Positions 1-64,000 of a stretch of 64,000 nucleotides of DNA are shown here, one piece after another. Within the stretch, counting starts at the first letter, position 1. Each line of letters starts with the position of its first letter. The position numbers were made by a program, and so were the translations under genes. The notes beneath the pieces were generated by a model. The model saw only the letters and a program-made list of their open reading frames with translations. It was not told the DNA's origin and searched no databases. The DNA is from Prochlorococcus marinus str. MIT 9215 (GTDB lineage Bacteria > Cyanobacteriota > Cyanobacteriia > PCC-6307 > Cyanobiaceae): contig NC_009840.1 in NCBI RefSeq assembly GCF_000018065.1, forward strand, positions 1,240,001 through 1,304,000, given 5' to 3'.

Positions 1-1
1 T

Positions 2-1171
2 ATTAAAAGCATAAAAAAAGTAATTGGGCCTTTTCAAGAAAATGAAAATATAAATCTTCATGAACCCGATCTTATCGATACTAATGCTAATAGTTATCTG
101 AAAAATTGTGTTGATACTAATTGGGTAAGTAGTGCGGGAGAATGGGTTAAAGAATTTGAAAAATATTTATCAGCTTATACGGGTGCAAAATACGTTATTG
201 CTGTATCCAATGGAACTGTAGCATTAAGATTGGCCCTTCATGGTATGGGTGTCAAAGCTGAAGAAGAAGTATTGATTCCTCCTTTAAGTTTTGTAGCTAC
301 TGCAAATGCAGTCTCGCATCTAGGAGCAACTCCGCACTTTATAGATATCGAATCAGAAACTCTTGGAATGTGCCCTCAAGCACTTGAAAGAAGATTAAAA
401 GAAATTGCTATAAAAAAAGGAAAATTTTTATTTAATAAATTAACAGATAAAAGAATATCGGCTGTTATGCCAGTACATGTATATGGTTTGCCGGCAAAAA
501 TGATTGAAATAAAGAAAATTTGCTTAGAATGGGGAATTCCCCTAGTAGAAGATGCAGCCGAAGCTTTAGGAAGCTGGATAGTCGATAACGATAATAGTTT
601 TAAGCATTGTGGTTGTTTTGGGGATGTAGGAACTATTAGTTTTAACGGCAATAAAATAATTACTACTGGCGGAGGTGGCGCTCTTCTTACTAATAACGAA
701 CAAATTGCAACCCATTGTAGACATATTTCTACTACAGCAAAGATAAAACATCCTTGGGATTTCTACCACGATCAAATAGGATGGAATGATCGAATGCCTA
801 ATCTCAATGCGGCCTTGGGTGTTGCTCAAATGGAAATATTAGAAACTATAGTTGAGAAGAAAAGAAGATTATACAAATGTTATAAAAAAAATTTCCAGGA
901 TATTGAAATTGCAGAAATAATAGGCGAGAGTAAAAATTCAAAAAGTAATTATTGGCTTGTTACATTAAGATTAAAAGGAAATCTTGATGACAATTTAAAA
1001 TCGAATATCCTTCAACAAGCTCACGATTTAAAAATTCTACTTAGGCCTTCTTGGCGTTTATTAAGTGAACTACCGATGTACTCTAATTCCCCATTTGGAG
1101 ATTTAAGTGAATCATTTAATCAATCAAAAAGACTAATTAATTTACCTAGTAGTCCTAAACTTATAAAGTGA
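2..1171 (+). CDS. LegC-family PLP-dependent aminotransferase (5' end outside window)
   Basis: The reading frame is open from base 2 with no start, so the gene is cut by the left edge. The upstream residues (VGPFQ-like N-terminus, NWVSSAGEWV, YVIAVSNGT) read smoothly into the part after the first ATG at 230. This is a DegT/DnrJ/EryC1 fold-type I aminotransferase. The PLP lysine is expected in the FNGNKIITTGGGG motif (codon 653-655), and HVYGLP and VEDAAEALGS are typical of the family. The LegC/PglE subgroup makes 4-amino sugars on UDP-linked 6-deoxy-hexoses on the way to legionaminic acid or bacillosamine. The next gene is a NeuC/LegG-type 2-epimerase, which fits that pathway. The exact sugar is inferred; the family call is firm. 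Confidence 0.9.
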   Translation: MKSIKKVIGPFQENENINLHEPDLIDTNANSYLKNCVDTNWVSSAGEWVKEFEKYLSAYTGAKYVIAVSNGTVALRLALHGMGVKAEEEVLIPPLSFVATANAVSHLGATPHFIDIESETLGMCPQALERRLKEIAIKKGKFLFNKLTDKRISAVMPVHVYGLPAKMIEIKKICLEWGIPLVEDAAEALGSWIVDNDNSFKHCGCFGDVGTISFNGNKIITTGGGGALLTNNEQIATHCRHISTTAKIKHPWDFYHDQIGWNDRMPNLNAALGVAQMEILETIVEKKRRLYKCYKKNFQDIEIAEIIGESKNSKSNYWLVTLRLKGNLDDNLKSNILQQAHDLKILLRPSWRLLSELPMYSNSPFGDLSESFNQSKRLINLPSSPKLIK

Positions 1172-1241
1172 TATTGTTATTTATAGTGAAATTTAATTAT
1201 TAGGTTTTTGGTAATTAAATTTTTATTTTGTAAAGTTAAAA

Positions 1242-2357
1242 ATGAAGAAATTTACAATTTTTACAGGTACAAGAGCTGAATATGGATTGTTGAAGTATTT
1301 AATTAAAGCATTAACTATTGAGAAAGATTTTGAAACTAATTTGATAGTAGCTGCATCTCATTTGAGTCCAAAATTTGGAGAAACTATTAATGAAATTAAA
1401 GTTGATGGAATTGAGCCGAGTTTTTATATTCCATTAAGAATAGATTCTGAAGAAAATGGGATGTGTCTTCAAACTGCAGACATAATGATTGAGGTTTCAA
1501 AAGTATTAAAAGAATTAAATCCTGATTATTTAATTTTGCTTGGTGATAGATTTGAGACTTTTGGAACTGCTGCTGCTGGACATTTACTAGGAATAAAAAT
1601 AATACATATTCATGGAGGTGAAAGCACCTTAGGTGCTATTGATGATAAGTTAAGGCATGCAATATCCCAATTGAGTACTTTACACTTTACTTCTGCCAAA
1701 GTGCACAAAGAAAGAGTCGAGAAAATGGGGTTTCCCCAAGATAAAGTTTTTAATGTTGGACCAATGGCCATAGATGGGATTTTAAATACTATAGAGTTAA
1801 ATAAAAAAGAATTTTCAAGAAAAACGAACTTTATATTTGGACAAAATAATTTCTTAGTCACATTTCATCCTGAAACTCTTTCCTCTGATCTAGGCATGGA
1901 GGGGTTAGATAATTTACTGAAAGTTTTAAAAGAAATAGATTGCAATATACTCTTTACTTCTCCAAATGCAGATAAAGGTTTTGAATTGATTTTAAAAAAA
2001 ATAAAGGCATTTGTAATCGAAACAAAACCAAAAAGTATTTTTATTCCATCTCTTGGCCAAGAGCTATATTTGAATGCATTGAGGTTATTAGATTGCGTAA
2101 TTGGAAATTCTTCTAGTGGAATAGTAGAAGCCCCACTAATTGGGGCAAATATAATTAATATTGGAAATAGACAAGAAGGAAGGTTTAGATTTGGTAAAGT
2201 TATTAATGTGAATAAAAATTATTATTCAATTAAAAATGCAATTAATAATTCTGTTAGTAAATCTAGAACAATAGATAATAAAAATAATTTTTCTGAATAT
2301 AAAAAATTAAGATCACCATCCAAAGCTATATTAGATGTTCTTAGAAATTATGATTAA
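1242..2357 (+). CDS. UDP-N-acetyl-sugar 2-epimerase (hydrolysing), NeuC/LegG type
   Basis: A 371-residue member of the UDP-GlcNAc 2-epimerase superfamily. It begins with the GTRAEYG signature, followed by HIHGGE (about residue 125), a LVTFHPET segment and the GNSSSGIVEAP nucleotide-binding loop near the C-terminus. The AEYG and HGGE wording points to the hydrolysing NeuC/NnaA/LegG branch, not to WecB. That branch releases a free ManNAc-type sugar from the UDP donor to feed a NeuB synthase. It lies 70 bp after the LegC-type aminotransferase on the same strand, so the two probably make the 6-deoxy-diamino-mannose precursor of a legionaminic-type acid. NeuB and NeuA enzymes are present further along the island. 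Whether it acts on UDP-GlcNAc or UDP-diacetylbacillosamine cannot be told from sequence alone. Confidence 0.9.
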   Translation: MKKFTIFTGTRAEYGLLKYLIKALTIEKDFETNLIVAASHLSPKFGETINEIKVDGIEPSFYIPLRIDSEENGMCLQTADIMIEVSKVLKELNPDYLILLGDRFETFGTAAAGHLLGIKIIHIHGGESTLGAIDDKLRHAISQLSTLHFTSAKVHKERVEKMGFPQDKVFNVGPMAIDGILNTIELNKKEFSRKTNFIFGQNNFLVTFHPETLSSDLGMEGLDNLLKVLKEIDCNILFTSPNADKGFELILKKIKAFVIETKPKSIFIPSLGQELYLNALRLLDCVIGNSSSGIVEAPLIGANIINIGNRQEGRFRFGKVINVNKNYYSIKNAINNSVSKSRTIDNKNNFSEYKKLRSPSKAILDVLRNYD

Positions 2358-2393
2358 ATTTACTCCATAAAACTAAAACAATAAAAAATAAAA

Positions 2394-2972
2394 GTGCAAA
2401 CTATTAATTTAAAAACTAATAAAGGTAATTCCATTAATGAAGTTATATTGATTAAACCAGATATATTTTCAGATAAAAGGGGGTTCTTTTATGAGAGCTG
2501 GAATTCAAATTCTTTCAAGAAGATCATTGGTAACACCAATTTTTGCCAAGATAATCATTCAAATTCAATAAAAGGAGTACTAAGAGGTATTCATTATCAA
2601 TTAAATCCTACCGCGCAAGGTAAATTAGTTAGATGTACAAAAGGTGAGATATATGATGTCGCAGTCGATCTTAGAAAAAGATCTAATACTTATAAAGAAT
2701 GGATAGGCGTTAAACTAAATGAATTAAATAAAAATTTATTCTGGATTCCTGAAGGTTTTGGTCACGGTTTTCTAACTCTTAGCGATATAGCCGAAGTACA
2801 GTATAAAGTAACTAAACCTTGGGATAAATTATCAGAAAAATCTTTATTATGGAATGATTCAGATTTAAATATAGATTGGCCTTTAAATAAAATTAGTCCA
2901 ATAATATCTAAGAAAGACGCCTTGGGAATAACTATTAAAGAAGCTGAAAATATGGATTTTGTTTTCCAATGA
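2394..2972 (+). CDS. rfbC: dTDP-4-dehydrorhamnose 3,5-epimerase
   Basis: A 192-residue RmlC cupin, the normal size for the family. The LRGIHYQ segment carries the catalytic histidine; VAVDLR, WIPEGFGHGF and the later VQYKVTKPW (active-site tyrosine) are all present. It performs the third step of dTDP-L-rhamnose synthesis, epimerising dTDP-4-keto-6-deoxyglucose at C3 and C5. The start is GTG at 2394; no in-frame ATG precedes the conserved region. Its stop overlaps the rfbD start by 4 bp, which indicates translational coupling. The order rfbC-rfbD-rfbB follows, but rfbA (glucose-1-phosphate thymidylyltransferase) is not in the window. Confidence 0.96.
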   Translation: MQTINLKTNKGNSINEVILIKPDIFSDKRGFFYESWNSNSFKKIIGNTNFCQDNHSNSIKGVLRGIHYQLNPTAQGKLVRCTKGEIYDVAVDLRKRSNTYKEWIGVKLNELNKNLFWIPEGFGHGFLTLSDIAEVQYKVTKPWDKLSEKSLLWNDSDLNIDWPLNKISPIISKKDALGITIKEAENMDFVFQ

Positions 2973-3913
2973 AAATCTTAATTACTGGTTCAAAAGGTCA
3001 ACTAGGAAGAACTCTAATAAAATTAAAGCCAACTAAAGCAAAAATTTTCGCTATGAATAGAAATAATTTTAATATGTTGGATATTCCTAATTGTCTAAAA
3101 GTTATTAGATCCATAAATCCAGATTGGATTGTAAATTGTGGAGCTTTTACTAATGTAGATTTGGCTGAATCAAATAAGGAAGTCGCAATGGAAGTAAATT
3201 ACCATGCTCCAAAAGCATTTGCCAAAGAAATGAAAGACTTAGGGGGGAGATTTCTTCAAATAAGCACTGATTATGTTTTCGATGGTCTAAGACCAAATAT
3301 GAAACCTTATACAACAAATGATAAGAAGTCACCATTAGGTATATATGGGATTTCCAAAGCAAAAGCAGAAGATTTTATAGAAGATATTTTTCTTGGAACA
3401 AATAAAGGAATCATACTAAGAACCAGTTGGATATTAGCTCCATTTGGAAGTAACTTTCTGCTTAAGATACTAAATCTACTTTTAAAAAATAAAGAAATAA
3501 AAGTTGTAAACGATCAGATTGGATCTCCCACCAACATTTATAGTCTTGCAGAAGTTTGTTGGAAAATTATTGAGCTAAATAATCTAGAAATAATTTTTAA
3601 TGAAAACAAAAATGGGATTTTACATTGGCAAGATAATGGACAAACTAATTGGTATGAAATTGCACTAAAAATAAGAAATTTTGGGAAAGAGATTGATTTA
3701 ATCAACTATAATACACAGGTTACTCCTATAAGCACTTTTGATTACCCTACTCCAGCAAAAAGACCTGCTTTTTCTGTATTAGATTGCAATTCGGCAAAGC
3801 GTGTCTTAGATCATAAAGGAATTGATTGGAGATGTGGTTTAGAGAAAATCATGAAACAAATTCATCTTGATAAAAATAATAAATTTTATATTAATCCAAA
3901 TTATAAAATATAA
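2969..3913 (+). CDS. rfbD: dTDP-4-dehydrorhamnose reductase
   Basis: A 314-residue RmlD short-chain reductase of ordinary length. The N-terminal GSKGQLG dinucleotide-binding glycine motif, the STDYVFDG strand and the catalytic YGISK (Tyr-x3-Lys) are visible, followed by RTSW typical of RmlD. It reduces the 4-keto group to give dTDP-L-rhamnose using NAD(P)H. The start overlaps the end of rfbC by 4 bp, and the stop lies 7 bp before the rfbB start, so the three form one transcription unit. Confidence 0.96.
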   Translation: MKILITGSKGQLGRTLIKLKPTKAKIFAMNRNNFNMLDIPNCLKVIRSINPDWIVNCGAFTNVDLAESNKEVAMEVNYHAPKAFAKEMKDLGGRFLQISTDYVFDGLRPNMKPYTTNDKKSPLGIYGISKAKAEDFIEDIFLGTNKGIILRTSWILAPFGSNFLLKILNLLLKNKEIKVVNDQIGSPTNIYSLAEVCWKIIELNNLEIIFNENKNGILHWQDNGQTNWYEIALKIRNFGKEIDLINYNTQVTPISTFDYPTPAKRPAFSVLDCNSAKRVLDHKGIDWRCGLEKIMKQIHLDKNNKFYINPNYKI

Positions 3914-3920
3914 TTTTTTT

Positions 3921-4958
3921 ATGGAAAATAATATTAAAGTATTAATAACTGGAGGTGCTGGTTTTATTGGAGGGGCTTTAATAAGAAAACTCCTTAAAGA
4001 AAGTAATTATAATATTTTTAATTTAGACAATTTATCCTACTCAAGTGATTTGAAATCTATAGATTCTTTAATTCAATCACTGGGAAAAAATACTCAAAAA
4101 AGATATAAATTTATAAAGGGAGATATTTCAAATAAAGAAACTGTTGAAAATGTTATCCAAGAAACTAAACCAGAATTAATATTTCATTTAGCAGCAGAAA
4201 CACATGTGGATAAATCAATTATTTATCCAGAAAATTTCATCTTAAGTAATATTCTTGGGACCTTCAACTTACTTGAAAGTTCTTTAAATTACTACAAAAA
4301 AATTGATCCTGAAAAACAAAAAAAATTTAAATTCATACATATCAGTACAGATGAAGTTTTCGGTTCATTACCCCAAAATGGTTTTTTTAATGAAAATACA
4401 AAATATGATCCAAGAAGTCCATATTCAGCATCTAAAGCTAGCAGTGATCATTTAGTAAAAGCATGGTTTCATACATATGATTTACCATGCATAATTACTA
4501 ATTGCTCCAATAATTATGGGCCATGGCAATATCCAGAGAAATTGATCCCAAATATTATTTCTAAAGCAATTCAACAAAAAAATATCTCTATTTATGGTTC
4601 AGGGAAAAATATAAGAGATTGGTTATATGTTGAGGATCATATCGATGCCATTTTACTAATCGCTGATAAAGGATTACCTGGAAAAAATTATTGCATTGGA
4701 GGTAATAACGAAAAAACTAATTTGGATGTCGCTGAAAAAATTTGTAATTATCTTGATGAAATTAATCCACAAATCAATTCCCATAAATCATTAATTAAAT
4801 TTGTTAAAGATAGAGCTGGTCATGACTTTAGATATGCCATTGATGCATCATTGATCAAGCAAGAATTAAATTGGTCACCAAAACATAATTTTGAAGATGG
4901 CTTAAAAAATACAATTGATTGGTATTTAAATAATAAAAGTTGGCTTTATAAAATCTAG
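3921..4958 (+). CDS. rfbB: dTDP-glucose 4,6-dehydratase
   Basis: RmlB, an extended SDR enzyme that converts dTDP-glucose to dTDP-4-keto-6-deoxyglucose with bound NAD+. GGAGFIGG, HLAAETHVD, STDEVFG, the YSASK catalytic pair and NNYGPWQYPEKLIP are all present. I chose the ATG at 3921 (protein MENNIKVL..., 345 aa), although the frame is open to 3867. The conserved protein begins just before the glycine motif, and the longer form would run deep into rfbD. It is the last rml gene here; the order C-D-B with no A suggests the thymidylyltransferase lies upstream of the window or elsewhere. Confidence 0.95.
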   Translation: MENNIKVLITGGAGFIGGALIRKLLKESNYNIFNLDNLSYSSDLKSIDSLIQSLGKNTQKRYKFIKGDISNKETVENVIQETKPELIFHLAAETHVDKSIIYPENFILSNILGTFNLLESSLNYYKKIDPEKQKKFKFIHISTDEVFGSLPQNGFFNENTKYDPRSPYSASKASSDHLVKAWFHTYDLPCIITNCSNNYGPWQYPEKLIPNIISKAIQQKNISIYGSGKNIRDWLYVEDHIDAILLIADKGLPGKNYCIGGNNEKTNLDVAEKICNYLDEINPQINSHKSLIKFVKDRAGHDFRYAIDASLIKQELNWSPKHNFEDGLKNTIDWYLNNKSWLYKI

Positions 4959-5021
4959 TTTTGTAATAAACAACTTAAACTTATCTGACAATAATTCAAC
5001 CTCTACCATAATTATCTTTAA

Positions 5022-5433
5022 ATCTATAAACTGAGATCAATGAAAATAGATGCCGAGAAAAAAGGACCGCAATGGTCAACTAGAAATGATCAACGTATAA
5101 CAAAAATAGGTCGCATTATAAGAAAGATGCGAATTGATGAATTGCCCCAATTAATAAGTGTCTTTAAAGGTGAAATGAGTTTAATTGGACCCAGGCCAGA
5201 AAGACCTGAGATTAATTCATTATTAATGAAAAAATCCCTTTCTATAATCTAAGGCATAAATTAAAACCAGGGATAAGTGGTTGGGCTCAAGTCAACTATA
5301 GATATGGATCATCTTTAATAGATGCAAAAATAAGTTAGGTTATGATCTTTATTACATAAAAAACCATTCAAACATGTTGGACATTTTAATATTTTTTAAA
5401 ACAATTAAAGTAGTTTTTACTCTTTATGGATAA
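5022..5433 (+). pseudogene. Remnant of a bacterial sugar transferase (WcaJ/RfbP-type initiating enzyme)
   Basis: Three reading frames together spell the C-terminal half of an undecaprenyl-phosphate sugar phosphotransferase. The first frame runs from about 5022 (IYKLRSM...DAEKKGPQWS, then MRIDELPQL and SLIGPRPERPE) and stops at 5252. After a one-base deletion in the A-run near 5230, the frame resumes as IPFYNLRHKLKPGISGWAQV and ends in DAKI. A second one-base deletion in an A-run near 5320 leads to GYDLYYIKNHS...FKTIKVV, ending at 5433. The N-terminal membrane domain and the first part of the catalytic domain are missing. Such an enzyme normally loads the first sugar on the lipid carrier, so another copy elsewhere is presumably active. 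Confidence 0.88.
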
Positions 5434-5452
5434 ACACCTAAATAATCTATCG

Positions 5453-6262
5453 TCAAATTATTTTAATTCCCCATTTTATAGAGTATTTAAAAAAAGAAAT
5501 AATTGCCTCAAATTTGAGCTTTAAATTTTTATGACTTCCTTTTTCCCAAACATGCATAATTTCCGTAAGTGGGTAGTGAACACATTTAGATATTAAAGAC
5601 AATTTTCTAGTTAAATCTGCATCCTCTAAGTACATAAAGTATCTTTCATCAAACCAATTAACTTGATTTAATTTATCAACCCTACAAAACATAAAACAAC
5701 CTGATAAATAGGAAGAAGTTATTGGTTTATCCTTATAAGCTAAATCTTCCATTTGATAAAAATAATTATATTTTCTTATTGATTTAAATTTAACTAACTT
5801 GGGAGTGAAACCTCTAATAATTTGGATAAATAAACTAGGATTTCTTTTGCATAATTTTTGAATATCGCCTTTAGGATAACTCTTTATAAGAGGTTGAATA
5901 AGTCCAATATTACTATTATTTTCCATCTCTTCATATAATTTCTTAATACAATCTAGCTTTGAAAAAACTATATCAGGATTTAAAAAAATATGATATTTTG
6001 ATAAATTTAATAACTGAGCTGTCAAATTATGAGCTTTTCCAAAACCAATGTTTTTTCCATTATTGAAATAATATATAACTTTTTTACTTAAATCATTTGT
6101 CCAAGAAAAAATTTTTTCAGCACTATTGTCGATTATTAATATTTTTGAAATTAATTCATCATTAGATAAAAATAATATTGAATTTTTGAGTATATTGTCC
6201 TTCTTTTTATTATCAAAAACATCAAATTTATTTCTATAGGTAACTAGAGAAACTGTTATCAT
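5453..6262 (-). CDS. GT2-family glycosyltransferase
   Basis: A 269-residue GT-A fold transferase. The N-terminus MITVSLVTY, the acceptor-side ILIIDNSA, NIGFGKAHN and FLNPDIV segments (about residues 93-98) and the late WFDERYFMYLEDADL motif match the rhamnosyltransferase-like branch of GT2. These enzymes add a sugar from a nucleotide donor to a polysaccharide repeat unit at the cytoplasmic face of the membrane. A rhamnosyl role would fit the adjacent rml genes, but that is inference. It is transcribed towards the decayed sugar transferase and stands alone; 294 bp upstream separate it from the divergent chain-length gene. Confidence 0.88.
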   Translation of the reverse strand: MITVSLVTYRNKFDVFDNKKKDNILKNSILFLSNDELISKILIIDNSAEKIFSWTNDLSKKVIYYFNNGKNIGFGKAHNLTAQLLNLSKYHIFLNPDIVFSKLDCIKKLYEEMENNSNIGLIQPLIKSYPKGDIQKLCKRNPSLFIQIIRGFTPKLVKFKSIRKYNYFYQMEDLAYKDKPITSSYLSGCFMFCRVDKLNQVNWFDERYFMYLEDADLTRKLSLISKCVHYPLTEIMHVWEKGSHKNLKLKFEAIISFFKYSIKWGIKII

Positions 6263-6556
6263 AAATAACCTAAATTAATATCATATATTGAGGTAGTATT
6301 TATCAAATCACAGCCATTGCTTAAAAATATTTAACAAATTTTTGTTATGATATGTTTTCCAAAAGTTTTATCAAAGAGAAATAGATTGACATTGTAATAA
6401 AGTGAATATATGGAGTATGATTAATTTAACTTTTTAAAGTTTTACTAAAAATGATCATAAGGTTTAAAACCAAAATAACTTTAATGAAAACAAGTCCTAG
6501 TAAAATCTATATTTCCAAAAAATAATTTTATCTATCTAAGAGTTTCTGATAATAAA
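6263..6556. other. Divergent intergenic region between the GT2 and Wzz-like genes
   Basis: This 294-bp AT-rich gap must hold the promoters of both divergent genes. A TTGACA at 6386-6391 is followed by TATATG at 6407-6412 with a 15-bp spacer, a weak candidate for the rightward promoter. I see no coding remnant, RNA gene or convincing hairpin. Confidence 0.4.
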
Positions 6557-8101
6557 ATGATCAAAAAAATCGCTAAAAATAATTTTTTGAATTCGTTAAT
6601 AAAGGAAGATCATCAACCTGAATTATTTGAAATTATTAAATATCTTTTTAAACAAAAAAAAATATATGCGCTTCTCTCTTCTTTATCTTTCATCATAGGT
6701 ATTCTTTTTTATGCTAAATCTCCTAAGATTTGGAAAGGTGAATTTCAAATTGTTATTAAAGAGGATGAGGCAAGAGTTACGAGAACATTTGGTTTAATTA
6801 AAAATACAACTTCCTTAATGACAAACATTAAGATTTTGCAGAGTCCATCAACATTAGAACCTGTTTTTAATTTCGTTAAAGAAAAGAAAAAGGGAACCAA
6901 AGAGATTCCAAAAGATATAAAATCATGGATTGAAAATTTCGAAATTAGTCTATTAAAAGATACTTCAATAATTAATGTTAGTTATTTTGATCAGGACCCA
7001 GAACTAATTATTCCAGTTTTGGAGCGAGTAACAAACATATTTAAAAATTATACCTTTACGAATAAACAACAAAATATTGATTTAGGCCTTAAATATTTAA
7101 ATAGTCAGTTATCAATAGCTAGGCAAAAAGCGGATATTTCTTTAAAAGAATTTCAGGATTTTGCACTAACAGAAGGTTTGGGTGATTTTGACGGATTACA
7201 GATAAAAAGTGACTTAGATTTAAAAGAAAAAAACTTTTCATTGAATGATAAATTGATAGATAAAGAGTTAAATCCTCTTCAAAAAATAGATCCAATTAAA
7301 TCTTCAATAACCGATTCAATTGGGAAAAGATATGAAGAACATAAAATTAAATTAACTAAGTTAGAAGCTGAAATTATTGAAAAAAAGCGGATATTTAAAG
7401 ATGAATCAAAAGTTCTAAAAAGTTTGAGATTAAGAAGGGATACACTAAAGAGTGCACTCTCTAGGCCTAAAGAAGTAATTATCAAATTTAGAGAACTTGA
7501 GAAGAAAGCAAGTAAATATGATGCATTAGTTAATATGCTTGAAGCTAAATTAACTGATCAAAAATTAGAAAAAGCTAGGTCAATATTGCCATGGAAATTA
7601 ATATCTAAACCAACTATTTTTGAAAATCCCATTAGCCCAAGAATAAGTAAAACTATTATTCCATTCATTGTAGCTGGATTTATTTTGGCAACTACTATTG
7701 CTTTAGTAAAAAAACTCATCAATGGGAAAATTACTGACCTTAATTATCTAAAAAATCTAATAAACTTACCTTTAATTAAAACTTTTTCACTAGATGATAA
7801 AGGGAAATGGGAAGAATCAATCAATTTAATTCTTAAAGAAGAATCTTTTAAAAAAAATATTCCTATCTTAATTGACTTTACTAAAAATATAAATATCGAA
7901 GATAAATTTACACATTTAATTCAATTACTAGAGAAATACAAATTTAAAATTGAAACGAGTCTTGAAAAAAGTTTTGAAAGTAATGAGATTCTAGTTATTA
8001 TAAGGAGTGAAAGTATTACTCATAAAATGATAGAAGATTTTGATGAGAATGCATATATCATTAATAATAAGTTAGTAGGATGGATTTTATTAAAAGAGTA
8101 A
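6557..8101 (+). CDS. Wzz/GumC-like polysaccharide chain-length determinant protein
   Basis: A 514-residue membrane protein. It has a first transmembrane helix near residues 38-56, a long charged coiled-coil-rich periplasmic region (about 60-350) with many ELEKK-type heptads, and a second helix near 365-386 preceded by the proline-containing PTIFENPISPRIS stretch. This is the layout of Wzz/PCP proteins, which set O-antigen or capsule chain length. About 125 cytoplasmic residues follow the second helix; they show no Walker A or tyrosine-rich tail, so this is not a complete BY-kinase fusion. It is divergent from the GT2 gene and ends 2 bp before a convergent methyltransferase gene. Confidence 0.85.
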   Translation: MIKKIAKNNFLNSLIKEDHQPELFEIIKYLFKQKKIYALLSSLSFIIGILFYAKSPKIWKGEFQIVIKEDEARVTRTFGLIKNTTSLMTNIKILQSPSTLEPVFNFVKEKKKGTKEIPKDIKSWIENFEISLLKDTSIINVSYFDQDPELIIPVLERVTNIFKNYTFTNKQQNIDLGLKYLNSQLSIARQKADISLKEFQDFALTEGLGDFDGLQIKSDLDLKEKNFSLNDKLIDKELNPLQKIDPIKSSITDSIGKRYEEHKIKLTKLEAEIIEKKRIFKDESKVLKSLRLRRDTLKSALSRPKEVIIKFRELEKKASKYDALVNMLEAKLTDQKLEKARSILPWKLISKPTIFENPISPRISKTIIPFIVAGFILATTIALVKKLINGKITDLNYLKNLINLPLIKTFSLDDKGKWEESINLILKEESFKKNIPILIDFTKNINIEDKFTHLIQLLEKYKFKIETSLEKSFESNEILVIIRSESITHKMIEDFDENAYIINNKLVGWILLKE

Positions 8102-8103
8102 GA

Positions 8104-8667
8104 TTACTCTGTGTTTTTAAAAATAGAATAGGTAGCAAATCGAGAGATATATTTTGAAAAAAAAATAAAATTTAAAGGAGTATGGAAAAACGTAATCTGA
8201 ACAAACCCAAACTTCTCCATCAAGTTTTTTAATGTTTCTACTGTATAAAAATTCTTATGATCATCATCCGAATAATATCCTTTGATTCCAGGTATCCCAA
8301 TAATTAAATTACCATCTTTCTTAAGTACCCTTTTAATTTCGCTTAATAGAGATTTAGGACTTGTAAGATGTTCTATTACATTATCCAAAACCACAGAATT
8401 GAAACTATCGGCACTAAAAGGAAAGATTTCATCCTTTAGGAGGAATGCCTTTAAACCAATATCTTTAACGTATTTAATATTAAATTCATTTATATCAATC
8501 CCTGTAGAGTTTGGAGTTAGTGATAAATAATCTCCAATCCCACATCCTACATCAAGTATTTCCCCCTTCGTAAATTGATTGATCTTTGGATATAAAAAAA
8601 ATTTTCTATAAAAATAACCTAATTTAGTTCTAGTTTTCAAATATGAGAAATATTTATATTGATCCAT
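8104..8667 (-). CDS. Class I SAM-dependent methyltransferase
   Basis: A 187-residue Methyltransf_11-type protein. Motif I is ILDVGCGIGDYL (about residues 37-48), the acidic post-II residue lies in GIDINEF, and VVLDNVIEHL is the usual motif before the YLLSEIKRVLKKDG-like helix. It would methylate a small acceptor, most likely a sugar or lipid-linked intermediate given the location; the substrate is unknown. It starts 2 bp after the end of the EpsG/Wzy-like gene and ends 2 bp from the convergent chain-length gene. Confidence 0.85.
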   Translation of the reverse strand: MDQYKYFSYLKTRTKLGYFYRKFFLYPKINQFTKGEILDVGCGIGDYLSLTPNSTGIDINEFNIKYVKDIGLKAFLLKDEIFPFSADSFNSVVLDNVIEHLTSPKSLLSEIKRVLKKDGNLIIGIPGIKGYYSDDDHKNFYTVETLKNLMEKFGFVQITFFHTPLNFIFFSKYISRFATYSIFKNTE

Positions 8668-8669
8668 TT

Positions 8670-9800
8670 TTAGAGTTGGTAATCATTTAATCTTTCAAGA
8701 ATAACTAAATTATATAAAACCAACAATAAAGAATAAAAAGCAATAATAGAGCGCACAGTTAAAAGTTGTGATTTACTGGAGTGATTACTCTTTAACCATA
8801 AAGTTCCTATTAAAGGAGTCAAACAAGTAATAAATGGGGAAGCAAGACGAAAAGCATAAACTGCACTGGTTGAAAATAAGAGCATTATTATTGGAGAGAA
8901 TGATATGATAATTGCTAAATGTTTGATAATAATATTAACTCTTTTCCAAGAAAATATTATTAATAAAACAATTATTGTTATTGGGAGTGATAATGATGCA
9001 ATGAATTTCAAAGATAAAATATCAATTGTATAGCCATATTTTTCATCAAAAGAAAAATAAAGAAAGTAAACTGGATCTAATAAGCGGTCATTAAATAAAA
9101 AATTAGATACTAAGGTTGCAAAACCATCTCTAAGAAATTGACTTATTGTTAATATAAAAATAAAGAAAATTATCCAAATATATATAGGAATTTTTCTAAA
9201 ACTATTTATTAAAAAGCTTTTAATACTATTTTTATTCTTAAATATTAGTAAGGTTGAAATCGAAACTATAGAGAATAATACTGTTTGTAGATGAATCAAA
9301 TTTGATATAGATAATATTACTATTCCCAATAAATATTTATTTTTTAATAAAAAGATAAGTCCAAGTGTCGATATTGCATTTGCAAGGCCTCCACTTATAC
9401 CAGTAAATGCATAGGATATAAATGTATGTGATAGATAAAATGCTAAAGAGGCTAAAACAGCTCCCCAATCTTTAGTTAGTAAATAAGAAGATTTAGTTAT
9501 ACAGTAAAATATCAATACATAACAAATTAAATACAATGAGAATAAAGGATAAAAGGTAAGATTTGCAAAATAAGCAATTAACTGAAAAAAAGGTTCTCCA
9601 AATAAACCATAATTAAATAAATTAAAAGCTTTAGTAGGTACATCTTTAAGCACTCGAGCATACTCATCCGGTTGAGATCTTACTGAGAGAAGTAAAATAA
9701 GTAATGCATTGAAATAAAATAATAAAAACCTATTAATCTTAGATTTAAAGAAAGCCAGGAAATAAATAATTAGAATATTACAAAAATAAAAAATAGTCAT
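8670..9800 (-). CDS. Polytopic membrane protein, EpsG/Wzy-like polysaccharide polymerase candidate
   Basis: A 376-residue protein that is hydrophobic nearly throughout, with roughly ten predicted membrane helices. The short RSQPDEYARV segment after the second helix and the GxxGEPFFQLIAYF stretch resemble EpsG-type proteins, which are thought to polymerise exopolysaccharide repeat units like Wzy. Wzy and EpsG proteins share little sequence, so the call rests on topology, these two motifs, and the neighbours (chain-length protein, glycosyltransferases). It could instead be an O-antigen ligase-like or other sugar-handling membrane protein. It lies just upstream of, and is probably co-transcribed with, the methyltransferase. 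Confidence 0.65.
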   Translation of the reverse strand: MTIFYFCNILIIYFLAFFKSKINRFLLFYFNALLILLLSVRSQPDEYARVLKDVPTKAFNLFNYGLFGEPFFQLIAYFANLTFYPLFSLYLICYVLIFYCITKSSYLLTKDWGAVLASLAFYLSHTFISYAFTGISGGLANAISTLGLIFLLKNKYLLGIVILSISNLIHLQTVLFSIVSISTLLIFKNKNSIKSFLINSFRKIPIYIWIIFFIFILTISQFLRDGFATLVSNFLFNDRLLDPVYFLYFSFDEKYGYTIDILSLKFIASLSLPITIIVLLIIFSWKRVNIIIKHLAIIISFSPIIMLLFSTSAVYAFRLASPFITCLTPLIGTLWLKSNHSSKSQLLTVRSIIAFYSLLLVLYNLVILERLNDYQL

Positions 9801-9951
9801 TATTCAAGATTTAATTTAAAAAACCAATTCAACATTTTTAATAAATTACTTTATTTATCTTTTCAAAAATGATCGCAGATAAAATCTATTCATTTTTATA
9901 GATTATATTATTAATGTATAAATAAGATATTAAACTAATAAAACTTCAAAT

Positions 9952-11016
9952 TTATAAATTATGAATAACTTCAAATCTCTTTATACATGTATTTTGTCTG
10001 TATTCATTAGGTAGGAGATTTTTCCTAGATTTTGAAGCTTTTATTATTCGTGATGCCTTAATTATTAATTCTGGAAGTTGATTATCATGCTTAAATAAAA
10101 AACCATTTTCACCATTTACTATATATTCAGCCGCAGAGTTATCCAAATCTCTTATTATGCAAAAATTTCCTAGAAATAAAGCTTCAAGAGCAGATCTAGA
10201 AATCCCTTCTGATTTTGAAGGCAGAATAAAAATATTCGATTTTGCTAACAAAGGGTATGGGTTGTCTACGAAACCATGCAAAGTTACTAACTCTGGGTTA
10301 TTTAACTTTGATATTTCTTTTTTAATTTTTTCTCTTAAAGGCCCATCTCCAACAATATCTAGATGAAAAAACTTTTTTTCCTTTTGCAGCCTATCTAAAA
10401 TTTTAATAATTGATGAAACAGATTTTAGTTTAGTAAGCCTGCCCACGTAAATTAAGTTAATTTTTTTATTAGTATTATTAGATAAACTGACATATTTAGC
10501 GATTTTATTTTCATCAATAAAATTTGGGATGAGATAACATTTCTTATTTGTAAGCTTTTCTATCTTTTCGACCATTACTTTAGAAAGTCCTAATATGAAA
10601 TCAAATTTTTTTAGAGCTTCATAATGAAGCCAAGCGTAAAATATACCAATAAGACCATAATCTAATCTATAAACTTTATATAAATCACCTCTTACATAAC
10701 TGATTATTTGACATTTATTTTTAAAAAAGGATGTAAAAACATCTCCCGAAAAGCAATAAGAAATAACTTGAATTTTATATTTTTTACTTTGAGAGATAAG
10801 ATAATTTAAAAAAAATAAATATTTTTTGTACCACGAAAATTTTGATAAATCTAAATGCTCGATTTTATTATCAAAAAGTCTATTGAAGCTTTTTCCTTCT
10901 TTTAAAGTAACTACTAAAATTTTATATTTCTTAATAAGTTTGTTAGCCAAAGCAGATGCTCCTTTTATTGGACTTTGACTATTAGTTGATGGTATTACGA
11001 TACAAATTAATTTCAT
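9952..11016 (-). CDS. GT4-family glycosyltransferase
   Basis: A 354-residue GT-B fold enzyme. The C-terminal half shows LIYVGRLTKLKS, IVGDGPLR, LHGFVDNPYPLL and the ILPSKSEGISRSALEAL donor-binding segment with its E-x7-E pair. The N-terminal half (acceptor domain) begins KLICIVIPSTNSQSPIKGA. It transfers a sugar from an activated donor with retention, presumably onto the lipid-linked repeat unit. It is separated by a single base from the next GT4 gene upstream, so the two are co-transcribed and may act in sequence. Donor and acceptor are not predictable. Confidence 0.9.
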   Translation of the reverse strand: MKLICIVIPSTNSQSPIKGASALANKLIKKYKILVVTLKEGKSFNRLFDNKIEHLDLSKFSWYKKYLFFLNYLISQSKKYKIQVISYCFSGDVFTSFFKNKCQIISYVRGDLYKVYRLDYGLIGIFYAWLHYEALKKFDFILGLSKVMVEKIEKLTNKKCYLIPNFIDENKIAKYVSLSNNTNKKINLIYVGRLTKLKSVSSIIKILDRLQKEKKFFHLDIVGDGPLREKIKKEISKLNNPELVTLHGFVDNPYPLLAKSNIFILPSKSEGISRSALEALFLGNFCIIRDLDNSAAEYIVNGENGFLFKHDNQLPELIIKASRIIKASKSRKNLLPNEYRQNTCIKRFEVIHNL

Positions 11017-11017
11017 C

Positions 11018-12160
11018 TCAACTTTCTAATATTTTTTTTGCTCTTACTTCCCATGTATAATTACCGAGCATATTTTTATTGGCATTTTCTGCTATTTGAT
11101 GAGATAAATATTCATCAGATAATAAACTATATATCGCAGCGCACCAAGATTCAATATTATCTGATTCTACTAATATTGCATTAAATTTATTTATAAGAAC
11201 TTCTTTAAGCACTGGCAAATCAGAAGAAATAATAGGAACTTTTAAACCCATATATTCAAACATCTTTAAAGGAGACATGGTCATTGAAACGTCTCTTTTT
11301 TTATTGCCCAGAATAACTTTTTTTTGATATGGCATTAATAAAATATCAGCACAAGCTGCAATTTTTAATGCTAATTTGTATTTCTTAAAACCAGTAAATA
11401 TAATATTTTTATTTTTTAAATTTTTTAATCTTGATGCTAATTCTTTATCAGTGCCACCTACCACTATAAAAAGTACATCAACAAGTTTCTTAGAAATTTC
11501 CTCGATAATTTCTAATCCTCTCCCTTCACCAAAAGATCCAGAATAAACACAAACACCCTTAAAGCTATTTAAATAATTTTTATCTAGTAAAAGCAATTGA
11601 CTAATAGTAATTCCTTTAAATTTTTTTTCCACAATTTCCAAATCAGATGGAGCTGCATCATGAATAACCTTAATTTGATTAGGATTAATATTATATTTTT
11701 TCATAATATTTCTAGCTAGAGAATCTGAAATTGCCAAAAATTTAATTTTCTTTTTTTTAAATATTCTTTTTTGTAAAAACATTTGATAGCCAGTAAATAA
11801 TTCGTGAACCTCATAAATATGAATACCATTATAAATTAGAGATAAAATAAAAGATGCATATAAATTTCTTGAAATTATATATTTATCCTTGTCAAAAAAA
11901 CAAAAAAATATTGCATATAAACCTATTAATAATTCATTTAATTTTTTATTTGGTAAATATATTGTTTTTAGTCTTTTTATTTTTGCATCATATCTTTCAT
12001 ATAATTTTTTTCTGAATAAATTTTTTCGAAATATTGACCTTGCTGCAAAAAGAGTTATTTCATAATTTAAAGCCTGAAAAGCTTTTACTTGATTAATAAC
12101 ATGAATAGAGTTTGCAGTATTTGAAGGAATAAGAGATGGAGAAATATAAATAATCTTCAT
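11018..12160 (-). CDS. GT4-family glycosyltransferase
   Basis: A 380-residue GT-B enzyme. The N-terminus KIIYISPSLIPSNTANSIHV is a typical acceptor-domain opening. CVYSGSFGEGRGLE, FIVVGG and ILLMPYQKK are followed by PLKMFEYMGLKVPIISSDLPVLKEV, the donor-domain signature of GT4. It lies 8 bp after the 463-aa protein gene and 1 bp before the second GT4 gene, in one minus-strand run that reads from 15532 down to 9952. The substrate is unknown. Confidence 0.9.
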   Translation of the reverse strand: MKIIYISPSLIPSNTANSIHVINQVKAFQALNYEITLFAARSIFRKNLFRKKLYERYDAKIKRLKTIYLPNKKLNELLIGLYAIFFCFFDKDKYIISRNLYASFILSLIYNGIHIYEVHELFTGYQMFLQKRIFKKKKIKFLAISDSLARNIMKKYNINPNQIKVIHDAAPSDLEIVEKKFKGITISQLLLLDKNYLNSFKGVCVYSGSFGEGRGLEIIEEISKKLVDVLFIVVGGTDKELASRLKNLKNKNIIFTGFKKYKLALKIAACADILLMPYQKKVILGNKKRDVSMTMSPLKMFEYMGLKVPIISSDLPVLKEVLINKFNAILVESDNIESWCAAIYSLLSDEYLSHQIAENANKNMLGNYTWEVRAKKILES

Positions 12161-12168
12161 ATATTGCT

Positions 12169-13560
12169 CTATAAGTCTGATCTAATATGATCTAATATAA
12201 CGTTTCTTGTTCGAACACCAGCTTTACCATCATAAGATCCAATATATCTCTTAAGTATTTGCTTTTCTTGATCGCTAAAAGTTTTACTAATCTTTGAATA
12301 ATTAGATATTTTTTCCAAAATCAACTTTTCAAATTGTTTTTCATTCTCAGCATAATCAACCGCTGATTCTAATTGTAAAGTACCAATTTCTTTCTCAGAA
12401 CTATTTAAACATGCTTCTTCAAATGCTGGAACAATTACAGGTGTTCTAGAAGCAATAGATTCAAAAATGACCGTAGTATTAAAAGCAGATATTACTTTTG
12501 CATTAGCGGCCAGGATTCCACCTTCACCAGTAGAAAAAATTTTTAAATTCTTAGGAATACTTCTATTCTTAAGATTTAAAGGTATTTTATATCCTTGCTT
12601 CACTTTAAGAGCTACATCTAAATCAGGATACGCCTTAGCAAAATCAAAGACAAATGAATGAAATCGTTCTACCAATTTTGACCAATCCCATGGATTTATC
12701 TTTTTGCCTTTAAAATTTCTTGGCCATTTTGGTTTTCCTCGAAAAATAGGCAAATAAGCTTCAGGGTCAAAAGAAAAGAAAACAATATCAAATTTTCTCT
12801 TCTGTAATTGAGAAATATCACTTGCACTCAAACTAAACCCTTTATCAAAATATCTTGGTTTTACTTCTCCATGGCTATTAAAAAAAGGATCAATTCTAGG
12901 GCATCCAGTCACAAATATCCTATCTTTTTCTAAACATCCAGCTTTAACTAGGGTATCTTTTTCTTCTTGATTTTGAGTGACAATCATTGATCCATAAAAT
13001 GGACCCCCACTATCTTTAAATACACTTTCTCTTGCCAATCTAGTTATTGGAGTAGTAAGACCCTCTTTATGCAAAGCAATAAAATAAATATTATTAGCTA
13101 GTGCGGCTTTTGCAAATTCATGTTGATCCCTTAAGTAATAAGCAGAAGTTAAAAAGCATTTTGTTTTGGTTATAAAAGAGAATATTTTTAAGCTATAAAA
13201 CCAATGCTTTTCTAACTTTTTTTTCTTAATTTGAATATCTTTATTATCTTCAGAAAGATAATTATATTCATTTAAAGTTTCAGGAAATAATCTCTTTGCT
13301 AAAATCTTTAAAGGTTCTCTTGAAATATAATATAACTCCATTTCATTATCTTCAGGAAGAAATATATTTTCTAAATCCTGTGTAAATAATGTTTTCGGCA
13401 AGAATACAACTTTGATTCTTTTTTTTATTTTTTTCTCGTTTTTATAAAACCTTCTTAAAGTAAGAATTAAAATAAATGCAGTAAGAATAGAATTTAAAGG
13501 GATAAATTTATATCCTAGAATCTGGCTAAGAGACTTTGAGGGAGAAAAGCCTAACATCAA
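12169..13560 (-). CDS. Surface carbohydrate biosynthesis protein, glycerophosphotransferase-like
   Basis: A 463-residue protein with a possible membrane helix near residues 22-38, then a large soluble GT-B-like region. The VTGCPRIDPFF segment, the GEGGILAANAKVISAFNTTVIFESIASRTPVIVPAF stretch and the late YIGSYDGKAGVRTRNVI tail resemble CDP-glycerol glycerophosphotransferase and capsule-type surface carbohydrate proteins. Members commonly sit in O-antigen and capsule loci and may transfer polyol-phosphate or sugar residues. A distant paralogue by architecture is encoded at 27526. The precise reaction is not known; the family link is moderate and the involvement in surface polysaccharide is likely. 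Confidence 0.65.
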   Translation of the reverse strand: MMLGFSPSKSLSQILGYKFIPLNSILTAFILILTLRRFYKNEKKIKKRIKVVFLPKTLFTQDLENIFLPEDNEMELYYISREPLKILAKRLFPETLNEYNYLSEDNKDIQIKKKKLEKHWFYSLKIFSFITKTKCFLTSAYYLRDQHEFAKAALANNIYFIALHKEGLTTPITRLARESVFKDSGGPFYGSMIVTQNQEEKDTLVKAGCLEKDRIFVTGCPRIDPFFNSHGEVKPRYFDKGFSLSASDISQLQKRKFDIVFFSFDPEAYLPIFRGKPKWPRNFKGKKINPWDWSKLVERFHSFVFDFAKAYPDLDVALKVKQGYKIPLNLKNRSIPKNLKIFSTGEGGILAANAKVISAFNTTVIFESIASRTPVIVPAFEEACLNSSEKEIGTLQLESAVDYAENEKQFEKLILEKISNYSKISKTFSDQEKQILKRYIGSYDGKAGVRTRNVILDHIRSDL

Positions 13561-13603
13561 ACTTTACTATTAAAAATGAATATTAATATAACACAACTTG
13601 AGA

Positions 13604-15532
13604 TTATAACTTCTCTAATACAATTAGTGCCCTTTGACCCTTATGTCCTGAATCTATAGCAATAAAATTACCATCTGATGATAATCTTGGGTGTAAATCA
13701 CATCTATAATCATATCGAAACTTGGGAGGGGAATAAAATTTACCAATAATTTTAGTTTCTTTTTTATTAATATCATGAAAAAGCAAACTCTGTTCAAGAA
13801 ATTTATCAGGATAAGTATCAGTTATAAATATATTATTTTGCATTTGAGAGCAAAATGGATGTCCATCACCTTTTAATAATGGTTCTTTGATATTCTTTAA
13901 ACTTAAACTATTTAAGTTTATAATTTTGTAGCTCATTTTCTCACTTTTATAGTCGGTATAAACTAGAAGTTTCTCATTATTCAACCATGCATGATGGGAT
14001 ATTAAACAATTATCTATAAGTAATTTATATTCTTTTAATTCATTATTCCAAATAAATGCCCTTGCATATCTCTGACCCGATTTCCCTAACCAAAGATGTA
14101 AAAAAAAGAATTTTTTGCTATCCGGTGACCAGATAACATGATTAAAATAATGATAAGCATTATCCATTGTTATATTTTTCTTGTGATTATATATTTCTGA
14201 ATAATTAATTATTAATTTTGAAAATCCATTTTTTGTATCAATTAACCAAAGCCCATCGTCTTTAGGTGCAAATTGATTTTCAATTTCATATTTACTATTT
14301 TGATATCCATAGCCAGGCCTAAGCTTTTCAAGTCTATAAAAATCAAGCGAAACAAAAAATTTTTTATTTGGACTTTGAGAATATATTGGCCTATCAAAAA
14401 CTTTTAATAAATCCTTGGAAAAGATATCAACAACTTTTGAGACTATTTTATTATTAACTTTAGTATTAAAAATAATACTATTTTGAGATTGGTTAAACCA
14501 TTGCAATCTACAACCCTGTTGCCAACACCATGAAGAAGTTGAATCTACATAGTGAAATTTACCATTTTCCTCATTTAAATTAAAATAACCTAATTCTAGA
14601 TCACTATTTATTATAGATTTTATTCTTTGTTTTGTTTTACAAGCAATAATAATTTCATTATTAACGCTGAAAGGATCTAAATCATGATAGCCAAAAAAGA
14701 TGTTTTCCCCTGGAATAAAATACTCTCTATAACAATAATTTTTATTTAGATAATATTCTTTTCTTTGATTTATAAACCTATAAATAAATCTTAAAAAAAT
14801 TAATATTTTAATTTTTTGTCTATTAGGTATTTTTTTTTTAATTAAATCTAATATTGAATTATTTATAAAATATCTCAAAGATTTTTCTAAGAAATTAACT
14901 TTTACTATTTTTTCACCACGATTAATTTTAGAAGGCATATCTTTAAAAAAACCTTTCCATTTTTTAGGATTCTTTGAAGCTACTATAAAATGATATATGG
15001 ATGTATTTGAATCATGATTAGAGGTGAAATAAACTATTTCTAATTTATTTTTTTCTAGTAGCTTTGAAATACCATCAATATTAAATCGCCAATAATCCTT
15101 AAATCCTTCCGAACCATGTTCTTCCTGAACAGCAGGAACTACTAAAATCAAAATATCTCTTGTTATTTTAGCTAAATTTTTTACAGCCATAAATATATCA
15201 AATACATGTTCAAGAGTAGTATGATTAAAAACTACATCCGCTGAAGATTCAAGATTTGAATTTAATTCCTTCTCTAGATCTATTGATATATCACCTTCTC
15301 TTAAATTTCCTCTATAAGTTTCTCCGTAATTAGAAATTTTATATGAACTACAATTTTTAAAATAATCCTTATAAAAACCACCCTCTTTATCTTCATCTTC
15401 CCAACCGCTTACGTTTATAACTTCTCCTTCAAAAATATTTGCAAAACTTCTAAGAACATTATTTGACCAAACTCTGGGCTTTCTAAAAACTCTTTCTGGA
15501 TAAAGCCTTCCTAAGAAAGTAAGCATTTTCAT
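13604..15532 (-). CDS. Fusion of a methyltransferase-like domain with a beta-propeller-like domain
   Basis: A 642-residue protein. Residues 1-200 resemble a class I methyltransferase lacking a sharp glycine-rich motif I; DVVFNHTTLEHVFDIFMAVKNL and ILILVVPAVQEEH match the post-motif regions, and FKDYWRFN follows. Residues 270-642 contain repeated strands with periodic phrases (FFGYHDLDPFS, CRLQWFNQSQNSIIFN, QSPNKKFFVSLDF, VIWSPDSKKFFFLHLW, CDLHPRLSSDGNFIAIDS) typical of TolB/WD40-like propeller blades. No signal peptide is visible, so both parts probably act in the cytoplasm. It is the first gene of the minus-strand run that continues into the GT4 genes. Function is unknown; a sugar- or glycan-modifying methyltransferase with a binding platform is a reasonable guess. 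Confidence 0.7.
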   Translation of the reverse strand: MKMLTFLGRLYPERVFRKPRVWSNNVLRSFANIFEGEVINVSGWEDEDKEGGFYKDYFKNCSSYKISNYGETYRGNLREGDISIDLEKELNSNLESSADVVFNHTTLEHVFDIFMAVKNLAKITRDILILVVPAVQEEHGSEGFKDYWRFNIDGISKLLEKNKLEIVYFTSNHDSNTSIYHFIVASKNPKKWKGFFKDMPSKINRGEKIVKVNFLEKSLRYFINNSILDLIKKKIPNRQKIKILIFLRFIYRFINQRKEYYLNKNYCYREYFIPGENIFFGYHDLDPFSVNNEIIIACKTKQRIKSIINSDLELGYFNLNEENGKFHYVDSTSSWCWQQGCRLQWFNQSQNSIIFNTKVNNKIVSKVVDIFSKDLLKVFDRPIYSQSPNKKFFVSLDFYRLEKLRPGYGYQNSKYEIENQFAPKDDGLWLIDTKNGFSKLIINYSEIYNHKKNITMDNAYHYFNHVIWSPDSKKFFFLHLWLGKSGQRYARAFIWNNELKEYKLLIDNCLISHHAWLNNEKLLVYTDYKSEKMSYKIINLNSLSLKNIKEPLLKGDGHPFCSQMQNNIFITDTYPDKFLEQSLLFHDINKKETKIIGKFYSPPKFRYDYRCDLHPRLSSDGNFIAIDSGHKGQRALIVLEKL

Positions 15533-15751
15533 ATATCCAAATATTAGTATTATTTATTATTCTAGTACAATAGTAATAACAAAAACTTTGTTTTACAATC
15601 ATCAAATTATCAGAATTTTTTAATTAGATAAATATCCTAATCCTAAAACTTTTAATAAAATATTCTTTTATATGTGAATTGGTTTTATAGTACTTATTTA
15701 AAAAATTCTCTTAATGAATGTCTCGAATAATCTTTAACTTTTAAATTTTTT
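15533..15751. other. Non-coding gap after methyltransferase remnant
   Basis: This AT-rich spacer lies upstream of the minus-strand 642-aa gene and should hold its promoter. No coding remnant or RNA gene was recognised in it. The rest of the 15533-16276 gap holds two gene fragments described separately. Confidence 0.4.
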
Positions 15752-16076
15752 TTATCTATAAATATTTATATTTATTGTGTTTTCTTTTATACAAAGAAAT
15801 CCCTCAAAGTTTATATATTTTAATAAAGTTTTCATATCTTTGAATCCTGCTCTTAAAAATAAATCTTTATTGCCTTGAGATGAGAAAGGTTCCAAAACTC
15901 CTTTATTAATTCTTGTTTTAGCAATTATTTCTAGACTTACCTGACTAATATAAGTTTTAAAAAATGTCTAGAAAACCAACCATAGTAATTAACTTTGATT
16001 AATGTATATTTTTTATTAGATAATTATATTTTTGTAGTTTTCTAACCATTTCAAATAAATATAAATTCTTATCCAT
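15752..16076 (-). pseudogene. Decayed SAM-dependent methyltransferase fragment
   Basis: Broken minus-strand frames spell the end of a methyltransferase. An ATG at 16076 opens MDKNLYLFEMVRKLQKYNYL and soon terminates. A second frame holds KVNYYGWFSRHFLK. A third runs to the stop at 15752 through TYISQVSLEIIAKTRINKG, PFSSQGNKDLFLRAGFKD and LLKYINFEGFLCIKEN. The FLRAGF-D...KY--FEGFL-IK ending is a common C-terminus of class I methyltransferases in surface-polysaccharide loci. About 108 codons remain; the SAM-binding core has been deleted and at least two frameshifts separate the pieces. Confidence 0.7.
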
Positions 16077-16126
16077 AAAAACGATTTAGATTTATTATTT
16101 TTTCTTTATCAAAAATGAATTTACTT

Positions 16127-16258
16127 TTAAAAATCATCTTCAAAGAAAGGTAAATCTTTATATTTATCAATCAAATCAATCATTTCTTTTTCTAAAATTT
16201 TTAAATTCATATATGAAAGATTAGTTTCATCTTTAACTAAGATAATCTTATAAAGAAA
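16127..16258 (-). pseudogene. Unrecognised coding fragment upstream of methyltransferase remnant
   Basis: An open minus-strand stretch of about 43 codons ends at 16127 with a charged tail (ILEKEMIDLIDKYKDLPFF, then EDDF and stop). Its amino-acid mix looks coding, but a stop precedes it and no family was recognised. It lies just after the end of the cytidylyltransferase gene and may be the C-terminus of a lost neighbour. An internal ATG would give only about 29 codons, so an active gene is unlikely. Confidence 0.35.
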
Positions 16259-16276
16259 TTAAAACTTTAATTTATA

Positions 16277-16993
16277 TTATAAAGTCTCATCAATGCTAAA
16301 ACTTAATTCCTCTGCTATTTGTAGATCCTCCAAAGTGTCTATGCTTATATGGGGTATGTCAGATATGTAAGCAAAACTCCTTTTACCTATTAAACTTGAT
16401 TGATTTAATATCAAATCTCTTGAAATAACATAAACAGCTCCGTTTCTATGAAATAAATCATCTAGTTGTTGTCTTGCAATTATTTTGGAACCCTCTTTAT
16501 CGTAAAGGCTCATTTTATTATCTTTTTGTAATTTTAATTGTTTTAAAGGATGATATTTTTTATCAGTTTTCGATACTGTCCATACAGAATCTGCGGATTT
16601 TTTAATAAATAAATCGAGGCATTTTTGTATTTCATTGAGACTTCTTAATGGAGACGTCGGTTGAAGCATTAAAACAATTTCATATTTAGTTTTATCCAAC
16701 TTTTCCATTTCAGATATGGCATGTTTTAGAACATCAATATCTCCAATAAAATCTCCACTTAATTCCTCTGGTCTGTAAAAAGGGACATCAAGACCAGAAG
16801 ATTTTGCTTCTTTCGCAATTTCCATTGAGTCAGTTGATACTATGGAACGGTCAATTATTGAAAAATTCCTAATTAAATTTCCTACATTAGCGACTAAGGA
16901 GAACCCTCTAAATTCCTTAAGATTTTTACCTGGTAAACCCTTACTTCCCCCTCTAGCGGGGACAATTGCTAAAACTTTTTTATTATTTATCAT
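16277..16993 (-). CDS. neuA: Acylneuraminate (nonulosonate) cytidylyltransferase, NeuA type
   Basis: A 238-residue CMP-sugar synthetase. The nucleotide-binding opening AIVPARGGSKGLPGKNL, VSTDSMEIA, LQPTSPLRS and the YRPEEL stretch are diagnostic. It activates an eight- or nine-carbon keto acid with CTP to give the CMP donor used by a glycosyltransferase. It is the last gene of the minus-strand run starting at 25577 and the only cytidylyltransferase in the window, while two NeuB-type synthases are present. It may therefore serve the product of one or both. Spacing to the preceding gene is 77 bp. Confidence 0.92.
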   Translation of the reverse strand: MINNKKVLAIVPARGGSKGLPGKNLKEFRGFSLVANVGNLIRNFSIIDRSIVSTDSMEIAKEAKSSGLDVPFYRPEELSGDFIGDIDVLKHAISEMEKLDKTKYEIVLMLQPTSPLRSLNEIQKCLDLFIKKSADSVWTVSKTDKKYHPLKQLKLQKDNKMSLYDKEGSKIIARQQLDDLFHRNGAVYVISRDLILNQSSLIGKRSFAYISDIPHISIDTLEDLQIAEELSFSIDETL

Positions 16994-17070
16994 ATAAATA
17001 ATTTAATAATAAATTATTCTAATTTGTTTTCTAAAAATAATGCAAAAAACTATTTAACTAGAATCTACAT

Positions 17071-18048
17071 TTATTTAGAATTCACTATCCAATTTGGCTC
17101 TATGCCTTTCAAACTCAATCGAATATTCTTCATACAATTGCTAAGAGCTTTCTTATAAATATCTATAGTTGAACCAGCAGTGTGAGGAGTACAGACAACA
17201 TTAGGTAGATTTAAATAATGTTCAAATCCAGTAGTGGGTTCAAATTCATAAACATCGAACCCAGCCCCAAGAATCTCTTTTTTGGCTAATTTCTTATATA
17301 AATAATCTATATCTATCAATTGAGATCTTGATACATTAATGATAATTGAATTTTTTTTCATTAAATCTATTTCTGATTTACCAATTATTCCTTTTGTTTC
17401 TTTATTTAAATGCATATGAAGAGTAATAAAATCTGAAGTTTGCATTAATTCATCCATATTACATTTTTTTAGTTGGAGCGTATTAATTAGATCTTGGGAA
17501 GGCTCAAGTGGATCAACATATAAAATTTCCATTCCAAAAGATTTTGCCCTTTTAGCAACTTCTCTACCAATATTTCCTAAACCAATTATCCCTAATTTTT
17601 TTTCATGAAGCATAACCATATCTAAACCATGTGAATTTCCAGGCCACATTCCATTGACAACTCTTTGATGTCCTTCGACAATTTTTCGAGATGTAGCCAA
17701 AAGTAAAAGAATAGTATGTTCTGCGACTGATATAGCGTTAGAACCTCCATTATTTGCAACTGGAATATTATATTTAGAAGCACCATCAATATTAAACTTA
17801 TCAAACCCAGAACTCCAGAGTTGCATAAGTTTAATATGTTGAGCCTCGCAAAGAATTTCATTATCAAGAAATCTTCCAGGTGCGAATAATATTACATCCG
17901 ACCATTTTATTTTTTTTATTATTTCCTCTTTAGTTTCTGAATAAAAACATAATTTATAAGAGTAACCTTCATTTTGGATATATTTAATTACTAGACTTCT
18001 CAAATCTTGAGGTATACGATCAGCTAAAAAATAAAGTAAGTTTGCCAT
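17071..18048 (-). CDS. D-isomer-specific 2-hydroxyacid dehydrogenase
   Basis: A 325-residue NAD-dependent dehydrogenase of the SerA/GhrA superfamily. The cofactor motif GIIGLGNIGREVAKR is followed by VDP, and the catalytic triad is seen in INVSRSQL (Arg), GAGFDVYEFEP (Glu) and VCTPHTAGST (His). Such enzymes interconvert 2-keto and 2-hydroxy acids. Between a HAD phosphatase and NeuA, it may act on a keto acid linked to nonulosonate synthesis, or on the 2-keto group of such a sugar; this is inference. The gene is 13 bp after the HAD gene and clearly in the same operon. Confidence 0.88.
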   Translation of the reverse strand: MANLLYFLADRIPQDLRSLVIKYIQNEGYSYKLCFYSETKEEIIKKIKWSDVILFAPGRFLDNEILCEAQHIKLMQLWSSGFDKFNIDGASKYNIPVANNGGSNAISVAEHTILLLLATSRKIVEGHQRVVNGMWPGNSHGLDMVMLHEKKLGIIGLGNIGREVAKRAKSFGMEILYVDPLEPSQDLINTLQLKKCNMDELMQTSDFITLHMHLNKETKGIIGKSEIDLMKKNSIIINVSRSQLIDIDYLYKKLAKKEILGAGFDVYEFEPTTGFEHYLNLPNVVCTPHTAGSTIDIYKKALSNCMKNIRLSLKGIEPNWIVNSK

Positions 18049-18061
18049 AAAGAATTAATAA

Positions 18062-18694
18062 TTAAGTTAACAAGTAATTTTCTTTTATATTTTTCATGTC
18101 GGAGATTAAATTTTTTTCTCCATTCAATTCAAGGGTACCATTTTTAAGTCCAATAAATTCACACCCTATTTCATTTGCAGCTTCAAGGTCATCTATTCCA
18201 TCTCCAATCATTATTATCTCATTTGGTTTAGTCTTTGTTAAATCTAATATTCTTATTAAATTTTTTACTTTTGAATTAGGTCTACCAAATATTCCATCAA
18301 AATCATAACTAAATACTAACCCTACCAAATCAATTAAATCTTTTTCAGGAGTTGCACTATTTACAAAAACTTTTTTTTTACTTAAGAATAATTCCGAAAG
18401 TAAGGCTTCAGGACCTTCCCTTTTAGAACATTCCTTTATCTTTCTTTTACATAAACTAGTATATTCTTTAGCTAAATTTAAATAACTTTCATCAATCTTG
18501 TAATATTTACAAAATCTTTCAAAAATAGTATATCTATCATAATTTTGAGGAGAACTTAATAATTGATTTAAATAACCCCTATCAAGTTCATATCTTGAGC
18601 AAACTTCAAAGAAATTATCTCTTTTTAAATTATTTGAATTTATTAATGTCCCATCAAAATCAAAAACAAAAATGGAATAACTTATTCTATTCAC
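18062..18694 (-). CDS. HAD-superfamily phosphatase
   Basis: A 210-residue HAD hydrolase. Motif I is FDFDGTLINS (nucleophile and acid Asp residues), motif II is VNSATPEKD, and motifs III/IV are visible as KTKPNEIIMIGDGIDDLEAA. A helical cap lies between motifs I and II, like phosphoglycolate phosphatase. Its start overlaps the stop of the NeuB-cupin gene by one base. The likely role in this operon is to remove phosphate from a sugar or nonulosonate phosphate, as Neu5Ac-9-phosphate phosphatase does, but the substrate is a guess. Confidence 0.87.
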   Translation of the reverse strand: MNRISYSIFVFDFDGTLINSNNLKRDNFFEVCSRYELDRGYLNQLLSSPQNYDRYTIFERFCKYYKIDESYLNLAKEYTSLCKRKIKECSKREGPEALLSELFLSKKKVFVNSATPEKDLIDLVGLVFSYDFDGIFGRPNSKVKNLIRILDLTKTKPNEIIMIGDGIDDLEAANEIGCEFIGLKNGTLELNGEKNLISDMKNIKENYLLT

Positions 18695-20229
18695 TATTTT
18701 GAACTTGGGATCTGATATCTCCCCCAGTGATCTACTGTTGTCTTTCTTTCATCTCTTTTCATTTTTTGGATTTTTTTATCCTTATAAATAGAATCATTGT
18801 TAAAGTGTGTTGTTGAAACCTCTTCAACAATAGCTCCAATTTCAGTACTAAAACTATGCCAAACCCCAGGCAAAACTAGACATGTATCTCCTGGTCTTAA
18901 TACTCTTGTATGGTCATCTATATGTATAGTCATTTCACCATAAAGAACTTGAAATGTTTCTTCTTTTAAACGATGGTGATGATATGGGTGTTTTTGTCCT
19001 GGTAATTGAATAAGCAATTTTTTACAGTATTCCCTGTTTATACAGTTAATTATTACAACTCCAAATTCTTTAAAATTCTCAATCCCATAATGATGAGAAT
19101 ACTCTACTTCAAATTCACTATTTAGTTTAATTTGCGCCTGATTTAAAAGTGCCTTTACTTCATGAACTGCAGATTTCAAAACCTGCATTTTTAACTTTTC
19201 AGGTATTGATATATTTTTATATTTCACCGAATTGTTAAGTCTAATTTCATCAGTAGTCTTAATACCCTCCTTCCATTCTCCAGACTTAAGCTGACCTTCT
19301 TCATAAGGCATTGCAAAAAAAACTTGACTTCTTTTTAAAGTTGTCCCAGCCTTAATATTTTCTTTTGCATACACTCCTCTTGATAAAAGGTCTATAGACT
19401 CTACTTCTAAGGAAGGACGACCTTCTAATTTTTTCACTCCACATAAGTTAACTGCTTTTTTATAAGCTGTTATCCATTTTTGTAATTGCTCGGGGGTTGA
19501 AGAATAAGAATTAAGTTTTATATTATCTGTCTCGATACCTACATGTCTCTCAAATATCTTTGCCCCCTTTGCAACAGCTATTGATATTGGGCATGTATCG
19601 TCGGGATCTTCATGAGTAGACCAACCAATTACTCTGTCAGGATATCTTTTTTTAAGAAAATCAATTTGATCTAAATAAAAATTATTTTCTGGTATTGGAT
19701 AAATTGAAATACAGTGCATGATGGCAAATTCACATCCTTGATGAGTAAAAAAGCTTACAAGATCATCTATTCCAGAAATTGATAACCCACCTGTTGAAAA
19801 TATAATCGGCAATCCAGATTCGGGGAATTTTTCTAATAAAGGCCAATCTTTAGCTGAGCAGCTTGCCAACTTAATAAGATCAAAACCCATTTTTGTAATT
19901 ATTTCTACAGACTCTTCGTCAAAAGGAGTGCACATCGTCAATAAGTCATATTTCTTTGCTTCATCAAAAAGTAATTGAAAATCATTTTGATTTAATTTTG
20001 TTGATAAGAATCTATTTATATGTTTATTATCACTATTCTCTTTATGACTAGGATGAATAAAGCTATCTAATTGACGATATTGAAATTTAAAAACTCCTCT
20101 AATTCGATTCTTCTTGCAAAGCTGACCTATATTTTTAATAATTTTTAAAGCATGATTTACATCTCCTTGATGGTTATTTGCTAAATCAAATACAAATAAA
20201 TTATTAAAATCAAAAGTTTTTATATTCAT
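18694..20229 (-). CDS. NeuB-type nonulosonate synthase fused to SAF and cupin domains
   Basis: A 511-residue three-domain protein. Residues 1-270 form a NeuB TIM barrel (FDLANNHQGDVNHAL, MCTPFDEESVEII, HCISIYPIPENN, GWSTHEDP, FERHVGIE). Residues about 283-337 form the antifreeze-like SAF domain (GVYAKENIKAGTTL). Residues about 388-475 form a cupin with likely metal ligands His417-419, Glu423 and His458. The synthase condenses PEP with a sugar or sugar phosphate. The TIM barrel differs from the classical NeuB at 38078 (for example LANNHQ in place of AGVNHNG). I chose the ATG at 20229, because the longer form would overlap the Gfo/Idh gene and has an unrelated N-terminus. It sits between the Gfo/Idh gene (4 bp) and the HAD gene (1-bp overlap). 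Confidence 0.88.
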   Translation of the reverse strand: MNIKTFDFNNLFVFDLANNHQGDVNHALKIIKNIGQLCKKNRIRGVFKFQYRQLDSFIHPSHKENSDNKHINRFLSTKLNQNDFQLLFDEAKKYDLLTMCTPFDEESVEIITKMGFDLIKLASCSAKDWPLLEKFPESGLPIIFSTGGLSISGIDDLVSFFTHQGCEFAIMHCISIYPIPENNFYLDQIDFLKKRYPDRVIGWSTHEDPDDTCPISIAVAKGAKIFERHVGIETDNIKLNSYSSTPEQLQKWITAYKKAVNLCGVKKLEGRPSLEVESIDLLSRGVYAKENIKAGTTLKRSQVFFAMPYEEGQLKSGEWKEGIKTTDEIRLNNSVKYKNISIPEKLKMQVLKSAVHEVKALLNQAQIKLNSEFEVEYSHHYGIENFKEFGVVIINCINREYCKKLLIQLPGQKHPYHHHRLKEETFQVLYGEMTIHIDDHTRVLRPGDTCLVLPGVWHSFSTEIGAIVEEVSTTHFNNDSIYKDKKIQKMKRDERKTTVDHWGRYQIPSSK

Positions 20230-20233
20230 TTTA

Positions 20234-21319
20234 TTAATACGAGAAAGCTTTATAATTATACCCGACCGAATAATCAATAAATACATTTTTTTTGATCTTA
20301 TTAGAAAGAAAACCAGCCCCAATAACTAACATTGTGTTCAACCCATTTCGTAGTGATATTGGAGATATTTCTTTGTAATTAAGATTATTTTGGATATGTT
20401 TTAGTTCAACTATAAAATCCTCAGGTCTAGATTTTTTAAAGACAATTTCCTCCATTTCTGAATTAATATTATTTGTAACCAAGTCAGAATTTTCTTTATA
20501 TGAACAAAGCCACTCTAGATAAGCATCTCCAGATTGAATCCTAGCTTTTTTTGAAGAAGGCTTGGTAATTACATCTTGTACAACCCTTCCCGTAAAGTTT
20601 TTTTCTGTTTTTAAATTAAAAAAAGCACATTTGTCATATTTAACTTTATCTTCAACAAAAAAATCCATCATGGCTTGCACTTCAACAATCTGACCTTTAC
20701 CAAGTACCTGGGAAAAGTACTGCCACAGATTTAATGCATGAGAATGTTCACAGGTTGACCCTCCTCCTAATTCTGAATAACCAAGATAACTATCACCAGG
20801 ACCATTTAACCAAGGATGAGCATTAAAAATACCACCCCAATGTTCTCTAAATTGTACATCTAAAGTTTCCCAGACTATATCTTCATTGGAGATACATTTT
20901 GAAAGGAAAAGCTGAGTAGATTCAGCAAGTGTATGATCATACCCTACATAAACCGGTATATTTTTATCTTCAGAGAAAGCCACTAAATCATCAGCACCAT
21001 TCAAATCAGGTGTACATAAAGGCTTTTCAATTAATATGCCTTGAGGATTTTCTTTTAAAGCCTCTATTGCAAGAGGAATATGAAATTTAGGTGGAGTTCC
21101 AATAAATATTAAATCGTATATACCTTTAGGAGCTTCATGATTCAAATAGAGGCCAATCTTTTCATCCCACTTTTTGTATCTTGAGGGATAAATAAGATTT
21201 TTTGTTCGCTCAAGTGCATCATTACTAATATCACAAATATCCACTTCCCATCCTAATGATCTTGCTGCATTAGATAAGTGGTTTCCTATGGAACCTGCTC
21301 CAAATATTTTTACTCTCAT
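20234..21319 (-). CDS. Gfo/Idh/MocA-family oxidoreductase
   Basis: A 361-residue protein with an N-terminal Rossmann fold (KIFGAGSIGNHLS, then VDICDIS) and the ILIEKPLCTP segment carrying the conserved Glu-Lys-Pro. The C-terminal half has the usual mixed sheet, including GELGGGSTCEHSHALNLW-like residues in which the histidines may bind substrate. Such enzymes oxidise or reduce sugars or nucleotide sugars with NAD(P). It is 26 bp after the ABC exporter gene and 4 bp before the NeuB-cupin, so it probably prepares or modifies the synthase's sugar substrate. A different family member is encoded at 33679. Confidence 0.88.
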   Translation of the reverse strand: MRVKIFGAGSIGNHLSNAARSLGWEVDICDISNDALERTKNLIYPSRYKKWDEKIGLYLNHEAPKGIYDLIFIGTPPKFHIPLAIEALKENPQGILIEKPLCTPDLNGADDLVAFSEDKNIPVYVGYDHTLAESTQLFLSKCISNEDIVWETLDVQFREHWGGIFNAHPWLNGPGDSYLGYSELGGGSTCEHSHALNLWQYFSQVLGKGQIVEVQAMMDFFVEDKVKYDKCAFFNLKTEKNFTGRVVQDVITKPSSKKARIQSGDAYLEWLCSYKENSDLVTNNINSEMEEIVFKKSRPEDFIVELKHIQNNLNYKEISPISLRNGLNTMLVIGAGFLSNKIKKNVFIDYSVGYNYKAFSY

Positions 21320-21345
21320 TTTTATTTTTTTTTTGGATAAAGATT

Positions 21346-23181
21346 TTAAGAATTATTGATCTGTAATTTTTTAAATATATCATCCTTACCATAAATATTT
21401 ATAATCTCACCATTTTTTATTTCAAAAACTTTATCACAATCAATCAAAGTAGATAATCTATGAGCGACCATAATCAAAGTCGTTTCTCTATTTAAACTAT
21501 TCAATGCTTTGATTACACTTTTCTCAGTGAGGTTATCAAGTGAACTTGTCGCCTCATCAAAAACTAATATATTGCTTTTATCATATAGTGCTCTAGCAAT
21601 ACCAATTCTTTGAATTTGCCCACCAGATAAATTAATTCCTTTTTCACCGATAATTGTTTCGTACTTAGCTGGTAATTTGTTAATAAATTTTTCAATATTC
21701 GCTATTTTTGAAACCCTTATTAATTCATTAAAATCGATCTCATCCCTTTTTAAACCAAATCCAATATTTTGAGAAATAGACTTATCTGATAAGAATATAC
21801 TTTGCGAAACATGAGAAATAGAGTTTTTCCATTTTTGATTATATTTCACTTTAGAATCCATATTTATATTTTGATCATCAACTAATATTTCTCCTGATGT
21901 TGGCTTAAGTAAACCTATTAGAAGATCTAAAAGTGTACTTTTACCACTACCTGTAGCCCCAATAATTCCCACCTTTTCACCTTTATTAATGTTTAAAGAA
22001 ATATTTTTAATTATTAAATCATTTGATTTTTTGTATTTAAATGAAACATTTTTAAAGACTATATTTTTTTTGAATATTAATCTATTTTCACAAGAAGATA
22101 AACATTTATTTTGATCAAAAGGTAATTCTAAAAGTTCTAATACATTTCTAACGGAATATGAAATTGATTTAATTTTTGCCCAACAGGAGTAAGTCAATTG
22201 CAAAGAAGGTAGGAGTCTCTGAGCACCCAAAACTAATCCACCCATAATAGGAATAAGATTATCTGAAGTTAAATTAAAAAATTCAGAAAAAACAGTTGAA
22301 GATAAGGCAATTATCATAATAAATATTGGATCTATTAATAATCTTGGAAAAGTTTCCAAAAAACTTGCATTTGCTTGTGCCCTTCTAAGCTCATATTCAT
22401 TTCGTCCATAATTGTTTACATAGAATTGCTGATTGTTAGTCATAATTACATCTCTTATTGCACCAAAACTTTCTTGTAAATTTCTTACCTGTAATGAAAG
22501 ATTTCTAGATATTTTTTTACTGTATTTTAATAATCTATTGTTAGCGTTTAAAACAATAATTCTATATGTTAAAAACAATAAAAAAGATATAAATAAAGCT
22601 AAATCAACTCTTATAAATAAAAGAGTTATTGAAACAAAAAAAAGTGTAATTAAAGATGTCAAAAAAACTAATGATCTATTTAATGTCGCAACTACAAGAT
22701 TCATTTCAGAGGTTATTTTAGCTATTAAATCACTACTATTATTAGATATTTGATCTTCATAATCTTGATATAAAGTTCTTTTAAAAACTTTACTGCTTAA
22801 ATCACATCCAATTAAACAAGAATATTGATAAGTTGCCCAGAGATTTAAAATCCTTATAAATCCCGAAATTAAAGCCGAGGATATAAAAACTAATGTTACT
22901 AATAAAACTAAATTGCTTGAAGCGTCAAATCCAAAAAATGATATAAAATATCTAAGTTGATTATTTTCTAAAAAATTTTGAGAGTTAGTTAATAAAGATA
23001 AAAAAGGTATTACTGTACCAATAGAAATAACCTCTGCTATAGCACTTAAAATCATTAAAATTAAAATTAAAAAAAATTGAATTTTTCTTTTTGTTGAAAT
23101 TTTTTTCCATAATCTTATTACTAAATTAATAAATCTAATTTCTTTATCTTTGAATTTTTTTGTCTTTTGCAATTTCTGCAT
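21346..23181 (-). CDS. MsbA-like ABC exporter (fused permease and ATPase)
   Basis: A 611-residue half-transporter. The first 340 residues hold six membrane helices (first near residues 36-58). The ATPase domain has Walker A GATGSGKST, a Q-loop region HVSQSIFLSD, the LSGGQIQR signature, Walker B ILVFDEATSSLD and the VAHRL switch histidine. These half-transporters dimerise and move lipid-linked sugars, lipids or peptides; PglK-type members flip lipid-linked oligosaccharide. In this operon, a flippase for a glycan carrying nonulosonate or uronic acid is a reasonable inference, and no Wzx was seen in the window. Confidence 0.92.
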   Translation of the reverse strand: MQKLQKTKKFKDKEIRFINLVIRLWKKISTKRKIQFFLILILMILSAIAEVISIGTVIPFLSLLTNSQNFLENNQLRYFISFFGFDASSNLVLLVTLVFISSALISGFIRILNLWATYQYSCLIGCDLSSKVFKRTLYQDYEDQISNNSSDLIAKITSEMNLVVATLNRSLVFLTSLITLFFVSITLLFIRVDLALFISFLLFLTYRIIVLNANNRLLKYSKKISRNLSLQVRNLQESFGAIRDVIMTNNQQFYVNNYGRNEYELRRAQANASFLETFPRLLIDPIFIMIIALSSTVFSEFFNLTSDNLIPIMGGLVLGAQRLLPSLQLTYSCWAKIKSISYSVRNVLELLELPFDQNKCLSSCENRLIFKKNIVFKNVSFKYKKSNDLIIKNISLNINKGEKVGIIGATGSGKSTLLDLLIGLLKPTSGEILVDDQNINMDSKVKYNQKWKNSISHVSQSIFLSDKSISQNIGFGLKRDEIDFNELIRVSKIANIEKFINKLPAKYETIIGEKGINLSGGQIQRIGIARALYDKSNILVFDEATSSLDNLTEKSVIKALNSLNRETTLIMVAHRLSTLIDCDKVFEIKNGEIINIYGKDDIFKKLQINNS

Positions 23182-23194
23182 ACAAATTTAAATT

Positions 23195-24538
23195 TTAAAG
23201 TCTTAGCGGATTTAAATCTCTTGGAATTAAATTATTTAAGTCAAAGAAAATACTATTCTCTTTTTTAATTAAGTTTTTCCAAAAATTAATATCTTCTTGA
23301 ATAAAAGCATTATGAGCTACAGCAGAAATAATAATATCAAACTTTTTATCTAGAGGTATTTCTTTTTCAATATTTATTTTATAAGAACGATATGTTTCAT
23401 TTATATCTGCAATTGGATCAACAACTCTAATTTTAAAATTATATCTTTCTAATTCATTTATCAAATCAATAACTTTCGTGTTTCTAATATCTGGGCAATT
23501 TTCTTTGAAAGTTATCCCTAATACTAATACATCCTTATCATCGAGATTTAAATTCCTTTTATAAAGTTCTGCAATAATTTCTTTAGCTATCCAGTTAGCC
23601 ATAGAATCATTAATTTTGCGGCCTGCCAAGACAACCTCAGGGTAATAACCTAATTCTTTGGCTTTGTAAGTTAGATAATAAGGATCAACACCAATACAAT
23701 GACCTCCTACTAAACCTGGTCTAAAATTAATAAAATTCCATTTTGTTGATGCCGCCTTTAAAACATCATGTGTATCAATCCCAATTTTATTGAAAATAAT
23801 TGCCAATTCATTTATCAAAGCAATATTTAAATCACGCTGTGTATTCTCAATAACCTTTGCGGCTTCAGCTACTTTGATACTTGGAGCAAGATATGTGCCT
23901 GCTTTTATAATCATTCTATAAAGCATGTCAACTTTTTCAGCTACATATGGGGTACTCCCACTTGTTACTTTTACTATATTGGTAAGTTTGTATGCTGAAT
24001 TACCAGGATTAATTCTTTCAGGACTATAACCAACAAAAAAATCCGAATTGAATCTTAGATTAGAATTTGATTCAATAATTGGCACACATATTTCTTCTGT
24101 AGCTCCTGGATATACTGTGCTTTCAAAAACTATGATTGGTTGAATATCTTTTCTCTCAAGTTTTAAATTTCTTTCCAATAAGATCTTTCCAATCATTTTG
24201 CAAGCATTTTCCAAAGGAGAGAAATTTGGATTTTTTAAGGAGTCTATTGGTGTTGGGACTGTAACAATAAAAATATCTATATCTAAAAGGCTACTTATAT
24301 TGGAATTAAAATTTAATATTTTAGCCTGATCAATTTCATCTTTTGATATTTCTCCAGTCTTATCAAATCCCAATTTTAATTGATTAATTCTTGATTCATC
24401 TATATCAAAACCAATGATTTTCCTTAAACCTGATTTATTAATATTTTTATTCTTACCAAATTCAACCGCCAAAGGAAGGCCAACATAACCCATACCTAAT
24501 ATTGCAATATTTGAATTATTAATATCTGGTAACTTCAT
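23195..24538 (-). CDS. UDP-N-acetylhexosamine 6-dehydrogenase (WbpA/WbpO/TviB type)
   Basis: A 447-residue nucleotide-sugar dehydrogenase. GMGYVGLPLAVEFGK binds NAD; FESTVYPGATEE, VGYSPERINPG and NTQRDLNIALINELA are of the TviB/WbpO kind. GGHCIGVDPYYLTYKA carries the catalytic cysteine. It oxidises C6 of a UDP-HexNAc to the uronic acid. It is 13 bp after the epimerase gene, a pairing seen in Vi antigen and UDP-GalNAcA pathways (dehydrogenase with C4-epimerase). Whether the substrate is UDP-GlcNAc or UDP-GalNAc is not determined. Confidence 0.92.
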   Translation of the reverse strand: MKLPDINNSNIAILGMGYVGLPLAVEFGKNKNINKSGLRKIIGFDIDESRINQLKLGFDKTGEISKDEIDQAKILNFNSNISSLLDIDIFIVTVPTPIDSLKNPNFSPLENACKMIGKILLERNLKLERKDIQPIIVFESTVYPGATEEICVPIIESNSNLRFNSDFFVGYSPERINPGNSAYKLTNIVKVTSGSTPYVAEKVDMLYRMIIKAGTYLAPSIKVAEAAKVIENTQRDLNIALINELAIIFNKIGIDTHDVLKAASTKWNFINFRPGLVGGHCIGVDPYYLTYKAKELGYYPEVVLAGRKINDSMANWIAKEIIAELYKRNLNLDDKDVLVLGITFKENCPDIRNTKVIDLINELERYNFKIRVVDPIADINETYRSYKINIEKEIPLDKKFDIIISAVAHNAFIQEDINFWKNLIKKENSIFFDLNNLIPRDLNPLRL

Positions 24539-24551
24539 AAAAAATTTTCCT

Positions 24552-25577
24552 TTAAAAAACCGAATAGAAATTTCTATACCAATCTACAAATCTATTAATT
24601 CCATCTGTAATTGCAGTATTAGGTTTAAAACCTATCCAATCCTCCAATGCAGATGTATCTGCTGAGGTAGCTGGGACATCTCCTGGTTGCATAGGCAAGA
24701 ATTCTTTAATTGCTGAGACCCCTAAAGAATTTTCTAAAGCATTAATATACTCCATTAATTGAACGGGCTTAGAATTACCTATATTAAAAATACGATGAGG
24801 TGCCCAACTGGTAGATAAGCTTGGTTTGCTCGTATCAAAATTCTCATCTGGTTTAGCCTCCTTAAATATTAATCTAAATAAGCTTTCAACAATATCATCG
24901 ATATAAGTAAAGTCTCTTATCATATTTCCTTGATTAAAAACTTGTATTTTCTTACCCGATAGAATTGCATTAGTAAAAAGAAATAATGCCATATCAGGTC
25001 TACCCCAAGGCCCATATACGGTAAAGAATCTGAGACCGGTAGCAGGTAAATTGTATAAATGACTATAAGTATGTGCCATTAACTCATTAGATTTCTTACT
25101 TGCAGCATATAAACTTACTGGATGAGCAACACTCTGTTCTTCTGAAAAAGGCATTTTTGTATTCCCACCATATACTGAACTACTACTCGCGTAAACCAAA
25201 TGTTTAACTTCGGTATGTCTACATAATTCCAATATATTACAGAATCCGACAATATTTGATTGAATATATGCTGATGGATTTTCTATTGAATATCTAACAC
25301 CAGCCTGTGCAGCTAAATTAATAACTCTTGAAGGTTTATATTTTTTAAAAAAATCTTCTAATAAGTTAGAATTTTCTATCCCAAAAGAGTCAAAATTAAA
25401 TTCTTGATTTTTTTCTTTTGCAAGCTTATTTAACTCTTCTAATCTTGCTTTTTTTAAATTTGGGTCATAGTAATTATTTAAATTATCAATACCAACTACA
25501 TGATATTTCTCTTGAATTAATCTTTTTGATAAATGATAACCTATAAATCCTGCACAGCCAGTAATAAGTATTTTCAT
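24552..25577 (-). CDS. NAD-dependent nucleotide-sugar 4-epimerase (UDP-glucuronate epimerase type)
   Basis: A 341-residue extended SDR. GCAGFIGYHLSKRLI, IDNLNNYYDPNLK, INLAAQAGVRYSIENP, YASSSSVYGGN and the YAASKKS catalytic pair match the CapI/UDP-glucuronate 4-epimerase group. The long version of the N-terminal loop (NYYDPxLKxAR) is characteristic of the uronate epimerases. It is the first gene of the minus-strand run ending at 16277 and precedes the UDP-sugar 6-dehydrogenase, so the product pair should yield a galacturonic-type donor. Confidence 0.9.
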   Translation of the reverse strand: MKILITGCAGFIGYHLSKRLIQEKYHVVGIDNLNNYYDPNLKKARLEELNKLAKEKNQEFNFDSFGIENSNLLEDFFKKYKPSRVINLAAQAGVRYSIENPSAYIQSNIVGFCNILELCRHTEVKHLVYASSSSVYGGNTKMPFSEEQSVAHPVSLYAASKKSNELMAHTYSHLYNLPATGLRFFTVYGPWGRPDMALFLFTNAILSGKKIQVFNQGNMIRDFTYIDDIVESLFRLIFKEAKPDENFDTSKPSLSTSWAPHRIFNIGNSKPVQLMEYINALENSLGVSAIKEFLPMQPGDVPATSADTSALEDWIGFKPNTAITDGINRFVDWYRNFYSVF

Positions 25578-25809
25578 AATTTATTTTTTGATTGATAATA
25601 ATAATTGTTTAATTTTAGTTTTAATTATCTTCATAATTCCTTAATAGATTATTAGATTTTCAAAATTTTTAAAAGCTTTTGAAAGAAAAAATCTTATTTA
25701 AAAAGTTTTAAATAATTTAAAATCATAACAAAAGGTAATTTCATAAAGGCAATATTTAAAAAACCATAGAATATTAAACTATCTTTATTAGGAAATTTTG
25801 AGTTAATCT

Positions 25810-26685
25810 ATGTTAAAAAAGTTAAAATGCATGTTCAACAAACTTAGACTTGGTAATTATAACCATAGAAAACTAGCTTCTATAATTTTTCTTATATTGG
25901 TTTTCCCAAAATATTTATACAGGTTTTTTATTTGGAAGAAAAAATATAATTTAAGAAATATAAATTCATCTTTTAAGAGAAAATTTAAAAAAGATGGATA
26001 TGTACTGCTTCCAAAATCATTTATCAATTCAGAAAATATATTAAAAGAATGTGATGAAATTATAAAAAAATTTAAATCTTTAGAAAATCGCAAAAAGAAA
26101 AAGAAAAGTCATTTAATTCAAGTACTTGAACCAAAATCAATATTAGAAAATAGTTCCATAATTTCTTTTGTAAGTAACAAATATATATTGGATATTGTGT
26201 CCTCCTATTTAGGACATATTCCTTGCTTGACACATGTAAATATATGGTATTCGCCAAATATTAGTTCAAAATGTGCAGAAGGTAGTCAACTATGGCATTT
26301 AGATCATGAATCATTTAAACAAGTTAAAGTCTTCCTCTATTTAAATGATATTGATGAGAATAATGGTGCGACAGAGATCTTCAATAAAAAATATACAAAA
26401 ATAATGCAAAAAAAATTATCTTATAGCCTCCTAAAAAAGAAACATAGTAATGAAGGATTAGATAATAATTTATGCTTTAAACTAAGTGCAAAGAGAGGTG
26501 GGATTGCTGTTATGGATACAAGCAGCTGTTTTCATCGTGGCTCCTACGGTTTTAACAAATCAAGATTTATATTATCTGTTCAATATCTACCTATAAATGC
26601 TTATAGCTATAACAAATTTAATGAATATACATTCCTAAGTAAAAGTTATCATCTTAAAGATAAAAAGGAATTAATTTTTAATTAA
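25810..26685 (+). CDS. PhyH-family Fe(II)/2-oxoglutarate dioxygenase
   Basis: A 291-residue protein. The double-stranded helix core shows SQLWHLDHESFKQVKVFLYLND, in which His and Asp of WHLD are metal ligands. The distal CFHRGSYG histidine and the downstream KSRFILSVQY arginine bind iron and 2-oxoglutarate. N-terminal residues 15-50 are basic and partly hydrophobic. Such enzymes hydroxylate lipids, sugars or amino acids. A second member (297 aa, 36957) shares the same core wording. It begins a plus-strand block that is divergent from the uronic acid operon; 232 bp separate them. Confidence 0.87.
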   Translation: MLKKLKCMFNKLRLGNYNHRKLASIIFLILVFPKYLYRFFIWKKKYNLRNINSSFKRKFKKDGYVLLPKSFINSENILKECDEIIKKFKSLENRKKKKKSHLIQVLEPKSILENSSIISFVSNKYILDIVSSYLGHIPCLTHVNIWYSPNISSKCAEGSQLWHLDHESFKQVKVFLYLNDIDENNGATEIFNKKYTKIMQKKLSYSLLKKKHSNEGLDNNLCFKLSAKRGGIAVMDTSSCFHRGSYGFNKSRFILSVQYLPINAYSYNKFNEYTFLSKSYHLKDKKELIFN

Positions 26686-26766
26686 AATTGAAATTTATTG
26701 AGCAAGGTTTTACTTCCTTTACAAAATATTTTTAAAATGTTATGTTGACTTTTTAATCTTTTAACT

Positions 26767-27522
26767 GTGAAGGCAATAAATTATTATTTATCTTTCGGAA
26801 TTAAACCAACTTTAAAAAAAATATTATCCGTTCTTGTTAGTAAATATGCTCCAAAAAAATTATTTCTAGAGAATAAAGATAAGGGAATAAACGATATCCC
26901 TGAGATCAATACGATTAATACTGAAAACAAATCTCAAGACTATGCTGATTATTTAAAAATTCAAATAAAAACAAGCGTTTCAAGAACTAGATATATAAAT
27001 CCACTTAAAAGATTTATTCAATCAAGAAGTCAACTTATAGAGCGTTTAACTAAGACGGCAAAAAATCATAACCTAAAATGTAAATCTATATTATCAGTTG
27101 GATCAAGAGATGATAACGAGTTAGATAACATTTCATGTTTTTTTCCAAAGGCCGAAGTAAGAGGCCTAGATCTTTTTTCCGCATCTCCGAGGATAACTAC
27201 AGGAGATATGCATAATATGCCCTTTGATGATAATTCTTTTGACGCAACTATTGCCATTCATAGTATGGAACACTCCTATGACCCATCAAAAAGCCTTGGA
27301 GAAATGTTTAGAGTTACTAAAGAAGGTGGTGTGATATGTATAGAGGTACCCGTTTGCTTTGAAACTAACGAAACTGATCGTACAGATTATAAAAATTTAT
27401 TTAATTTATTGTCATTTTTTAAAAAAGATTCAATAGAAGTTTTGTGGGAAGAATTAGAGAATAGAAAACAATTTTCTAAACCACCTAATTTAAGAGTGAT
27501 TGTTCAAAAAATAGCTAGCTAA
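26767..27522 (+). CDS. Class I SAM-dependent methyltransferase
   Basis: A 251-residue protein starting at a GTG codon. Residues about 100-190 form the methyltransferase core: SILSVGSRDDNEL as motif I, VRGLDLF, GDMHNMPFDDNSFDA and AIHSMEHSYDPSKSLGEMFRV, then EGGVICIEVPV. The glycine loop is altered to VGSRDD, so SAM binding may differ from the classical form. The 80-residue N-terminal region is not recognised. It precedes a surface-carbohydrate protein gene by 3 bp, so both probably serve the same glycan. Confidence 0.8.
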   Translation: MKAINYYLSFGIKPTLKKILSVLVSKYAPKKLFLENKDKGINDIPEINTINTENKSQDYADYLKIQIKTSVSRTRYINPLKRFIQSRSQLIERLTKTAKNHNLKCKSILSVGSRDDNELDNISCFFPKAEVRGLDLFSASPRITTGDMHNMPFDDNSFDATIAIHSMEHSYDPSKSLGEMFRVTKEGGVICIEVPVCFETNETDRTDYKNLFNLLSFFKKDSIEVLWEELENRKQFSKPPNLRVIVQKIAS

Positions 27523-27525
27523 AAA

Positions 27526-28881
27526 ATGAAAGAATGGATTTATTTACCTATTGAGACAAAGAATAGAGAGCTACATAGCAGAATCTTGTTAGCTTTAAAT
27601 GCGGTATTAGAGAACTTTAATGTAGTAATTGCTTCGAAAAATAAATTAAGAAAATTAATAAGATATTATCCTCCAGGTTTTGTATTTTTTAAAGATCATG
27701 CATCCAATAAAACCAAAGAATTCATGGAAGAAGCTATATCTTATAGTCACAAAATTATATTATTAGATGAAGAGTCTATTGTATTTCATCCTGATGATAT
27801 CTTTAAAAAAATAAGAGTTAATATTGAGGCTACAAAATTAATTGATCATGCTTTCTTTATAGGAAAAGAACACAAAAATGTATATGAAAGAATAAATGTA
27901 TTGAAATTTCTTAAGGATTTTACGATTAGTGGGAATCCAAGATTTGACATGACTACTCCCCTTTTAAGAGATACTTATAAAAATGAGGTTTTGAAATTAA
28001 GAAAGAAATATGGAAAATTTATATTAGTTAATACTCATTTTGCCCAAGCAAATCATCTTGATGGCGATAGAGGATTTTTGGCAAGGGTTAAGAAAAGTGA
28101 TTATGCTAATGATTTAGAAGTAAGAAAATATCTTGAAGATTTAAGTAATGAAAGAAAAAAATTATTTGAAAATTATTGCAAAGATTTAATTCCTAATCTT
28201 TCAAAAGAGTTTAAGGATTTTAAAATAATAATAAGAACACATCCTGAGGAAAACGATAGTAAATACGAATTACTTGCTAGGAAATTTAAAAACATAATTG
28301 TAATACATAAAGGCTCTGTTCATCCTTGGATATTAGCCTCTGAATTATTAATTCATTCAGGATGTACTACTGGAACAGAAGCATATGCTCTTGACAAGAT
28401 ATCTATTTTTTATAATTGCTTAAAATTAAATTATCCTGGACTATCAACTTATGAAGTAGAAAACAAAACTCAACTTTTTTCTTTAATCAAAACTATTATT
28501 AAAGGAAATACTAAAAAAGTTAATAATGATTTAAAAAAACTGCAAAAAATAATTAATCTTTCGGAAGATTTATTGTCTTTTGATTCAATAATTCAGGCAC
28601 TCAAGAAATATAAATTTAAAAGAAAAGGAATAGAAATAAATTTATCTTTTCAAAAAGAGTTAATAAATAATTTACTTGAGTCAGTTGTTTATTTTTTTAG
28701 GAATATAAAATTTTTATTCTATCGCAAGGGTATGGTAAAAAGCGGAAGAAAAAAGTTTAATGGATTAAATAAAAAAGAGTCAATCATAATAATTAATGCT
28801 TTAAAAAAACAATTATCTATTAGAAAATCTATTCAGATTTATAATCTTGGCCCTGACGCAATTTTAGTTAAGAATAAATAA
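27526..28881 (+). CDS. Capsule/surface carbohydrate biosynthesis protein, GT-B-like
   Basis: A 451-residue soluble protein. Segments such as TISGNPRFDMT (about 140), KFILVNTHF, IIIRTHPEEND, VIHKGSVHPWILASELLIHSGCTTGTEAYALD are the hallmark of surface carbohydrate biosynthesis proteins related to polysialyltransferase/CDP-glycerol glycerophosphotransferase folds. The C-terminal 100 residues are lysine-rich and less conserved. It resembles the 463-aa protein at 12169 in general layout. It likely transfers a sugar or polyol unit or activates an intermediate, but no reaction is assigned to it here. It lies 3 bp downstream of the methyltransferase gene. Confidence 0.65.
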   Translation: MKEWIYLPIETKNRELHSRILLALNAVLENFNVVIASKNKLRKLIRYYPPGFVFFKDHASNKTKEFMEEAISYSHKIILLDEESIVFHPDDIFKKIRVNIEATKLIDHAFFIGKEHKNVYERINVLKFLKDFTISGNPRFDMTTPLLRDTYKNEVLKLRKKYGKFILVNTHFAQANHLDGDRGFLARVKKSDYANDLEVRKYLEDLSNERKKLFENYCKDLIPNLSKEFKDFKIIIRTHPEENDSKYELLARKFKNIIVIHKGSVHPWILASELLIHSGCTTGTEAYALDKISIFYNCLKLNYPGLSTYEVENKTQLFSLIKTIIKGNTKKVNNDLKKLQKIINLSEDLLSFDSIIQALKKYKFKRKGIEINLSFQKELINNLLESVVYFFRNIKFLFYRKGMVKSGRKKFNGLNKKESIIIINALKKQLSIRKSIQIYNLGPDAILVKNK

Positions 28882-29095
28882 TAAATAAATAATAGATAAA
28901 AATGTGTTATGTAGAAATAGTTTTCTCCAAAAACATTAAAAAGAAAAGAAAAAGATTTATTAAAAAAAAGTAATACCTATCAGAAGAATGACATATTAGA
29001 GGTTTTATTCCCCACTCAGGATGATGATTAAATTTCAATAATTATGTTGCATAATAGTGTAAAGTAACGAATTAGTTAATTCTTTGAGGTTTAAT

Positions 29096-30151
29096 TTGAA
29101 AATTTCATTTAGTAAGTCATTGCTAGATATCTTATCTTTAAAGAATGGATTTCTGGAAAAAAATGATCACCATTTAAAAGATGCTCTCTTAATTAATCAA
29201 AAATATAATCTTCAGGACTTAAGAAAACAATGTAAAAACTGCCAATTGACATTGAAGCAGAATTATTTTGATTTTACTAATCATGGTGTTAACTATAAAA
29301 TATGTGAAGAATGTGGTCATTTGAATGGTGAGAGAGATGATTCAATTGAATTTACTCAATGGTTATATAAGGATGATGGAGGTTCACATTACTCTGAAAA
29401 TTATTTAGAAGATTACGAAAGTAGAGTATCTAATATTTATTTACCTAAAGCGAAGTTTCTCAAAGATTCACTTATGGATTGTTGCGGAGTAAAAACTTTT
29501 TCACTAAGTGACTTCGGATGTGGTGGAGGCCATTTTGTTCATTCTCTTAGTACTTTGGGTGTTAAGGCAAATGGTTTTGATATTTCTGATCAATTAATTA
29601 ACCTAGCAAGTAAAGTATGGGACAATTCTAATAAGTTTTCTGTCAAACCTCCCTTTCTTCGTTTGTCTTCTGAGGATGATTTAATCAGAGAAATTATCAG
29701 GTGCGAATCTGATGTGATTAGTTTTACTGGTGCACTTGAGCATCTTATGAACCCTAATAATGCATTGCAAGCATTTGTTGATTCAAGTTCTAAATATTTT
29801 TTCTTTAGTGTCCCTTTATTTTCATTAAGTACTTTCATTGAAAATGTCAGCAGCAATACCTTCCCAAGACATTTAAGTGGAGGACATACTCATCTATATA
29901 CCCATGAATCAATAGATTATTTCTGTAATAAATATTCTTTTGAGAAAGTTTCACAATGGCATTTTGGCACTGATGCAATGGATTTGAGACGCTCACTAAT
30001 TGTAGAAACCGCTAAAAAGGGCATGTCTGAATCTGCAAAAGAACTATTAGAAAAGAAATTTCTTAGTCCTTCAATTACGAACGAAATTCAACAGGTCTTA
30101 GATAAACATTTTGGAGGAAGTGAGACTCATATGCTTATAAAAAAGAGATAA
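29096..30151 (+). CDS. SAM-dependent methyltransferase with N-terminal zinc-ribbon-like motif
   Basis: A 351-residue protein. The CKNC...CEEC pairs (about residues 45-78) suggest a small zinc-binding N-terminal domain like that of sugar C-methyltransferases. The methyltransferase core follows: SDFGCGGGHFVHSL, ANGFDISDQL, ISFTGALEHLMNP and YFFFSVPLFS. I chose the TTG at 29096 because a GAGG sits 6 bp before it; a longer frame from a TTG at 29084 exists but lacks a site. It is isolated from its neighbours by 214 bp on the left and lies just left of the tRNA-Ser. The substrate is unknown, probably a nucleotide sugar. Confidence 0.82.
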   Translation: MKISFSKSLLDILSLKNGFLEKNDHHLKDALLINQKYNLQDLRKQCKNCQLTLKQNYFDFTNHGVNYKICEECGHLNGERDDSIEFTQWLYKDDGGSHYSENYLEDYESRVSNIYLPKAKFLKDSLMDCCGVKTFSLSDFGCGGGHFVHSLSTLGVKANGFDISDQLINLASKVWDNSNKFSVKPPFLRLSSEDDLIREIIRCESDVISFTGALEHLMNPNNALQAFVDSSSKYFFFSVPLFSLSTFIENVSSNTFPRHLSGGHTHLYTHESIDYFCNKYSFEKVSQWHFGTDAMDLRRSLIVETAKKGMSESAKELLEKKFLSPSITNEIQQVLDKHFGGSETHMLIKKR

Positions 30152-30350
30152 TTTAATTTCCTCTTTTTTACTGGCAAAAACCAACACAGAATTTAGCAAA
30201 AGTATCTAACCAAAACCAACGAAGAAGATACATTTAGGACAATGACTAGGAGAGCAAAATCAATAAATCTGAGCACAAGATGACAGATGATCCTTTACAC
30301 AAATTAGACTTTTTGACGATATCTGACGATTCCTTATTCGTATAAAATTA

Positions 30351-30434
30351 CAGAGAGGGTGGGATCGAACCCACGAATAATTGCCTATTAAACGATTTCG
30401 AGTCTTTCGCTTTCGACCACTCAGGAGCCTCTCC
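30351..30434 (-). tRNA. tRNA-Ser(CGA), apparently degenerate
   Basis: The minus strand gives an 84-nt class II tRNA. A 7-bp acceptor stem (with a G-U pair at the end) and a variable arm with a 4-bp stem are present, and the anticodon CGA lies at 30398-30400 (complement). Several features are poor. The T arm has a 5-bp stem but only a 6-nt loop (TTCGAT, one base short). The D stem has a C-C mismatch. The anticodon stem has an A-G mismatch. These suggest a decayed copy or an integration-site duplicate instead of the cell's working tRNA, unless the sequence carries errors. Confidence 0.75.
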
Positions 30435-30438
30435 TTAC

Positions 30439-30811
30439 TATGTAAATATTCAAACTAATTGGATTTTTGAATTAGCTGAGTTAGATGGCATGACAAATAA
30501 AAAAGACACTGCTCAAATTAAAAGTCTTTTAAGTTCTTCTACTGATAATTTCAGAAGACCCTATGAAGCATTAACATAAAACATCCGAGGCCTTCGATTT
30601 TTTTGGCACTTGCAATCGAGGAGATTTTCTTGCAGATAGTACAGGATCTAGAAGATTTCATGTTATTGATCTTGGAGATAAATCTATTGATTTACATCTA
30701 GTAAAAAATGATCAATTTAAAATTATAAAAGGAGCTTTAATTGAATTTAGAAATGGAGAAAAAAATTTAATTAATTCTTCTTTATCTTTGTCAGAAAGCC
30801 CATTAGCCTAA
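30439..30811 (+). pseudogene. Remnant of a VirE/VapE-type primase-helicase of an integrative element
   Basis: Starting 4 bp beyond the 5' end of the tRNA-Ser, one frame reads NWIFELAELDGMTNKKD and STDNFRRPYEALT, then stops at 30579. A +1 shift continues from about 30578 with EAFDFFGTCNRGDFLADST, GSRRFHVIDLGDK and IDLHLVKND, to a stop at 30811. The ELAELD...DNFRRPY...GSRRF-VI series is the core of VirE-family P-loop proteins carried by phage-like and plasmid-like elements. The Walker A region and everything upstream are missing. It is a truncated, frameshifted fragment next to a tRNA, a typical integration scar. Confidence 0.85.
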
Positions 30812-31121
30812 TTAAATTAATGTAAAAAATTAATGTACTTAAGTTTAGAATAAAGCCTAATCATACTATCCTCTTAATCCCCAAATAAATTATTCACTTA
30901 ATCGATATCAATTTTTCTTTTACAAATAATTACTATACATTTTTCAAATATCTAAAGAAACCAAAACTATTTTTCTCACTAAAAAAATATAACCAATCTT
31001 TTTTATCAGATTCATATTTAATAAACTATTGATCCAATAATTTTTAATTTTGTTATCAAATGTATAATTTAAATTAAAGCAAACCAAAAATCTTTTAAAA
31101 ATTCAATTAATTTTGTGCATT
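30812..31121. other. Non-coding spacer before apt
   Basis: This AT-rich 310-bp gap lies between the VirE remnant and the adenine phosphoribosyltransferase gene. I see no coding remnant, RNA gene or strong hairpin. The apt promoter should be here. Confidence 0.4.
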
Positions 31122-31640
31122 ATGTTGTCTGATAAATTGAAAGATAAAATAGGAAATTATCAAGATTTCCCAACCACGGGTATTTTGTTCAGAGACATTA
31201 CACCCATTTTAAGAGACCAAAAACTATTCTCAGAATTAATTGAGAAAATGTCTGAAAGTGACATTCTAAAAAAAGCTGATTGTCTTGTAGCTATTGATGC
31301 AAGAGGTTTTATTTTTGGTTCAAGTATTGCTCTGAACTTGTCTAAACCTTTTATACTAGCTAGAAAACCGGGTAAGTTACCTGGAGAATTAATTCAATCA
31401 TCCTACAAGCTTGAGTATGGAGAAAATTCTTTAGTTTTTCAATTAGATTCTCTTAAAAATTTTAAAAGTTTTGGAATAATAGATGATCTTTTGGCAACTG
31501 GTGGTACTGTAAATGCAGTTGCAAATTTATTAAATCAAAAAAATAAAATAATTACAGGATTATCAGTAGTTGTTGAATTGACAGAATTAAATGCTAGGTC
31601 AAATTTTAACTTTGAAGTTTCATCTGAAGTAAAATATTAA
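31122..31640 (+). CDS. apt: Adenine phosphoribosyltransferase
   Basis: A 172-residue type I phosphoribosyltransferase of standard length. The N-terminal DFPTTGILFRDITPIL stretch is specific to Apt; CLVAIDARGFIFGSSIA is the adenine/loop segment and IIDDLLATGGTVNA is the PRPP-binding loop. It joins adenine with PRPP to form AMP. I chose the ATG at 31122 over an upstream TTG because it matches the family start. It converges with the MTA/SAH nucleosidase gene, whose product releases the adenine that Apt recycles, with 8 bp between stops. Confidence 0.95.
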   Translation: MLSDKLKDKIGNYQDFPTTGILFRDITPILRDQKLFSELIEKMSESDILKKADCLVAIDARGFIFGSSIALNLSKPFILARKPGKLPGELIQSSYKLEYGENSLVFQLDSLKNFKSFGIIDDLLATGGTVNAVANLLNQKNKIITGLSVVVELTELNARSNFNFEVSSEVKY

Positions 31641-31648
31641 TAAATTTT

Positions 31649-32401
31649 TTATATAAAACTTTCTACTAAAACAGTAATCAATTGATGTGACCATTTTTTA
31701 TAGGTTTTAACAAATTCACTAAATTCCTCTTCAGAGCCTTCATTCGCATTATCTGAAATAACTCTTATAACTAACCATGGTATCTCTTCTTGGATTGATA
31801 CCTGTGCGAATGCCGCTCCTTCCATTTCAATAGCACTTAAATTAGGTATATTTGATAATATTTTCATAAAACTTTCTTGATCACTTACAAATTGATCACC
31901 TGATGCAATTATTCCTTTTTTTACTTTGCCGTATTTTGAATATTTTGAAATCAAATCATTATTTGTAAGTCTTTTAAATAAATGCTCAAGTATATTCTCA
32001 TTTGGAATGAGTTCTTTTTGTTTTAGTGGAGGAATAACTAATTTATCAAATAAAGGAGTTGCATCCATATCATGCTGAATCAAACATTTACCTAAGACTA
32101 TGTCCCACTGATTTATATCATCTTGGGCTGAACCAGCTACTCCAGTAAACAAAATTAATTCAACTGGAATGTTTTTATAGTTGTTTCCAATTAATCTTGT
32201 AGTAGCCCTTGCAGCACTTACCTTACCCCAACCACTGAAAGCAATACTTAAATAAATATATTGATTGTTTTTATTAACCCATTTACCAGAATATATATTT
32301 AAATCCCCAAAATTAACCTTTTTGATATCTTCAAGGTCTTCAAGAATTGTCCCAATCTCTTCAGGCATAGCACTTAATATTCCTATATGTCTGTATTTCA
32401 T
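31649..32401 (-). CDS. mtnN: 5'-methylthioadenosine/S-adenosylhomocysteine nucleosidase
   Basis: A 250-residue Pfs-type nucleosidase. The opening HIGILSAMPEEIGTIL, FTGVAGSAQDDINQWDIV, ASGDQFVSD and the AIEMEGAAFAQVS segment with its catalytic acid are diagnostic, and VIRVISDNAN carries the conserved Asp. It cleaves adenine from MTA and SAH. It converges with apt, giving a two-gene adenine salvage unit inside the island, where many SAM-dependent enzymes are encoded. Confidence 0.93.
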   Translation of the reverse strand: MKYRHIGILSAMPEEIGTILEDLEDIKKVNFGDLNIYSGKWVNKNNQYIYLSIAFSGWGKVSAARATTRLIGNNYKNIPVELILFTGVAGSAQDDINQWDIVLGKCLIQHDMDATPLFDKLVIPPLKQKELIPNENILEHLFKRLTNNDLISKYSKYGKVKKGIIASGDQFVSDQESFMKILSNIPNLSAIEMEGAAFAQVSIQEEIPWLVIRVISDNANEGSEEEFSEFVKTYKKWSHQLITVLVESFI

Positions 32402-32527
32402 TTCTAATAAAGTATTAATTATATTATGGTCAATTCACATGCATTAAATCTTTAAAAAAGCACCATTTGTATCAAATAAAAAAATAAAAAAAAAATTTTT
32501 TAATAAATGCTAATATGTTATAAAAAC

Positions 32528-33676
32528 ATGTCTAAGAATAAACCCTTAGTTTCGGGTGGAAAAAGTTTAAATATAAATACAAAAACAAGTTCAGAGAAAT
32601 GTTCTGATAAGTTCAAAGATAGCATTAATAATATTTCAATTAAGGCTAGAAATTTTTGTGATAATGCTGAATGGTTTTACTTTTTAAAAGCCAAAAAAAA
32701 ATTTATGGATTCTGAAGAATTATGGTGGCAAGCTTTAACTTTGCAAGAAAAAAAAGTTATAAATGGTCTTGAAGATTTTAAAATCCCAGCTTATCTAGGT
32801 TATAGAAATTCGTTTAAAGATGGTATTAATAGAAAAGATTATAAAAAAAAACCTATATTTACCTTACTAGAGGTAGCTAGTGCATGTAATATTAAATGTC
32901 CTTTTTGTTTTCAAAGTGATCCATCTTTTACAACTAAAGAATACATGGGGATTATCGATACGAAACTAGCTTTAAGAGCAGTTGATGAAATTGATGATAT
33001 GAAAATCAGAGGAATTACTATTGCCAGTAGGGGTGAGCCTCTTTTATATAACGATTTAGAATTATTACTAAACTACATAAAAACAAAGGATAATATTTTA
33101 GAAATAAAAGTAAATACTAATGCTAAACGTTTAACAGAAAAAAGATTAATAAAATTAATCAATACCCCTATAAACATTTTAGTAATATCAACAGATCATT
33201 ACGAAAAAGATAAATATGAAAAATTTAGACATGGATCGAATTATGAAACTTTTATAAAAAATATTACAAAAATTAATGAAGTAAGATCATCTTTTAATAG
33301 AGAATCTAATTTATACACAAGGGCTAGCGGCGTTAAGGTTGATCCTAAAATGGATGTAGAAAAATTTGACGATTTCTACAAACAATATTTTGACGAAAGT
33401 GGATCAGTTGATGCGATAGAAAGATGGAATACCTACACTAATGAAAAAGAACAAGGGGAACTAAACCCCTGTGGCTTTCCTTTTGAAAAGATGTATATTT
33501 GGTATGATGGAGTAATAAATCCCTGTGATAATGACTATAAATCTCAACTTTCTCCTGGTAAATTTGGAGAATTAACATTAAAACAATGTTGGGATAATAT
33601 GCAAATATTAAGAGAGGAAATGTTAAATAATAGAAGGCATCTTCATGAACCTTGTGACAGATGTTATGTAAGTTAA
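32528..33676 (+). CDS. Radical SAM enzyme with SPASM-type C-terminal cluster motif
   Basis: A 382-residue protein. The CNIKCPFCF motif (Cx3Cx2C) in EVASACNIKCPFCF binds the radical SAM 4Fe-4S cluster; ITIASRGEPLLYND matches the usual GGEP-like segment. The C-terminal PCGFPFEKMYIWYDGVINPCDNDY and EPCDRCY cysteines suggest a SPASM auxiliary cluster domain. I chose the ATG at 32528. It is 2 bp upstream of a Gfo/Idh gene, so the two are co-transcribed. Sugar dehydratases or epimerases of this class exist in polysaccharide loci; the substrate here is unknown. Confidence 0.85.
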   Translation: MSKNKPLVSGGKSLNINTKTSSEKCSDKFKDSINNISIKARNFCDNAEWFYFLKAKKKFMDSEELWWQALTLQEKKVINGLEDFKIPAYLGYRNSFKDGINRKDYKKKPIFTLLEVASACNIKCPFCFQSDPSFTTKEYMGIIDTKLALRAVDEIDDMKIRGITIASRGEPLLYNDLELLLNYIKTKDNILEIKVNTNAKRLTEKRLIKLINTPINILVISTDHYEKDKYEKFRHGSNYETFIKNITKINEVRSSFNRESNLYTRASGVKVDPKMDVEKFDDFYKQYFDESGSVDAIERWNTYTNEKEQGELNPCGFPFEKMYIWYDGVINPCDNDYKSQLSPGKFGELTLKQCWDNMQILREEMLNNRRHLHEPCDRCYVS

Positions 33677-33678
33677 AG

Positions 33679-34617
33679 ATGAACATCCTTTTTTACGGTT
33701 ATGGTAATCATGCAAAAAGAATAAAAAAATATTTGGATGAATATCTTACAATTCCTAAAAGCTATTGCTTTATTAAAAAGAGTATTGAAAATATAAATAA
33801 AGTTGATTCATTTAATGATATTAGTGAAGCAATTAAGAAATTTAAAGAATTTTCTTGTGTATTTATTGCATCTCCAAATGAATATCACCTGGAACACTTC
33901 AAAGATTGCATCAACTTTAAGATTCCCTATATTTATGTTGAGAAACCAGCAATAGGTATAGAAGAATTTTTACAAAAAAACTCTTTAAACAAATCTATTA
34001 AATTTTTACAAATTGGATATCACTATAACTACTCCCCAGCAATTAAAAAATTAAAAAATATTATTGAGGCTAACTCTTTTGGATCTTTAATCAGATTAGA
34101 TATTTTTTTTGGCAAAGGTATTGCTTTTAAAGGTAATTTTTTAGAAGGCTGGCGAGCACAGAAACATTCTCAAATATCAGAGACCTTAGGCTCTCATTTA
34201 TTAAACATTGCTATTTATCTTTTAGGCAGAGAAAATATCAAATACAATAAAAGTATAATTAAAAAAAGTGTTGAAAATAATTTTCATGATACCTATCATT
34301 TTTCTGGTTTTACAAAAGATTCTATTATGTTTTCTTTAACTGCAAGCTGGGGCAGTCCATTAAATCAATCGATAAAAGCATACTTTTCAAATTTAATTTG
34401 GTCATATGATATGAAAAATATTTCCAAAAAATACCCAAGAGATTGTTTTGACGAATATGGGTTGTTTAAAGCACCACCAGAAACCTTTGAAAATTGCGAA
34501 GACCCAGGTATTAATACAAGTATTTCTAGCTTTATTGATAAGGTTTTAAGTGGGAAAGATTATATTTTTGAATTAAACAACTCTGGTTTTACTTATGAAC
34601 TTTTAAGTAGAAATTAA
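33679..34617 (+). CDS. Gfo/Idh/MocA-family oxidoreductase
   Basis: A 312-residue NAD(P)-dependent oxidoreductase. The N-terminus NILFYGYGNHAKRIK is a Rossmann glycine motif variant. FIASPNEYHLEHFKDCIN and YIYVEKPAIG (Glu-Lys-Pro) are conserved, followed by QIGYHYNYSPAIKKLK and SLIRLDIFFGKGIAF. I chose the ATG at 33679 because the upstream frame overlaps the radical SAM gene. It probably oxidises or reduces a sugar nucleotide together with the radical SAM protein. It differs from the island's other Gfo/Idh protein (20234). Confidence 0.85.
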   Translation: MNILFYGYGNHAKRIKKYLDEYLTIPKSYCFIKKSIENINKVDSFNDISEAIKKFKEFSCVFIASPNEYHLEHFKDCINFKIPYIYVEKPAIGIEEFLQKNSLNKSIKFLQIGYHYNYSPAIKKLKNIIEANSFGSLIRLDIFFGKGIAFKGNFLEGWRAQKHSQISETLGSHLLNIAIYLLGRENIKYNKSIIKKSVENNFHDTYHFSGFTKDSIMFSLTASWGSPLNQSIKAYFSNLIWSYDMKNISKKYPRDCFDEYGLFKAPPETFENCEDPGINTSISSFIDKVLSGKDYIFELNNSGFTYELLSRN

Positions 34618-34731
34618 GTTTTTGTCTTAACTTTAATTTTGATGTTGTGCATTTTTGAGTAAATTCTATAATTTTGATTATATCTAAACTTCATAAACAG
34701 TAAACTATCTGAATCAAAAATGAAGCAAAAT
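34618..34731. other. Non-coding tail of the island gap
   Basis: This 114-bp stretch between the Gfo/Idh gene and the methyltransferase remnant is AT-rich and shows no recognisable feature. Confidence 0.3.
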
Positions 34732-35042
34732 TTATAATTTCTTATATTTTATTTGATCTTGAGCTAAAGAGATCACCCTATTTTTATTATAAGCTCCTCT
34801 ATTTTCTAAACTCTTTTCACTTAATTTAAGTTGGAATAAATTACAGTTTTTAAAGAAAAGCAAAAGGGACTTAATTTACCATAAAGCTTATTTCTCTAAA
34901 TAAGTAAAACATTTTCATTTTTATTTAGATCTGCACCTATCTGAGTAAACTTCTCTATAAGCAAGTTGAATTTGGGCCATTTATTTTTAGTCTCAAAGAC
35001 TTCATTGTGAAGTACTTCTAATTCCTTCTTACTAATACTCAT
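34732..35042 (-). pseudogene. Decayed class I methyltransferase-like gene fragment
   Basis: Three minus-strand frames join into one protein. An ATG at 35042 starts MSISKKELEVLHNEV, then WPKFNLLIEKFTQIGADLNK, NENVLLI and stop. A shifted frame supplies ERNKLYGKLSP. A third gives LLLFFKNCNLFQLKLSEKS, LENRGAYNKN and ends at 34732 with DQIKYKKL. The LYG...F-NC and RGAYNK phrases occur in class I methyltransferases of surface glycan loci, as far as I recall. Only about 100 codons remain. It begins 3 bp after the stop of the following asparagine synthetase gene, so it was once the next gene of that operon. Confidence 0.55.
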
Positions 35043-35044
35043 AT

Positions 35045-36925
35045 TTAAAAAAATAATTCATACCATTTTGAAAGACATAAAAATTGCCAAATCAAAACGG
35101 AATTATTAGGAGTACTTTCTTGATTATAAAAATCATTAATTAATAATTTAATTTGTTTTTTTTCTAATCCTAAGTTTTCAGATAATTTATTTTCATCAAT
35201 AGTACTTAAGACGAATTCTTTTAAATCTTTAAAAAGCCATTCTCTCTGAGGATCGACTACATGTTTTTTTACTTTTGATGAAGAATGGATTTTTGGGTTC
35301 TCTACCATTTTTAAAGCATTCAGGAAAAACCCCCTATGTAAACCATTATGAACTTTATGTTTTGGATTAATACTTCTTGCAAACTTTACTAGAGAAGGAG
35401 CAAGAATTGGGACTCTAAGTTCTTTTGAGAATAACATCGAGCACATATCACATGACCTTAGAACTCTTTGTAATTTATTCATAAATAAATCATCATCTAA
35501 AACCTTTTGAAACTCATTAGTTGATTTAGCATTAAAAAAATAATCACTTTTAAAACTATCTTTTTTTTGAATATTTTCCATACTCATTCTGAATTTCTCA
35601 TTTATGATGCTAGTACCATCTGCAGATGAATTTAAGCCAAATAACTTGCTCTGTGAATTAATAATTAATTTATAAATTTGATTCTTATTTAAATTATTAA
35701 TTAAAGAGTATTGTTCTACAAATTGATTAAAATCAAAATCAATGTCTTCATTAAGACTATATTTAACAAAAGCTCCTAAAGTATATCTATAAGCTCCACC
35801 TATTTCATCACCACCTTGGCCCTCTAAAAAGATCCTATTAGATTTAATTGAAGCTTTTTTATACATATTATATTTTGCAATAGTTGGTAAACCAGGGAAA
35901 GGTTGCTCTAAAGCAAGTAATATCTCATCAAAATCATTAAGAAAATCATTTTTTTGAAGAGTAACTATGTTGTGTTTTAAATTATAAAAACTGGTTATTT
36001 TATTTATATTTGCCAAATCATCATCTAAATGATCTTGATATGAATAACTCCAAGAATTTTCAACATTACTAATTGTTCCACATTTTGCCAACGTAGAAAG
36101 CATAATTCTAGAATCACTTCCACCACTAATTGCAACATTAATAGGTAAATCTGTTTGAGTCTGAAGTTTCATTGACTCGGTTAATTTAAATAAAAATTCT
36201 CTACTAACTTCTTCATAGGTATCTTTATTTTCTTCATAACTATAATCGTAATATATAGATTTAAAGGTTGAATTACCCAACTGCGAGATAATCATACCAG
36301 GTTGAACTTTATAAATCCCCTCAAAAAACGTTAATTCTGAATGATCATATTTTGATAAACTAATATATTCTATTGATGCTCTATAACTTGGAACAATACT
36401 TATTCCAAGTTTTTTACATGTTAATAAGATAGGTTTTATTTCTGAAGAGAATATTAAAAAATCTTTATTTTGGAAATAATAAATAGGTTTTACACCTATA
36501 GGATCTCTTAGAAGAGATAATTTTTTTTCATTTTTGTTATAGTTGGCAATTGCAAATATGCCTTCAAATTGATTACATACATTATGTCCAAATTTTTCTA
36601 TTAACTCAGTTACTACCTCAGTATCACAATCAGTTTTAATTTCATATGAAAATTTATTAGCAAGTTTTCTAAAATTATAAATTTCTCCATTAAAACCGAT
36701 AATATTTTGTCCACTATTTGAATGATATGGCATGTCAGAATCATTTCTCCTGCCCGTAATTTTTAATCTGACAGAAGCTAATTTTATATTGTTATCCTCA
36801 TACCAGTGACAACCATCTGGACCTCTATGAATTAATAGTTGACTAATTTCTGATTTAAAAAACTTATCCACAAAAGAAGAATCAGAATCATTTGATTTAT
36901 TATAAATTCCAAAAAAGCCGCACAT
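35045..36925 (-). CDS. Glutamine-hydrolysing asparagine synthetase family protein
   Basis: A 626-residue AsnB-like protein. Cys2 (MCGFFGIY) starts the N-terminal glutamine amidotransferase domain, with HRGPDG and FNGEIYNF motifs following. The synthetase domain has the PP-loop AISGGSDSRIML near residue 268 and the GQGGDEIGGAY segment. These enzymes adenylate a carboxyl group and amidate it with ammonia from glutamine. Many island paralogues modify uronic or nonulosonic acids, not aspartate, and a carboxylate-to-amide conversion on the glycan is plausible. It is 31 bp after a PhyH gene and downstream of the neuD-neuB cassette. Confidence 0.88.
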   Translation of the reverse strand: MCGFFGIYNKSNDSDSSFVDKFFKSEISQLLIHRGPDGCHWYEDNNIKLASVRLKITGRRNDSDMPYHSNSGQNIIGFNGEIYNFRKLANKFSYEIKTDCDTEVVTELIEKFGHNVCNQFEGIFAIANYNKNEKKLSLLRDPIGVKPIYYFQNKDFLIFSSEIKPILLTCKKLGISIVPSYRASIEYISLSKYDHSELTFFEGIYKVQPGMIISQLGNSTFKSIYYDYSYEENKDTYEEVSREFLFKLTESMKLQTQTDLPINVAISGGSDSRIMLSTLAKCGTISNVENSWSYSYQDHLDDDLANINKITSFYNLKHNIVTLQKNDFLNDFDEILLALEQPFPGLPTIAKYNMYKKASIKSNRIFLEGQGGDEIGGAYRYTLGAFVKYSLNEDIDFDFNQFVEQYSLINNLNKNQIYKLIINSQSKLFGLNSSADGTSIINEKFRMSMENIQKKDSFKSDYFFNAKSTNEFQKVLDDDLFMNKLQRVLRSCDMCSMLFSKELRVPILAPSLVKFARSINPKHKVHNGLHRGFFLNALKMVENPKIHSSSKVKKHVVDPQREWLFKDLKEFVLSTIDENKLSENLGLEKKQIKLLINDFYNQESTPNNSVLIWQFLCLSKWYELFF

Positions 36926-36956
36926 TTTAAATTAAATAATTTATTTTATGTAAATT

Positions 36957-37850
36957 TCATTTCAGAAATCTAGTATTGATTCCTAATAACAAATCTGGCT
37001 TTTGCTTTTCAATATGTCTATCCCAAGCACAATAGTGAAATAGCAATATAAATCGATCGTTACTGGAACGATTATTACTTCCCTGATGAATACATAAACC
37101 AGTATTTGCTATAAGTGTTGTTCCTGGAACTCCAATATTAGAACCATGTTTTTCTTTAGCATAATATGCAAACTTTTTTTTATCCATGTAAAGTCCTTTC
37201 ACACCTTTAGCAATATTATTTCTACGGAAAACTCTTCTAAAAAAAGAGTTCTTTAGAAGCTTGATTGAATGATTAGAAGCAATAATTCTTGTAGGGCCCA
37301 TTTCCTCAGTGATTTCAGATAAATTAATAAAGACTTTAATAGTTTTTAATGAGTACCTATCAATATGCCATAGTTGGCTTCCTTTTGGGAAATTATCATT
37401 AACTGAATTTCCTGGCGATCTATATATCCCACCTCCGATAAAACCAAGTTTACCAAAAACAGACTCTAAATCATCTCTAAGTAAACTGTTACTTCCTATA
37501 TTTAAGAATTTCTGATAGTACTCACCACCTATTTGATCATTGAGAAAATTATAAAAATAAGGTTTACTTCTTCCTATACTTTCAAATTTATGATCATCAA
37601 TCTTTTTTATATAAGGGAGGAATTCTTTATACAAGTCTTCAGAATAAGTTTTTACATAACCTTGTTTTTTTAATAGTTTAGCATCAAAATCTATACGAAA
37701 ATTCATCTTCTTTAGATGTTGTAGAGCTTCAGGTTTGCGAAAAAAATAACTACAAATATCCTTAAAATATCCAGTTAAATAAGGGCTACAAGTCCATTTT
37801 GAAATGAACTCTAATATTATATCTAAATAACTAAGATACCTGTTAAACAT
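36957..37850 (-). CDS. PhyH-family Fe(II)/2-oxoglutarate dioxygenase
   Basis: A 297-residue protein. The metal site is SQLWHIDRYSLKTIKVFIN (His-x-Asp) with the distal ligand and 2-oxoglutarate arginine in CIHQGSNNRSSNDRFILLFHY. It is a diverged relative of the 291-aa PhyH protein at 25810, sharing SQLWH-D...KVF-NL and the TTLIA/MDT-type distal strand. It would hydroxylate a carbon in a sugar, lipid or amino-acid substituent. It stands between the neuB of the amidotransferase cassette (with a short remnant between) and a third AsnB gene. Confidence 0.87.
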   Translation of the reverse strand: MFNRYLSYLDIILEFISKWTCSPYLTGYFKDICSYFFRKPEALQHLKKMNFRIDFDAKLLKKQGYVKTYSEDLYKEFLPYIKKIDDHKFESIGRSKPYFYNFLNDQIGGEYYQKFLNIGSNSLLRDDLESVFGKLGFIGGGIYRSPGNSVNDNFPKGSQLWHIDRYSLKTIKVFINLSEITEEMGPTRIIASNHSIKLLKNSFFRRVFRRNNIAKGVKGLYMDKKKFAYYAKEKHGSNIGVPGTTLIANTGLCIHQGSNNRSSNDRFILLFHYCAWDRHIEKQKPDLLLGINTRFLK

Positions 37851-37865
37851 TGAATCTCATCTCTA

Positions 37866-38051
37866 TTAATGAGAATAACATATGTATGAATTTTGAAACA
37901 TAATACCAAATCTTTCTAATAAAAATAATTTTAAGGATGAATTTGAATATTTACCTCCCGAAAGTTCAAAATTTCTTAACCAATATTTATATAATTCTAG
38001 ACAAGTCTCATAAGCTGTTTCTGCTTGAATAACCTCCTGTAGAAATAAATA
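37866..38051 (-). pseudogene. Unrecognised coding fragment downstream of neuB
   Basis: An open minus-strand stretch of about 62 codons ends at 37866. It reads EVIQAETAYETCLELYKYW, then LRNFELSGGKYSNSS and a C-terminal tail. The composition looks like real protein, but no usable start codon is evident and an in-frame stop lies just upstream. It is probably the C-terminal remnant of a gene once between neuB and the PhyH gene. No family recognised. Confidence 0.4.
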
Positions 38052-38077
38052 TCAGAAAGAATTAAAGAACATAAATT

Positions 38078-39085
38078 TTATAAATCTATAAGATCATTAA
38101 TTTGATAATCTTTAGAAGATTTTCTTCCAATAACAAAATCTAAAAAATTAGCAGGCAATCCATTTCCAGGCCTTTTTGTTGTGACGTTTTCCTGAGTAAA
38201 TAGCTCCCCCTTATTTATAAATTGAGAAGCCACAAGCGATTTTCTCATAATTAGTCTCATTTCTATTTCTTTTTGAGTAGGTTTTTTAAAATTGCTGCCC
38301 AAAGAATCTTCAATATTTCTAATAGACTTGACCATTCTTGAAAACTCTTCTGGTTCAATACTAGCTTTGTGATCAGGTCCCTCTAATTTTCTATCTAAGG
38401 TTATATGTTTTTCAATAATCTTTGCTCCAAGAGCTACTGCCGCTATTGGGACTTCAATCCCAAGTGTATGATCTGAGTAACCAACATTAACATTAAATGA
38501 GTTAGCTATTGTATTCATTGCTCTTAAGTTAACTTCAGGAAAAGCAGTTGGGTATTGAGTTGTACAATGTAAAACAGTTATATTATTTAGAGGCGTTCCA
38601 GCATCGCAAATGGTATCTAAAGCATACTCTACTTCTCCTAAAGTAGCCATACCAGTTGAGAGGATTACTTCTTTGCCAAGCAAACCAATATTTCTTAAAA
38701 AGAATGTATTATCAACTTCACTTGAAGGTACTTTAAATCTTTCTAAGCCTAATTTTGACAATAAAGAAATACTTTTAATATCGAATGGTGTAGATAAAAA
38801 CTCAATATTATTTTCATTACATTTTTTAATTAAAAATAAATGGTCATCAGGAGAAAGCTCTAATTTTTTTAACATTGAATATTGATCAAGTGAATTATTT
38901 TCATTATCTATCTGATATTTAGCTTTAATTGATTTTTGAGTTATTCCATCGTCAGCAAAAAATGTTTGAAACTTGACAATATCTGCCCCAGCTTTTGAAG
39001 CTTCCTTGATTAAATCTACAGCCATATCAAGCGATCCATTATGGTTTACTCCAGCTTCAGCGATTACTAAGACTTTTTTTTTCAC
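38078..39085 (-). CDS. neuB: N-acetylneuraminate/legionaminate synthase
   Basis: A 335-residue classical NeuB. AEAGVNHNGSLDMAVDLI, DIVKFQTF, FLSTPFDIKS, RFKVPSSEV, ILSTGMATLGEV, LHCTTQYPT, VGYSDHTLG and EKHITLDRKLEGPDHKAS are all present. The C-terminal SAF domain (RKSLVASQFINKGELF) completes the protein. It condenses PEP with a 2-acetamido mannose-type sugar to give a nonulosonic acid. It starts 4 bp inside the ACP gene's 3' end, the last link of an overlapping five-gene chain. The product identity (Neu, Leg or Pse type) depends on the upstream sugars; the LegC/LegG pair at 1-2357 favours a legionaminic-type acid. Confidence 0.95.
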   Translation of the reverse strand: MKKKVLVIAEAGVNHNGSLDMAVDLIKEASKAGADIVKFQTFFADDGITQKSIKAKYQIDNENNSLDQYSMLKKLELSPDDHLFLIKKCNENNIEFLSTPFDIKSISLLSKLGLERFKVPSSEVDNTFFLRNIGLLGKEVILSTGMATLGEVEYALDTICDAGTPLNNITVLHCTTQYPTAFPEVNLRAMNTIANSFNVNVGYSDHTLGIEVPIAAVALGAKIIEKHITLDRKLEGPDHKASIEPEEFSRMVKSIRNIEDSLGSNFKKPTQKEIEMRLIMRKSLVASQFINKGELFTQENVTTKRPGNGLPANFLDFVIGRKSSKDYQINDLIDL

Positions 39086-39348
39086 GTTTTGCTTATTATC
39101 AGTAAAATCATTTTATTAATGGAACCCATTTTTTCATAAGTAATTTCATCATCTTCAATTCTTACATTAAATTCATTTTCTAAGAACTCTACTAGCTCTA
39201 TAACTCCCATAGAATCTAATAAACCTATTTCATAAAGAGATTCATCCTTTGGCAAAGTTAACTCATTAAATTCAGAAGGAAAATTATTTAAAATATATTT
39301 AACAATTTTATTATTTATTTCCTCGTTATATTTTTCAGAGGTAGTCAT
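39082..39348 (-). CDS. Acyl carrier protein
   Basis: An 88-residue ACP-like protein. The phosphopantetheine attachment serine is Ser46 in LLDSMGVIELVEFLE, preceded by an acidic first helix and followed by FNVRIEDDEIT, the usual helix II/III pattern. Its start overlaps the upstream AsnB gene by 14 bp and its stop overlaps neuB by 4 bp. An ACP dedicated to this operon suggests that an acyl or aminoacyl group is carried here as a thioester before being transferred to a sugar, or that an acid is activated on it. It is not in a fatty-acid gene context, so a housekeeping role is unlikely. Confidence 0.9.
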   Translation of the reverse strand: MTTSEKYNEEINNKIVKYILNNFPSEFNELTLPKDESLYEIGLLDSMGVIELVEFLENEFNVRIEDDEITYEKMGSINKMILLIISKT

Positions 39349-41344
39349 TTGAAAAAATAATTTTTTTAAAGAAAGCGTTTATATCATAATCTAAAGTTGT
39401 TTCATCTTTATGTAAATTTTTAAAATTATTTTCAAACAATAAAGTTGTAATAATTAATGTACTTATTATACAATCTTGATTTGATGCTCTTTTATTAGAA
39501 AAATTGCTATAAATAATTTTTTTTCTTATTGTATCCACCAAGGTTTTATTGAAAACGCCTACTCTATCAAGGTTTTCATCTGAAATTAAATGTTCATACA
39601 ATTCTTTATTGTTTTTATTTGTGAAACAGGATTGTATTACTCCTATATCTGGAGATTGATATGCAACCTTTTTTCTATTAACAATTTCAGGAGGAATTAA
39701 GTTTTCAAACGACTTTCTTAGAATAAATTTATCTTTTAAACCATTAAGTCTTTGCTCTTTTGGAATTGACAATACTAATTTTGCAAAGTCATCATCAATA
39801 AATGGATATCTACCTTCGACACTATTAGCCATACTCATTCTGTCTCCTTGGCTACTTAATAGGTAGCTAGATAGAAGAATCCTTAATTCCAAATATTGTG
39901 ATTTTTCGATGTCATCGAGTTCATTAAAAATTTGCCAGTCAAAAGTATCATCTTCCATAATTGAATATGAATCACCCTTTTTAAATGGATTCGCTAGATA
40001 TCTAAGTAAATTTTGATTTGATTTCCAACGCCTATCTAAGCCAAAAAAATCTTTATTTAAGTTCTCATTCAAGTAGCTATCATAGATTATCTTTCTAAAC
40101 CTTGGATTTTGATATTGCGGCATATAAGCATATAAACTTCCAAGCATTAATTGATTTAATAAAGAATTTGGATTTTTTTGAATTCTTTTTTTTATTTTTA
40201 TTTCTCTAAAGATGTCATAACCTAAAAAAAGTTCATCAGAGCCTTCTCCTGTAAAAACGACTTTAATTCCATTTTCATTTACTACTTTAGATAAAAGCAT
40301 TAAAGGAACTGGAGCGGTACGAAAGATTGGTTGCTCAATATGATAAATAGCCTTTTCTAAATTTTTTGCTATCTCATTGTCGTCTAACTTTAATGTAATA
40401 TTATCAAGTTCTAAGTTTTTGATTACTTTATTCTGTGCAGATCCTTCAGAATAAGAACTATTTTGAAAGTCTATTGAAAAGGTTTTTAATTCATTATTAT
40501 TTTTTTTTGCGGCATAGCATAGTGCACTTGAATCAATACCTCCAGAAAGATAAGCACCTATCGAAACATCTGAAATTGATTGTCTTTTTACTGATAAATC
40601 AAATTGATTTCTTAATTCAGAAGGTGTAATATCTATTTTTTCTTTGCTATTCCTCTGAATAAATTCGGCAGCATCCCAATATTTTGTTTTATTAATTAAT
40701 TTAGTTTCCAAGTCAAATATTAATAATTCACCTGGCAATAAAGAAAAAATATTTTTAAAAGAAGTATTTCTTCCTAAAGGTGCCCAATAAGTCAAGATTT
40801 CAGGAAGAATTTCATCATTCAAATTAAATTCAACATATGAACTCGAAACTATACTTTTAATTTCAGATCCAAAGAAAAAGCCATTTTCATTTAATGAATA
40901 AAACATCGGTCTTATTCCAAATCTATCTCTAGCGAGGATTAATTTATTTTTATTCAAATCTAAAATTGATATTGCAAATTGACCTTTTAATTCCTTTAAA
41001 AAATCAAAATCTCTTTTCATATAACTTGATATTATTGAATCACCCTCTAAATTTCTAAATTGTTTATTTAACAACTTTTTCGCTTGGTACTTCTCATTAA
41101 GCTCTTTGAAGTTAAAAATCTCTCCATTAAAAACGCAAATTATTTTATTTGAATTATCACTAAATGGTTGGACACCATTTTGAAGACCATTAATACTTAA
41201 CCTCGCATTACTTAAACAACAATTATTTGAAATAAAGGCTCCATATTCATCTGGACCTCTATGTTTTAAGGAACTAATCATTCTGACAATGCATTCCTCT
41301 TTATTTCTTATTTTATTTGATACGAAACCTGTTATTCCACACAT
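39335..41344 (-). CDS. Glutamine-hydrolysing asparagine synthetase family protein
   Basis: A 669-residue AsnB paralogue with both domains intact. Cys2 (MCGITGFV), HRGPDEYG, FNGEIFNF and RDRFGIRPMFY define the amidotransferase half. The PP-loop is LSGGIDSSAL at residues 267-272, and FTGEGSDELFLGY follows in the synthetase half. It should hydrolyse glutamine and amidate an adenylated carboxyl group. It overlaps the truncated AsnB-like gene by 1 bp and the ACP gene by 14 bp, which strongly indicates a joint function; the amide acceptor could be a carboxylate on the ACP or on the nonulosonic acid. Confidence 0.9.
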   Translation of the reverse strand: MCGITGFVSNKIRNKEECIVRMISSLKHRGPDEYGAFISNNCCLSNARLSINGLQNGVQPFSDNSNKIICVFNGEIFNFKELNEKYQAKKLLNKQFRNLEGDSIISSYMKRDFDFLKELKGQFAISILDLNKNKLILARDRFGIRPMFYSLNENGFFFGSEIKSIVSSSYVEFNLNDEILPEILTYWAPLGRNTSFKNIFSLLPGELLIFDLETKLINKTKYWDAAEFIQRNSKEKIDITPSELRNQFDLSVKRQSISDVSIGAYLSGGIDSSALCYAAKKNNNELKTFSIDFQNSSYSEGSAQNKVIKNLELDNITLKLDDNEIAKNLEKAIYHIEQPIFRTAPVPLMLLSKVVNENGIKVVFTGEGSDELFLGYDIFREIKIKKRIQKNPNSLLNQLMLGSLYAYMPQYQNPRFRKIIYDSYLNENLNKDFFGLDRRWKSNQNLLRYLANPFKKGDSYSIMEDDTFDWQIFNELDDIEKSQYLELRILLSSYLLSSQGDRMSMANSVEGRYPFIDDDFAKLVLSIPKEQRLNGLKDKFILRKSFENLIPPEIVNRKKVAYQSPDIGVIQSCFTNKNNKELYEHLISDENLDRVGVFNKTLVDTIRKKIIYSNFSNKRASNQDCIISTLIITTLLFENNFKNLHKDETTLDYDINAFFKKIIFSNDYL

Positions 41345-42609
41345 TATTTTTGATCTCTATATCTTCCACCAATTATAAATTTGTTTAAATCAGGAATAGA
41401 AATTTTATAAATATTGCAGAATAAATTTTTTAAAGTTTCTGCATTTATCCCATTTCTATGAAAAACTCCTAACAAGCCTCCATGATTATCCCCATTTTGA
41501 GCCCTAGTCTTGGCTTTTCCTACAAGATTTTTTAATCTTGTAGGCAATAAAAATTGATTAAATTTATATTTAAAATCTTTATCTTCAAAATTTTCAATAC
41601 CAATTTTTTCATAACAGTCATATAGAGAGCTATAGGGTTGAAAACACTTAATATTAAAGTTTTCAAAAATTGCTATTTCTCTATTTGAAGTATCCAAACC
41701 TCTTTTGAAAAATCTTCTTCTAGAACTCCTTTTAATTTTTAATTGAGGATAATATATTTGGTTTTCATAAATGACCTCTGTATAGTCTGCAAAATACTCA
41801 TTCATCAAGTCACCAGTAAGTACTACAGTATTTTGAGGAAAATTTCTACTAATATATTGGGCAATTTCATAGTTAAATGAAGCACAATGAACATTGAAAT
41901 CTCTCCAATCGCAACATAATCTTATTACATTATTCAAGGAATTTAAAACATCCTCCTCTCTTAAATAAAATTCAGATATTTTTACTCCTAACTCTTTTGC
42001 AACTTCTTTTGCTCTCTTACAATCATTATTATCAGATTTAAGGTCATATTTGCTATCTAAGTTATGTTTTACTCCACAAGTTATAAACTCTATATTTGAT
42101 AAGTACTTGCTTGAATTATATGCAACAACTGTAGAATCTAATCCACCAGAGAGAAGGATAACTTTTTTAAAATCTTTAAATTTAGTTTCTAAATTAACAA
42201 AGTATTTTTCAATCCTATATTTGATTAATTCTTTTATTGTCAATTCATCTTTATTGCCTAAATGGTCATTGAAATAATCAAGATTTTTTTTATTTTGAAT
42301 GAAAGTGATATTTGGTTTTTCATCTTCCCCAGCTTTTAAAATACACTTTTCACCAGGTGTTATTGAATAAATATTATTTAGATGAATATCTTTTTCTATA
42401 AATTCATACAAATTGGAAGAAAAAATTATTTCATCTTTTTTTTGACTATAAAAAAGCTTACAAATTCCTAAAGGATCTCTTACACATATGAATTCTTTGT
42501 TTTTTAAAAAAAAAGCTGAGAATTGTCCATAAAGGAATTCATCAATTCTTTCAAAATCAAAAGTTACCTCTTCAAAATTTGCATTTAAAATAAATTGAGA
42601 AATATTCAT
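41344..42609 (-). CDS. Asparagine synthetase-like protein lacking the glutaminase nucleophile
   Basis: A 421-residue protein. Residues 44-54 (RDPLGICKLFY) align with about 139-149 of the neighbouring complete AsnB, so about 95 N-terminal residues are missing, including the catalytic Cys. The synthetase PP-loop is intact (LLSGGLDSTVVAY, SGGLDS at 154-159), and VVLTGDLMNEYFADY replaces the usual GEGSDE-type loop. It therefore cannot generate its own ammonia from glutamine and may use free ammonia, an amine, or ammonia from the AsnB partner. It resembles beta-lactam-synthetase-like relatives in lacking the glutaminase. It overlaps neuD by 4 bp and the complete AsnB by 1 bp. Confidence 0.85.
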   Translation of the reverse strand: MNISQFILNANFEEVTFDFERIDEFLYGQFSAFFLKNKEFICVRDPLGICKLFYSQKKDEIIFSSNLYEFIEKDIHLNNIYSITPGEKCILKAGEDEKPNITFIQNKKNLDYFNDHLGNKDELTIKELIKYRIEKYFVNLETKFKDFKKVILLSGGLDSTVVAYNSSKYLSNIEFITCGVKHNLDSKYDLKSDNNDCKRAKEVAKELGVKISEFYLREEDVLNSLNNVIRLCCDWRDFNVHCASFNYEIAQYISRNFPQNTVVLTGDLMNEYFADYTEVIYENQIYYPQLKIKRSSRRRFFKRGLDTSNREIAIFENFNIKCFQPYSSLYDCYEKIGIENFEDKDFKYKFNQFLLPTRLKNLVGKAKTRAQNGDNHGGLLGVFHRNGINAETLKNLFCNIYKISIPDLNKFIIGGRYRDQK

Positions 42610-43226
42610 AAACTTAAAATTCTCAAAGATCCATTTATTGATACTACTTTAGAATTGCTAGGAACATTTTTCATAATTGTTATTCCTGGAGCTATTAAAC
42701 AGTTATCGCCAATTGATATTCCAGGCAAAATTGTAGATCCAGTAGATATCATAGAAAACTTCCCAATTTTACAGTCTCCCAATAATTTTACATTAGGAGC
42801 TAAAAAACAACTTTCACCGATTTCTACTCCATGTCCTATTAAAGTGCCATAAGAAATTACGGAGTAAGAATCAATTTCTGCAAATGAAGAAATAGTAACC
42901 AAAGGATAAACTATTACGCCTTTCCCAATATTTGCTGATTTAAAAATTCTAGAAGACTTATCTATTAATTTCGATATAGTACCACCTTTTTTTAAGATAT
43001 TATTAGTAATTTCGTGTCTTTTCTTATTTGATTTCAAAGCCAGAAAATATTCACAATTTTGTATATTTTCTACATTAAGATAATCATGCCCTATCCAATT
43101 AATTGAAGAATATTTCTCCCAAAAATTCTTTCTAACTAAAGAAGAGTAATTTATATAGTAATTTTTTGTATTTTCAAGAAATAAATCTAACAAATCATCA
43201 GGACCTATTATTACGGCATGACGCAT
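42606..43226 (-). CDS. NeuD-family sugar O-/N-acyltransferase
   Basis: A 206-residue left-handed beta-helix protein with hexapeptide repeats in residues 90-200 (GKGVIVYPLVTI, IGESCFLAPNVKLL, IGKFSMISTGSTI, ISIGDNCLIAPGITIM). The N-terminal 80 residues form the pyridine-nucleotide-like PglD domain (HAVIIGPDDLLDLFL). Such enzymes move acyl groups from acyl-CoA, or sometimes ACP, to a sugar amine or hydroxyl. It is the first gene of the overlapping cassette and has a -10-like site upstream. The ACP downstream raises the possibility that acyl-ACP is its donor here. Confidence 0.88.
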   Translation of the reverse strand: MRHAVIIGPDDLLDLFLENTKNYYINYSSLVRKNFWEKYSSINWIGHDYLNVENIQNCEYFLALKSNKKRHEITNNILKKGGTISKLIDKSSRIFKSANIGKGVIVYPLVTISSFAEIDSYSVISYGTLIGHGVEIGESCFLAPNVKLLGDCKIGKFSMISTGSTILPGISIGDNCLIAPGITIMKNVPSNSKVVSINGSLRILSL

Positions 43227-43248
43227 CTTTAAGAATTAAATTATGTTA

Positions 43249-43254
43249 ATCATA
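43249..43254 (-). promoter_or_regulatory. Candidate -10 box for the neuD-neuB cassette
   Basis: The minus strand reads TATGAT 22 bp upstream of the neuD ATG (43226). No good -35 hexamer is visible, as is common in Prochlorococcus. A single leftward promoter here would drive neuD, both AsnB-type genes, acp, neuB and perhaps the genes down to 34732. Confidence 0.35.
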
Positions 43255-43336
43255 GCACTCGAAATTTATATGAAATTTTTTTAAAAAATTTTAAAATTAT
43301 AATTTGATAAAATTGTTTATTTAATAATTAAATAAT

Positions 43337-43492
43337 ATGAATTTAAGAATAGGCATTGTAGGTTATTGGAATATTGCAAGAAGGTATATAAAAATAATAG
43401 AAAATATACTTAAATCTAATAATATTAATTTTCAAATTTTAGTAATAAAATCAGGTCAAAATCTATATGAAAAGACAAATCTCAAAATATAA
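43337..43492 (+). pseudogene. Truncated N-terminus of a Gfo/Idh-type oxidoreductase
   Basis: A 51-codon frame begins MNLRIGIVGYWNIARRYIK and ends after SNNINFQILVIKSG and a few more residues. This is the first Rossmann unit of an NAD-dependent oxidoreductase (expected GYGNIAxRH; the second glycine is replaced by Trp). The rest of the gene is gone. It lies between the neuD cassette and the tRNA-Ala, at the island edge. Confidence 0.65.
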
Positions 43493-43534
43493 AATTATTA
43501 TTAAAACTATTTAATATTAATATCAAAAATTTAA

Positions 43535-43607
43535 TGGAGCCAAGCGGACTCGAACCGCTGACCCCCTGCATGCCATGCAGGTGCTCTACCAGCTGAGCTA
43601 TGGCCCC
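43535..43607 (-). tRNA. tRNA-Ala(GGC)
   Basis: The minus strand forms a 73-nt tRNA with a 7-bp acceptor stem (GGGGCCA start), a DHU arm AGCTGGTAGAGC, an anticodon stem CCTGC/GCAGG around ATGGCAT (anticodon GGC), and a T arm with a normal 7-nt loop (TTCGAGT). No CCA is encoded. It marks the boundary between the surface island to its left and the core genes to its right. Its stems are all well paired, unlike those of the tRNA-Ser at 30351. Confidence 0.96.
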
Positions 43608-43672
43608 TCGACTTCAAATATACCAATTCAAACCTTGATATTTATATTTTCAAGATATGAATTTACCTAAAA

Positions 43673-44290
43673 TTAAACTTTTCGCCAGACAGCTAATAAT
43701 TTTCCTTGAAAAACAACTTCATCTAAATTTAACTCAATTGGCTCGTACGCTGGATTCGCTGCTTCAAGAAATATTTTTCCTCCTCTCTTAACAAAATACT
43801 TTAAAGTTGTACCTAAACCTGGAACCAATGCACTAACAATAGTTCCGTTTTTAAGAGAGTATGAATCTTTAATTGGCTCCATCAAAACCATATCTCCATC
43901 TGCAATACATGCGTCTATCATAGAATCTCCATTAACTGTAAGAGCAAAAACATTTTTCCTTTTTAAAACATCAGAAATATCTAAATTCTCTTGAACATCA
44001 GAATAAGTTTCAATTAAACCTCCAGCTGCGACTGATCCCATAATTGGTACTCCTTCTATAATTTCATCAACTATTTGCATTGTTCTTGCTTTACCCTCTT
44101 GCCAAGAGATATAGCCCTTTTCTTGCAAATGTTTTAAGCGACTTTGAATTGGAGCAGGAGATTTTAATCCCATAGCTTGCATCATTTGTCTGATAGATGG
44201 GCTATGTTGAAAGTCTTTCATATATTCTTTTATCCACCCATAGAGCTCATTCTGAGCTTGGGTAAGATCGTCCCCTGAAGAAGTTTCCAT
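43673..44290 (-). CDS. lexA: LexA repressor
   Basis: A 205-residue LexA with intact autoproteolysis residues. The scissile bond is Ala89-Gly90 in GSVAAGG, the nucleophile is Ser123 (NGDSMI) and the general base is Lys164 (TTLKYF). The N-terminal winged helix-turn-helix includes HSPSIRQMMQAMGLKSPAPIQSRL-type residues at about 29-52. Cleavage on DNA damage would relieve repression of SOS genes; in some cyanobacteria LexA also acts outside SOS. Two SOS-box-like sites lie directly before its start, so autoregulation is likely. It ends 65 bp from the tRNA-Ala. Confidence 0.94.
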   Translation of the reverse strand: METSSGDDLTQAQNELYGWIKEYMKDFQHSPSIRQMMQAMGLKSPAPIQSRLKHLQEKGYISWQEGKARTMQIVDEIIEGVPIMGSVAAGGLIETYSDVQENLDISDVLKRKNVFALTVNGDSMIDACIADGDMVLMEPIKDSYSLKNGTIVSALVPGLGTTLKYFVKRGGKIFLEAANPAYEPIELNLDEVVFQGKLLAVWRKV

Positions 44291-44304
44291 AAAACAAATG
44301 TACT
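44291..44304 (-). promoter_or_regulatory. LexA box-like site 1 upstream of lexA
   Basis: The minus strand reads AGTACATTTGTTTT, which fits the cyanobacterial SOS-box consensus RGTACNNNDGTWCB at all but one defined position. It directly precedes the lexA ATG, so binding would block expression of lexA itself. The consensus comes from work on other cyanobacteria. Confidence 0.55.
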
Positions 44305-44306
44305 CT

Positions 44307-44320
44307 AATACATTTGTACC
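44307..44320 (-). promoter_or_regulatory. LexA box-like site 2 upstream of lexA
   Basis: The minus strand reads GGTACAAATGTATT, again one mismatch from RGTACNNNDGTWCB. It lies 2 bp from site 1. The inner parts of the two sites form the inverted repeat CAAATGTA-N6-TACATTTG. Two adjacent sites would allow two LexA dimers at the promoter. Confidence 0.55.
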
Positions 44321-44347
44321 CTTTTATTAATTAGTTTGCAAGTATTC

Positions 44348-45274
44348 CTACTGGAGAAGACAAGATAAAAGAGCTTGTTGAGCATGTAATCTATTTTCCG
44401 CTTGATCAAAAATTCTACTTTTTTGACTTTCAAATATTTCATCAGTTATTTCTTTTGATCTATACGCAGGAAGGCAATGAAGAATAATTGCATCTTTATC
44501 AGCTTTACTAACTAAGTCACTATCAATAGAGAAACCATTAAAAACTTTTTCTTTCTCATCTTTTTGATTTTCTTCACCCATAGATGACCAAACATCTGTA
44601 TAAAGAACATTTGCCCCTAAAACAGCAGAATGAGGATCATTAGTGATTTTCAACAAATTTTTATTCTTATATATTTCATATGCTTTTTTAATCAAAGCCG
44701 AGTTAGGTTCATAACCTTTAGGACATGCAATCCTAACTTCTACTCCTAATAACGCGCCGCATAAAACAAGAGAATTTGCGACGTTATTACCGTCTCCAAT
44801 AAATGTCAAAACTACATCGTTAAAATCAAGAAATTCCTCTTTAATTGTCATAAAATCAGCTAATGCCTGACATGGATGTTCTAAATCAGTAAGTGCATTA
44901 ATAACTGGCTTAGAGGACCATTTTGCATACTCTTCCAAATCAGTTTGTTTAAACGTTCTTATCGCAAGAACGTCGCAGTATCTGCTTAGCACTCTTGCTG
45001 TATCTCTTATTGGCTCACCCCTCCCAATTTGTGAAGTAGTAGGATTTAAGTCAACTGTGGTGCCGCCAAGTCTTGACATTGCCACTTGGAAACTAACTCT
45101 AGTGCGAGTTGATGACTTATCAAAAATTAACCCTAAAACTTTTTCTTTGAGTTTTATATTTAGATCTTTATTTTTAAAATTTTTGGCTAACTCTAAAATA
45201 TGAAGAAATTCTTCAAGTGTAGTATCCAAGCTTGATAAAAAATTCTTACTTGCAAGCTTAATCGGATTTAACAT
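44348..45274 (-). CDS. argF: Ornithine carbamoyltransferase
   Basis: A 308-residue OTCase. The carbamoyl phosphate motif is STRTRVSF, HPCQALAD is the second signature, and HCLPAYRS carries the ornithine-site cysteine. It forms citrulline from ornithine and carbamoyl phosphate in arginine synthesis. It lies 28 bp downstream of ftsH and 57 bp upstream of lexA on the same strand. Length and motifs are normal. Confidence 0.96.
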   Translation of the reverse strand: MLNPIKLASKNFLSSLDTTLEEFLHILELAKNFKNKDLNIKLKEKVLGLIFDKSSTRTRVSFQVAMSRLGGTTVDLNPTTSQIGRGEPIRDTARVLSRYCDVLAIRTFKQTDLEEYAKWSSKPVINALTDLEHPCQALADFMTIKEEFLDFNDVVLTFIGDGNNVANSLVLCGALLGVEVRIACPKGYEPNSALIKKAYEIYKNKNLLKITNDPHSAVLGANVLYTDVWSSMGEENQKDEKEKVFNGFSIDSDLVSKADKDAIILHCLPAYRSKEITDEIFESQKSRIFDQAENRLHAQQALLSCLLQ

Positions 45275-45302
45275 CTAATTTTATACGAAAACCTAAATTC
45301 TA

Positions 45303-47165
45303 CTATGCGGGCATTTTACTCTCTGCTAAGAGGGTTTTAAGATCCTCACCCTCTATAACTTCTTCTTGTAGAATTTTTTGAGAAATCGATTCAAGAAGAG
45401 GTAAATTATTCCTCAAAATATTTAGTGCTGTTTCGTGTGCATCATCAACTAAATCTCTAACTTCTTTGTCTATTGCTTGAGCAGTAGCATCACTAACAGA
45501 TCTTCTTGGATTGTTTCCATTTCCTAAGAACTGACCTCCACCTTGTTTGTCATAAGCAAGAGGACCAAGAATATCACTCATTCCGAATGTACCGACCATT
45601 TGTTCTGCTATATCAGTTGCTCTTTGAAGATCATTTGAAGCTCCAGTTGTTATTTTTCCAAAAACGACTTCCTCAGCAGACCTACCGCCAAGAAGTGTGG
45701 CTATTTGACCTTTTAATTCTTCTTTAGAATTTAAAAATCTTTCTTCTGTAGGAAGTTGAAGAGTGTAACCCAAGGCACTCATTCCTCTGGGAACGATTGA
45801 AATTTTTGCAACTTTTGAACCTCCAGGCATAAGATGACCAACTATTGCATGACCAACCTCATGGTAAGCCACCACTTTCTTTTCATCATCTTGCAAAACA
45901 CGACTCTTCTTTTCTAAACCAGCAACAACTCTCTCAATAGCCTCACTTAAATCTTGTTGCTCTACGCTTTTTCTTTTGGCTCTGGCCGCAAGTAAAGCAG
46001 CTTCATTTACCATGTTTGCTAAATCGGCACCTGCAAAACCGCTTGTTGCTTGTGCAATTGAATCTAGATCTATAGAGTCTGCTAATTTAACTTTTTTTGT
46101 GTAAATTTCTAGAATTGTTTTTCTTCCTGACAAATCAGGTCTATCTACTAGAACTTGCCTATCAAATCTTCCAGGCCTTAATAACGCAGCATCTAGGACT
46201 TCCGGTTGGTTAGTAGCAGCAAGAACAATAACAGGCTTATCAGTTGAAGCAAAACCATCCATTTCAGTTAGTAACTGATTTAAAGTTTGTTCTCTTTCGT
46301 CATTTCCACCAACTACTCCCATAGATCCAGAACGGCTTTTACCTATTGCATCTAATTCATCAATAAAGATAATGCAAGGAGCTTTTTTCTTTGCTTGTTC
46401 AAACAAATCCCTAACTCTTGCTGCGCCTGCACCTACAAAGAGCTCAACAAATTCAGAACCTGAAATAATAAAGAAAGGGACTTCTGCTTCACCAGCTACA
46501 GCCTTTGAAAGAAGAGTTTTTCCTGTTCCTGGAGGTCCTACAAGAAGTACACCCTTAGGTATTCGCGCTCCAATGTCAGTATATCTTTCTGGTTTTTTTA
46601 AAAAATCAACTATCTCTGTTAATTCATCCTTAGCTTCATCAACTCCAGCTACGTCTGCGAATGTTACTTTTGATTCATCATCAGGTACATAAACTTTAGC
46701 TTTGCTTTTAGTAAAACTTAAAGCTCCCTGAGCACCTCCGCCACCCATGCTTCTTCTAGCAAAAAATTGTAAGACAAGGATAAAAATCAAAGGAGGTACA
46801 ACCCAGCTCAATATAGTTGAGAAGAAATTAGGTTTCTTTGGAGGAGCAGCAGCGAATTCTACACCTTTACTTTCTAACCTTTGGGGCAGATCCATATCAA
46901 AAATTGGGGTTGTTGCTAAAACTGAAGGTGCACCTTCTTCAGCTCCATTTAACTCATATCTAATTTGTTCTTGTGTTATATATGCACGCTTAACTTCCCC
47001 ATCATTAACTTGATCTATAAATAAAGAGTAAGGAACCCTCGGGATTTGCATATTTTGATTAGGGAAAAGGCTACTAAATAGAAGTAGTGCTCCAACTCCT
47101 ATCAAAATTATATTTACAATTCCAAATCTTCTATTAGGTTGATTATCATCTTGTCTTATTGGCAT
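45303..47165 (-). CDS. ftsH: ATP-dependent zinc metalloprotease FtsH
   Basis: A 620-residue FtsH. Two N-terminal membrane helices (about residues 16-34 and 115-135) flank a periplasmic or lumenal domain. The AAA module has Walker A GPPGTGKT, Walker [12 protein letters not shown] and the second region of homology ([20 protein letters not shown]). The protease has HEVGHAIVG (HExxH) with its distal Asp in the C-terminal part. I chose the ATG at 47165 over a TTG 12 bp upstream. In cyanobacteria such proteases renew photosystem II D1 and degrade membrane proteins. A strong dyad lies 65 bp upstream. Confidence 0.96.
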
Positions 47166-47229
47166 AATTGATGGCAAATTTGAACTTATTATAAACTAAA
47201 CCAATAGTTTCCGTATCTGTATTGTTTTT

Positions 47230-47263
47230 TTTGGGTAAGAACCGTACGGTACTTTAACCCAAA
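47230..47263. promoter_or_regulatory. Nested palindrome in the ftsH leader/upstream region
   Basis: A perfect 10-bp palindrome ACCGTACGGT (47241-47250) is enclosed by AAG/CTT and then TTTGGGT (47230-47236) and ACCCAAA (47257-47263) arms. Together they form one long imperfect dyad. It lies 65 bp upstream of the ftsH ATG and 16 bp after the ribD stop. It lacks the downstream T-run of a simple terminator on the minus strand. It may be an operator or an RNA hairpin in the leader. Confidence 0.55.
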
Positions 47264-47278
47264 TAAATATCTTTAAAA

Positions 47279-48373
47279 TTAATTTTTGAATAAACTCTTA
47301 ACGCATATATCATCACCAATTAAACTAAGCTGAGATTTGCTTAATTTTATAATTTCATGCATTTCTCCAAACTCAAAATCCCCAAGGGGATTCATGCTAT
47401 TTTCTCCGCCTAAAATTTTTGGAGCAATAAAAGTTATAATTTCCTGAATACAATTAGTTTTAATAGCGGCAGTAGCCAATCGGGGGCCACATTCCCACAA
47501 AACATTATTACATCCCCTTTTAGCAAGTATTTTTGAAATTAACTCTGGATTATCTGATGATACCTTTTCAACTTCAACAGACTTTGGAATCCTAGTGAGG
47601 TAGTTTTCATTTGCTGTTGAGGAATCATAAATAACTAATGTTTTTGCCTTATTACAATCCCAAAGATTAGATTTTGTTGGCAGGTCTAAACTTTTTGTAA
47701 ACACAACCCGCAAAGGCTCAGGATTTTTTAAACCTCTAGTAGTTAAGAGGGGATTATCTCTTCTTAATGTGTTTCCACCAATGATTATTGCATCAAATTC
47801 TGCTCTAAAAGAATGTACTAGTGCTCTTGATTCTTCATTAGTAATCCATTTACTTTTTCCATTTTTTAAAGCTATTCTTCCATCAATACTCATTGCCCAT
47901 TTAAAAACACCAAATGCCTTTTTAGTAGTATTCCTATAAATGAAAGCCTTATTTAAATCTAAGGATTCCTTTTTACATAATCCTAAGTGAACTTGTATTC
48001 CAGCTTCTTCTAGCTTCTTGATACCTTTACCAGCGACTCTTACATCAGGGTCTTCAATAGATATATAAGCCCTTTTTATCCCAGAGGATATCACCTTGTC
48101 TACACATGGAGGAGTTCTACCGTGGTGGCAACAAGGTTCAAGATTTACATAAATTGCCCCACCTCTAGCATCTTTTTTTAAATTATTAAAAGCCATTGCC
48201 TCCGCATGAGGCATTCCTGCCTTGAAATGAAACCCTTCTGAAATAAGCTTTCCATTCTTATCAAGTATCACAGCTCCCACCCTTGGGTTTGGACTAGTTG
48301 TATTTTTGCCTAAAGAAGCCAAAAAAATTGCTCTTTTCATCCATTTTTTATGGCTTACATTTTTCTCAGTCAT
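47279..48373 (-). CDS. ribD: Bifunctional riboflavin biosynthesis protein RibD (deaminase/reductase)
   Basis: A 364-residue RibD. The N-terminal deaminase has the zinc motif HAEAMAF and EPCCHHGRTPPC. The C-terminal reductase domain shows FKWAMSIDGRIAL, IIGGNTLRRDNPLLTTRG and NVLWECGPRLA. It carries out deamination and side-chain reduction of the pyrimidine intermediate in riboflavin synthesis. The ATG at 48373 was chosen; a TTG 6 bp upstream is possible. It is 113 bp upstream of ftsH and 15 bp downstream of the DUF3122 gene. Confidence 0.95.
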   Translation of the reverse strand: MTEKNVSHKKWMKRAIFLASLGKNTTSPNPRVGAVILDKNGKLISEGFHFKAGMPHAEAMAFNNLKKDARGGAIYVNLEPCCHHGRTPPCVDKVISSGIKRAYISIEDPDVRVAGKGIKKLEEAGIQVHLGLCKKESLDLNKAFIYRNTTKKAFGVFKWAMSIDGRIALKNGKSKWITNEESRALVHSFRAEFDAIIIGGNTLRRDNPLLTTRGLKNPEPLRVVFTKSLDLPTKSNLWDCNKAKTLVIYDSSTANENYLTRIPKSVEVEKVSSDNPELISKILAKRGCNNVLWECGPRLATAAIKTNCIQEIITFIAPKILGGENSMNPLGDFEFGEMHEIIKLSKSQLSLIGDDICVKSLFKN

Positions 48374-48388
48374 CTCCAAAAATCAAAT

Positions 48389-48889
48389 TCAGTTTATTGA
48401 TCTCCACTCTTTAACAACAAAAGGAGGAACAGGTAACTCAGAAAAAACTCCCGACAAAGATAATCTCAATGGTCTATTTTTATCTAAATTTTTAATCAAT
48501 TCATCAAGATCGAATTCTGCTGCAGCTTGTCTTCCATCATTTGCTAATTCAACATTAAGTAATGTTTTATCATCTAAAAGCCACTGTTTTCTCCCTGATT
48601 CAACCCTCAAGTCAGTGGGATGATCAATCCTAAGATTTCCTGGATATCCTATTACTCTCAAGATCAATTTATCTTCAAAAAGAGGTGATTTATAAGCCAC
48701 TAATTGCCAAGTTTCAAAGTCCAAATCTCTTAAAAACTCACTGCTGGCATTCATAAATTCCCCATTTATTTCTGTTTCTGCAACTTCCGCGGATACTTTT
48801 AATGGGTTAAAAATAAAGGATAGTAGTAAAAATAAAGGTAATATTTTTTTTAAAAAAATATTTTTATTTGATTTTGTAATTTTCTTCAT
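48389..48889 (-). CDS. DUF3122 family exported protein
   Basis: A 166-residue protein of the cyanobacterial DUF3122 family. An N-terminal signal sequence (KKILPLFLLLSFIFNPLKVSA, cleavage likely after SA) is followed by a beta-rich domain of about 130 residues (EFLRDLDFETWQLVAYKS, LDDKTLLNVELANDG). It should be periplasmic or in the thylakoid lumen. Function is unknown. The ATG at 48889 leaves a 26-bp overlap with the preceding small gene. It is in the ribD run. Confidence 0.8.
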   Translation of the reverse strand: MKKITKSNKNIFLKKILPLFLLLSFIFNPLKVSAEVAETEINGEFMNASSEFLRDLDFETWQLVAYKSPLFEDKLILRVIGYPGNLRIDHPTDLRVESGRKQWLLDDKTLLNVELANDGRQAAAEFDLDELIKNLDKNRPLRLSLSGVFSELPVPPFVVKEWRSIN

Positions 48890-49145
48890 TTTCAGAATCC
48901 ATAAGGGCGTCAAGAGTAACAGCTGTTCTTACAATAGCTTGATATCTTTTGATTATTTTACGATTTTTTTCTATAACTCGAGATAAATTCAAAGTGTCTT
49001 TTTCGGAATAGCTAGATGTTAAATCGTTAGAATCTTCTTCAATAAACTCAAATTCACTATCTTTATTTATTAGAGTTAATAATAAATCATGTAATCTCTT
49101 TCTTCTTTCAGACAATTGATTTATTATTAAAGCTCGAACAATCAT
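48864..49145 (-). CDS. Small conserved hypothetical protein
   Basis: A 93-residue acidic, helical protein (MIVRALIINQLSERRKRLHDLL, then SRVIEKNRKIIKRYQAIVRT). No known domain was recognised. I chose the ATG at 49145; a TTG at 49169 would add 8 residues. It is the first gene of a run that includes DUF3122 and ribD, divergent from cobL by 53 bp. The cytoplasmic helical protein could bind RNA or another protein, but nothing can be assigned. Confidence 0.6.
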   Translation of the reverse strand: MIVRALIINQLSERRKRLHDLLLTLINKDSEFEFIEEDSNDLTSSYSEKDTLNLSRVIEKNRKIIKRYQAIVRTAVTLDALMDSENEENYKIK

Positions 49146-49198
49146 AAGATAATTTAATAAAACATTCAAATAGATAATTTTTTTTAAATTAAATATTC

Positions 49199-50473
49199 AT
49201 GACTGAAAAAAAAAGAAAAATTCATGTAGTGGGAATTAATTCTTATAAATTTGAAGATCTATCTTTCAAATTACAAAATCTATTTCAAGAAACAGTTTCT
49301 ATTGCCGTTCCAAATTCATATTTTGAAGAAATTAAATCATGGAACGAAAATGGTTTAGAAAAAAAGAAATTATTTTTTTCTAGCAACAGTAATAAGGAAC
49401 TTGTTAATTGGCTTAAATCACAAATAACTGATGCTATTTTAATTTCGAGAGGAGATCCACTTTGGTTTGGCATTGGGAGAATACTACTAGAAAATTTTTC
49501 AAAAGATGAATTAAGTTTCTACCCTTCAAATACTTGCATTCAATTAGCATTTAGTAAGTTAAAGATCCCATGGCAAGATACTGTTAACGTGAGTATTCAC
49601 GGCAGAGATTCGAATAGGTTAGTAGAGGCTCTTAAAACAAGGCCTTCAAGTTTAGCTATTATTACGGATTCAAATAACAAAAGTTTAGAAGTAATCAAAA
49701 AAAACTTATCAGAATTAAATCTTATTGACTTTTATGATTTTTGGCTCTGTGAAGAGATTGGCTTCGAGAATGAAAAAATAAGAAAATTAAATCTTAAAGA
49801 GTCATTACCATCTGATATATCAAGTTTGAACGTTGTTGTTCTTGAAAAAACAAAGAAAAATTACTCAAATAATGATCTCCCTCTTTTCGGAATCAGTGAT
49901 CATATTTTTAAGACTTTTGATGATAGACCAAACTTATTAACTAAAAGGGAGGTTCGCATACAAATATTAGCTGCTTTAGAGCTCCCAAGAAATGGTGTCA
50001 TCTGGGATATAGGAGCAGGTTGTGGGTCAATTGGTTTAGAGGCACTAAGGTTAAGGCCTAATTTGGATTTGTTATGTATTGATAAAAGGATTGGCTCAAA
50101 AGAATTAATATTAGAAAACTCGAAGAGGCTTAACGTCAAGCCAAAATTTATTTTTGAAGAAGACATAAATTGCACCTTGAATATGAATAATTTGAGTTCT
50201 CTTGAAAAACCTAGTAGATTAATAATTGGAGGATGTGATAAAAAAACTAAACTCAAGATTATTAGGAAACTAGCTCAAAATATGAATATTGGGGACATTA
50301 TCGTTATCCCTATAATTGATATTCAAACTATTAAAGAATTGGAAGAGGAATTAGAAGATAAAAATTTCAAAACAAATTTAAATTTAATTCAGACCTATAA
50401 AAGGTTAAGTATTGCGGAGGGAATGAGACTAGAACCAAATAATCCTGTTTTTCTATTAAAAGGGAAAAAATAA
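49199..50473 (+). CDS. cobL: Precorrin-6Y C5,15-methyltransferase (CbiE/CbiT fusion)
   Basis: A 424-residue protein with two methyltransferase domains. The N-terminal half is CbiE-like (IHVVGINSY, AILISRGDPLWFGIGR, VNVSIHGRDSNRL). The C-terminal half is CbiT-like (LTKREVRIQILAALEL, IWDIGAGCGSIGLEALR, LIIGGCDKK). It methylates precorrin at C5 and C15 with decarboxylation in cobalamin or pseudocobalamin synthesis. Prochlorococcus makes pseudocobalamin, so the gene is expected to be core. It converges with nadK, with 13 bp between stops. Confidence 0.93.
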   Translation: MTEKKRKIHVVGINSYKFEDLSFKLQNLFQETVSIAVPNSYFEEIKSWNENGLEKKKLFFSSNSNKELVNWLKSQITDAILISRGDPLWFGIGRILLENFSKDELSFYPSNTCIQLAFSKLKIPWQDTVNVSIHGRDSNRLVEALKTRPSSLAIITDSNNKSLEVIKKNLSELNLIDFYDFWLCEEIGFENEKIRKLNLKESLPSDISSLNVVVLEKTKKNYSNNDLPLFGISDHIFKTFDDRPNLLTKREVRIQILAALELPRNGVIWDIGAGCGSIGLEALRLRPNLDLLCIDKRIGSKELILENSKRLNVKPKFIFEEDINCTLNMNNLSSLEKPSRLIIGGCDKKTKLKIIRKLAQNMNIGDIIVIPIIDIQTIKELEEELEDKNFKTNLNLIQTYKRLSIAEGMRLEPNNPVFLLKGKK

Positions 50474-50486
50474 ATTTCAGTAATTG

Positions 50487-51395
50487 TTATTTATCAGGTT
50501 TAGCCACATGGGGTAAACCCCAACCTAGTTTATTTCTTAAAACTTGGAAAAATTCGTGATCTTCAAGTCTAATAAATTTTACTGAGTGTTTACTTTTTCT
50601 TATTAAAACCCTATCTTCAGGCCAAACATAACAACCAGCATTGCCATCAACAACCATTACTAACCTTTCAGGAGTTGCAGGAAAAACAGTTACAGGCTCT
50701 GAATCATTAAAAACCAATGCCCTAGATGCCAATGAATGTGGAGCAATTGGAGTTAATTGCACGACTGGACAATCAGGTGTGATAACTGGTCCTCCAGCAC
50801 TTAGAGAATAAGCGGTAGAACCAGTTGGAGTAGATAAAATTACTCCATCAGCTGAAATATCCACAGGAGCATGTCGACCTATAGAAATTTCGAAGTGACA
50901 CATACTTGTTAGAGGTTCTCTATGAAGAGCCATCTCATTAAGGCAAAGAGATTCCCATCTCCTCTGATCATTCCTCATTACACTAATGATAAAGCAAGTT
51001 CTTTCTTCAATATCCCAATTTCCAGCAATTATTTTATCTATAGCCTCATTCAGGTTAGATAAGTAAGCTTCCGCAAGAAATCCTAAATGACCAGTATTTA
51101 TTGTAAGAATTGGAATTTTAGCAGGTGCCGTTTGCCTTGCAGCAGAAAGTACAGTCCCATCTCCACCAAGAACAATTGCAAATTCCATTGAAGAATCAAA
51201 CCCATCAGGGACACAATTCGCATATCCCAAAGGACGAACATGTTGATCAGGATTTGCGAAACCAACCATCCCTCCTGAGCTACTAACTCTTACAACTTCA
51301 AAATTAGATTTTTCCAATTTTTTTTGAACAGAAGTTGCAGTTTGAACAGCTAGTTCCTTTCCATCATTAACAATTAGTCCTGCTTTACGTACCAA
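50487..51395 (-). CDS. nadK: NAD kinase
   Basis: A 302-residue ATP-NAD kinase. [13 protein letters not shown] carries the GGDG motif, [14 protein letters not shown] follows, LNEMALHR has the NE pair, and [17 protein letters not shown] is the conserved nucleotide loop. It phosphorylates NAD to NADP, important for photosynthetic electron transfer. The start is TTG at 51395 (frame [11 protein letters not shown]); no suitable ATG lies nearby. It converges with cobL. Confidence 0.95.
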
Positions 51396-51464
51396 TCAAA
51401 AAATTAAAACTAGGACTATTTTAAACTAATTTGTTGGACAATCCTAATTTAAAATTAAATACTA

Positions 51465-52472
51465 TTAGAACTGTTCTAAGAATCTAATATCATTTGTATA
51501 AAATTTTCTGATGTCGTCGATTTGATGTCTCACCATACAAAATCTCTCAACTCCTAATCCTGCTGCAAAACCAGTCCATTTCTCAGAATCTATTCCTAAT
51601 TTTTCTAGGACCTTAGGATCTACCATTCCGCAACCCATTACTTCTAACCATTTACCTTTCCACTGGACGTCTACTTCTGCTGAGGGTTCAGTAAATGGGA
51701 AATAACTAGCTCTAAATCTTACAGGAATATCTCCAAAAAAGGCCTTTAAAAATGTAAGAACTGTTCCTCTTAAATGACTAAAATTAATATCTTGATCGAT
51801 ACATAAAACCTCAACCTGATTAAATACAGGGGAATGAGTAGCATCTACTGCATCTCTCCTATATACTCTCCCGGGAGCAATAATTCTTACTGGAGGAGGA
51901 TTCTTCTCTAAATACCTTATCTGAACAGGCGAAGTATGGGTCCTTAAAAGTCGATTTTCATCTAAGTAAAAAGTATCCTGCATATCTCTTGCGGGATGAT
52001 TTTTGGGTATGTTGAGAGACTCAAAATTATAAAAATCAGTTTCTATTTCAGGACCACTTTCAACTGAGTATCCCAAACCACAAAAAATATCTATTATTTC
52101 GTCTTGAGTTGAAATCAAAGGATGTTTATTCCCAGGGGGTGTTCCAATTGAAGGGATAGTTACGTCAATTTTTTCTTTTTTAATCTTTTTATCTAAGGCT
52201 TCGCTGTTTAGTTTATTTTTTCTTTCAGTTATTAGTTCTTGCAAATTTATCTTTATTAAATTTGCCTTCTGACCAATAATTGGTCTATCAGTAGCAGATA
52301 ATTGACCCATTGTTTTCAAAATAATTGATAAATCACCTTTTTTCCCTAGCAAGGAAACTCTCAATTGATCCAGTTCTTCATAAGTATTAGAACTATCTAT
52401 ATTATTTTTTGCTGTAAGAGAAAGATTATTTAGTTTTTCCTCAATTTGACTTAATGATTCAATTTGACTCAC
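51465..52472 (-). CDS. pheS: Phenylalanyl-tRNA synthetase alpha subunit
   Basis: A 335-residue class II synthetase subunit. The N-terminal coiled coil (about residues 1-90) precedes the catalytic core: [48 protein letters not shown] (motif 2) and [17 protein letters not shown], with the motif 3 segment [12 protein letters not shown] near the C-terminus. It charges tRNA-Phe together with PheT, which is not in the window. It is divergent from surE across a 68-bp gap. Confidence 0.97.
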
Positions 52473-52540
52473 TGATATAGTAAAAATAAGTATTGCTTTA
52501 TCTTACTTAAATATAGTCCATAAATAAAATTTCTTGATTA

Positions 52541-53350
52541 ATGAAACCATTAAATATATTAATTAGCAATGATGATGGTGTTTTCGCAGCGGGGATAAGA
52601 GCTTTAGCAAAATCAGCCCAAAAAAGAGGACATAAGGTAAAAGTGGTATGTCCTGACCAAGAAAGATCAGCTACTGGTCATGGTCTAACTTTACAATCCC
52701 CATTAAGAGTGGAAAAAGCTGACGAGTTATTTGGACAAGGAATTGAGGCTTGGGGATGTTCCGGCACGCCTGCTGATTGTGTCAAATTAGCACTATCTGA
52801 ACTCTTGGATCACAAACCTGATCTGGTGCTATCCGGAATAAATCACGGACCCAATTTAGGAACAGATATTTTTTGTTCAGGCACAGTCGCTGCAGCTATG
52901 GAAGGCACTTTAGAAAATGTTCCTTCCATGGCAATAAGTGTTGCTAGTTTTAAATGGAAAAATTTTGAATTTGCAGGAGAAATTGCCATGAATATTGCCG
53001 AACAAGCAATTAACGATAGTTGGCCAGCTTCACTTTTATTAAATTTGAACATACCCCCCTGCGAAAAAAACAAGATAAAAGAATTATCCTGGACAAGATT
53101 ATCGGTAAGAAAATACAAAAATCAATTTTCCAAAAGGGAAGACCCAAGGGGTGATGATTATTATTGGTTAGCAGGTGAAGTTGTTTTAGATCTTAAATCG
53201 AAAGGTTATGGTCCTAAGAATTGGCCTAGTGATGTATCTCAAATACAAGAAAATAAAATATCTCTTACACCTGTAGAACCAGATTTATTTTGGAGAGGTA
53301 ATTTAGACGACTTACCTAAAATTGATAATTCATTTGTAAATCCTTCTTAA
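52541..53350 (+). CDS. surE: 5'-nucleotidase SurE
   Basis: A 269-residue SurE. The N-terminal [14 protein letters not shown] provides the metal-binding Asp pair, [13 protein letters not shown] and [25 protein letters not shown] complete the active site. It dephosphorylates nucleoside monophosphates. It diverges from pheS and its end overlaps the convergent DUF3611 gene by 21 bp. Length and motifs are normal. Confidence 0.95.
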
Positions 53351-53863
53351 AAGCCATAAAGAAAAGCAAAGTCCAAAAAAATGAGCAGCGATAACTTGCG
53401 TGTTACTGAGAACTGATAATATTTCAAGACCAGTAATTGGAATATCAGATGTCGCTGTTATCAATTGTCCAGTTGTTTGAGAGGATGCTTGTATAAATAA
53501 GGCTCCCATAAGAGCTTGATATCCAATTAATCCAAACAAAATTCCAAATAAATCAACTATTAGTCCTCGTTTTATCAATTTACCGGTTTGTCCTCTCGAG
53601 GGTCTTGCGTTGCTTGCGATTGCTCTTCCTGTTCTAACTATTAACCAACCTTGCCAAAGACTAAAAAGTAGTAAAATCAGGGATATGGATGTAAGTGATA
53701 GACCAGGCGCTAAGCTAAGCTGTCCTTCGCTGTTATTTACAACATTTGAAAAAAGCAAAACAGCTACGACAACAACACCTAAAATGGACTGAACCCAAAA
53801 GCGTATCCATCCAATGCGCCGCATTCCAAATGAAAGGGACTGAAAATCTATTTTGTCAGGCAT
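53330..53863 (-). CDS. DUF3611 family membrane protein
   Basis: A 177-residue cyanobacterial/plastid DUF3611 protein with four membrane helices (about residues 22-40, 60-79, 100-122 and 150-172). The conserved [12 protein letters not shown] stretch, [14 protein letters not shown] loop and [14 protein letters not shown] segment are of the family type. Function is unknown, with possible thylakoid or envelope location. It overlaps the surE stop by 21 bp on the opposite strand. Confidence 0.82.
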
Positions 53864-53931
53864 TCATTTGATTGAATAAACTGTAATCAATCCAAATTTG
53901 CCACTAAAATCATAAAATTGCACGTAATCTT

Positions 53932-54855
53932 TTGATCTCTTTAATATCGCCATCTGAAGTTAAGAGTCCTACTTCAATAGCTATTGGAAGTTTTGATGGC
54001 CTTCATGCTGGCCACAGACAATTAATAAAAAGTGTAGTTGAAGAAAATCAATATACCCCAACTATTGCAAGCTTCTGGCCTCATCCCCGAGAAGTTCTTT
54101 ACAAAGAGATGCGTCTTAGACTTGATCTCCCTAATGAAAAACTATCTATTCTTGAAGATCTAGGGATTGAACAATTAGTTCTGATTCCTTTTGATATGAA
54201 ACTATCCAAATTAAGTGCAGAAAGATTCGTAAGAGATATTTTGATAAATCAATTACAAGCAAAGAACATTTCTGTAGGTGCTAATTTTAAATTTGGTTTC
54301 AGAAGAAGTGGAGACATAAATACAATCAAAAATATTATTAAAGATACGGATATTAAACTAAAAATTATTCCAATTTTAGAAGACAAGGAAGGTAGAATCA
54401 GCAGCAGCAGAATAAGAGATCTATTAGAGAAAAGTGATCTGAAAAATGCTTTCAAAATTCTTAATAGGCCTTATAGTTTTAATGGAAGAGTTGTTAAAGG
54501 TAAAGGAATTGGGAAAAGTATAGGATGGCCTACCGCAAATCTTGAAATAGATGGCAGAAAATTTTTACCTGGAGAAGGAGTTTACGCATCTTGGACAACC
54601 ATAGAAAATTCAAACAAAAAAATTGAATCTGTTATGAATCTTGGCTCTCAACCAACAATAAATCCTTTATTACCTTCTGCAGTTGAAGTTCATTTAATAA
54701 ATAAAGATATCGATCTATATGGTTTAAATCTATCTGTTGAACCAGTTGAAAAACTTAGATCTCAAATTAAGTTCAAAAATATAGATCAACTTTCTAATCA
54801 AATTAAAAAAGATAGAGATAATGCTCTGAAAATTTTTAAAAACCACAAAAAATAA
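53932..54855 (+). CDS. ribF: Bifunctional riboflavin kinase/FAD synthetase
   Basis: A 307-residue RibF. The adenylyltransferase domain opens with IAIGSFDGLHAGHRQLI and includes ISSSRIRDLL. The flavokinase domain has GKGIGKSIGWPTANLE and PGEGVYASWT. It turns riboflavin into FMN and FAD. The start is a TTG at 53932 (MISLISPSEV...), the first suitable codon before the conserved region. It is 7 bp upstream of thiE and possibly co-transcribed with thiE-thiS. Confidence 0.95.
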   Translation: MISLISPSEVKSPTSIAIGSFDGLHAGHRQLIKSVVEENQYTPTIASFWPHPREVLYKEMRLRLDLPNEKLSILEDLGIEQLVLIPFDMKLSKLSAERFVRDILINQLQAKNISVGANFKFGFRRSGDINTIKNIIKDTDIKLKIIPILEDKEGRISSSRIRDLLEKSDLKNAFKILNRPYSFNGRVVKGKGIGKSIGWPTANLEIDGRKFLPGEGVYASWTTIENSNKKIESVMNLGSQPTINPLLPSAVEVHLINKDIDLYGLNLSVEPVEKLRSQIKFKNIDQLSNQIKKDRDNALKIFKNHKK

Positions 54856-54862
54856 ATTACAA

Positions 54863-55918
54863 ATGCTGAATTCCAATCCTAAAGACGCTGAAGATTTAAG
54901 AATTTATCAAATTATTGACGCTAATCTAGATAGAGCCAGAGAAGGACTAAGAGTATTAGAGGATTGGGCTAGATTTGGTCTAGGCAAAGAAAAATATGTC
55001 GAAAAGATTAAAAATTTTAGACAAATTTTAGGAAAAAATCATTTAGAAGTTTATAAACAATCTAGAAATCAGATTGAGGACAAATGTAAAGGATTGAGTC
55101 ATCAAGAGCAATTCAACAGAAAAACTTCTGAGCAAATTATAAGTTCTAATTCAGCCAGAGTTCAAGAAGCATTACGAGTCATAGAAGAATTCTCAAGGCT
55201 GCAGAATCATGAACTTTCAAAAATCGCTTCTGAAATTAGATATGAAATTTATACTATTGAAATTGACTTATTGAGTTATAGCAAGTTTAAGAAGTCGGAG
55301 GAAATATTAAAAGAAAATGACTTATATGTAATAACAGATCAAAAAGACAATTTATTAGAAATAATAGAAGAGATCTTAATAGCTGGAGTAAAAATTATTC
55401 AACATAGATTTAAAACGGGAACTGATCAAGATAATCTTCAAGAAGCAATTCAGATTAAAAATCTATGTAAAAGATATAATTCTTTATTTATCGTTAACGA
55501 TAGAATTGATATAGCTCTGGCATCTAACGCTGATGGAATTCATCTTGGTCAAGACGATTTAGATTTAAAAACCGCAAGAAGACTATTAGGATATTCAAAA
55601 ATTGTCGGTATAAGTGCAAATAATACAATTGATATTTCAAATGCTCTTAAGGAGGGTTGTGATTACTTAGGAATAGGGCCAGTATTTGAAACTACAACAA
55701 AAAAGAATAAAATACCTTTAGGTATTGAAAATATCAAATTATTAACGAAGGATTTAAATATTCCTTGGTTTGCTATTGGAGGAATCAAGTCAAATAATAT
55801 TTCATATTTAAAAAGAAATGGGTTTAAAAAAGTTGCCTTAGTTTCAGAATTAATGAATTCTGAAGATCCTAAAGAAGACGCTATGATGATTCTAAAAAAG
55901 TTATCTCATGAAAATTAG
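54863..55918 (+). CDS. thiE: Thiamine-phosphate synthase with N-terminal extension
   Basis: A 351-residue two-domain ThiE. Residues 140-351 form the synthase barrel (DLYVITDQKD, IIQHRFKTG, LFIVNDRIDIALASNADGIHLGQDDLD, GISANN, DYLGIGPVFETTTKK, WFAIGGIKSNN). The first about 135 residues (IIDANLDRAREGLRVLED...) are a helical extension seen in cyanobacterial ThiE. It couples the pyrimidine and thiazole moieties of thiamine. Its end overlaps thiS by 11 bp. Confidence 0.94.
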   Translation: MLNSNPKDAEDLRIYQIIDANLDRAREGLRVLEDWARFGLGKEKYVEKIKNFRQILGKNHLEVYKQSRNQIEDKCKGLSHQEQFNRKTSEQIISSNSARVQEALRVIEEFSRLQNHELSKIASEIRYEIYTIEIDLLSYSKFKKSEEILKENDLYVITDQKDNLLEIIEEILIAGVKIIQHRFKTGTDQDNLQEAIQIKNLCKRYNSLFIVNDRIDIALASNADGIHLGQDDLDLKTARRLLGYSKIVGISANNTIDISNALKEGCDYLGIGPVFETTTKKNKIPLGIENIKLLTKDLNIPWFAIGGIKSNNISYLKRNGFKKVALVSELMNSEDPKEDAMMILKKLSHEN

Positions 55919-56117
55919 GGTAAATGGAGAAGAAAAAAAAATAGAACTTGATCAAAAAAATGCTCTACTATCTACTGCTCTTCACCATATGGGATATAAA
56001 CCAAACACAATTGTAGTGGAGTTAAATAATTTAATTATAAATTCAATAAAATGGGAAAAAGTGAAGCTTAAAGATGGTGATAATCTAGAAATTGTTTCAA
56101 TAGTTGGTGGTGGATAA
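55908..56117 (+). CDS. thiS: Sulfur carrier protein ThiS
   Basis: A 69-residue ubiquitin-like protein ending in the diglycine tail (IVGGG) that is adenylated and thiocarboxylated. MKIRVNGEEKKI and the VVELNNLII strand match the family. It donates sulfur for the thiazole ring of thiamine. Its start overlaps thiE by 11 bp, so translation is coupled. Confidence 0.92.
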   Translation: MKIRVNGEEKKIELDQKNALLSTALHHMGYKPNTIVVELNNLIINSIKWEKVKLKDGDNLEIVSIVGGG

Positions 56118-56229
56118 AAGAAAAATATTTAATATATTAAAAATCTTCATATTTTTTTAAGTTTAGGCTTGAAACAATAGCCAAATTTCTCCTTTTTTCG
56201 TTTTATATTTTTAATACTTAAATTTAACA

Positions 56230-56397
56230 ATGAAAGAAAAAATTGATAGCAACTCAAGGTCGCTAAAATGGGAGCAAAATGGGGAACTAGCACATAAAGA
56301 TCTCTCCGAGCTGATTGAAAGATTAAAAAATGTAGAAAGTGAACATACCTCATCTGAGCTCTCTAGATTAGGTACAAAATCAAACATAAAAGATTAA
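56230..56397 (+). CDS. Small hypothetical protein
   Basis: A 55-codon frame from an ATG at 56230 (KWEQNGELAHKDLSELIERL, ending SNIKD). The composition is coherent with a short helical, charged protein, and the codon use is like the neighbours. No family recognised. It lies 112 bp after thiS and before another tiny gene. Confidence 0.6.
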   Translation: MKEKIDSNSRSLKWEQNGELAHKDLSELIERLKNVESEHTSSELSRLGTKSNIKD

Positions 56398-56464
56398 ATT
56401 TGTTACTTAGATCTTGTTTTTATAAAAATTTGTACCAAATTAAAAATACTGAATATAAAAATAA

Positions 56465-56596
56465 ATGCCAAAAAGATTTCCAGAGTGGGTAAATACAGAA
56501 GTCGTGATAAAAGCAATCAAAATGAGAGAAGAAGGAATGTTATCAAAACAACTAAATTTATGGATAGAAAACCTATTAGAAATAGATAAAAAGTAA
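56465..56596 (+). CDS. Very small hypothetical protein
   Basis: A 43-codon frame (MPKRFPEWVNTEVVIKAIKM, then EEGMLSKQLNLWIENLLE). It resembles the N-terminal region of small helical proteins in Prochlorococcus and may be real; the amphipathic composition is credible. It ends 4 bp before the larB stop on the opposite strand. Function unknown. Confidence 0.55.
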   Translation: MPKRFPEWVNTEVVIKAIKMREEGMLSKQLNLWIENLLEIDKK

Positions 56597-56600
56597 ATAT

Positions 56601-57257
56601 TTAAGAAATACTTTTAATAATTCTGAGAGCCGCCATTGCTGCTCCGTAACCATTATCTATATTCATAACTGCAATGCCTGGAGAACAGCTTGACAACATA
56701 CTATTTAAAGCAGTTTCTCCATCCTTGCTAACGCCGTATCCTACTGAGACAGGTACTGCAATTATCGGTTGAGCCAACAATCCGCCCACAACAGTTGCCA
56801 AAGCTCCTTCCATTCCAGCAAAAACTATTAATACATCATATTTATTAATTTCTTCTAACTGACTCATCAATCGATGAAGTCCCGCTACTCCAACATCTAT
56901 AAAAGATTGACAATTCACTCCATAAATTTCGAGAGCTAATTGTGCTTCAAGTGTTACGGCCAAATCGCTTGAGCCGCCTGAAATTATGGCAACTTTTTTA
57001 TTCGTAATTATTTTATTAAAATTTTTCCCAATTGTTAGGCAATTTGCTTCTTCATGGAATCGTGCATCATCATACAAATTTAAAAGATAATTAGCCTTTT
57101 CACTATTAATCCTAGTAATGAAAACAACCTCATTTTTACTTAATACATTTCTACATAATCTTTCTAATTGGTCGATACTCTTATCTTGCCCCCAAATAGC
57201 CTCGATGAGTCCAAGCCTATCTCTTCTTTGAAAATCAAACTTGATATCAAAATTCAT
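56601..57257 (-). CDS. larB: LarB-family (PurE-like) carboxylase
   Basis: A 218-residue protein. The C-terminal PurE-like domain shows VAIISGGSSDLAVTLEAQLALE, DVGVAGLHRLMSQLEEI, DVLIVFAGMEGALATVVGGLLAQPIIAVPVSVGYG. In LarB, this domain carboxylates and hydrolyses nicotinate adenine dinucleotide to start nickel-pincer cofactor synthesis. Cyanobacterial homologues without the other lar genes may do something else. It overlaps the preceding TIGR03792 gene by 4 bp. Confidence 0.87.
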   Translation of the reverse strand: MNFDIKFDFQRRDRLGLIEAIWGQDKSIDQLERLCRNVLSKNEVVFITRINSEKANYLLNLYDDARFHEEANCLTIGKNFNKIITNKKVAIISGGSSDLAVTLEAQLALEIYGVNCQSFIDVGVAGLHRLMSQLEEINKYDVLIVFAGMEGALATVVGGLLAQPIIAVPVSVGYGVSKDGETALNSMLSSCSPGIAVMNIDNGYGAAMAALRIIKSIS

Positions 57258-57700
57258 CTTTGTTTATCTAATTCTCCCTCATAAATCAATTTAAAAGGAT
57301 TATCGCCTACATTTAGAGCAGCTTTAACATTATCTTCAAATTTTTGTTGAACTAAATTTACTTCTGACATTGGTATGTTTTTCCATAATTTTTTATTTTT
57401 CCAATTTACCAATATTAAAGCTTCTTCTTTTTCTTTATCCCAAAATAATTGTCTCCCCAAAAAACCATCTTGAGAAGATAGCCATGGCTCCCATATTTCT
57501 TTTTCAGCATTCAACCATGCTGCTTTTATATCGGCAGGTACTTTAAGTCTTAATTCCTCTATGACCATTTCACCTTGATAAATATCCATAGAAAGAGCTT
57601 TTAAATTAGAAATATCAGATTGAAATATTAAAATTATTGAGCAAATTAATACTAAACAAAATTTTTGCAAATGTTTTTTAAAATTTAAATTTAATTTCAT
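57254..57700 (-). CDS. TIGR03792 family exported protein
   Basis: A 148-residue protein. A signal-like N-terminal helix ([15 protein letters not shown]) is followed by a conserved domain ([43 protein letters not shown]) of the antibiotic-monooxygenase-like fold. Members are cyanobacterial and of unknown function. It overlaps both ispF (upstream) and larB (downstream) by 4 bp, so the three are translationally coupled. Confidence 0.75.
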
Positions 57701-58197
57701 TTTTTCTCAAGTAGCACTACTGAATGGCAACTTATACCCTCTTCTCTCCCTTCAGGACCCAATTTTTCATTCGTAGTTGCTTTTATTCCAATAAAACTAT
57801 CATCTATTTTTAAAGTTTTAGAAAGATTTCTTTTCATTATTTCAACGTATGGTTTAATCTTTGGTCTTTCAGCAACAATTACACTATCAATATTATTTAT
57901 TTCCCAACCTTGCTTTCTAACTAAATCAATAACTTTCGATAACAAAATTAGACTATCTACATCTTTCCATTTTTCATCTGAGGGAGGAAAATATTTTCCT
58001 ATATCTCCTAGAGACAATGCTCCCAATAAGGCATCCATTATTGAATGGCTTAATACATCTGCATCACTATGACCATCTAATCCCAAATTATCAGGATGGT
58101 TTAATTTTACTCCACCTATGATGAGTTTTCTCCCAATTTCTAGTCTATGAATATCATATCCATTACCAATGCGAAACTTTGGAGATTTACTAGTCAT
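57697..58197 (-). CDS. ispF: 2-C-methyl-D-erythritol 2,4-cyclodiphosphate synthase
   Basis: A 166-residue IspF of typical length. [31 protein letters not shown] (metal-binding Asp/His) and [14 protein letters not shown] are diagnostic, with [14 protein letters not shown] near the C-terminus. It cyclises CDP-ME-2-phosphate in the methylerythritol phosphate pathway, supplying isoprenoids for chlorophyll and carotenoids. It is the first gene of the ispF-TIGR03792-larB unit. Confidence 0.96.
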
Positions 58198-58451
58198 ATC
58201 AAAAGATATGGAACATCATTAAAACACCCTAACTAATCTGTAATTCCAAATGGATATTTTACTTAACATTGTAATGATACTTTTTACTCATTAGTTATTA
58301 CTATATCAATAAGAATGTATATAGAAATTAAAAGATGACTTCAAATTATTAACTAAATTATATTTCTGAAGAAAACTATATCTTTAAAAAATTTTTTTTT
58401 TCTTTTTACTTTAATTTTATATTTTATTTTGTTATATTGTTATAAAAAATC
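58198..58451. other. AT-rich intergenic region between ispF and the MBL-fold gene
   Basis: This 254-bp gap divides divergent genes and must contain both promoters. No coding remnant, RNA gene or hairpin was seen. Confidence 0.35.
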
Positions 58452-59867
58452 TTGAAGTTCACAGTCATAAGTCATGCATGTTTATATATTGAGTTTTTAA
58501 ATACACGACTTCTAATAGATCCTTGGTTTATTGGTTCGTGTTATTGGAGAAGTTGGTGGAATTATCCTGAGCCCAATATTGATTTAATTTCATCTTTAAA
58601 ACCTACCCACATCTATATAACTCATCTCCATTGGGATCATTATCATGGAGCAAGTTTAAGAAAAGTTCAAAAATATCAGCCAGAAATAATTTTACCTAAA
58701 CACTTTAATAAAAGAATGTTAGGTGACTTCATCAAAGATTTTAGATTTAAAAAAATAACTGAAATTGATCACGGCAAAACTTATAATATTGGTAAGGATT
58801 TTAATATCACAAGCTATCAATTTAACCCTATCATTATTGATTCATCTCTTGTTATAGAAGCTAATAATGTTTGTTTATTAAATGCAAATGATGCTAAGGT
58901 TTTTGGTCTAAGTCTCAAACAAATTGTATCTAGTCACAAACAATTTGATTTTGTTTTCAGAAGTCATTCAAGTGCTGGTCCCATTCCCCATTGTGTAAGA
59001 GGAGCAGATCCTAATAAAAGTGATAGATCCCCAACTGATTACTGTAATGATTTTATTAATTTTGGGAAAGCTACCCAAGGTAAATATATAATCCCATTTG
59101 CTAGCTCCCATATTTACTTACATCCAAAAACAAAAAAATATAATTCTTACTACAGTAACCCTCAAATGGTTAAGGAAATTTTTGATGAGCAAAATAATTC
59201 GTATCAGAATTGTGTATTGATGTCCTCAGGTAGCATGTGGTCTAAAGAATCAGGATTTAAAACAATTAATCATGATTACTCGCATATAAAAACACATATT
59301 AATGAAGCAACCAAAAAAAATAAAGAAAAAATAGAGGAATCTCTGAAAAGAAATGAAAGATCGTTTTTGAAAGAAAGATATTTTTACGCATATTTTAGAA
59401 AATTTATAAAATCTACTTTCTTTCCTTTCAATCTTCCTTTTAAATTCGCTTTTTTGATTGAAGAGATCCCAACTAATACAATTTTTCTATGCATCATTGA
59501 TGGTAAAAAGAAAAATACTGACATATTAAAAATAAAAAATGAGTCTGAGATTTTTCAAAATCATTTAAGTTTCGTTATAAAAACTTCAACGCAAATATTT
59601 AATGACTGTAATAAAAAAATCATGCACAATACTTTTGCTGCATCCAAATTATTAGAAATAATTTTAATTAGTTCAAATTCAAATAAAAATTTAAATAAAT
59701 ATCTAGCGTTAATTGATTTTTATGAGAATGATTGCCTACCTATAACAAAATTATTTTCAATTAGGAACACTTTAATTATTCTGAGAAGATGGAGAGAGTT
59801 TTTTGATGTTTTTTACTACCTTTATTTAATGAAGATAAGACGAAAAAAAATATCAGACTTATGGTAA
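58452..59867 (+). CDS. Metallo-beta-lactamase-fold hydrolase or oxygenase-like protein
   Basis: A 471-residue protein. The metal-binding HxHxDH is THLHWDHYHG (His58, His60, Asp62, His63). DPWFIGSCYWRSWWNYPEP and GADPNKSDRSPTDYCNDF are characteristic of a large MBL branch that includes UlaG and CMP-Neu5Ac hydroxylase-like proteins. The last 180 residues form an extra basic and hydrophobic domain. Start is TTG at 58452. It stands alone between ispF and a Wza-like gene; a role in glycan or nonulosonate modification is plausible but unproved. Confidence 0.72.
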   Translation: MKFTVISHACLYIEFLNTRLLIDPWFIGSCYWRSWWNYPEPNIDLISSLKPTHIYITHLHWDHYHGASLRKVQKYQPEIILPKHFNKRMLGDFIKDFRFKKITEIDHGKTYNIGKDFNITSYQFNPIIIDSSLVIEANNVCLLNANDAKVFGLSLKQIVSSHKQFDFVFRSHSSAGPIPHCVRGADPNKSDRSPTDYCNDFINFGKATQGKYIIPFASSHIYLHPKTKKYNSYYSNPQMVKEIFDEQNNSYQNCVLMSSGSMWSKESGFKTINHDYSHIKTHINEATKKNKEKIEESLKRNERSFLKERYFYAYFRKFIKSTFFPFNLPFKFAFLIEEIPTNTIFLCIIDGKKKNTDILKIKNESEIFQNHLSFVIKTSTQIFNDCNKKIMHNTFAASKLLEIILISSNSNKNLNKYLALIDFYENDCLPITKLFSIRNTLIILRRWREFFDVFYYLYLMKIRRKKISDLW

Positions 59868-60314
59868 AGATTATTGAGATTTTTTAAATATAAAAAGTTA
59901 TGATTCTTATTCCTCAAGGTAAAACTATTTATAAAAAACCTTCATAATTTCAAATAAATTAAATTTAAAAATCAAAAATAATATGTAACTAATTTGTAAC
60001 CTTTAATTACATTTCTATTTGGTTGCACTTGGTCTGAAACACACATGTAACTCAACCTTGAACAAAAAAACTTTGATATATTTAACAATCAGGATAGATA
60101 TCGTATTCATTAGCAATTCTGAATTTTGAAGTAAAATCGTTCATTTTTTAAGTTTTTTAATAGTCTTTAAAAGTCTATGATTAGAATTTGTTTTCTAATA
60201 AATTTTTTACAAGATTGAATGGAGAACTACTACTAATGGCTTAATGTTTTACTTAACAAAAAGAAAATATATATAAGTAATCTTAAATATCATAATTACA
60301 AAGATACCCATTTC
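59868..60314. other. Long intergenic gap, convergent MBL-fold and Wza-like genes
   Basis: This 447-bp AT-rich region holds no gene that I can support. A minus-strand frame of 20 codons (60082-60144, MNDFTSKFRIANEYDIYPDC) is the only coherent coding-like fragment. A wider gap than usual for this genome suggests lost genes or unrecognised regulatory content. Confidence 0.35.
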
Positions 60315-61595
60315 TTAATCTGTAAAACCTTCAATTAATTCTTTAGTTGAATAAATCCCAACAAATGGAGCAGTGAACTCATTTAATACACCAGTAGTTT
60401 TTCCAAAAATACTATTTTGTACTGTTATTAAATCATCTTCTTTTAAATAGGGATTTCTTTTAGAGCCTTTTACCGCCCTTGCTGAATATGAAATATTTTT
60501 CTTTATTAATGTTCCGTCATTTTGGTACCTTATTAGAACAATCTTTCCAGAAAGAGGTTTAATCGGTCCAGTAAGATCAATCGCATCGGATAAGGTAGCT
60601 TCTAGTGGAACTCTTATAATTCCAGGAGTTTCGACTCTACCAAAAACATTTACTGAGATGAATTTTGGAGAAATACCTGATAAAACAGACTTTGGGATTT
60701 GATTTGGATCAGCATTACTTAATTTAGGAAAAAACAAACTATCTCCATCAAATATACGTATATCGTTATTAGTCTCTGATTGTTTTATATAATTATTAAA
60801 ATCAATAATTGCTCTCTTTTTACCTCCACCTTTTCCAAGCGGTATATTTCTTATAATTTCAATTCGAGATAAATCAGTTTTAGAAGTTATGCCGCCGGCT
60901 TTTCTAATAACATCAGAAAGGGTAGTTATATCTTCAATTGATCTTTCGACGTCTATATTATCTTTAATTGATTTTTCGTCGTCTATATTATCTGAAGATT
61001 GATTATTTAATGTCAATAAATCAAACTCAGAGTTATCACTTTGATCTAAAGATATAAATGAACGTGAAGCATATGCAGGAAAACTGTGATAACCTGGATT
61101 TCTTATCTCACCTCTTGCTAATATACGAATACTTTTAAATTTTACGATCCTTACTTTTATCTCTGGATCAATTAGAAATTCTGCGTATCTTTTTTCTAAT
61201 AAACTTCTGAGTTCAGAAGTAGTAAGTCCTCTTACAAAAGTTTCATCTATTTCTGGTAACAATATTTCTCCTTCTTGATTGACTGGAAAAAATCCATTAA
61301 ATTCAATCGCAGGGAAAAAATCTAAAGCAATTATATCTCCAGTATCAAGAATATAATCTTCTAATTCATTTCTTGATTCTAAATATTCATTTTCAATCTT
61401 ATTATTTTTAAAATTAATTAAATTATTAGTTTCCGATTTAACTAAATGAAAATAGAAAAATGAAAATAGAAAATAAAAAATAAAAAATAATTTAAAATTA
61501 CCCTTGGAAGAGAGTAATCTTACATACCTATTTTGAATATCCTTTTGAAGTATCAACGAAGTAAAGATTAATAGATTTATTTTAATATTAATCAC
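60315..61595 (-). CDS. Wza-like polysaccharide export protein (SLBB domain)
   Basis: A 426-residue export protein. A basic, hydrophobic stretch near residues 30-52 (FKLFFIFYFLFSFFYFHLV) is the signal peptide region. Residues 80-170 form the Poly_export domain (YILDTGDIIALDFFPAIEF, FPVNQEGEILLPE, GLTTSELRSLLEKRYAEFL). A SLBB-type segment follows (DVIRKAGGITSKTDL, VFGRVETPGIIRVP). The protein should form the outer-membrane channel partner of the Wzz-like protein at 6557. The start is GTG at 61595. A two-unit 10-residue tandem repeat lies in the linker. Confidence 0.85.
   Translation of the reverse strand: MINIKINLLIFTSLILQKDIQNRYVRLLSSKGNFKLFFIFYFLFSFFYFHLVKSETNNLINFKNNKIENEYLESRNELEDYILDTGDIIALDFFPAIEFNGFFPVNQEGEILLPEIDETFVRGLTTSELRSLLEKRYAEFLIDPEIKVRIVKFKSIRILARGEIRNPGYHSFPAYASRSFISLDQSDNSEFDLLTLNNQSSDNIDDEKSIKDNIDVERSIEDITTLSDVIRKAGGITSKTDLSRIEIIRNIPLGKGGGKKRAIIDFNNYIKQSETNNDIRIFDGDSLFFPKLSNADPNQIPKSVLSGISPKFISVNVFGRVETPGIIRVPLEATLSDAIDLTGPIKPLSGKIVLIRYQNDGTLIKKNISYSARAVKGSKRNPYLKEDDLITVQNSIFGKTTGVLNEFTAPFVGIYSTKELIEGFTD
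60933..60992 (-). repeat. Two-copy 30-bp tandem repeat inside the Wza-like gene
   Basis: Two adjacent 30-bp units (60933-60962 and 60963-60992) differ at three positions. On the coding strand they encode DNIDDEKSIK and DNIDVERSIE. The reading frame is kept, so copy-number change would only lengthen the acidic linker before the SLBB-like domain. A recent local duplication is the simplest explanation. Confidence 0.8.
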
Positions 61596-61694
61596 GAAAA
61601 ATAGATAGTGACGCTTTGAATCATGACTATATTTGAAAAAATGATTAAATATATTTTTTCATCTTTGAGAAAATACAATAGAAATTTTTTATTC

Positions 61695-62432
61695 TCATAT
61701 GTCCCAAAACCATTCATTTGAATCATAATCAGAATGTTTTTGAACAGAAAATTGACTTTCAATTAGGTCTTTTCTTCTTTGAAAAGTTCTATTTAACATC
61801 TGTTCTTTTCTCCAAAGTTCTATTTCTTTATGATTTCCATTAATGAGAACATCGGGGACTTTCATATCCTTAAAAACACGCGGCCTTGTGTAATGAGGAT
61901 ATTCCAACAAGTAAGAATTATGACTTTCATCTATTAAAGAGTCTGGGTCTCCAAGAGTCCCTGGTAATATTCTTGTTAAGCCATTAATTATAGATACAGC
62001 TGGAATTTCACCCCCAGAAAGTACATAATCACCCATAGATACCTCTTCGTCAGCCAAGCATCTAACCCTTTCATCAAAGCCTTCATATTGCCCGCAAATT
62101 ATTATCAATTGATCCAAAGAAGACCATCTTAAAAAATCCTCTTGCTTCAAGACTTTACCTTGTGGAGACATTAATAAAGTTTTACTTTTAGGTAATTTCC
62201 TAATTGATTCATATGCTTTAAAAATAGGTTCAGGCTTTAATACCATACCTGCTCCTCCTCCATAAGGCTTATCGTCTACTTGTCTGTAAGAACCTTCTCC
62301 ATATTCTCTCAAATCGTGCAAATTTACATCGATCAAATTCTTATCTAGAGCTTTTGTTATGACCCCTAAATTATTTATTAATTCAAAAGCTTTAGGGAAC
62401 AATGTAATTACCTCAAAATTAAAACCACTCAT
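61695..62432 (-). CDS. trmD: tRNA (guanine37-N1)-methyltransferase
   Basis: A 245-residue SPOUT enzyme. [38 protein letters not shown] and [12 protein letters not shown] form the knotted SAM site. It methylates G37 of certain tRNAs to keep the reading frame. It starts immediately after the era stop, so the two are one transcription unit. Confidence 0.97.
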
Positions 62433-63344
62433 CTAGAAATCTTCCTCATAACCAAACTCAATTAACCTTGATTCTTTTTTTCTCCAATTTGGAACAACTT
62501 TCACAAACAACTCTAGGTGAACTGGACCATCAATTAATTTTGACATATTTGATCTTGCTGACTGACCAATCATTTTTAACATTGAACCTTTCTTTCCAAT
62601 AAGAATGATTTTTTGAGTTGATCTTTCAACAATAATAGTAGCCAAAATAGCTGTGAAAACTTTGCCATTTTTTCTTTTCATTTCCTCTCTCTTTTCTATC
62701 TTTACTGCGACACTATGAGGTACTTCTTCTCTTGTATTTTTTAATACCTGCTCTCTTACTAAATCAGATAATAAGTTATCTAATGGTTGATCGCAAATCG
62801 TCTCTTCGCCATAAAGTTTTGGTCCCTCTGGAAGAAAATTAAGTACCATATCGACTAGCTCAGAACATCCCTGTCCTTGAGAAGCACTTACACTTTGAAA
62901 GTTTCTATTCATTCCAAAAAATCTTCTATATTGATCTAATCGTAAATTCCTAAATTCTTTATTAACCAAATCCCACTTATTTAGTACCACAATAAACTTA
63001 ATTTTATTATCGATTAGAAAGTTCAGAATATATTCATCACCTTTCCCAGGCGCTTCACTTGAATCAATTACAAAAATTACCATATCAACTCCATTAATTG
63101 CAGATTTTGCGTTTTTTACTAAAATCTCTCCAAGTCGATGATGAGGTTTATGAACACCCGGCGTATCAACAAAAATAATTTGACCATTTTCTGTAGTAAG
63201 TATTCCTTTTAATTTATTTCTAGTAGTTTGTGCTACTGGAGAAGTAATTGTTATTTTTTCTCCAATCAATTTATTTATTAAAGTAGATTTACCGACATTT
63301 GGCCTTCCTAGTAAAGTTACAAACCCAGATCTATAATTAGCCAA
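62433..63344 (-). CDS. era: GTPase Era
   Basis: A 303-residue Era. The G1 loop [11 protein letters not shown]3 [10 protein letters not shown] and G4 NKWDLV are seen in the GTPase domain. The C-terminal KH domain has [22 protein letters not shown]. It binds 16S rRNA and assists small-subunit maturation. It is adjacent to trmD and divergent from the 175-aa conserved gene across 38 bp. Confidence 0.97.
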
Positions 63345-63382
63345 AGACTTTTAATGCATCAATAATAAAATTCTGATCAAAA

Positions 63383-63910
63383 ATGAAAAAAAAAACAATA
63401 AATTTAAAAAAAGCTTCGTTCACGCAAGCAATAAACATATCCGCAAAATGGTGCAAAGAGTGGGGTGAAGATTTACTCAGCGAAGAGGTTTTAGCAGATA
63501 GAGTCGCAGAGCTAACTAAAACAAGAAATGGACTAAGAGGATTTTTTGCATACGCTTTATCAGATAAAGATTGTTTTTTGTTGGATAAACTTCCTTTTTC
63601 ATTAATTTACAAACTGAACGAAGGTGGTGATGCTGTAACAGACATAGTAGTAAAAAATTTAATAATGAGTTCCGCTCAAATTATTATTCATCGAAGAGAT
63701 AATAATCATGAATATGAGATAACATCGGAAAACATTTCAGATAGATGTAAGGCTATTTTAAGACTGCTAGAAACTAAGTCAGTTACAAAGTCTGTCAATA
63801 AAGTCCTTAGAGACTTAGATGATATGGGCAATAGTTTTGATAATTCAGTAAAGTATGACTCAGAGCAAAAGGAATTCATAAAAAAACAAATTCTTGATAT
63901 CGCCCAATAA
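63383..63910 (+). CDS. Conserved cyanobacterial hypothetical protein
   Basis: A 175-residue soluble protein (TQAINISAKWCKEWGEDLLS, ELTKTRNGLRGFFAYALSD, SSAQIIIHRRDNN). No catalytic motif was recognised; the charged, helical makeup and the strong start suggest a folded cytoplasmic protein. It lies divergent from era. Its stop is 32 bp from the end of a convergent gene. I recall similar proteins beside era in cyanobacteria. Confidence 0.7.
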   Translation: MKKKTINLKKASFTQAINISAKWCKEWGEDLLSEEVLADRVAELTKTRNGLRGFFAYALSDKDCFLLDKLPFSLIYKLNEGGDAVTDIVVKNLIMSSAQIIIHRRDNNHEYEITSENISDRCKAILRLLETKSVTKSVNKVLRDLDDMGNSFDNSVKYDSEQKEFIKKQILDIAQ

Positions 63911-63942
63911 AAAGGGTATAAACAAATCTACGCTTTGGTTAG

Positions 63943-64000
63943 TTATTTACGTAATGGATTTAGTCTCTTCTTCCACCACCCTGGAGTGCAATCATTAATC
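63943..64000 (-). CDS. C-terminal end of an unidentified gene (rest outside window)
   Basis: The minus strand has an open frame from the right edge to a stop at 63943, ending INDCTPGWWKKRLNPLRK. It is convergent with the 175-aa gene and 32 bp from it. The 18 visible residues are not enough to name the protein; neighbours suggest a core gene. Confidence 0.45.
   Translation of the reverse strand, partial: INDCTPGWWKKRLNPLRK

Follow-up and report, generated by a model that had tools for sequence, protein, structure and literature searches.

In the legionaminic-acid (Leg) pathway, the LegB, LegC and nucleotidyltransferase set produces a nucleotide-linked 4-amino-4,6-dideoxy sugar, and LegH normally uses acetyl-CoA. 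Acetyl-CoA is also the donor of the NeuD-family enzymes characterised so far; LpxD uses acyl-ACP. An acyl carrier protein (ACP) and AsnB-like enzymes are found together in a glycan locus in the XrtA/PEP-CTERM exopolysaccharide set, the chemistry of which is, to our knowledge, also undescribed. A 4-hydroxybutanoyl substituent has reportedly been found in Yersinia ruckeri O1. An 18-gene legionaminic cluster is described for this organism (PMC5552943). Furthermore, AsnB homologues are proposed to act on ACP-bound acids in the malonamyl starter route of glutarimide polyketides (PMC7756379), and the range of unusual N-acyl groups on bacterial amino sugars is broad, including amino acids, dicarboxylic acids and oxoprolines (PMC10609480).

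Here, we analysed a 64-kb stretch (hereafter the window) of the genome of Prochlorococcus marinus MIT 9215, a single contig of 1,738,790 bp. In this window, five overlapping genes associate a NeuD-type acyltransferase and a NeuB synthase with an ACP and two AsnB-type enzymes, one of which is glutaminase-less (AsnB′). We consider it an even call whether this operon encodes the acylation and synthase part of a legionaminic-type pathway, with a dedicated carrier-protein route standing in for the usual N-acetyl donor. Nonulosonate synthesis and the idea of an AsnB acting with an ACP each have precedents; the combination of the two and the AsnB′-ACP family seem to be new. The original prediction knew of no described pathway with this gene set and, in agreement with it, we found no description combining nonulosonate, asparagine synthase and ACP genes in the open-licence literature.

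Gene content and genomic setting of the cassette

The five genes are carried by the minus strand in the order neuD, AsnB′, AsnB, ACP, neuB. The first one (42606..43226) encodes a left-handed beta-helix acyltransferase with a proposed LegH role, i.e. N-acylation of the 4-amino sugar. It is followed by the gene of AsnB′ (41344..42609), a glutaminase-less AsnB-fold amide ligase of 421 aa whose start overlaps neuD by 4 bp, and by that of a full AsnB-type glutamine-dependent synthetase (39335..41344), which overlaps AsnB′ by 1 bp. Next come the gene of a dedicated ACP (39082..39348; 14-bp overlap with AsnB) and neuB (38078..39085; GTG start, 4-bp overlap with the ACP gene), encoding a nonulosonate synthase with a proposed LegI role. 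The positions and overlaps of the genes are all as originally predicted, and the identities assigned to the five genes agree with domain searches, NeuD scoring below its curated cut-off.

A tRNA-Ala(GGC) gene (43535..43607, minus strand) lies immediately upstream of the cassette and marks the island edge. The G+C content falls from about 0.35 beyond this tRNA to about 0.27 on the cassette side, and the cassette is the first operon past it on the island side. A search of the 64-kb window for a further copy of the tRNA-Ala 3' end gave none, so that an attachment repeat of the island is not shown.

The other end of the island carries a Leg gene set (ptmE, ptmF, ptmB, ptmA, legB, legC and neuC). 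Two of its genes lie within the window on the plus strand: legC (2..1171), which encodes an aminotransferase and is located 37 kb from the cassette, and neuC/legG (1242..2357), which encodes a hydrolysing 2-epimerase scoring above the TIGR03568 cut-off. LegC, scored on a shortened ORF that lacks the N-terminus, is at the TIGR04181 cut-off (418.2 bits vs 420). The set continues upstream, just outside the window (locus L033), with homologues of ptmE, ptmF, ptmB, ptmA and legB; the LegB 4,6-dehydratase (L033:10974-11975) reaches 518.7 bits against TIGR04180 (cut-off 475).

This distant set includes neither an N-acyltransferase (LegH) nor a synthase (LegI). The cassette NeuD is the sole NeuD-type match of any strength in the genome (119 bits; next 59). 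Its best family is TIGR03570 (119.5 bits, below the cut-off of 160.8), the next one being LpxD, and the domain search found no PglD_N match in it. The cassette NeuB (461 bits against TIGR03569, cut-off 399.7, a better score than for PseI) is the only standard synthase of the genome; the other NeuB domain is part of a cupin fusion. The two functions that the distant set lacks are thus provided, as far as NeuD-type genes and standard neuB genes go, by the cassette alone, which would complete the legionaminic pathway. We thus propose, from these sequence matches, that the nonulosonate made is of the legionaminic type and that NeuD, the only candidate, takes the N-acylating place of LegH.

Residues and fold of AsnB′

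Single-sequence scans of viral contigs and genome contigs with AsnB′ found no relatives. The family was reached only with a profile built from the alignment of the window AsnB′ with a Kitasatospora relative, which recovered 15 further loci (17 in all). AsnB′ belongs to an undescribed family, represented here by 17 members from eight phyla. The same two-sequence alignment found nothing in viral contigs, so that a phage origin is not supported.

AsnB′ consists of an Asn_synthase domain and of the second half only of the glutaminase domain, the N-terminal half being gone, and its signature motifs are DWRDFNVH and TGDLMNE. We compared the 17 members with E. coli AsnB. The equivalents of Cys1, Arg49, Asn74 and Gly75 are absent from all 17, and the SGGxDS ATP loop and the equivalent of the catalytic Lys449 are kept in all 17. 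The family displays GDxxNE in place of the GEGSDE of AsnB, and DW(R)DFNVH at the position of its TTIRAS segment. Profile searches match AsnB, beta-lactam synthetase and carbapenam synthetase (CarA). Likewise, the AlphaFold model (mean pLDDT 83, pTM 0.86) matches CarA, beta-lactam synthetase and AsnB in Foldseek, with an E value of 7.5e-14 for CarA 1q15 and TM scores of 0.59-0.67 for the CarA and beta-lactam synthetase chains. Because of its residue content, profile matches and model fold, AsnB′ is very probably an amide ligase that acts by adenylation and does not generate ammonia itself.

As CarA and beta-lactam synthetase are its best structural matches, AsnB′ might cyclise an amino acid bound to the ACP, in the manner of beta-lactam synthetase, leading to an oxoprolyl-like N-acyl group. 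Amino sugars bearing N-acyl groups of the 5-oxoproline type are known from bacteria, marine ones among them (PMC10609480). However, the DWRDFNVH pocket motif is not common to the AsnB enzymes aligned with AsnB′, likeness of fold does not fix the nucleophile, and the additional AsnB would be superfluous; lactam formation thus seems very unlikely to us.

Distribution and gene neighbourhoods of AsnB′

The AsnB′ family is rare and its occurrence is sporadic. It was detected in one of 99 relatives of the window's genome and in one of 386 sampled cyanobacterial genomes, and was not found in the other Prochlorococcus-group genomes of these samples. Two alphaproteobacterial MAGs from Rhodospirillales, L003 and L010 (genome G100), are of particular relevance. 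Within the class of L003, a clear match is found in one of 385 genomes (its own), and within its order the family is found in 2 of 297. Another match from this class (G208; 92 bits, residues 28-277), considered as a second AsnB′, was judged to be an ordinary AsnB.

In L003, neuB, neuD, AsnB′, AsnB and ACP are contiguous within a Leg gene set, in the order legB-like dehydratase, legC, neuC, formyltransferase, PIG-L deacetylase, neuB, neuD, AsnB′, AsnB, ACP, ptmE-like and neuA; neuB is thus at the opposite end of the five-gene block compared with the window. The LegC proteins of the two genomes are 36% identical. That an unrelated genome has these five genes side by side as well shows that their grouping is more than chance. 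L010 displays the order AsnB-ACP-AsnB′ on a contig that also holds ptmE/F/B/A, legB/C/G, neuB and a WbuX-HisH-HisF amidation set. Hence, the form with AsnB, AsnB′ and ACP is accompanied by a Leg gene set in all three genomes that have it. Both Rhodospirillales genomes are MAGs with a gene order unlike that of the window, which counts against the model proposed below.

Beyond these loci, an ACP adjoins AsnB′ in 15 of the 17 loci, which represent eight phyla. The two exceptions are L008, where an NRPS protein (C-A-PCP) replaces the lone ACP, and L004, which has neither. The distance matrices of AsnB′ and ACP are correlated (Spearman 0.74, permutation p 0.0002), as is partly expected from common descent. 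The coupling of a dedicated carrier protein and AsnB-type enzymes to a nonulosonate pathway, as originally predicted, is therefore borne out by L003, L010 (same contig) and this pairing. The conserved co-occurrence anticipated with it holds for these loci but not across the cyanobacteria sampled.

Other enzymes frequently accompany AsnB′: an AMP-ligase in 11 of the 17 loci and a PLP enzyme in ten or eleven. In Virgisporangium (L016), a single ORF of 820 residues carries both the PLP and the AsnB′ domain. Some operons also contain genes for a sugar acyltransferase or a deacetylase, namely a CysE/NeuD-like protein in L005, whose AMP-ligase is closest to TIGR03098 (549 bits, cut-off 592), and a polysaccharide deacetylase in L002. 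No acid could be named from the amino-acid specificity codes read in the AMP-ligases next to AsnB′ (DYNATSM-F) and in the L008 NRPS (DVMHFCLIF). No AMP-ligase was found in the three Leg-linked loci (window, L003 and L010).

This absence, together with the loss of the ammonia source and the retention of the adenylation residues, would fit a role of AsnB′ as ACP loader: it would adenylate the acid, the phosphopantetheine thiol would attack in place of an amine, the full AsnB would amidate the ACP-bound acid and NeuD would transfer it. However, the 11 loci that have an AMP-ligase beside AsnB′ and ACP have one with the amino-acid-type Asp235, so that loading is already covered there. Moreover, we know of no precedent for thioester formation by an AsnB fold. 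Hence, we regard this role as unlikely.

The full AsnB and its carrier protein

The full AsnB scores 422 bits against TIGR01536 (cut-off 267). Its glutaminase is intact, with the Cys-Arg-Asn-Gly-Glu set (Cys1, Arg49, Asn74, Gly75 and Glu76) and the catalytic Lys, Asp98 being replaced by Glu, and its FRTAP pocket is common to the window, L003 and L010. Judged by these residues, it has what a glutamine-dependent asparagine synthetase requires, asparagine being a putative product. The ACP scores above the PF00550 cut-off and harbors a phosphopantetheine site (LDS46M, D-S motif) whose attachment Ser is conserved among its aligned homologues. Apart from it, a single other carrier protein was detected in the genome. 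A search with PF01648 found no phosphopantetheinyl transferase in this genome, though the fatty-acid ACP must be modified by something.

The four other strong relatives of the full AsnB in the cyanobacterial phylum are all found with the same ACP subfamily and with a NadE-like amide ligase that is glutaminase-less; two of the four also have an AMP-ligase. The full AsnB is thus accompanied by the ACP subfamily and by another PP-loop amide ligase devoid of glutaminase (AsnB′ in three cases, NadE-like in four) in 7/7 loci (window, L003, L010 and the four relatives), and four of these have no neuB in the stretch examined. Two AsnB relatives from the Prochlorococcus group (L059 and L060), considered as kin of the cassette, lie amid unrelated housekeeping genes without ACP and are therefore taken as plain AsnB.

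The original prediction offered two functions: an ACP-bound acid is made and attached to the sugar, or the nonulosonate carboxyl is amidated. The former is favoured here. The latter is less supported, since it leaves the ACP jobless and AsnB′-ACP pairs occur in loci without neuB. In its broader form, one AsnB would amidate the carboxyl of a nonulosonate or uronate, as in some O-antigens, and the ACP would act in a separate modification. The intact glutaminase of the full AsnB would suit such a reaction, and some O-antigens are known to contain uronic acids as primary amides (PMC10609480). However, the full-AsnB subfamily travels with the ACP subfamily in all seven loci, including the four without neuB, and five overlapping genes argue for a single joint function, which makes carboxyl amidation highly improbable.

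The acyl group could also be malonamoyl: the housekeeping FabD, as a candidate, would malonylate the ACP, the full AsnB would convert the product into malonamoyl-ACP and NeuD would transfer it to the sugar amine. In glutarimide pathways, malonamyl-ACP is the proposed product of AT-ACP-AsnB sets (PMC7756379), N-malonyl groups are known on bacterial amino sugars (PMC10609480), and such a route does not require an AMP-ligase. However, it leaves AsnB′ roleless, the cassette ACP is divergent and FabD is only a putative partner. We therefore consider it quite unlikely.

Proposed mechanism and significance

The most economical reading of the cassette is that the ACP would hold an acyl group, the AsnB-type enzymes would amidate it and NeuD would transfer it to the 4-amine. 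The LegB, LegC and nucleotidyltransferase set from the far end of the island would supply the nucleotide-linked 4-amino-4,6-dideoxy sugar. A small acid, possibly an amino acid, would be held on the phosphopantetheine of the cassette ACP. Domain searches recognised no ACP loader among the five cassette proteins and, as the Leg-linked operons have no AMP-ligase, loading may fall to AsnB′, FabD or a gene located elsewhere. One or both AsnB-type enzymes would then form an amide on the ACP-bound acyl group through carboxyl adenylation, the full AsnB using glutamine-derived ammonia and AsnB′ a free amine or an intramolecular reaction. We infer that NeuD would take over the completed acyl group from the ACP and place it on the 4-amine, the later N7 of the sugar, before NeuC and then NeuB finish the legionaminic-acid derivative.

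As pictured here, the module comprises an ACP and a PP-loop amide ligase devoid of glutaminase, joined either by a full AsnB or by an AMP-ligase and a PLP enzyme, and its job would be to build an amide-bearing acyl group on the ACP. More generally, and with slightly less than even confidence, we suggest that AsnB′ defines a so far undescribed family of amide ligases that depend on carrier proteins. Such a portable module would serve nonulosonate, amino-sugar and nonribosomal-peptide pathways of at least eight phyla, and the cassette would be its nonulosonate form.

If true, this would reveal a carrier-protein route for the decoration of sialic-acid-like sugars, surface determinants that phages and grazers see, and a new function for the asparagine-synthetase fold. 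Furthermore, the AsnB′-ACP pair points to glycan and natural-product operons, as yet uncharacterised, in Actinomycetota, Acidobacteriota, Myxococcota and Rokubacteria. The cassette also lends itself to experiment, because its five overlapping genes can be studied jointly with a single surface sugar.

Comparison with known systems

Beta-lactam synthetase and CarA share with AsnB′ the AsnB fold, a non-functional glutaminase and retained adenylation residues. However, AsnB′ lacks the N-terminal half of the glutaminase domain, has its own pocket motif and co-occurs with ACPs. The glutarimide starter module (AT-ACP-AsnB, e.g. SmdF/G/H and GdsB/C/D) also associates an AsnB homologue with a stand-alone ACP for a proposed amidation of an ACP-bound acid (PMC7756379), but it feeds a polyketide synthase, has an acyltransferase loader and has no glutaminase-less AsnB partner; unlike this module, the five genes of the cassette include no cognate malonyl acyltransferase.

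Among glycan systems, the XrtA/PEP-CTERM set (TIGR03098 AMP-ligase, AsnB-like amidotransferase and ACP) likewise places an ACP and AsnB-like enzymes in a glycan locus, but with a PLP decarboxylase and without AsnB′. Y. ruckeri O1 carries a Leg gene set within its O-antigen locus, in which, unlike in the cassette, no AsnB or ACP gene appears in the part of the source used here (PMC5552943). Finally, GDP-type Leg biosynthesis has the same LegB, LegC, NeuC/LegG, NeuB/LegI and PtmA-, PtmB-, PtmE- and PtmF-like genes, with NeuD here in the LegH slot. The locus of P. marinus differs from it in that the acyltransferase gene belongs to one overlapping series with those of an ACP and two AsnB-type enzymes, and in that the pathway genes are split between the two ends of the island.

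Other genes of the island

The island that holds the cassette carries a second nonulosonate- or KDO-type locus. It consists of a gene fusing a NeuB domain to a cupin (window positions 18694-20322) and its neighbours: an adjoining HAD gene (18062-18694), a Gfo/Idh gene beside the fusion (20234-21319) and, near it, 2-hydroxyacid dehydrogenase (17071-18048) and NeuA-like (16277-16993) genes. A third AsnB-type gene, whose product has all the glutaminase residues together with an unusual pocket, lies with the protein gene preceding it at 35045-37850. The preceding protein (36957-37850) has no match in Pfam and looks like a 2-oxoglutarate oxygenase; another protein without a Pfam match (25810-26685) resembles it. 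At the island edge, a short open frame of 51 codons (43337-43492), beginning MNLRIGIVGYWNIARRYIKIIENIL and facing tRNA-Ala, looks like the remnant of a Rossmann-fold oxidoreductase gene.

Carrier-protein modification and related loci

No PF01648 phosphopantetheinyl transferase was found in the whole MIT 9215 genome. Since this genome nevertheless has a fatty-acid ACP, its transferase must be divergent. In the Rhodospirillales locus L010, homologues of amino acid:[carrier protein] ligase (SerRS-like) and KAS III are encoded near AsnB* (L010:9182-11476), a possible means of loading the ACP in that genome.

In actinomycetes, the AsnB* operon L002:389-5234 adjoins Gfo/Idh, sugar aminotransferase and polysaccharide deacetylase genes, an arrangement common to L011 and L016, and the product of these operons is probably an acylated amino-sugar natural product. 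A PLP enzyme and AsnB* are naturally fused in a single 820-residue ORF of Virgisporangium (L016:6714-9176), which suggests that they work in succession. As for full AsnB, a cyanobacterial operon (L058:2064-9614) encodes it with a C-PCP-thioesterase protein, an ACP, an AMP-ligase and a NadE-like amide ligase, and looks like an uncharacterised natural-product locus.
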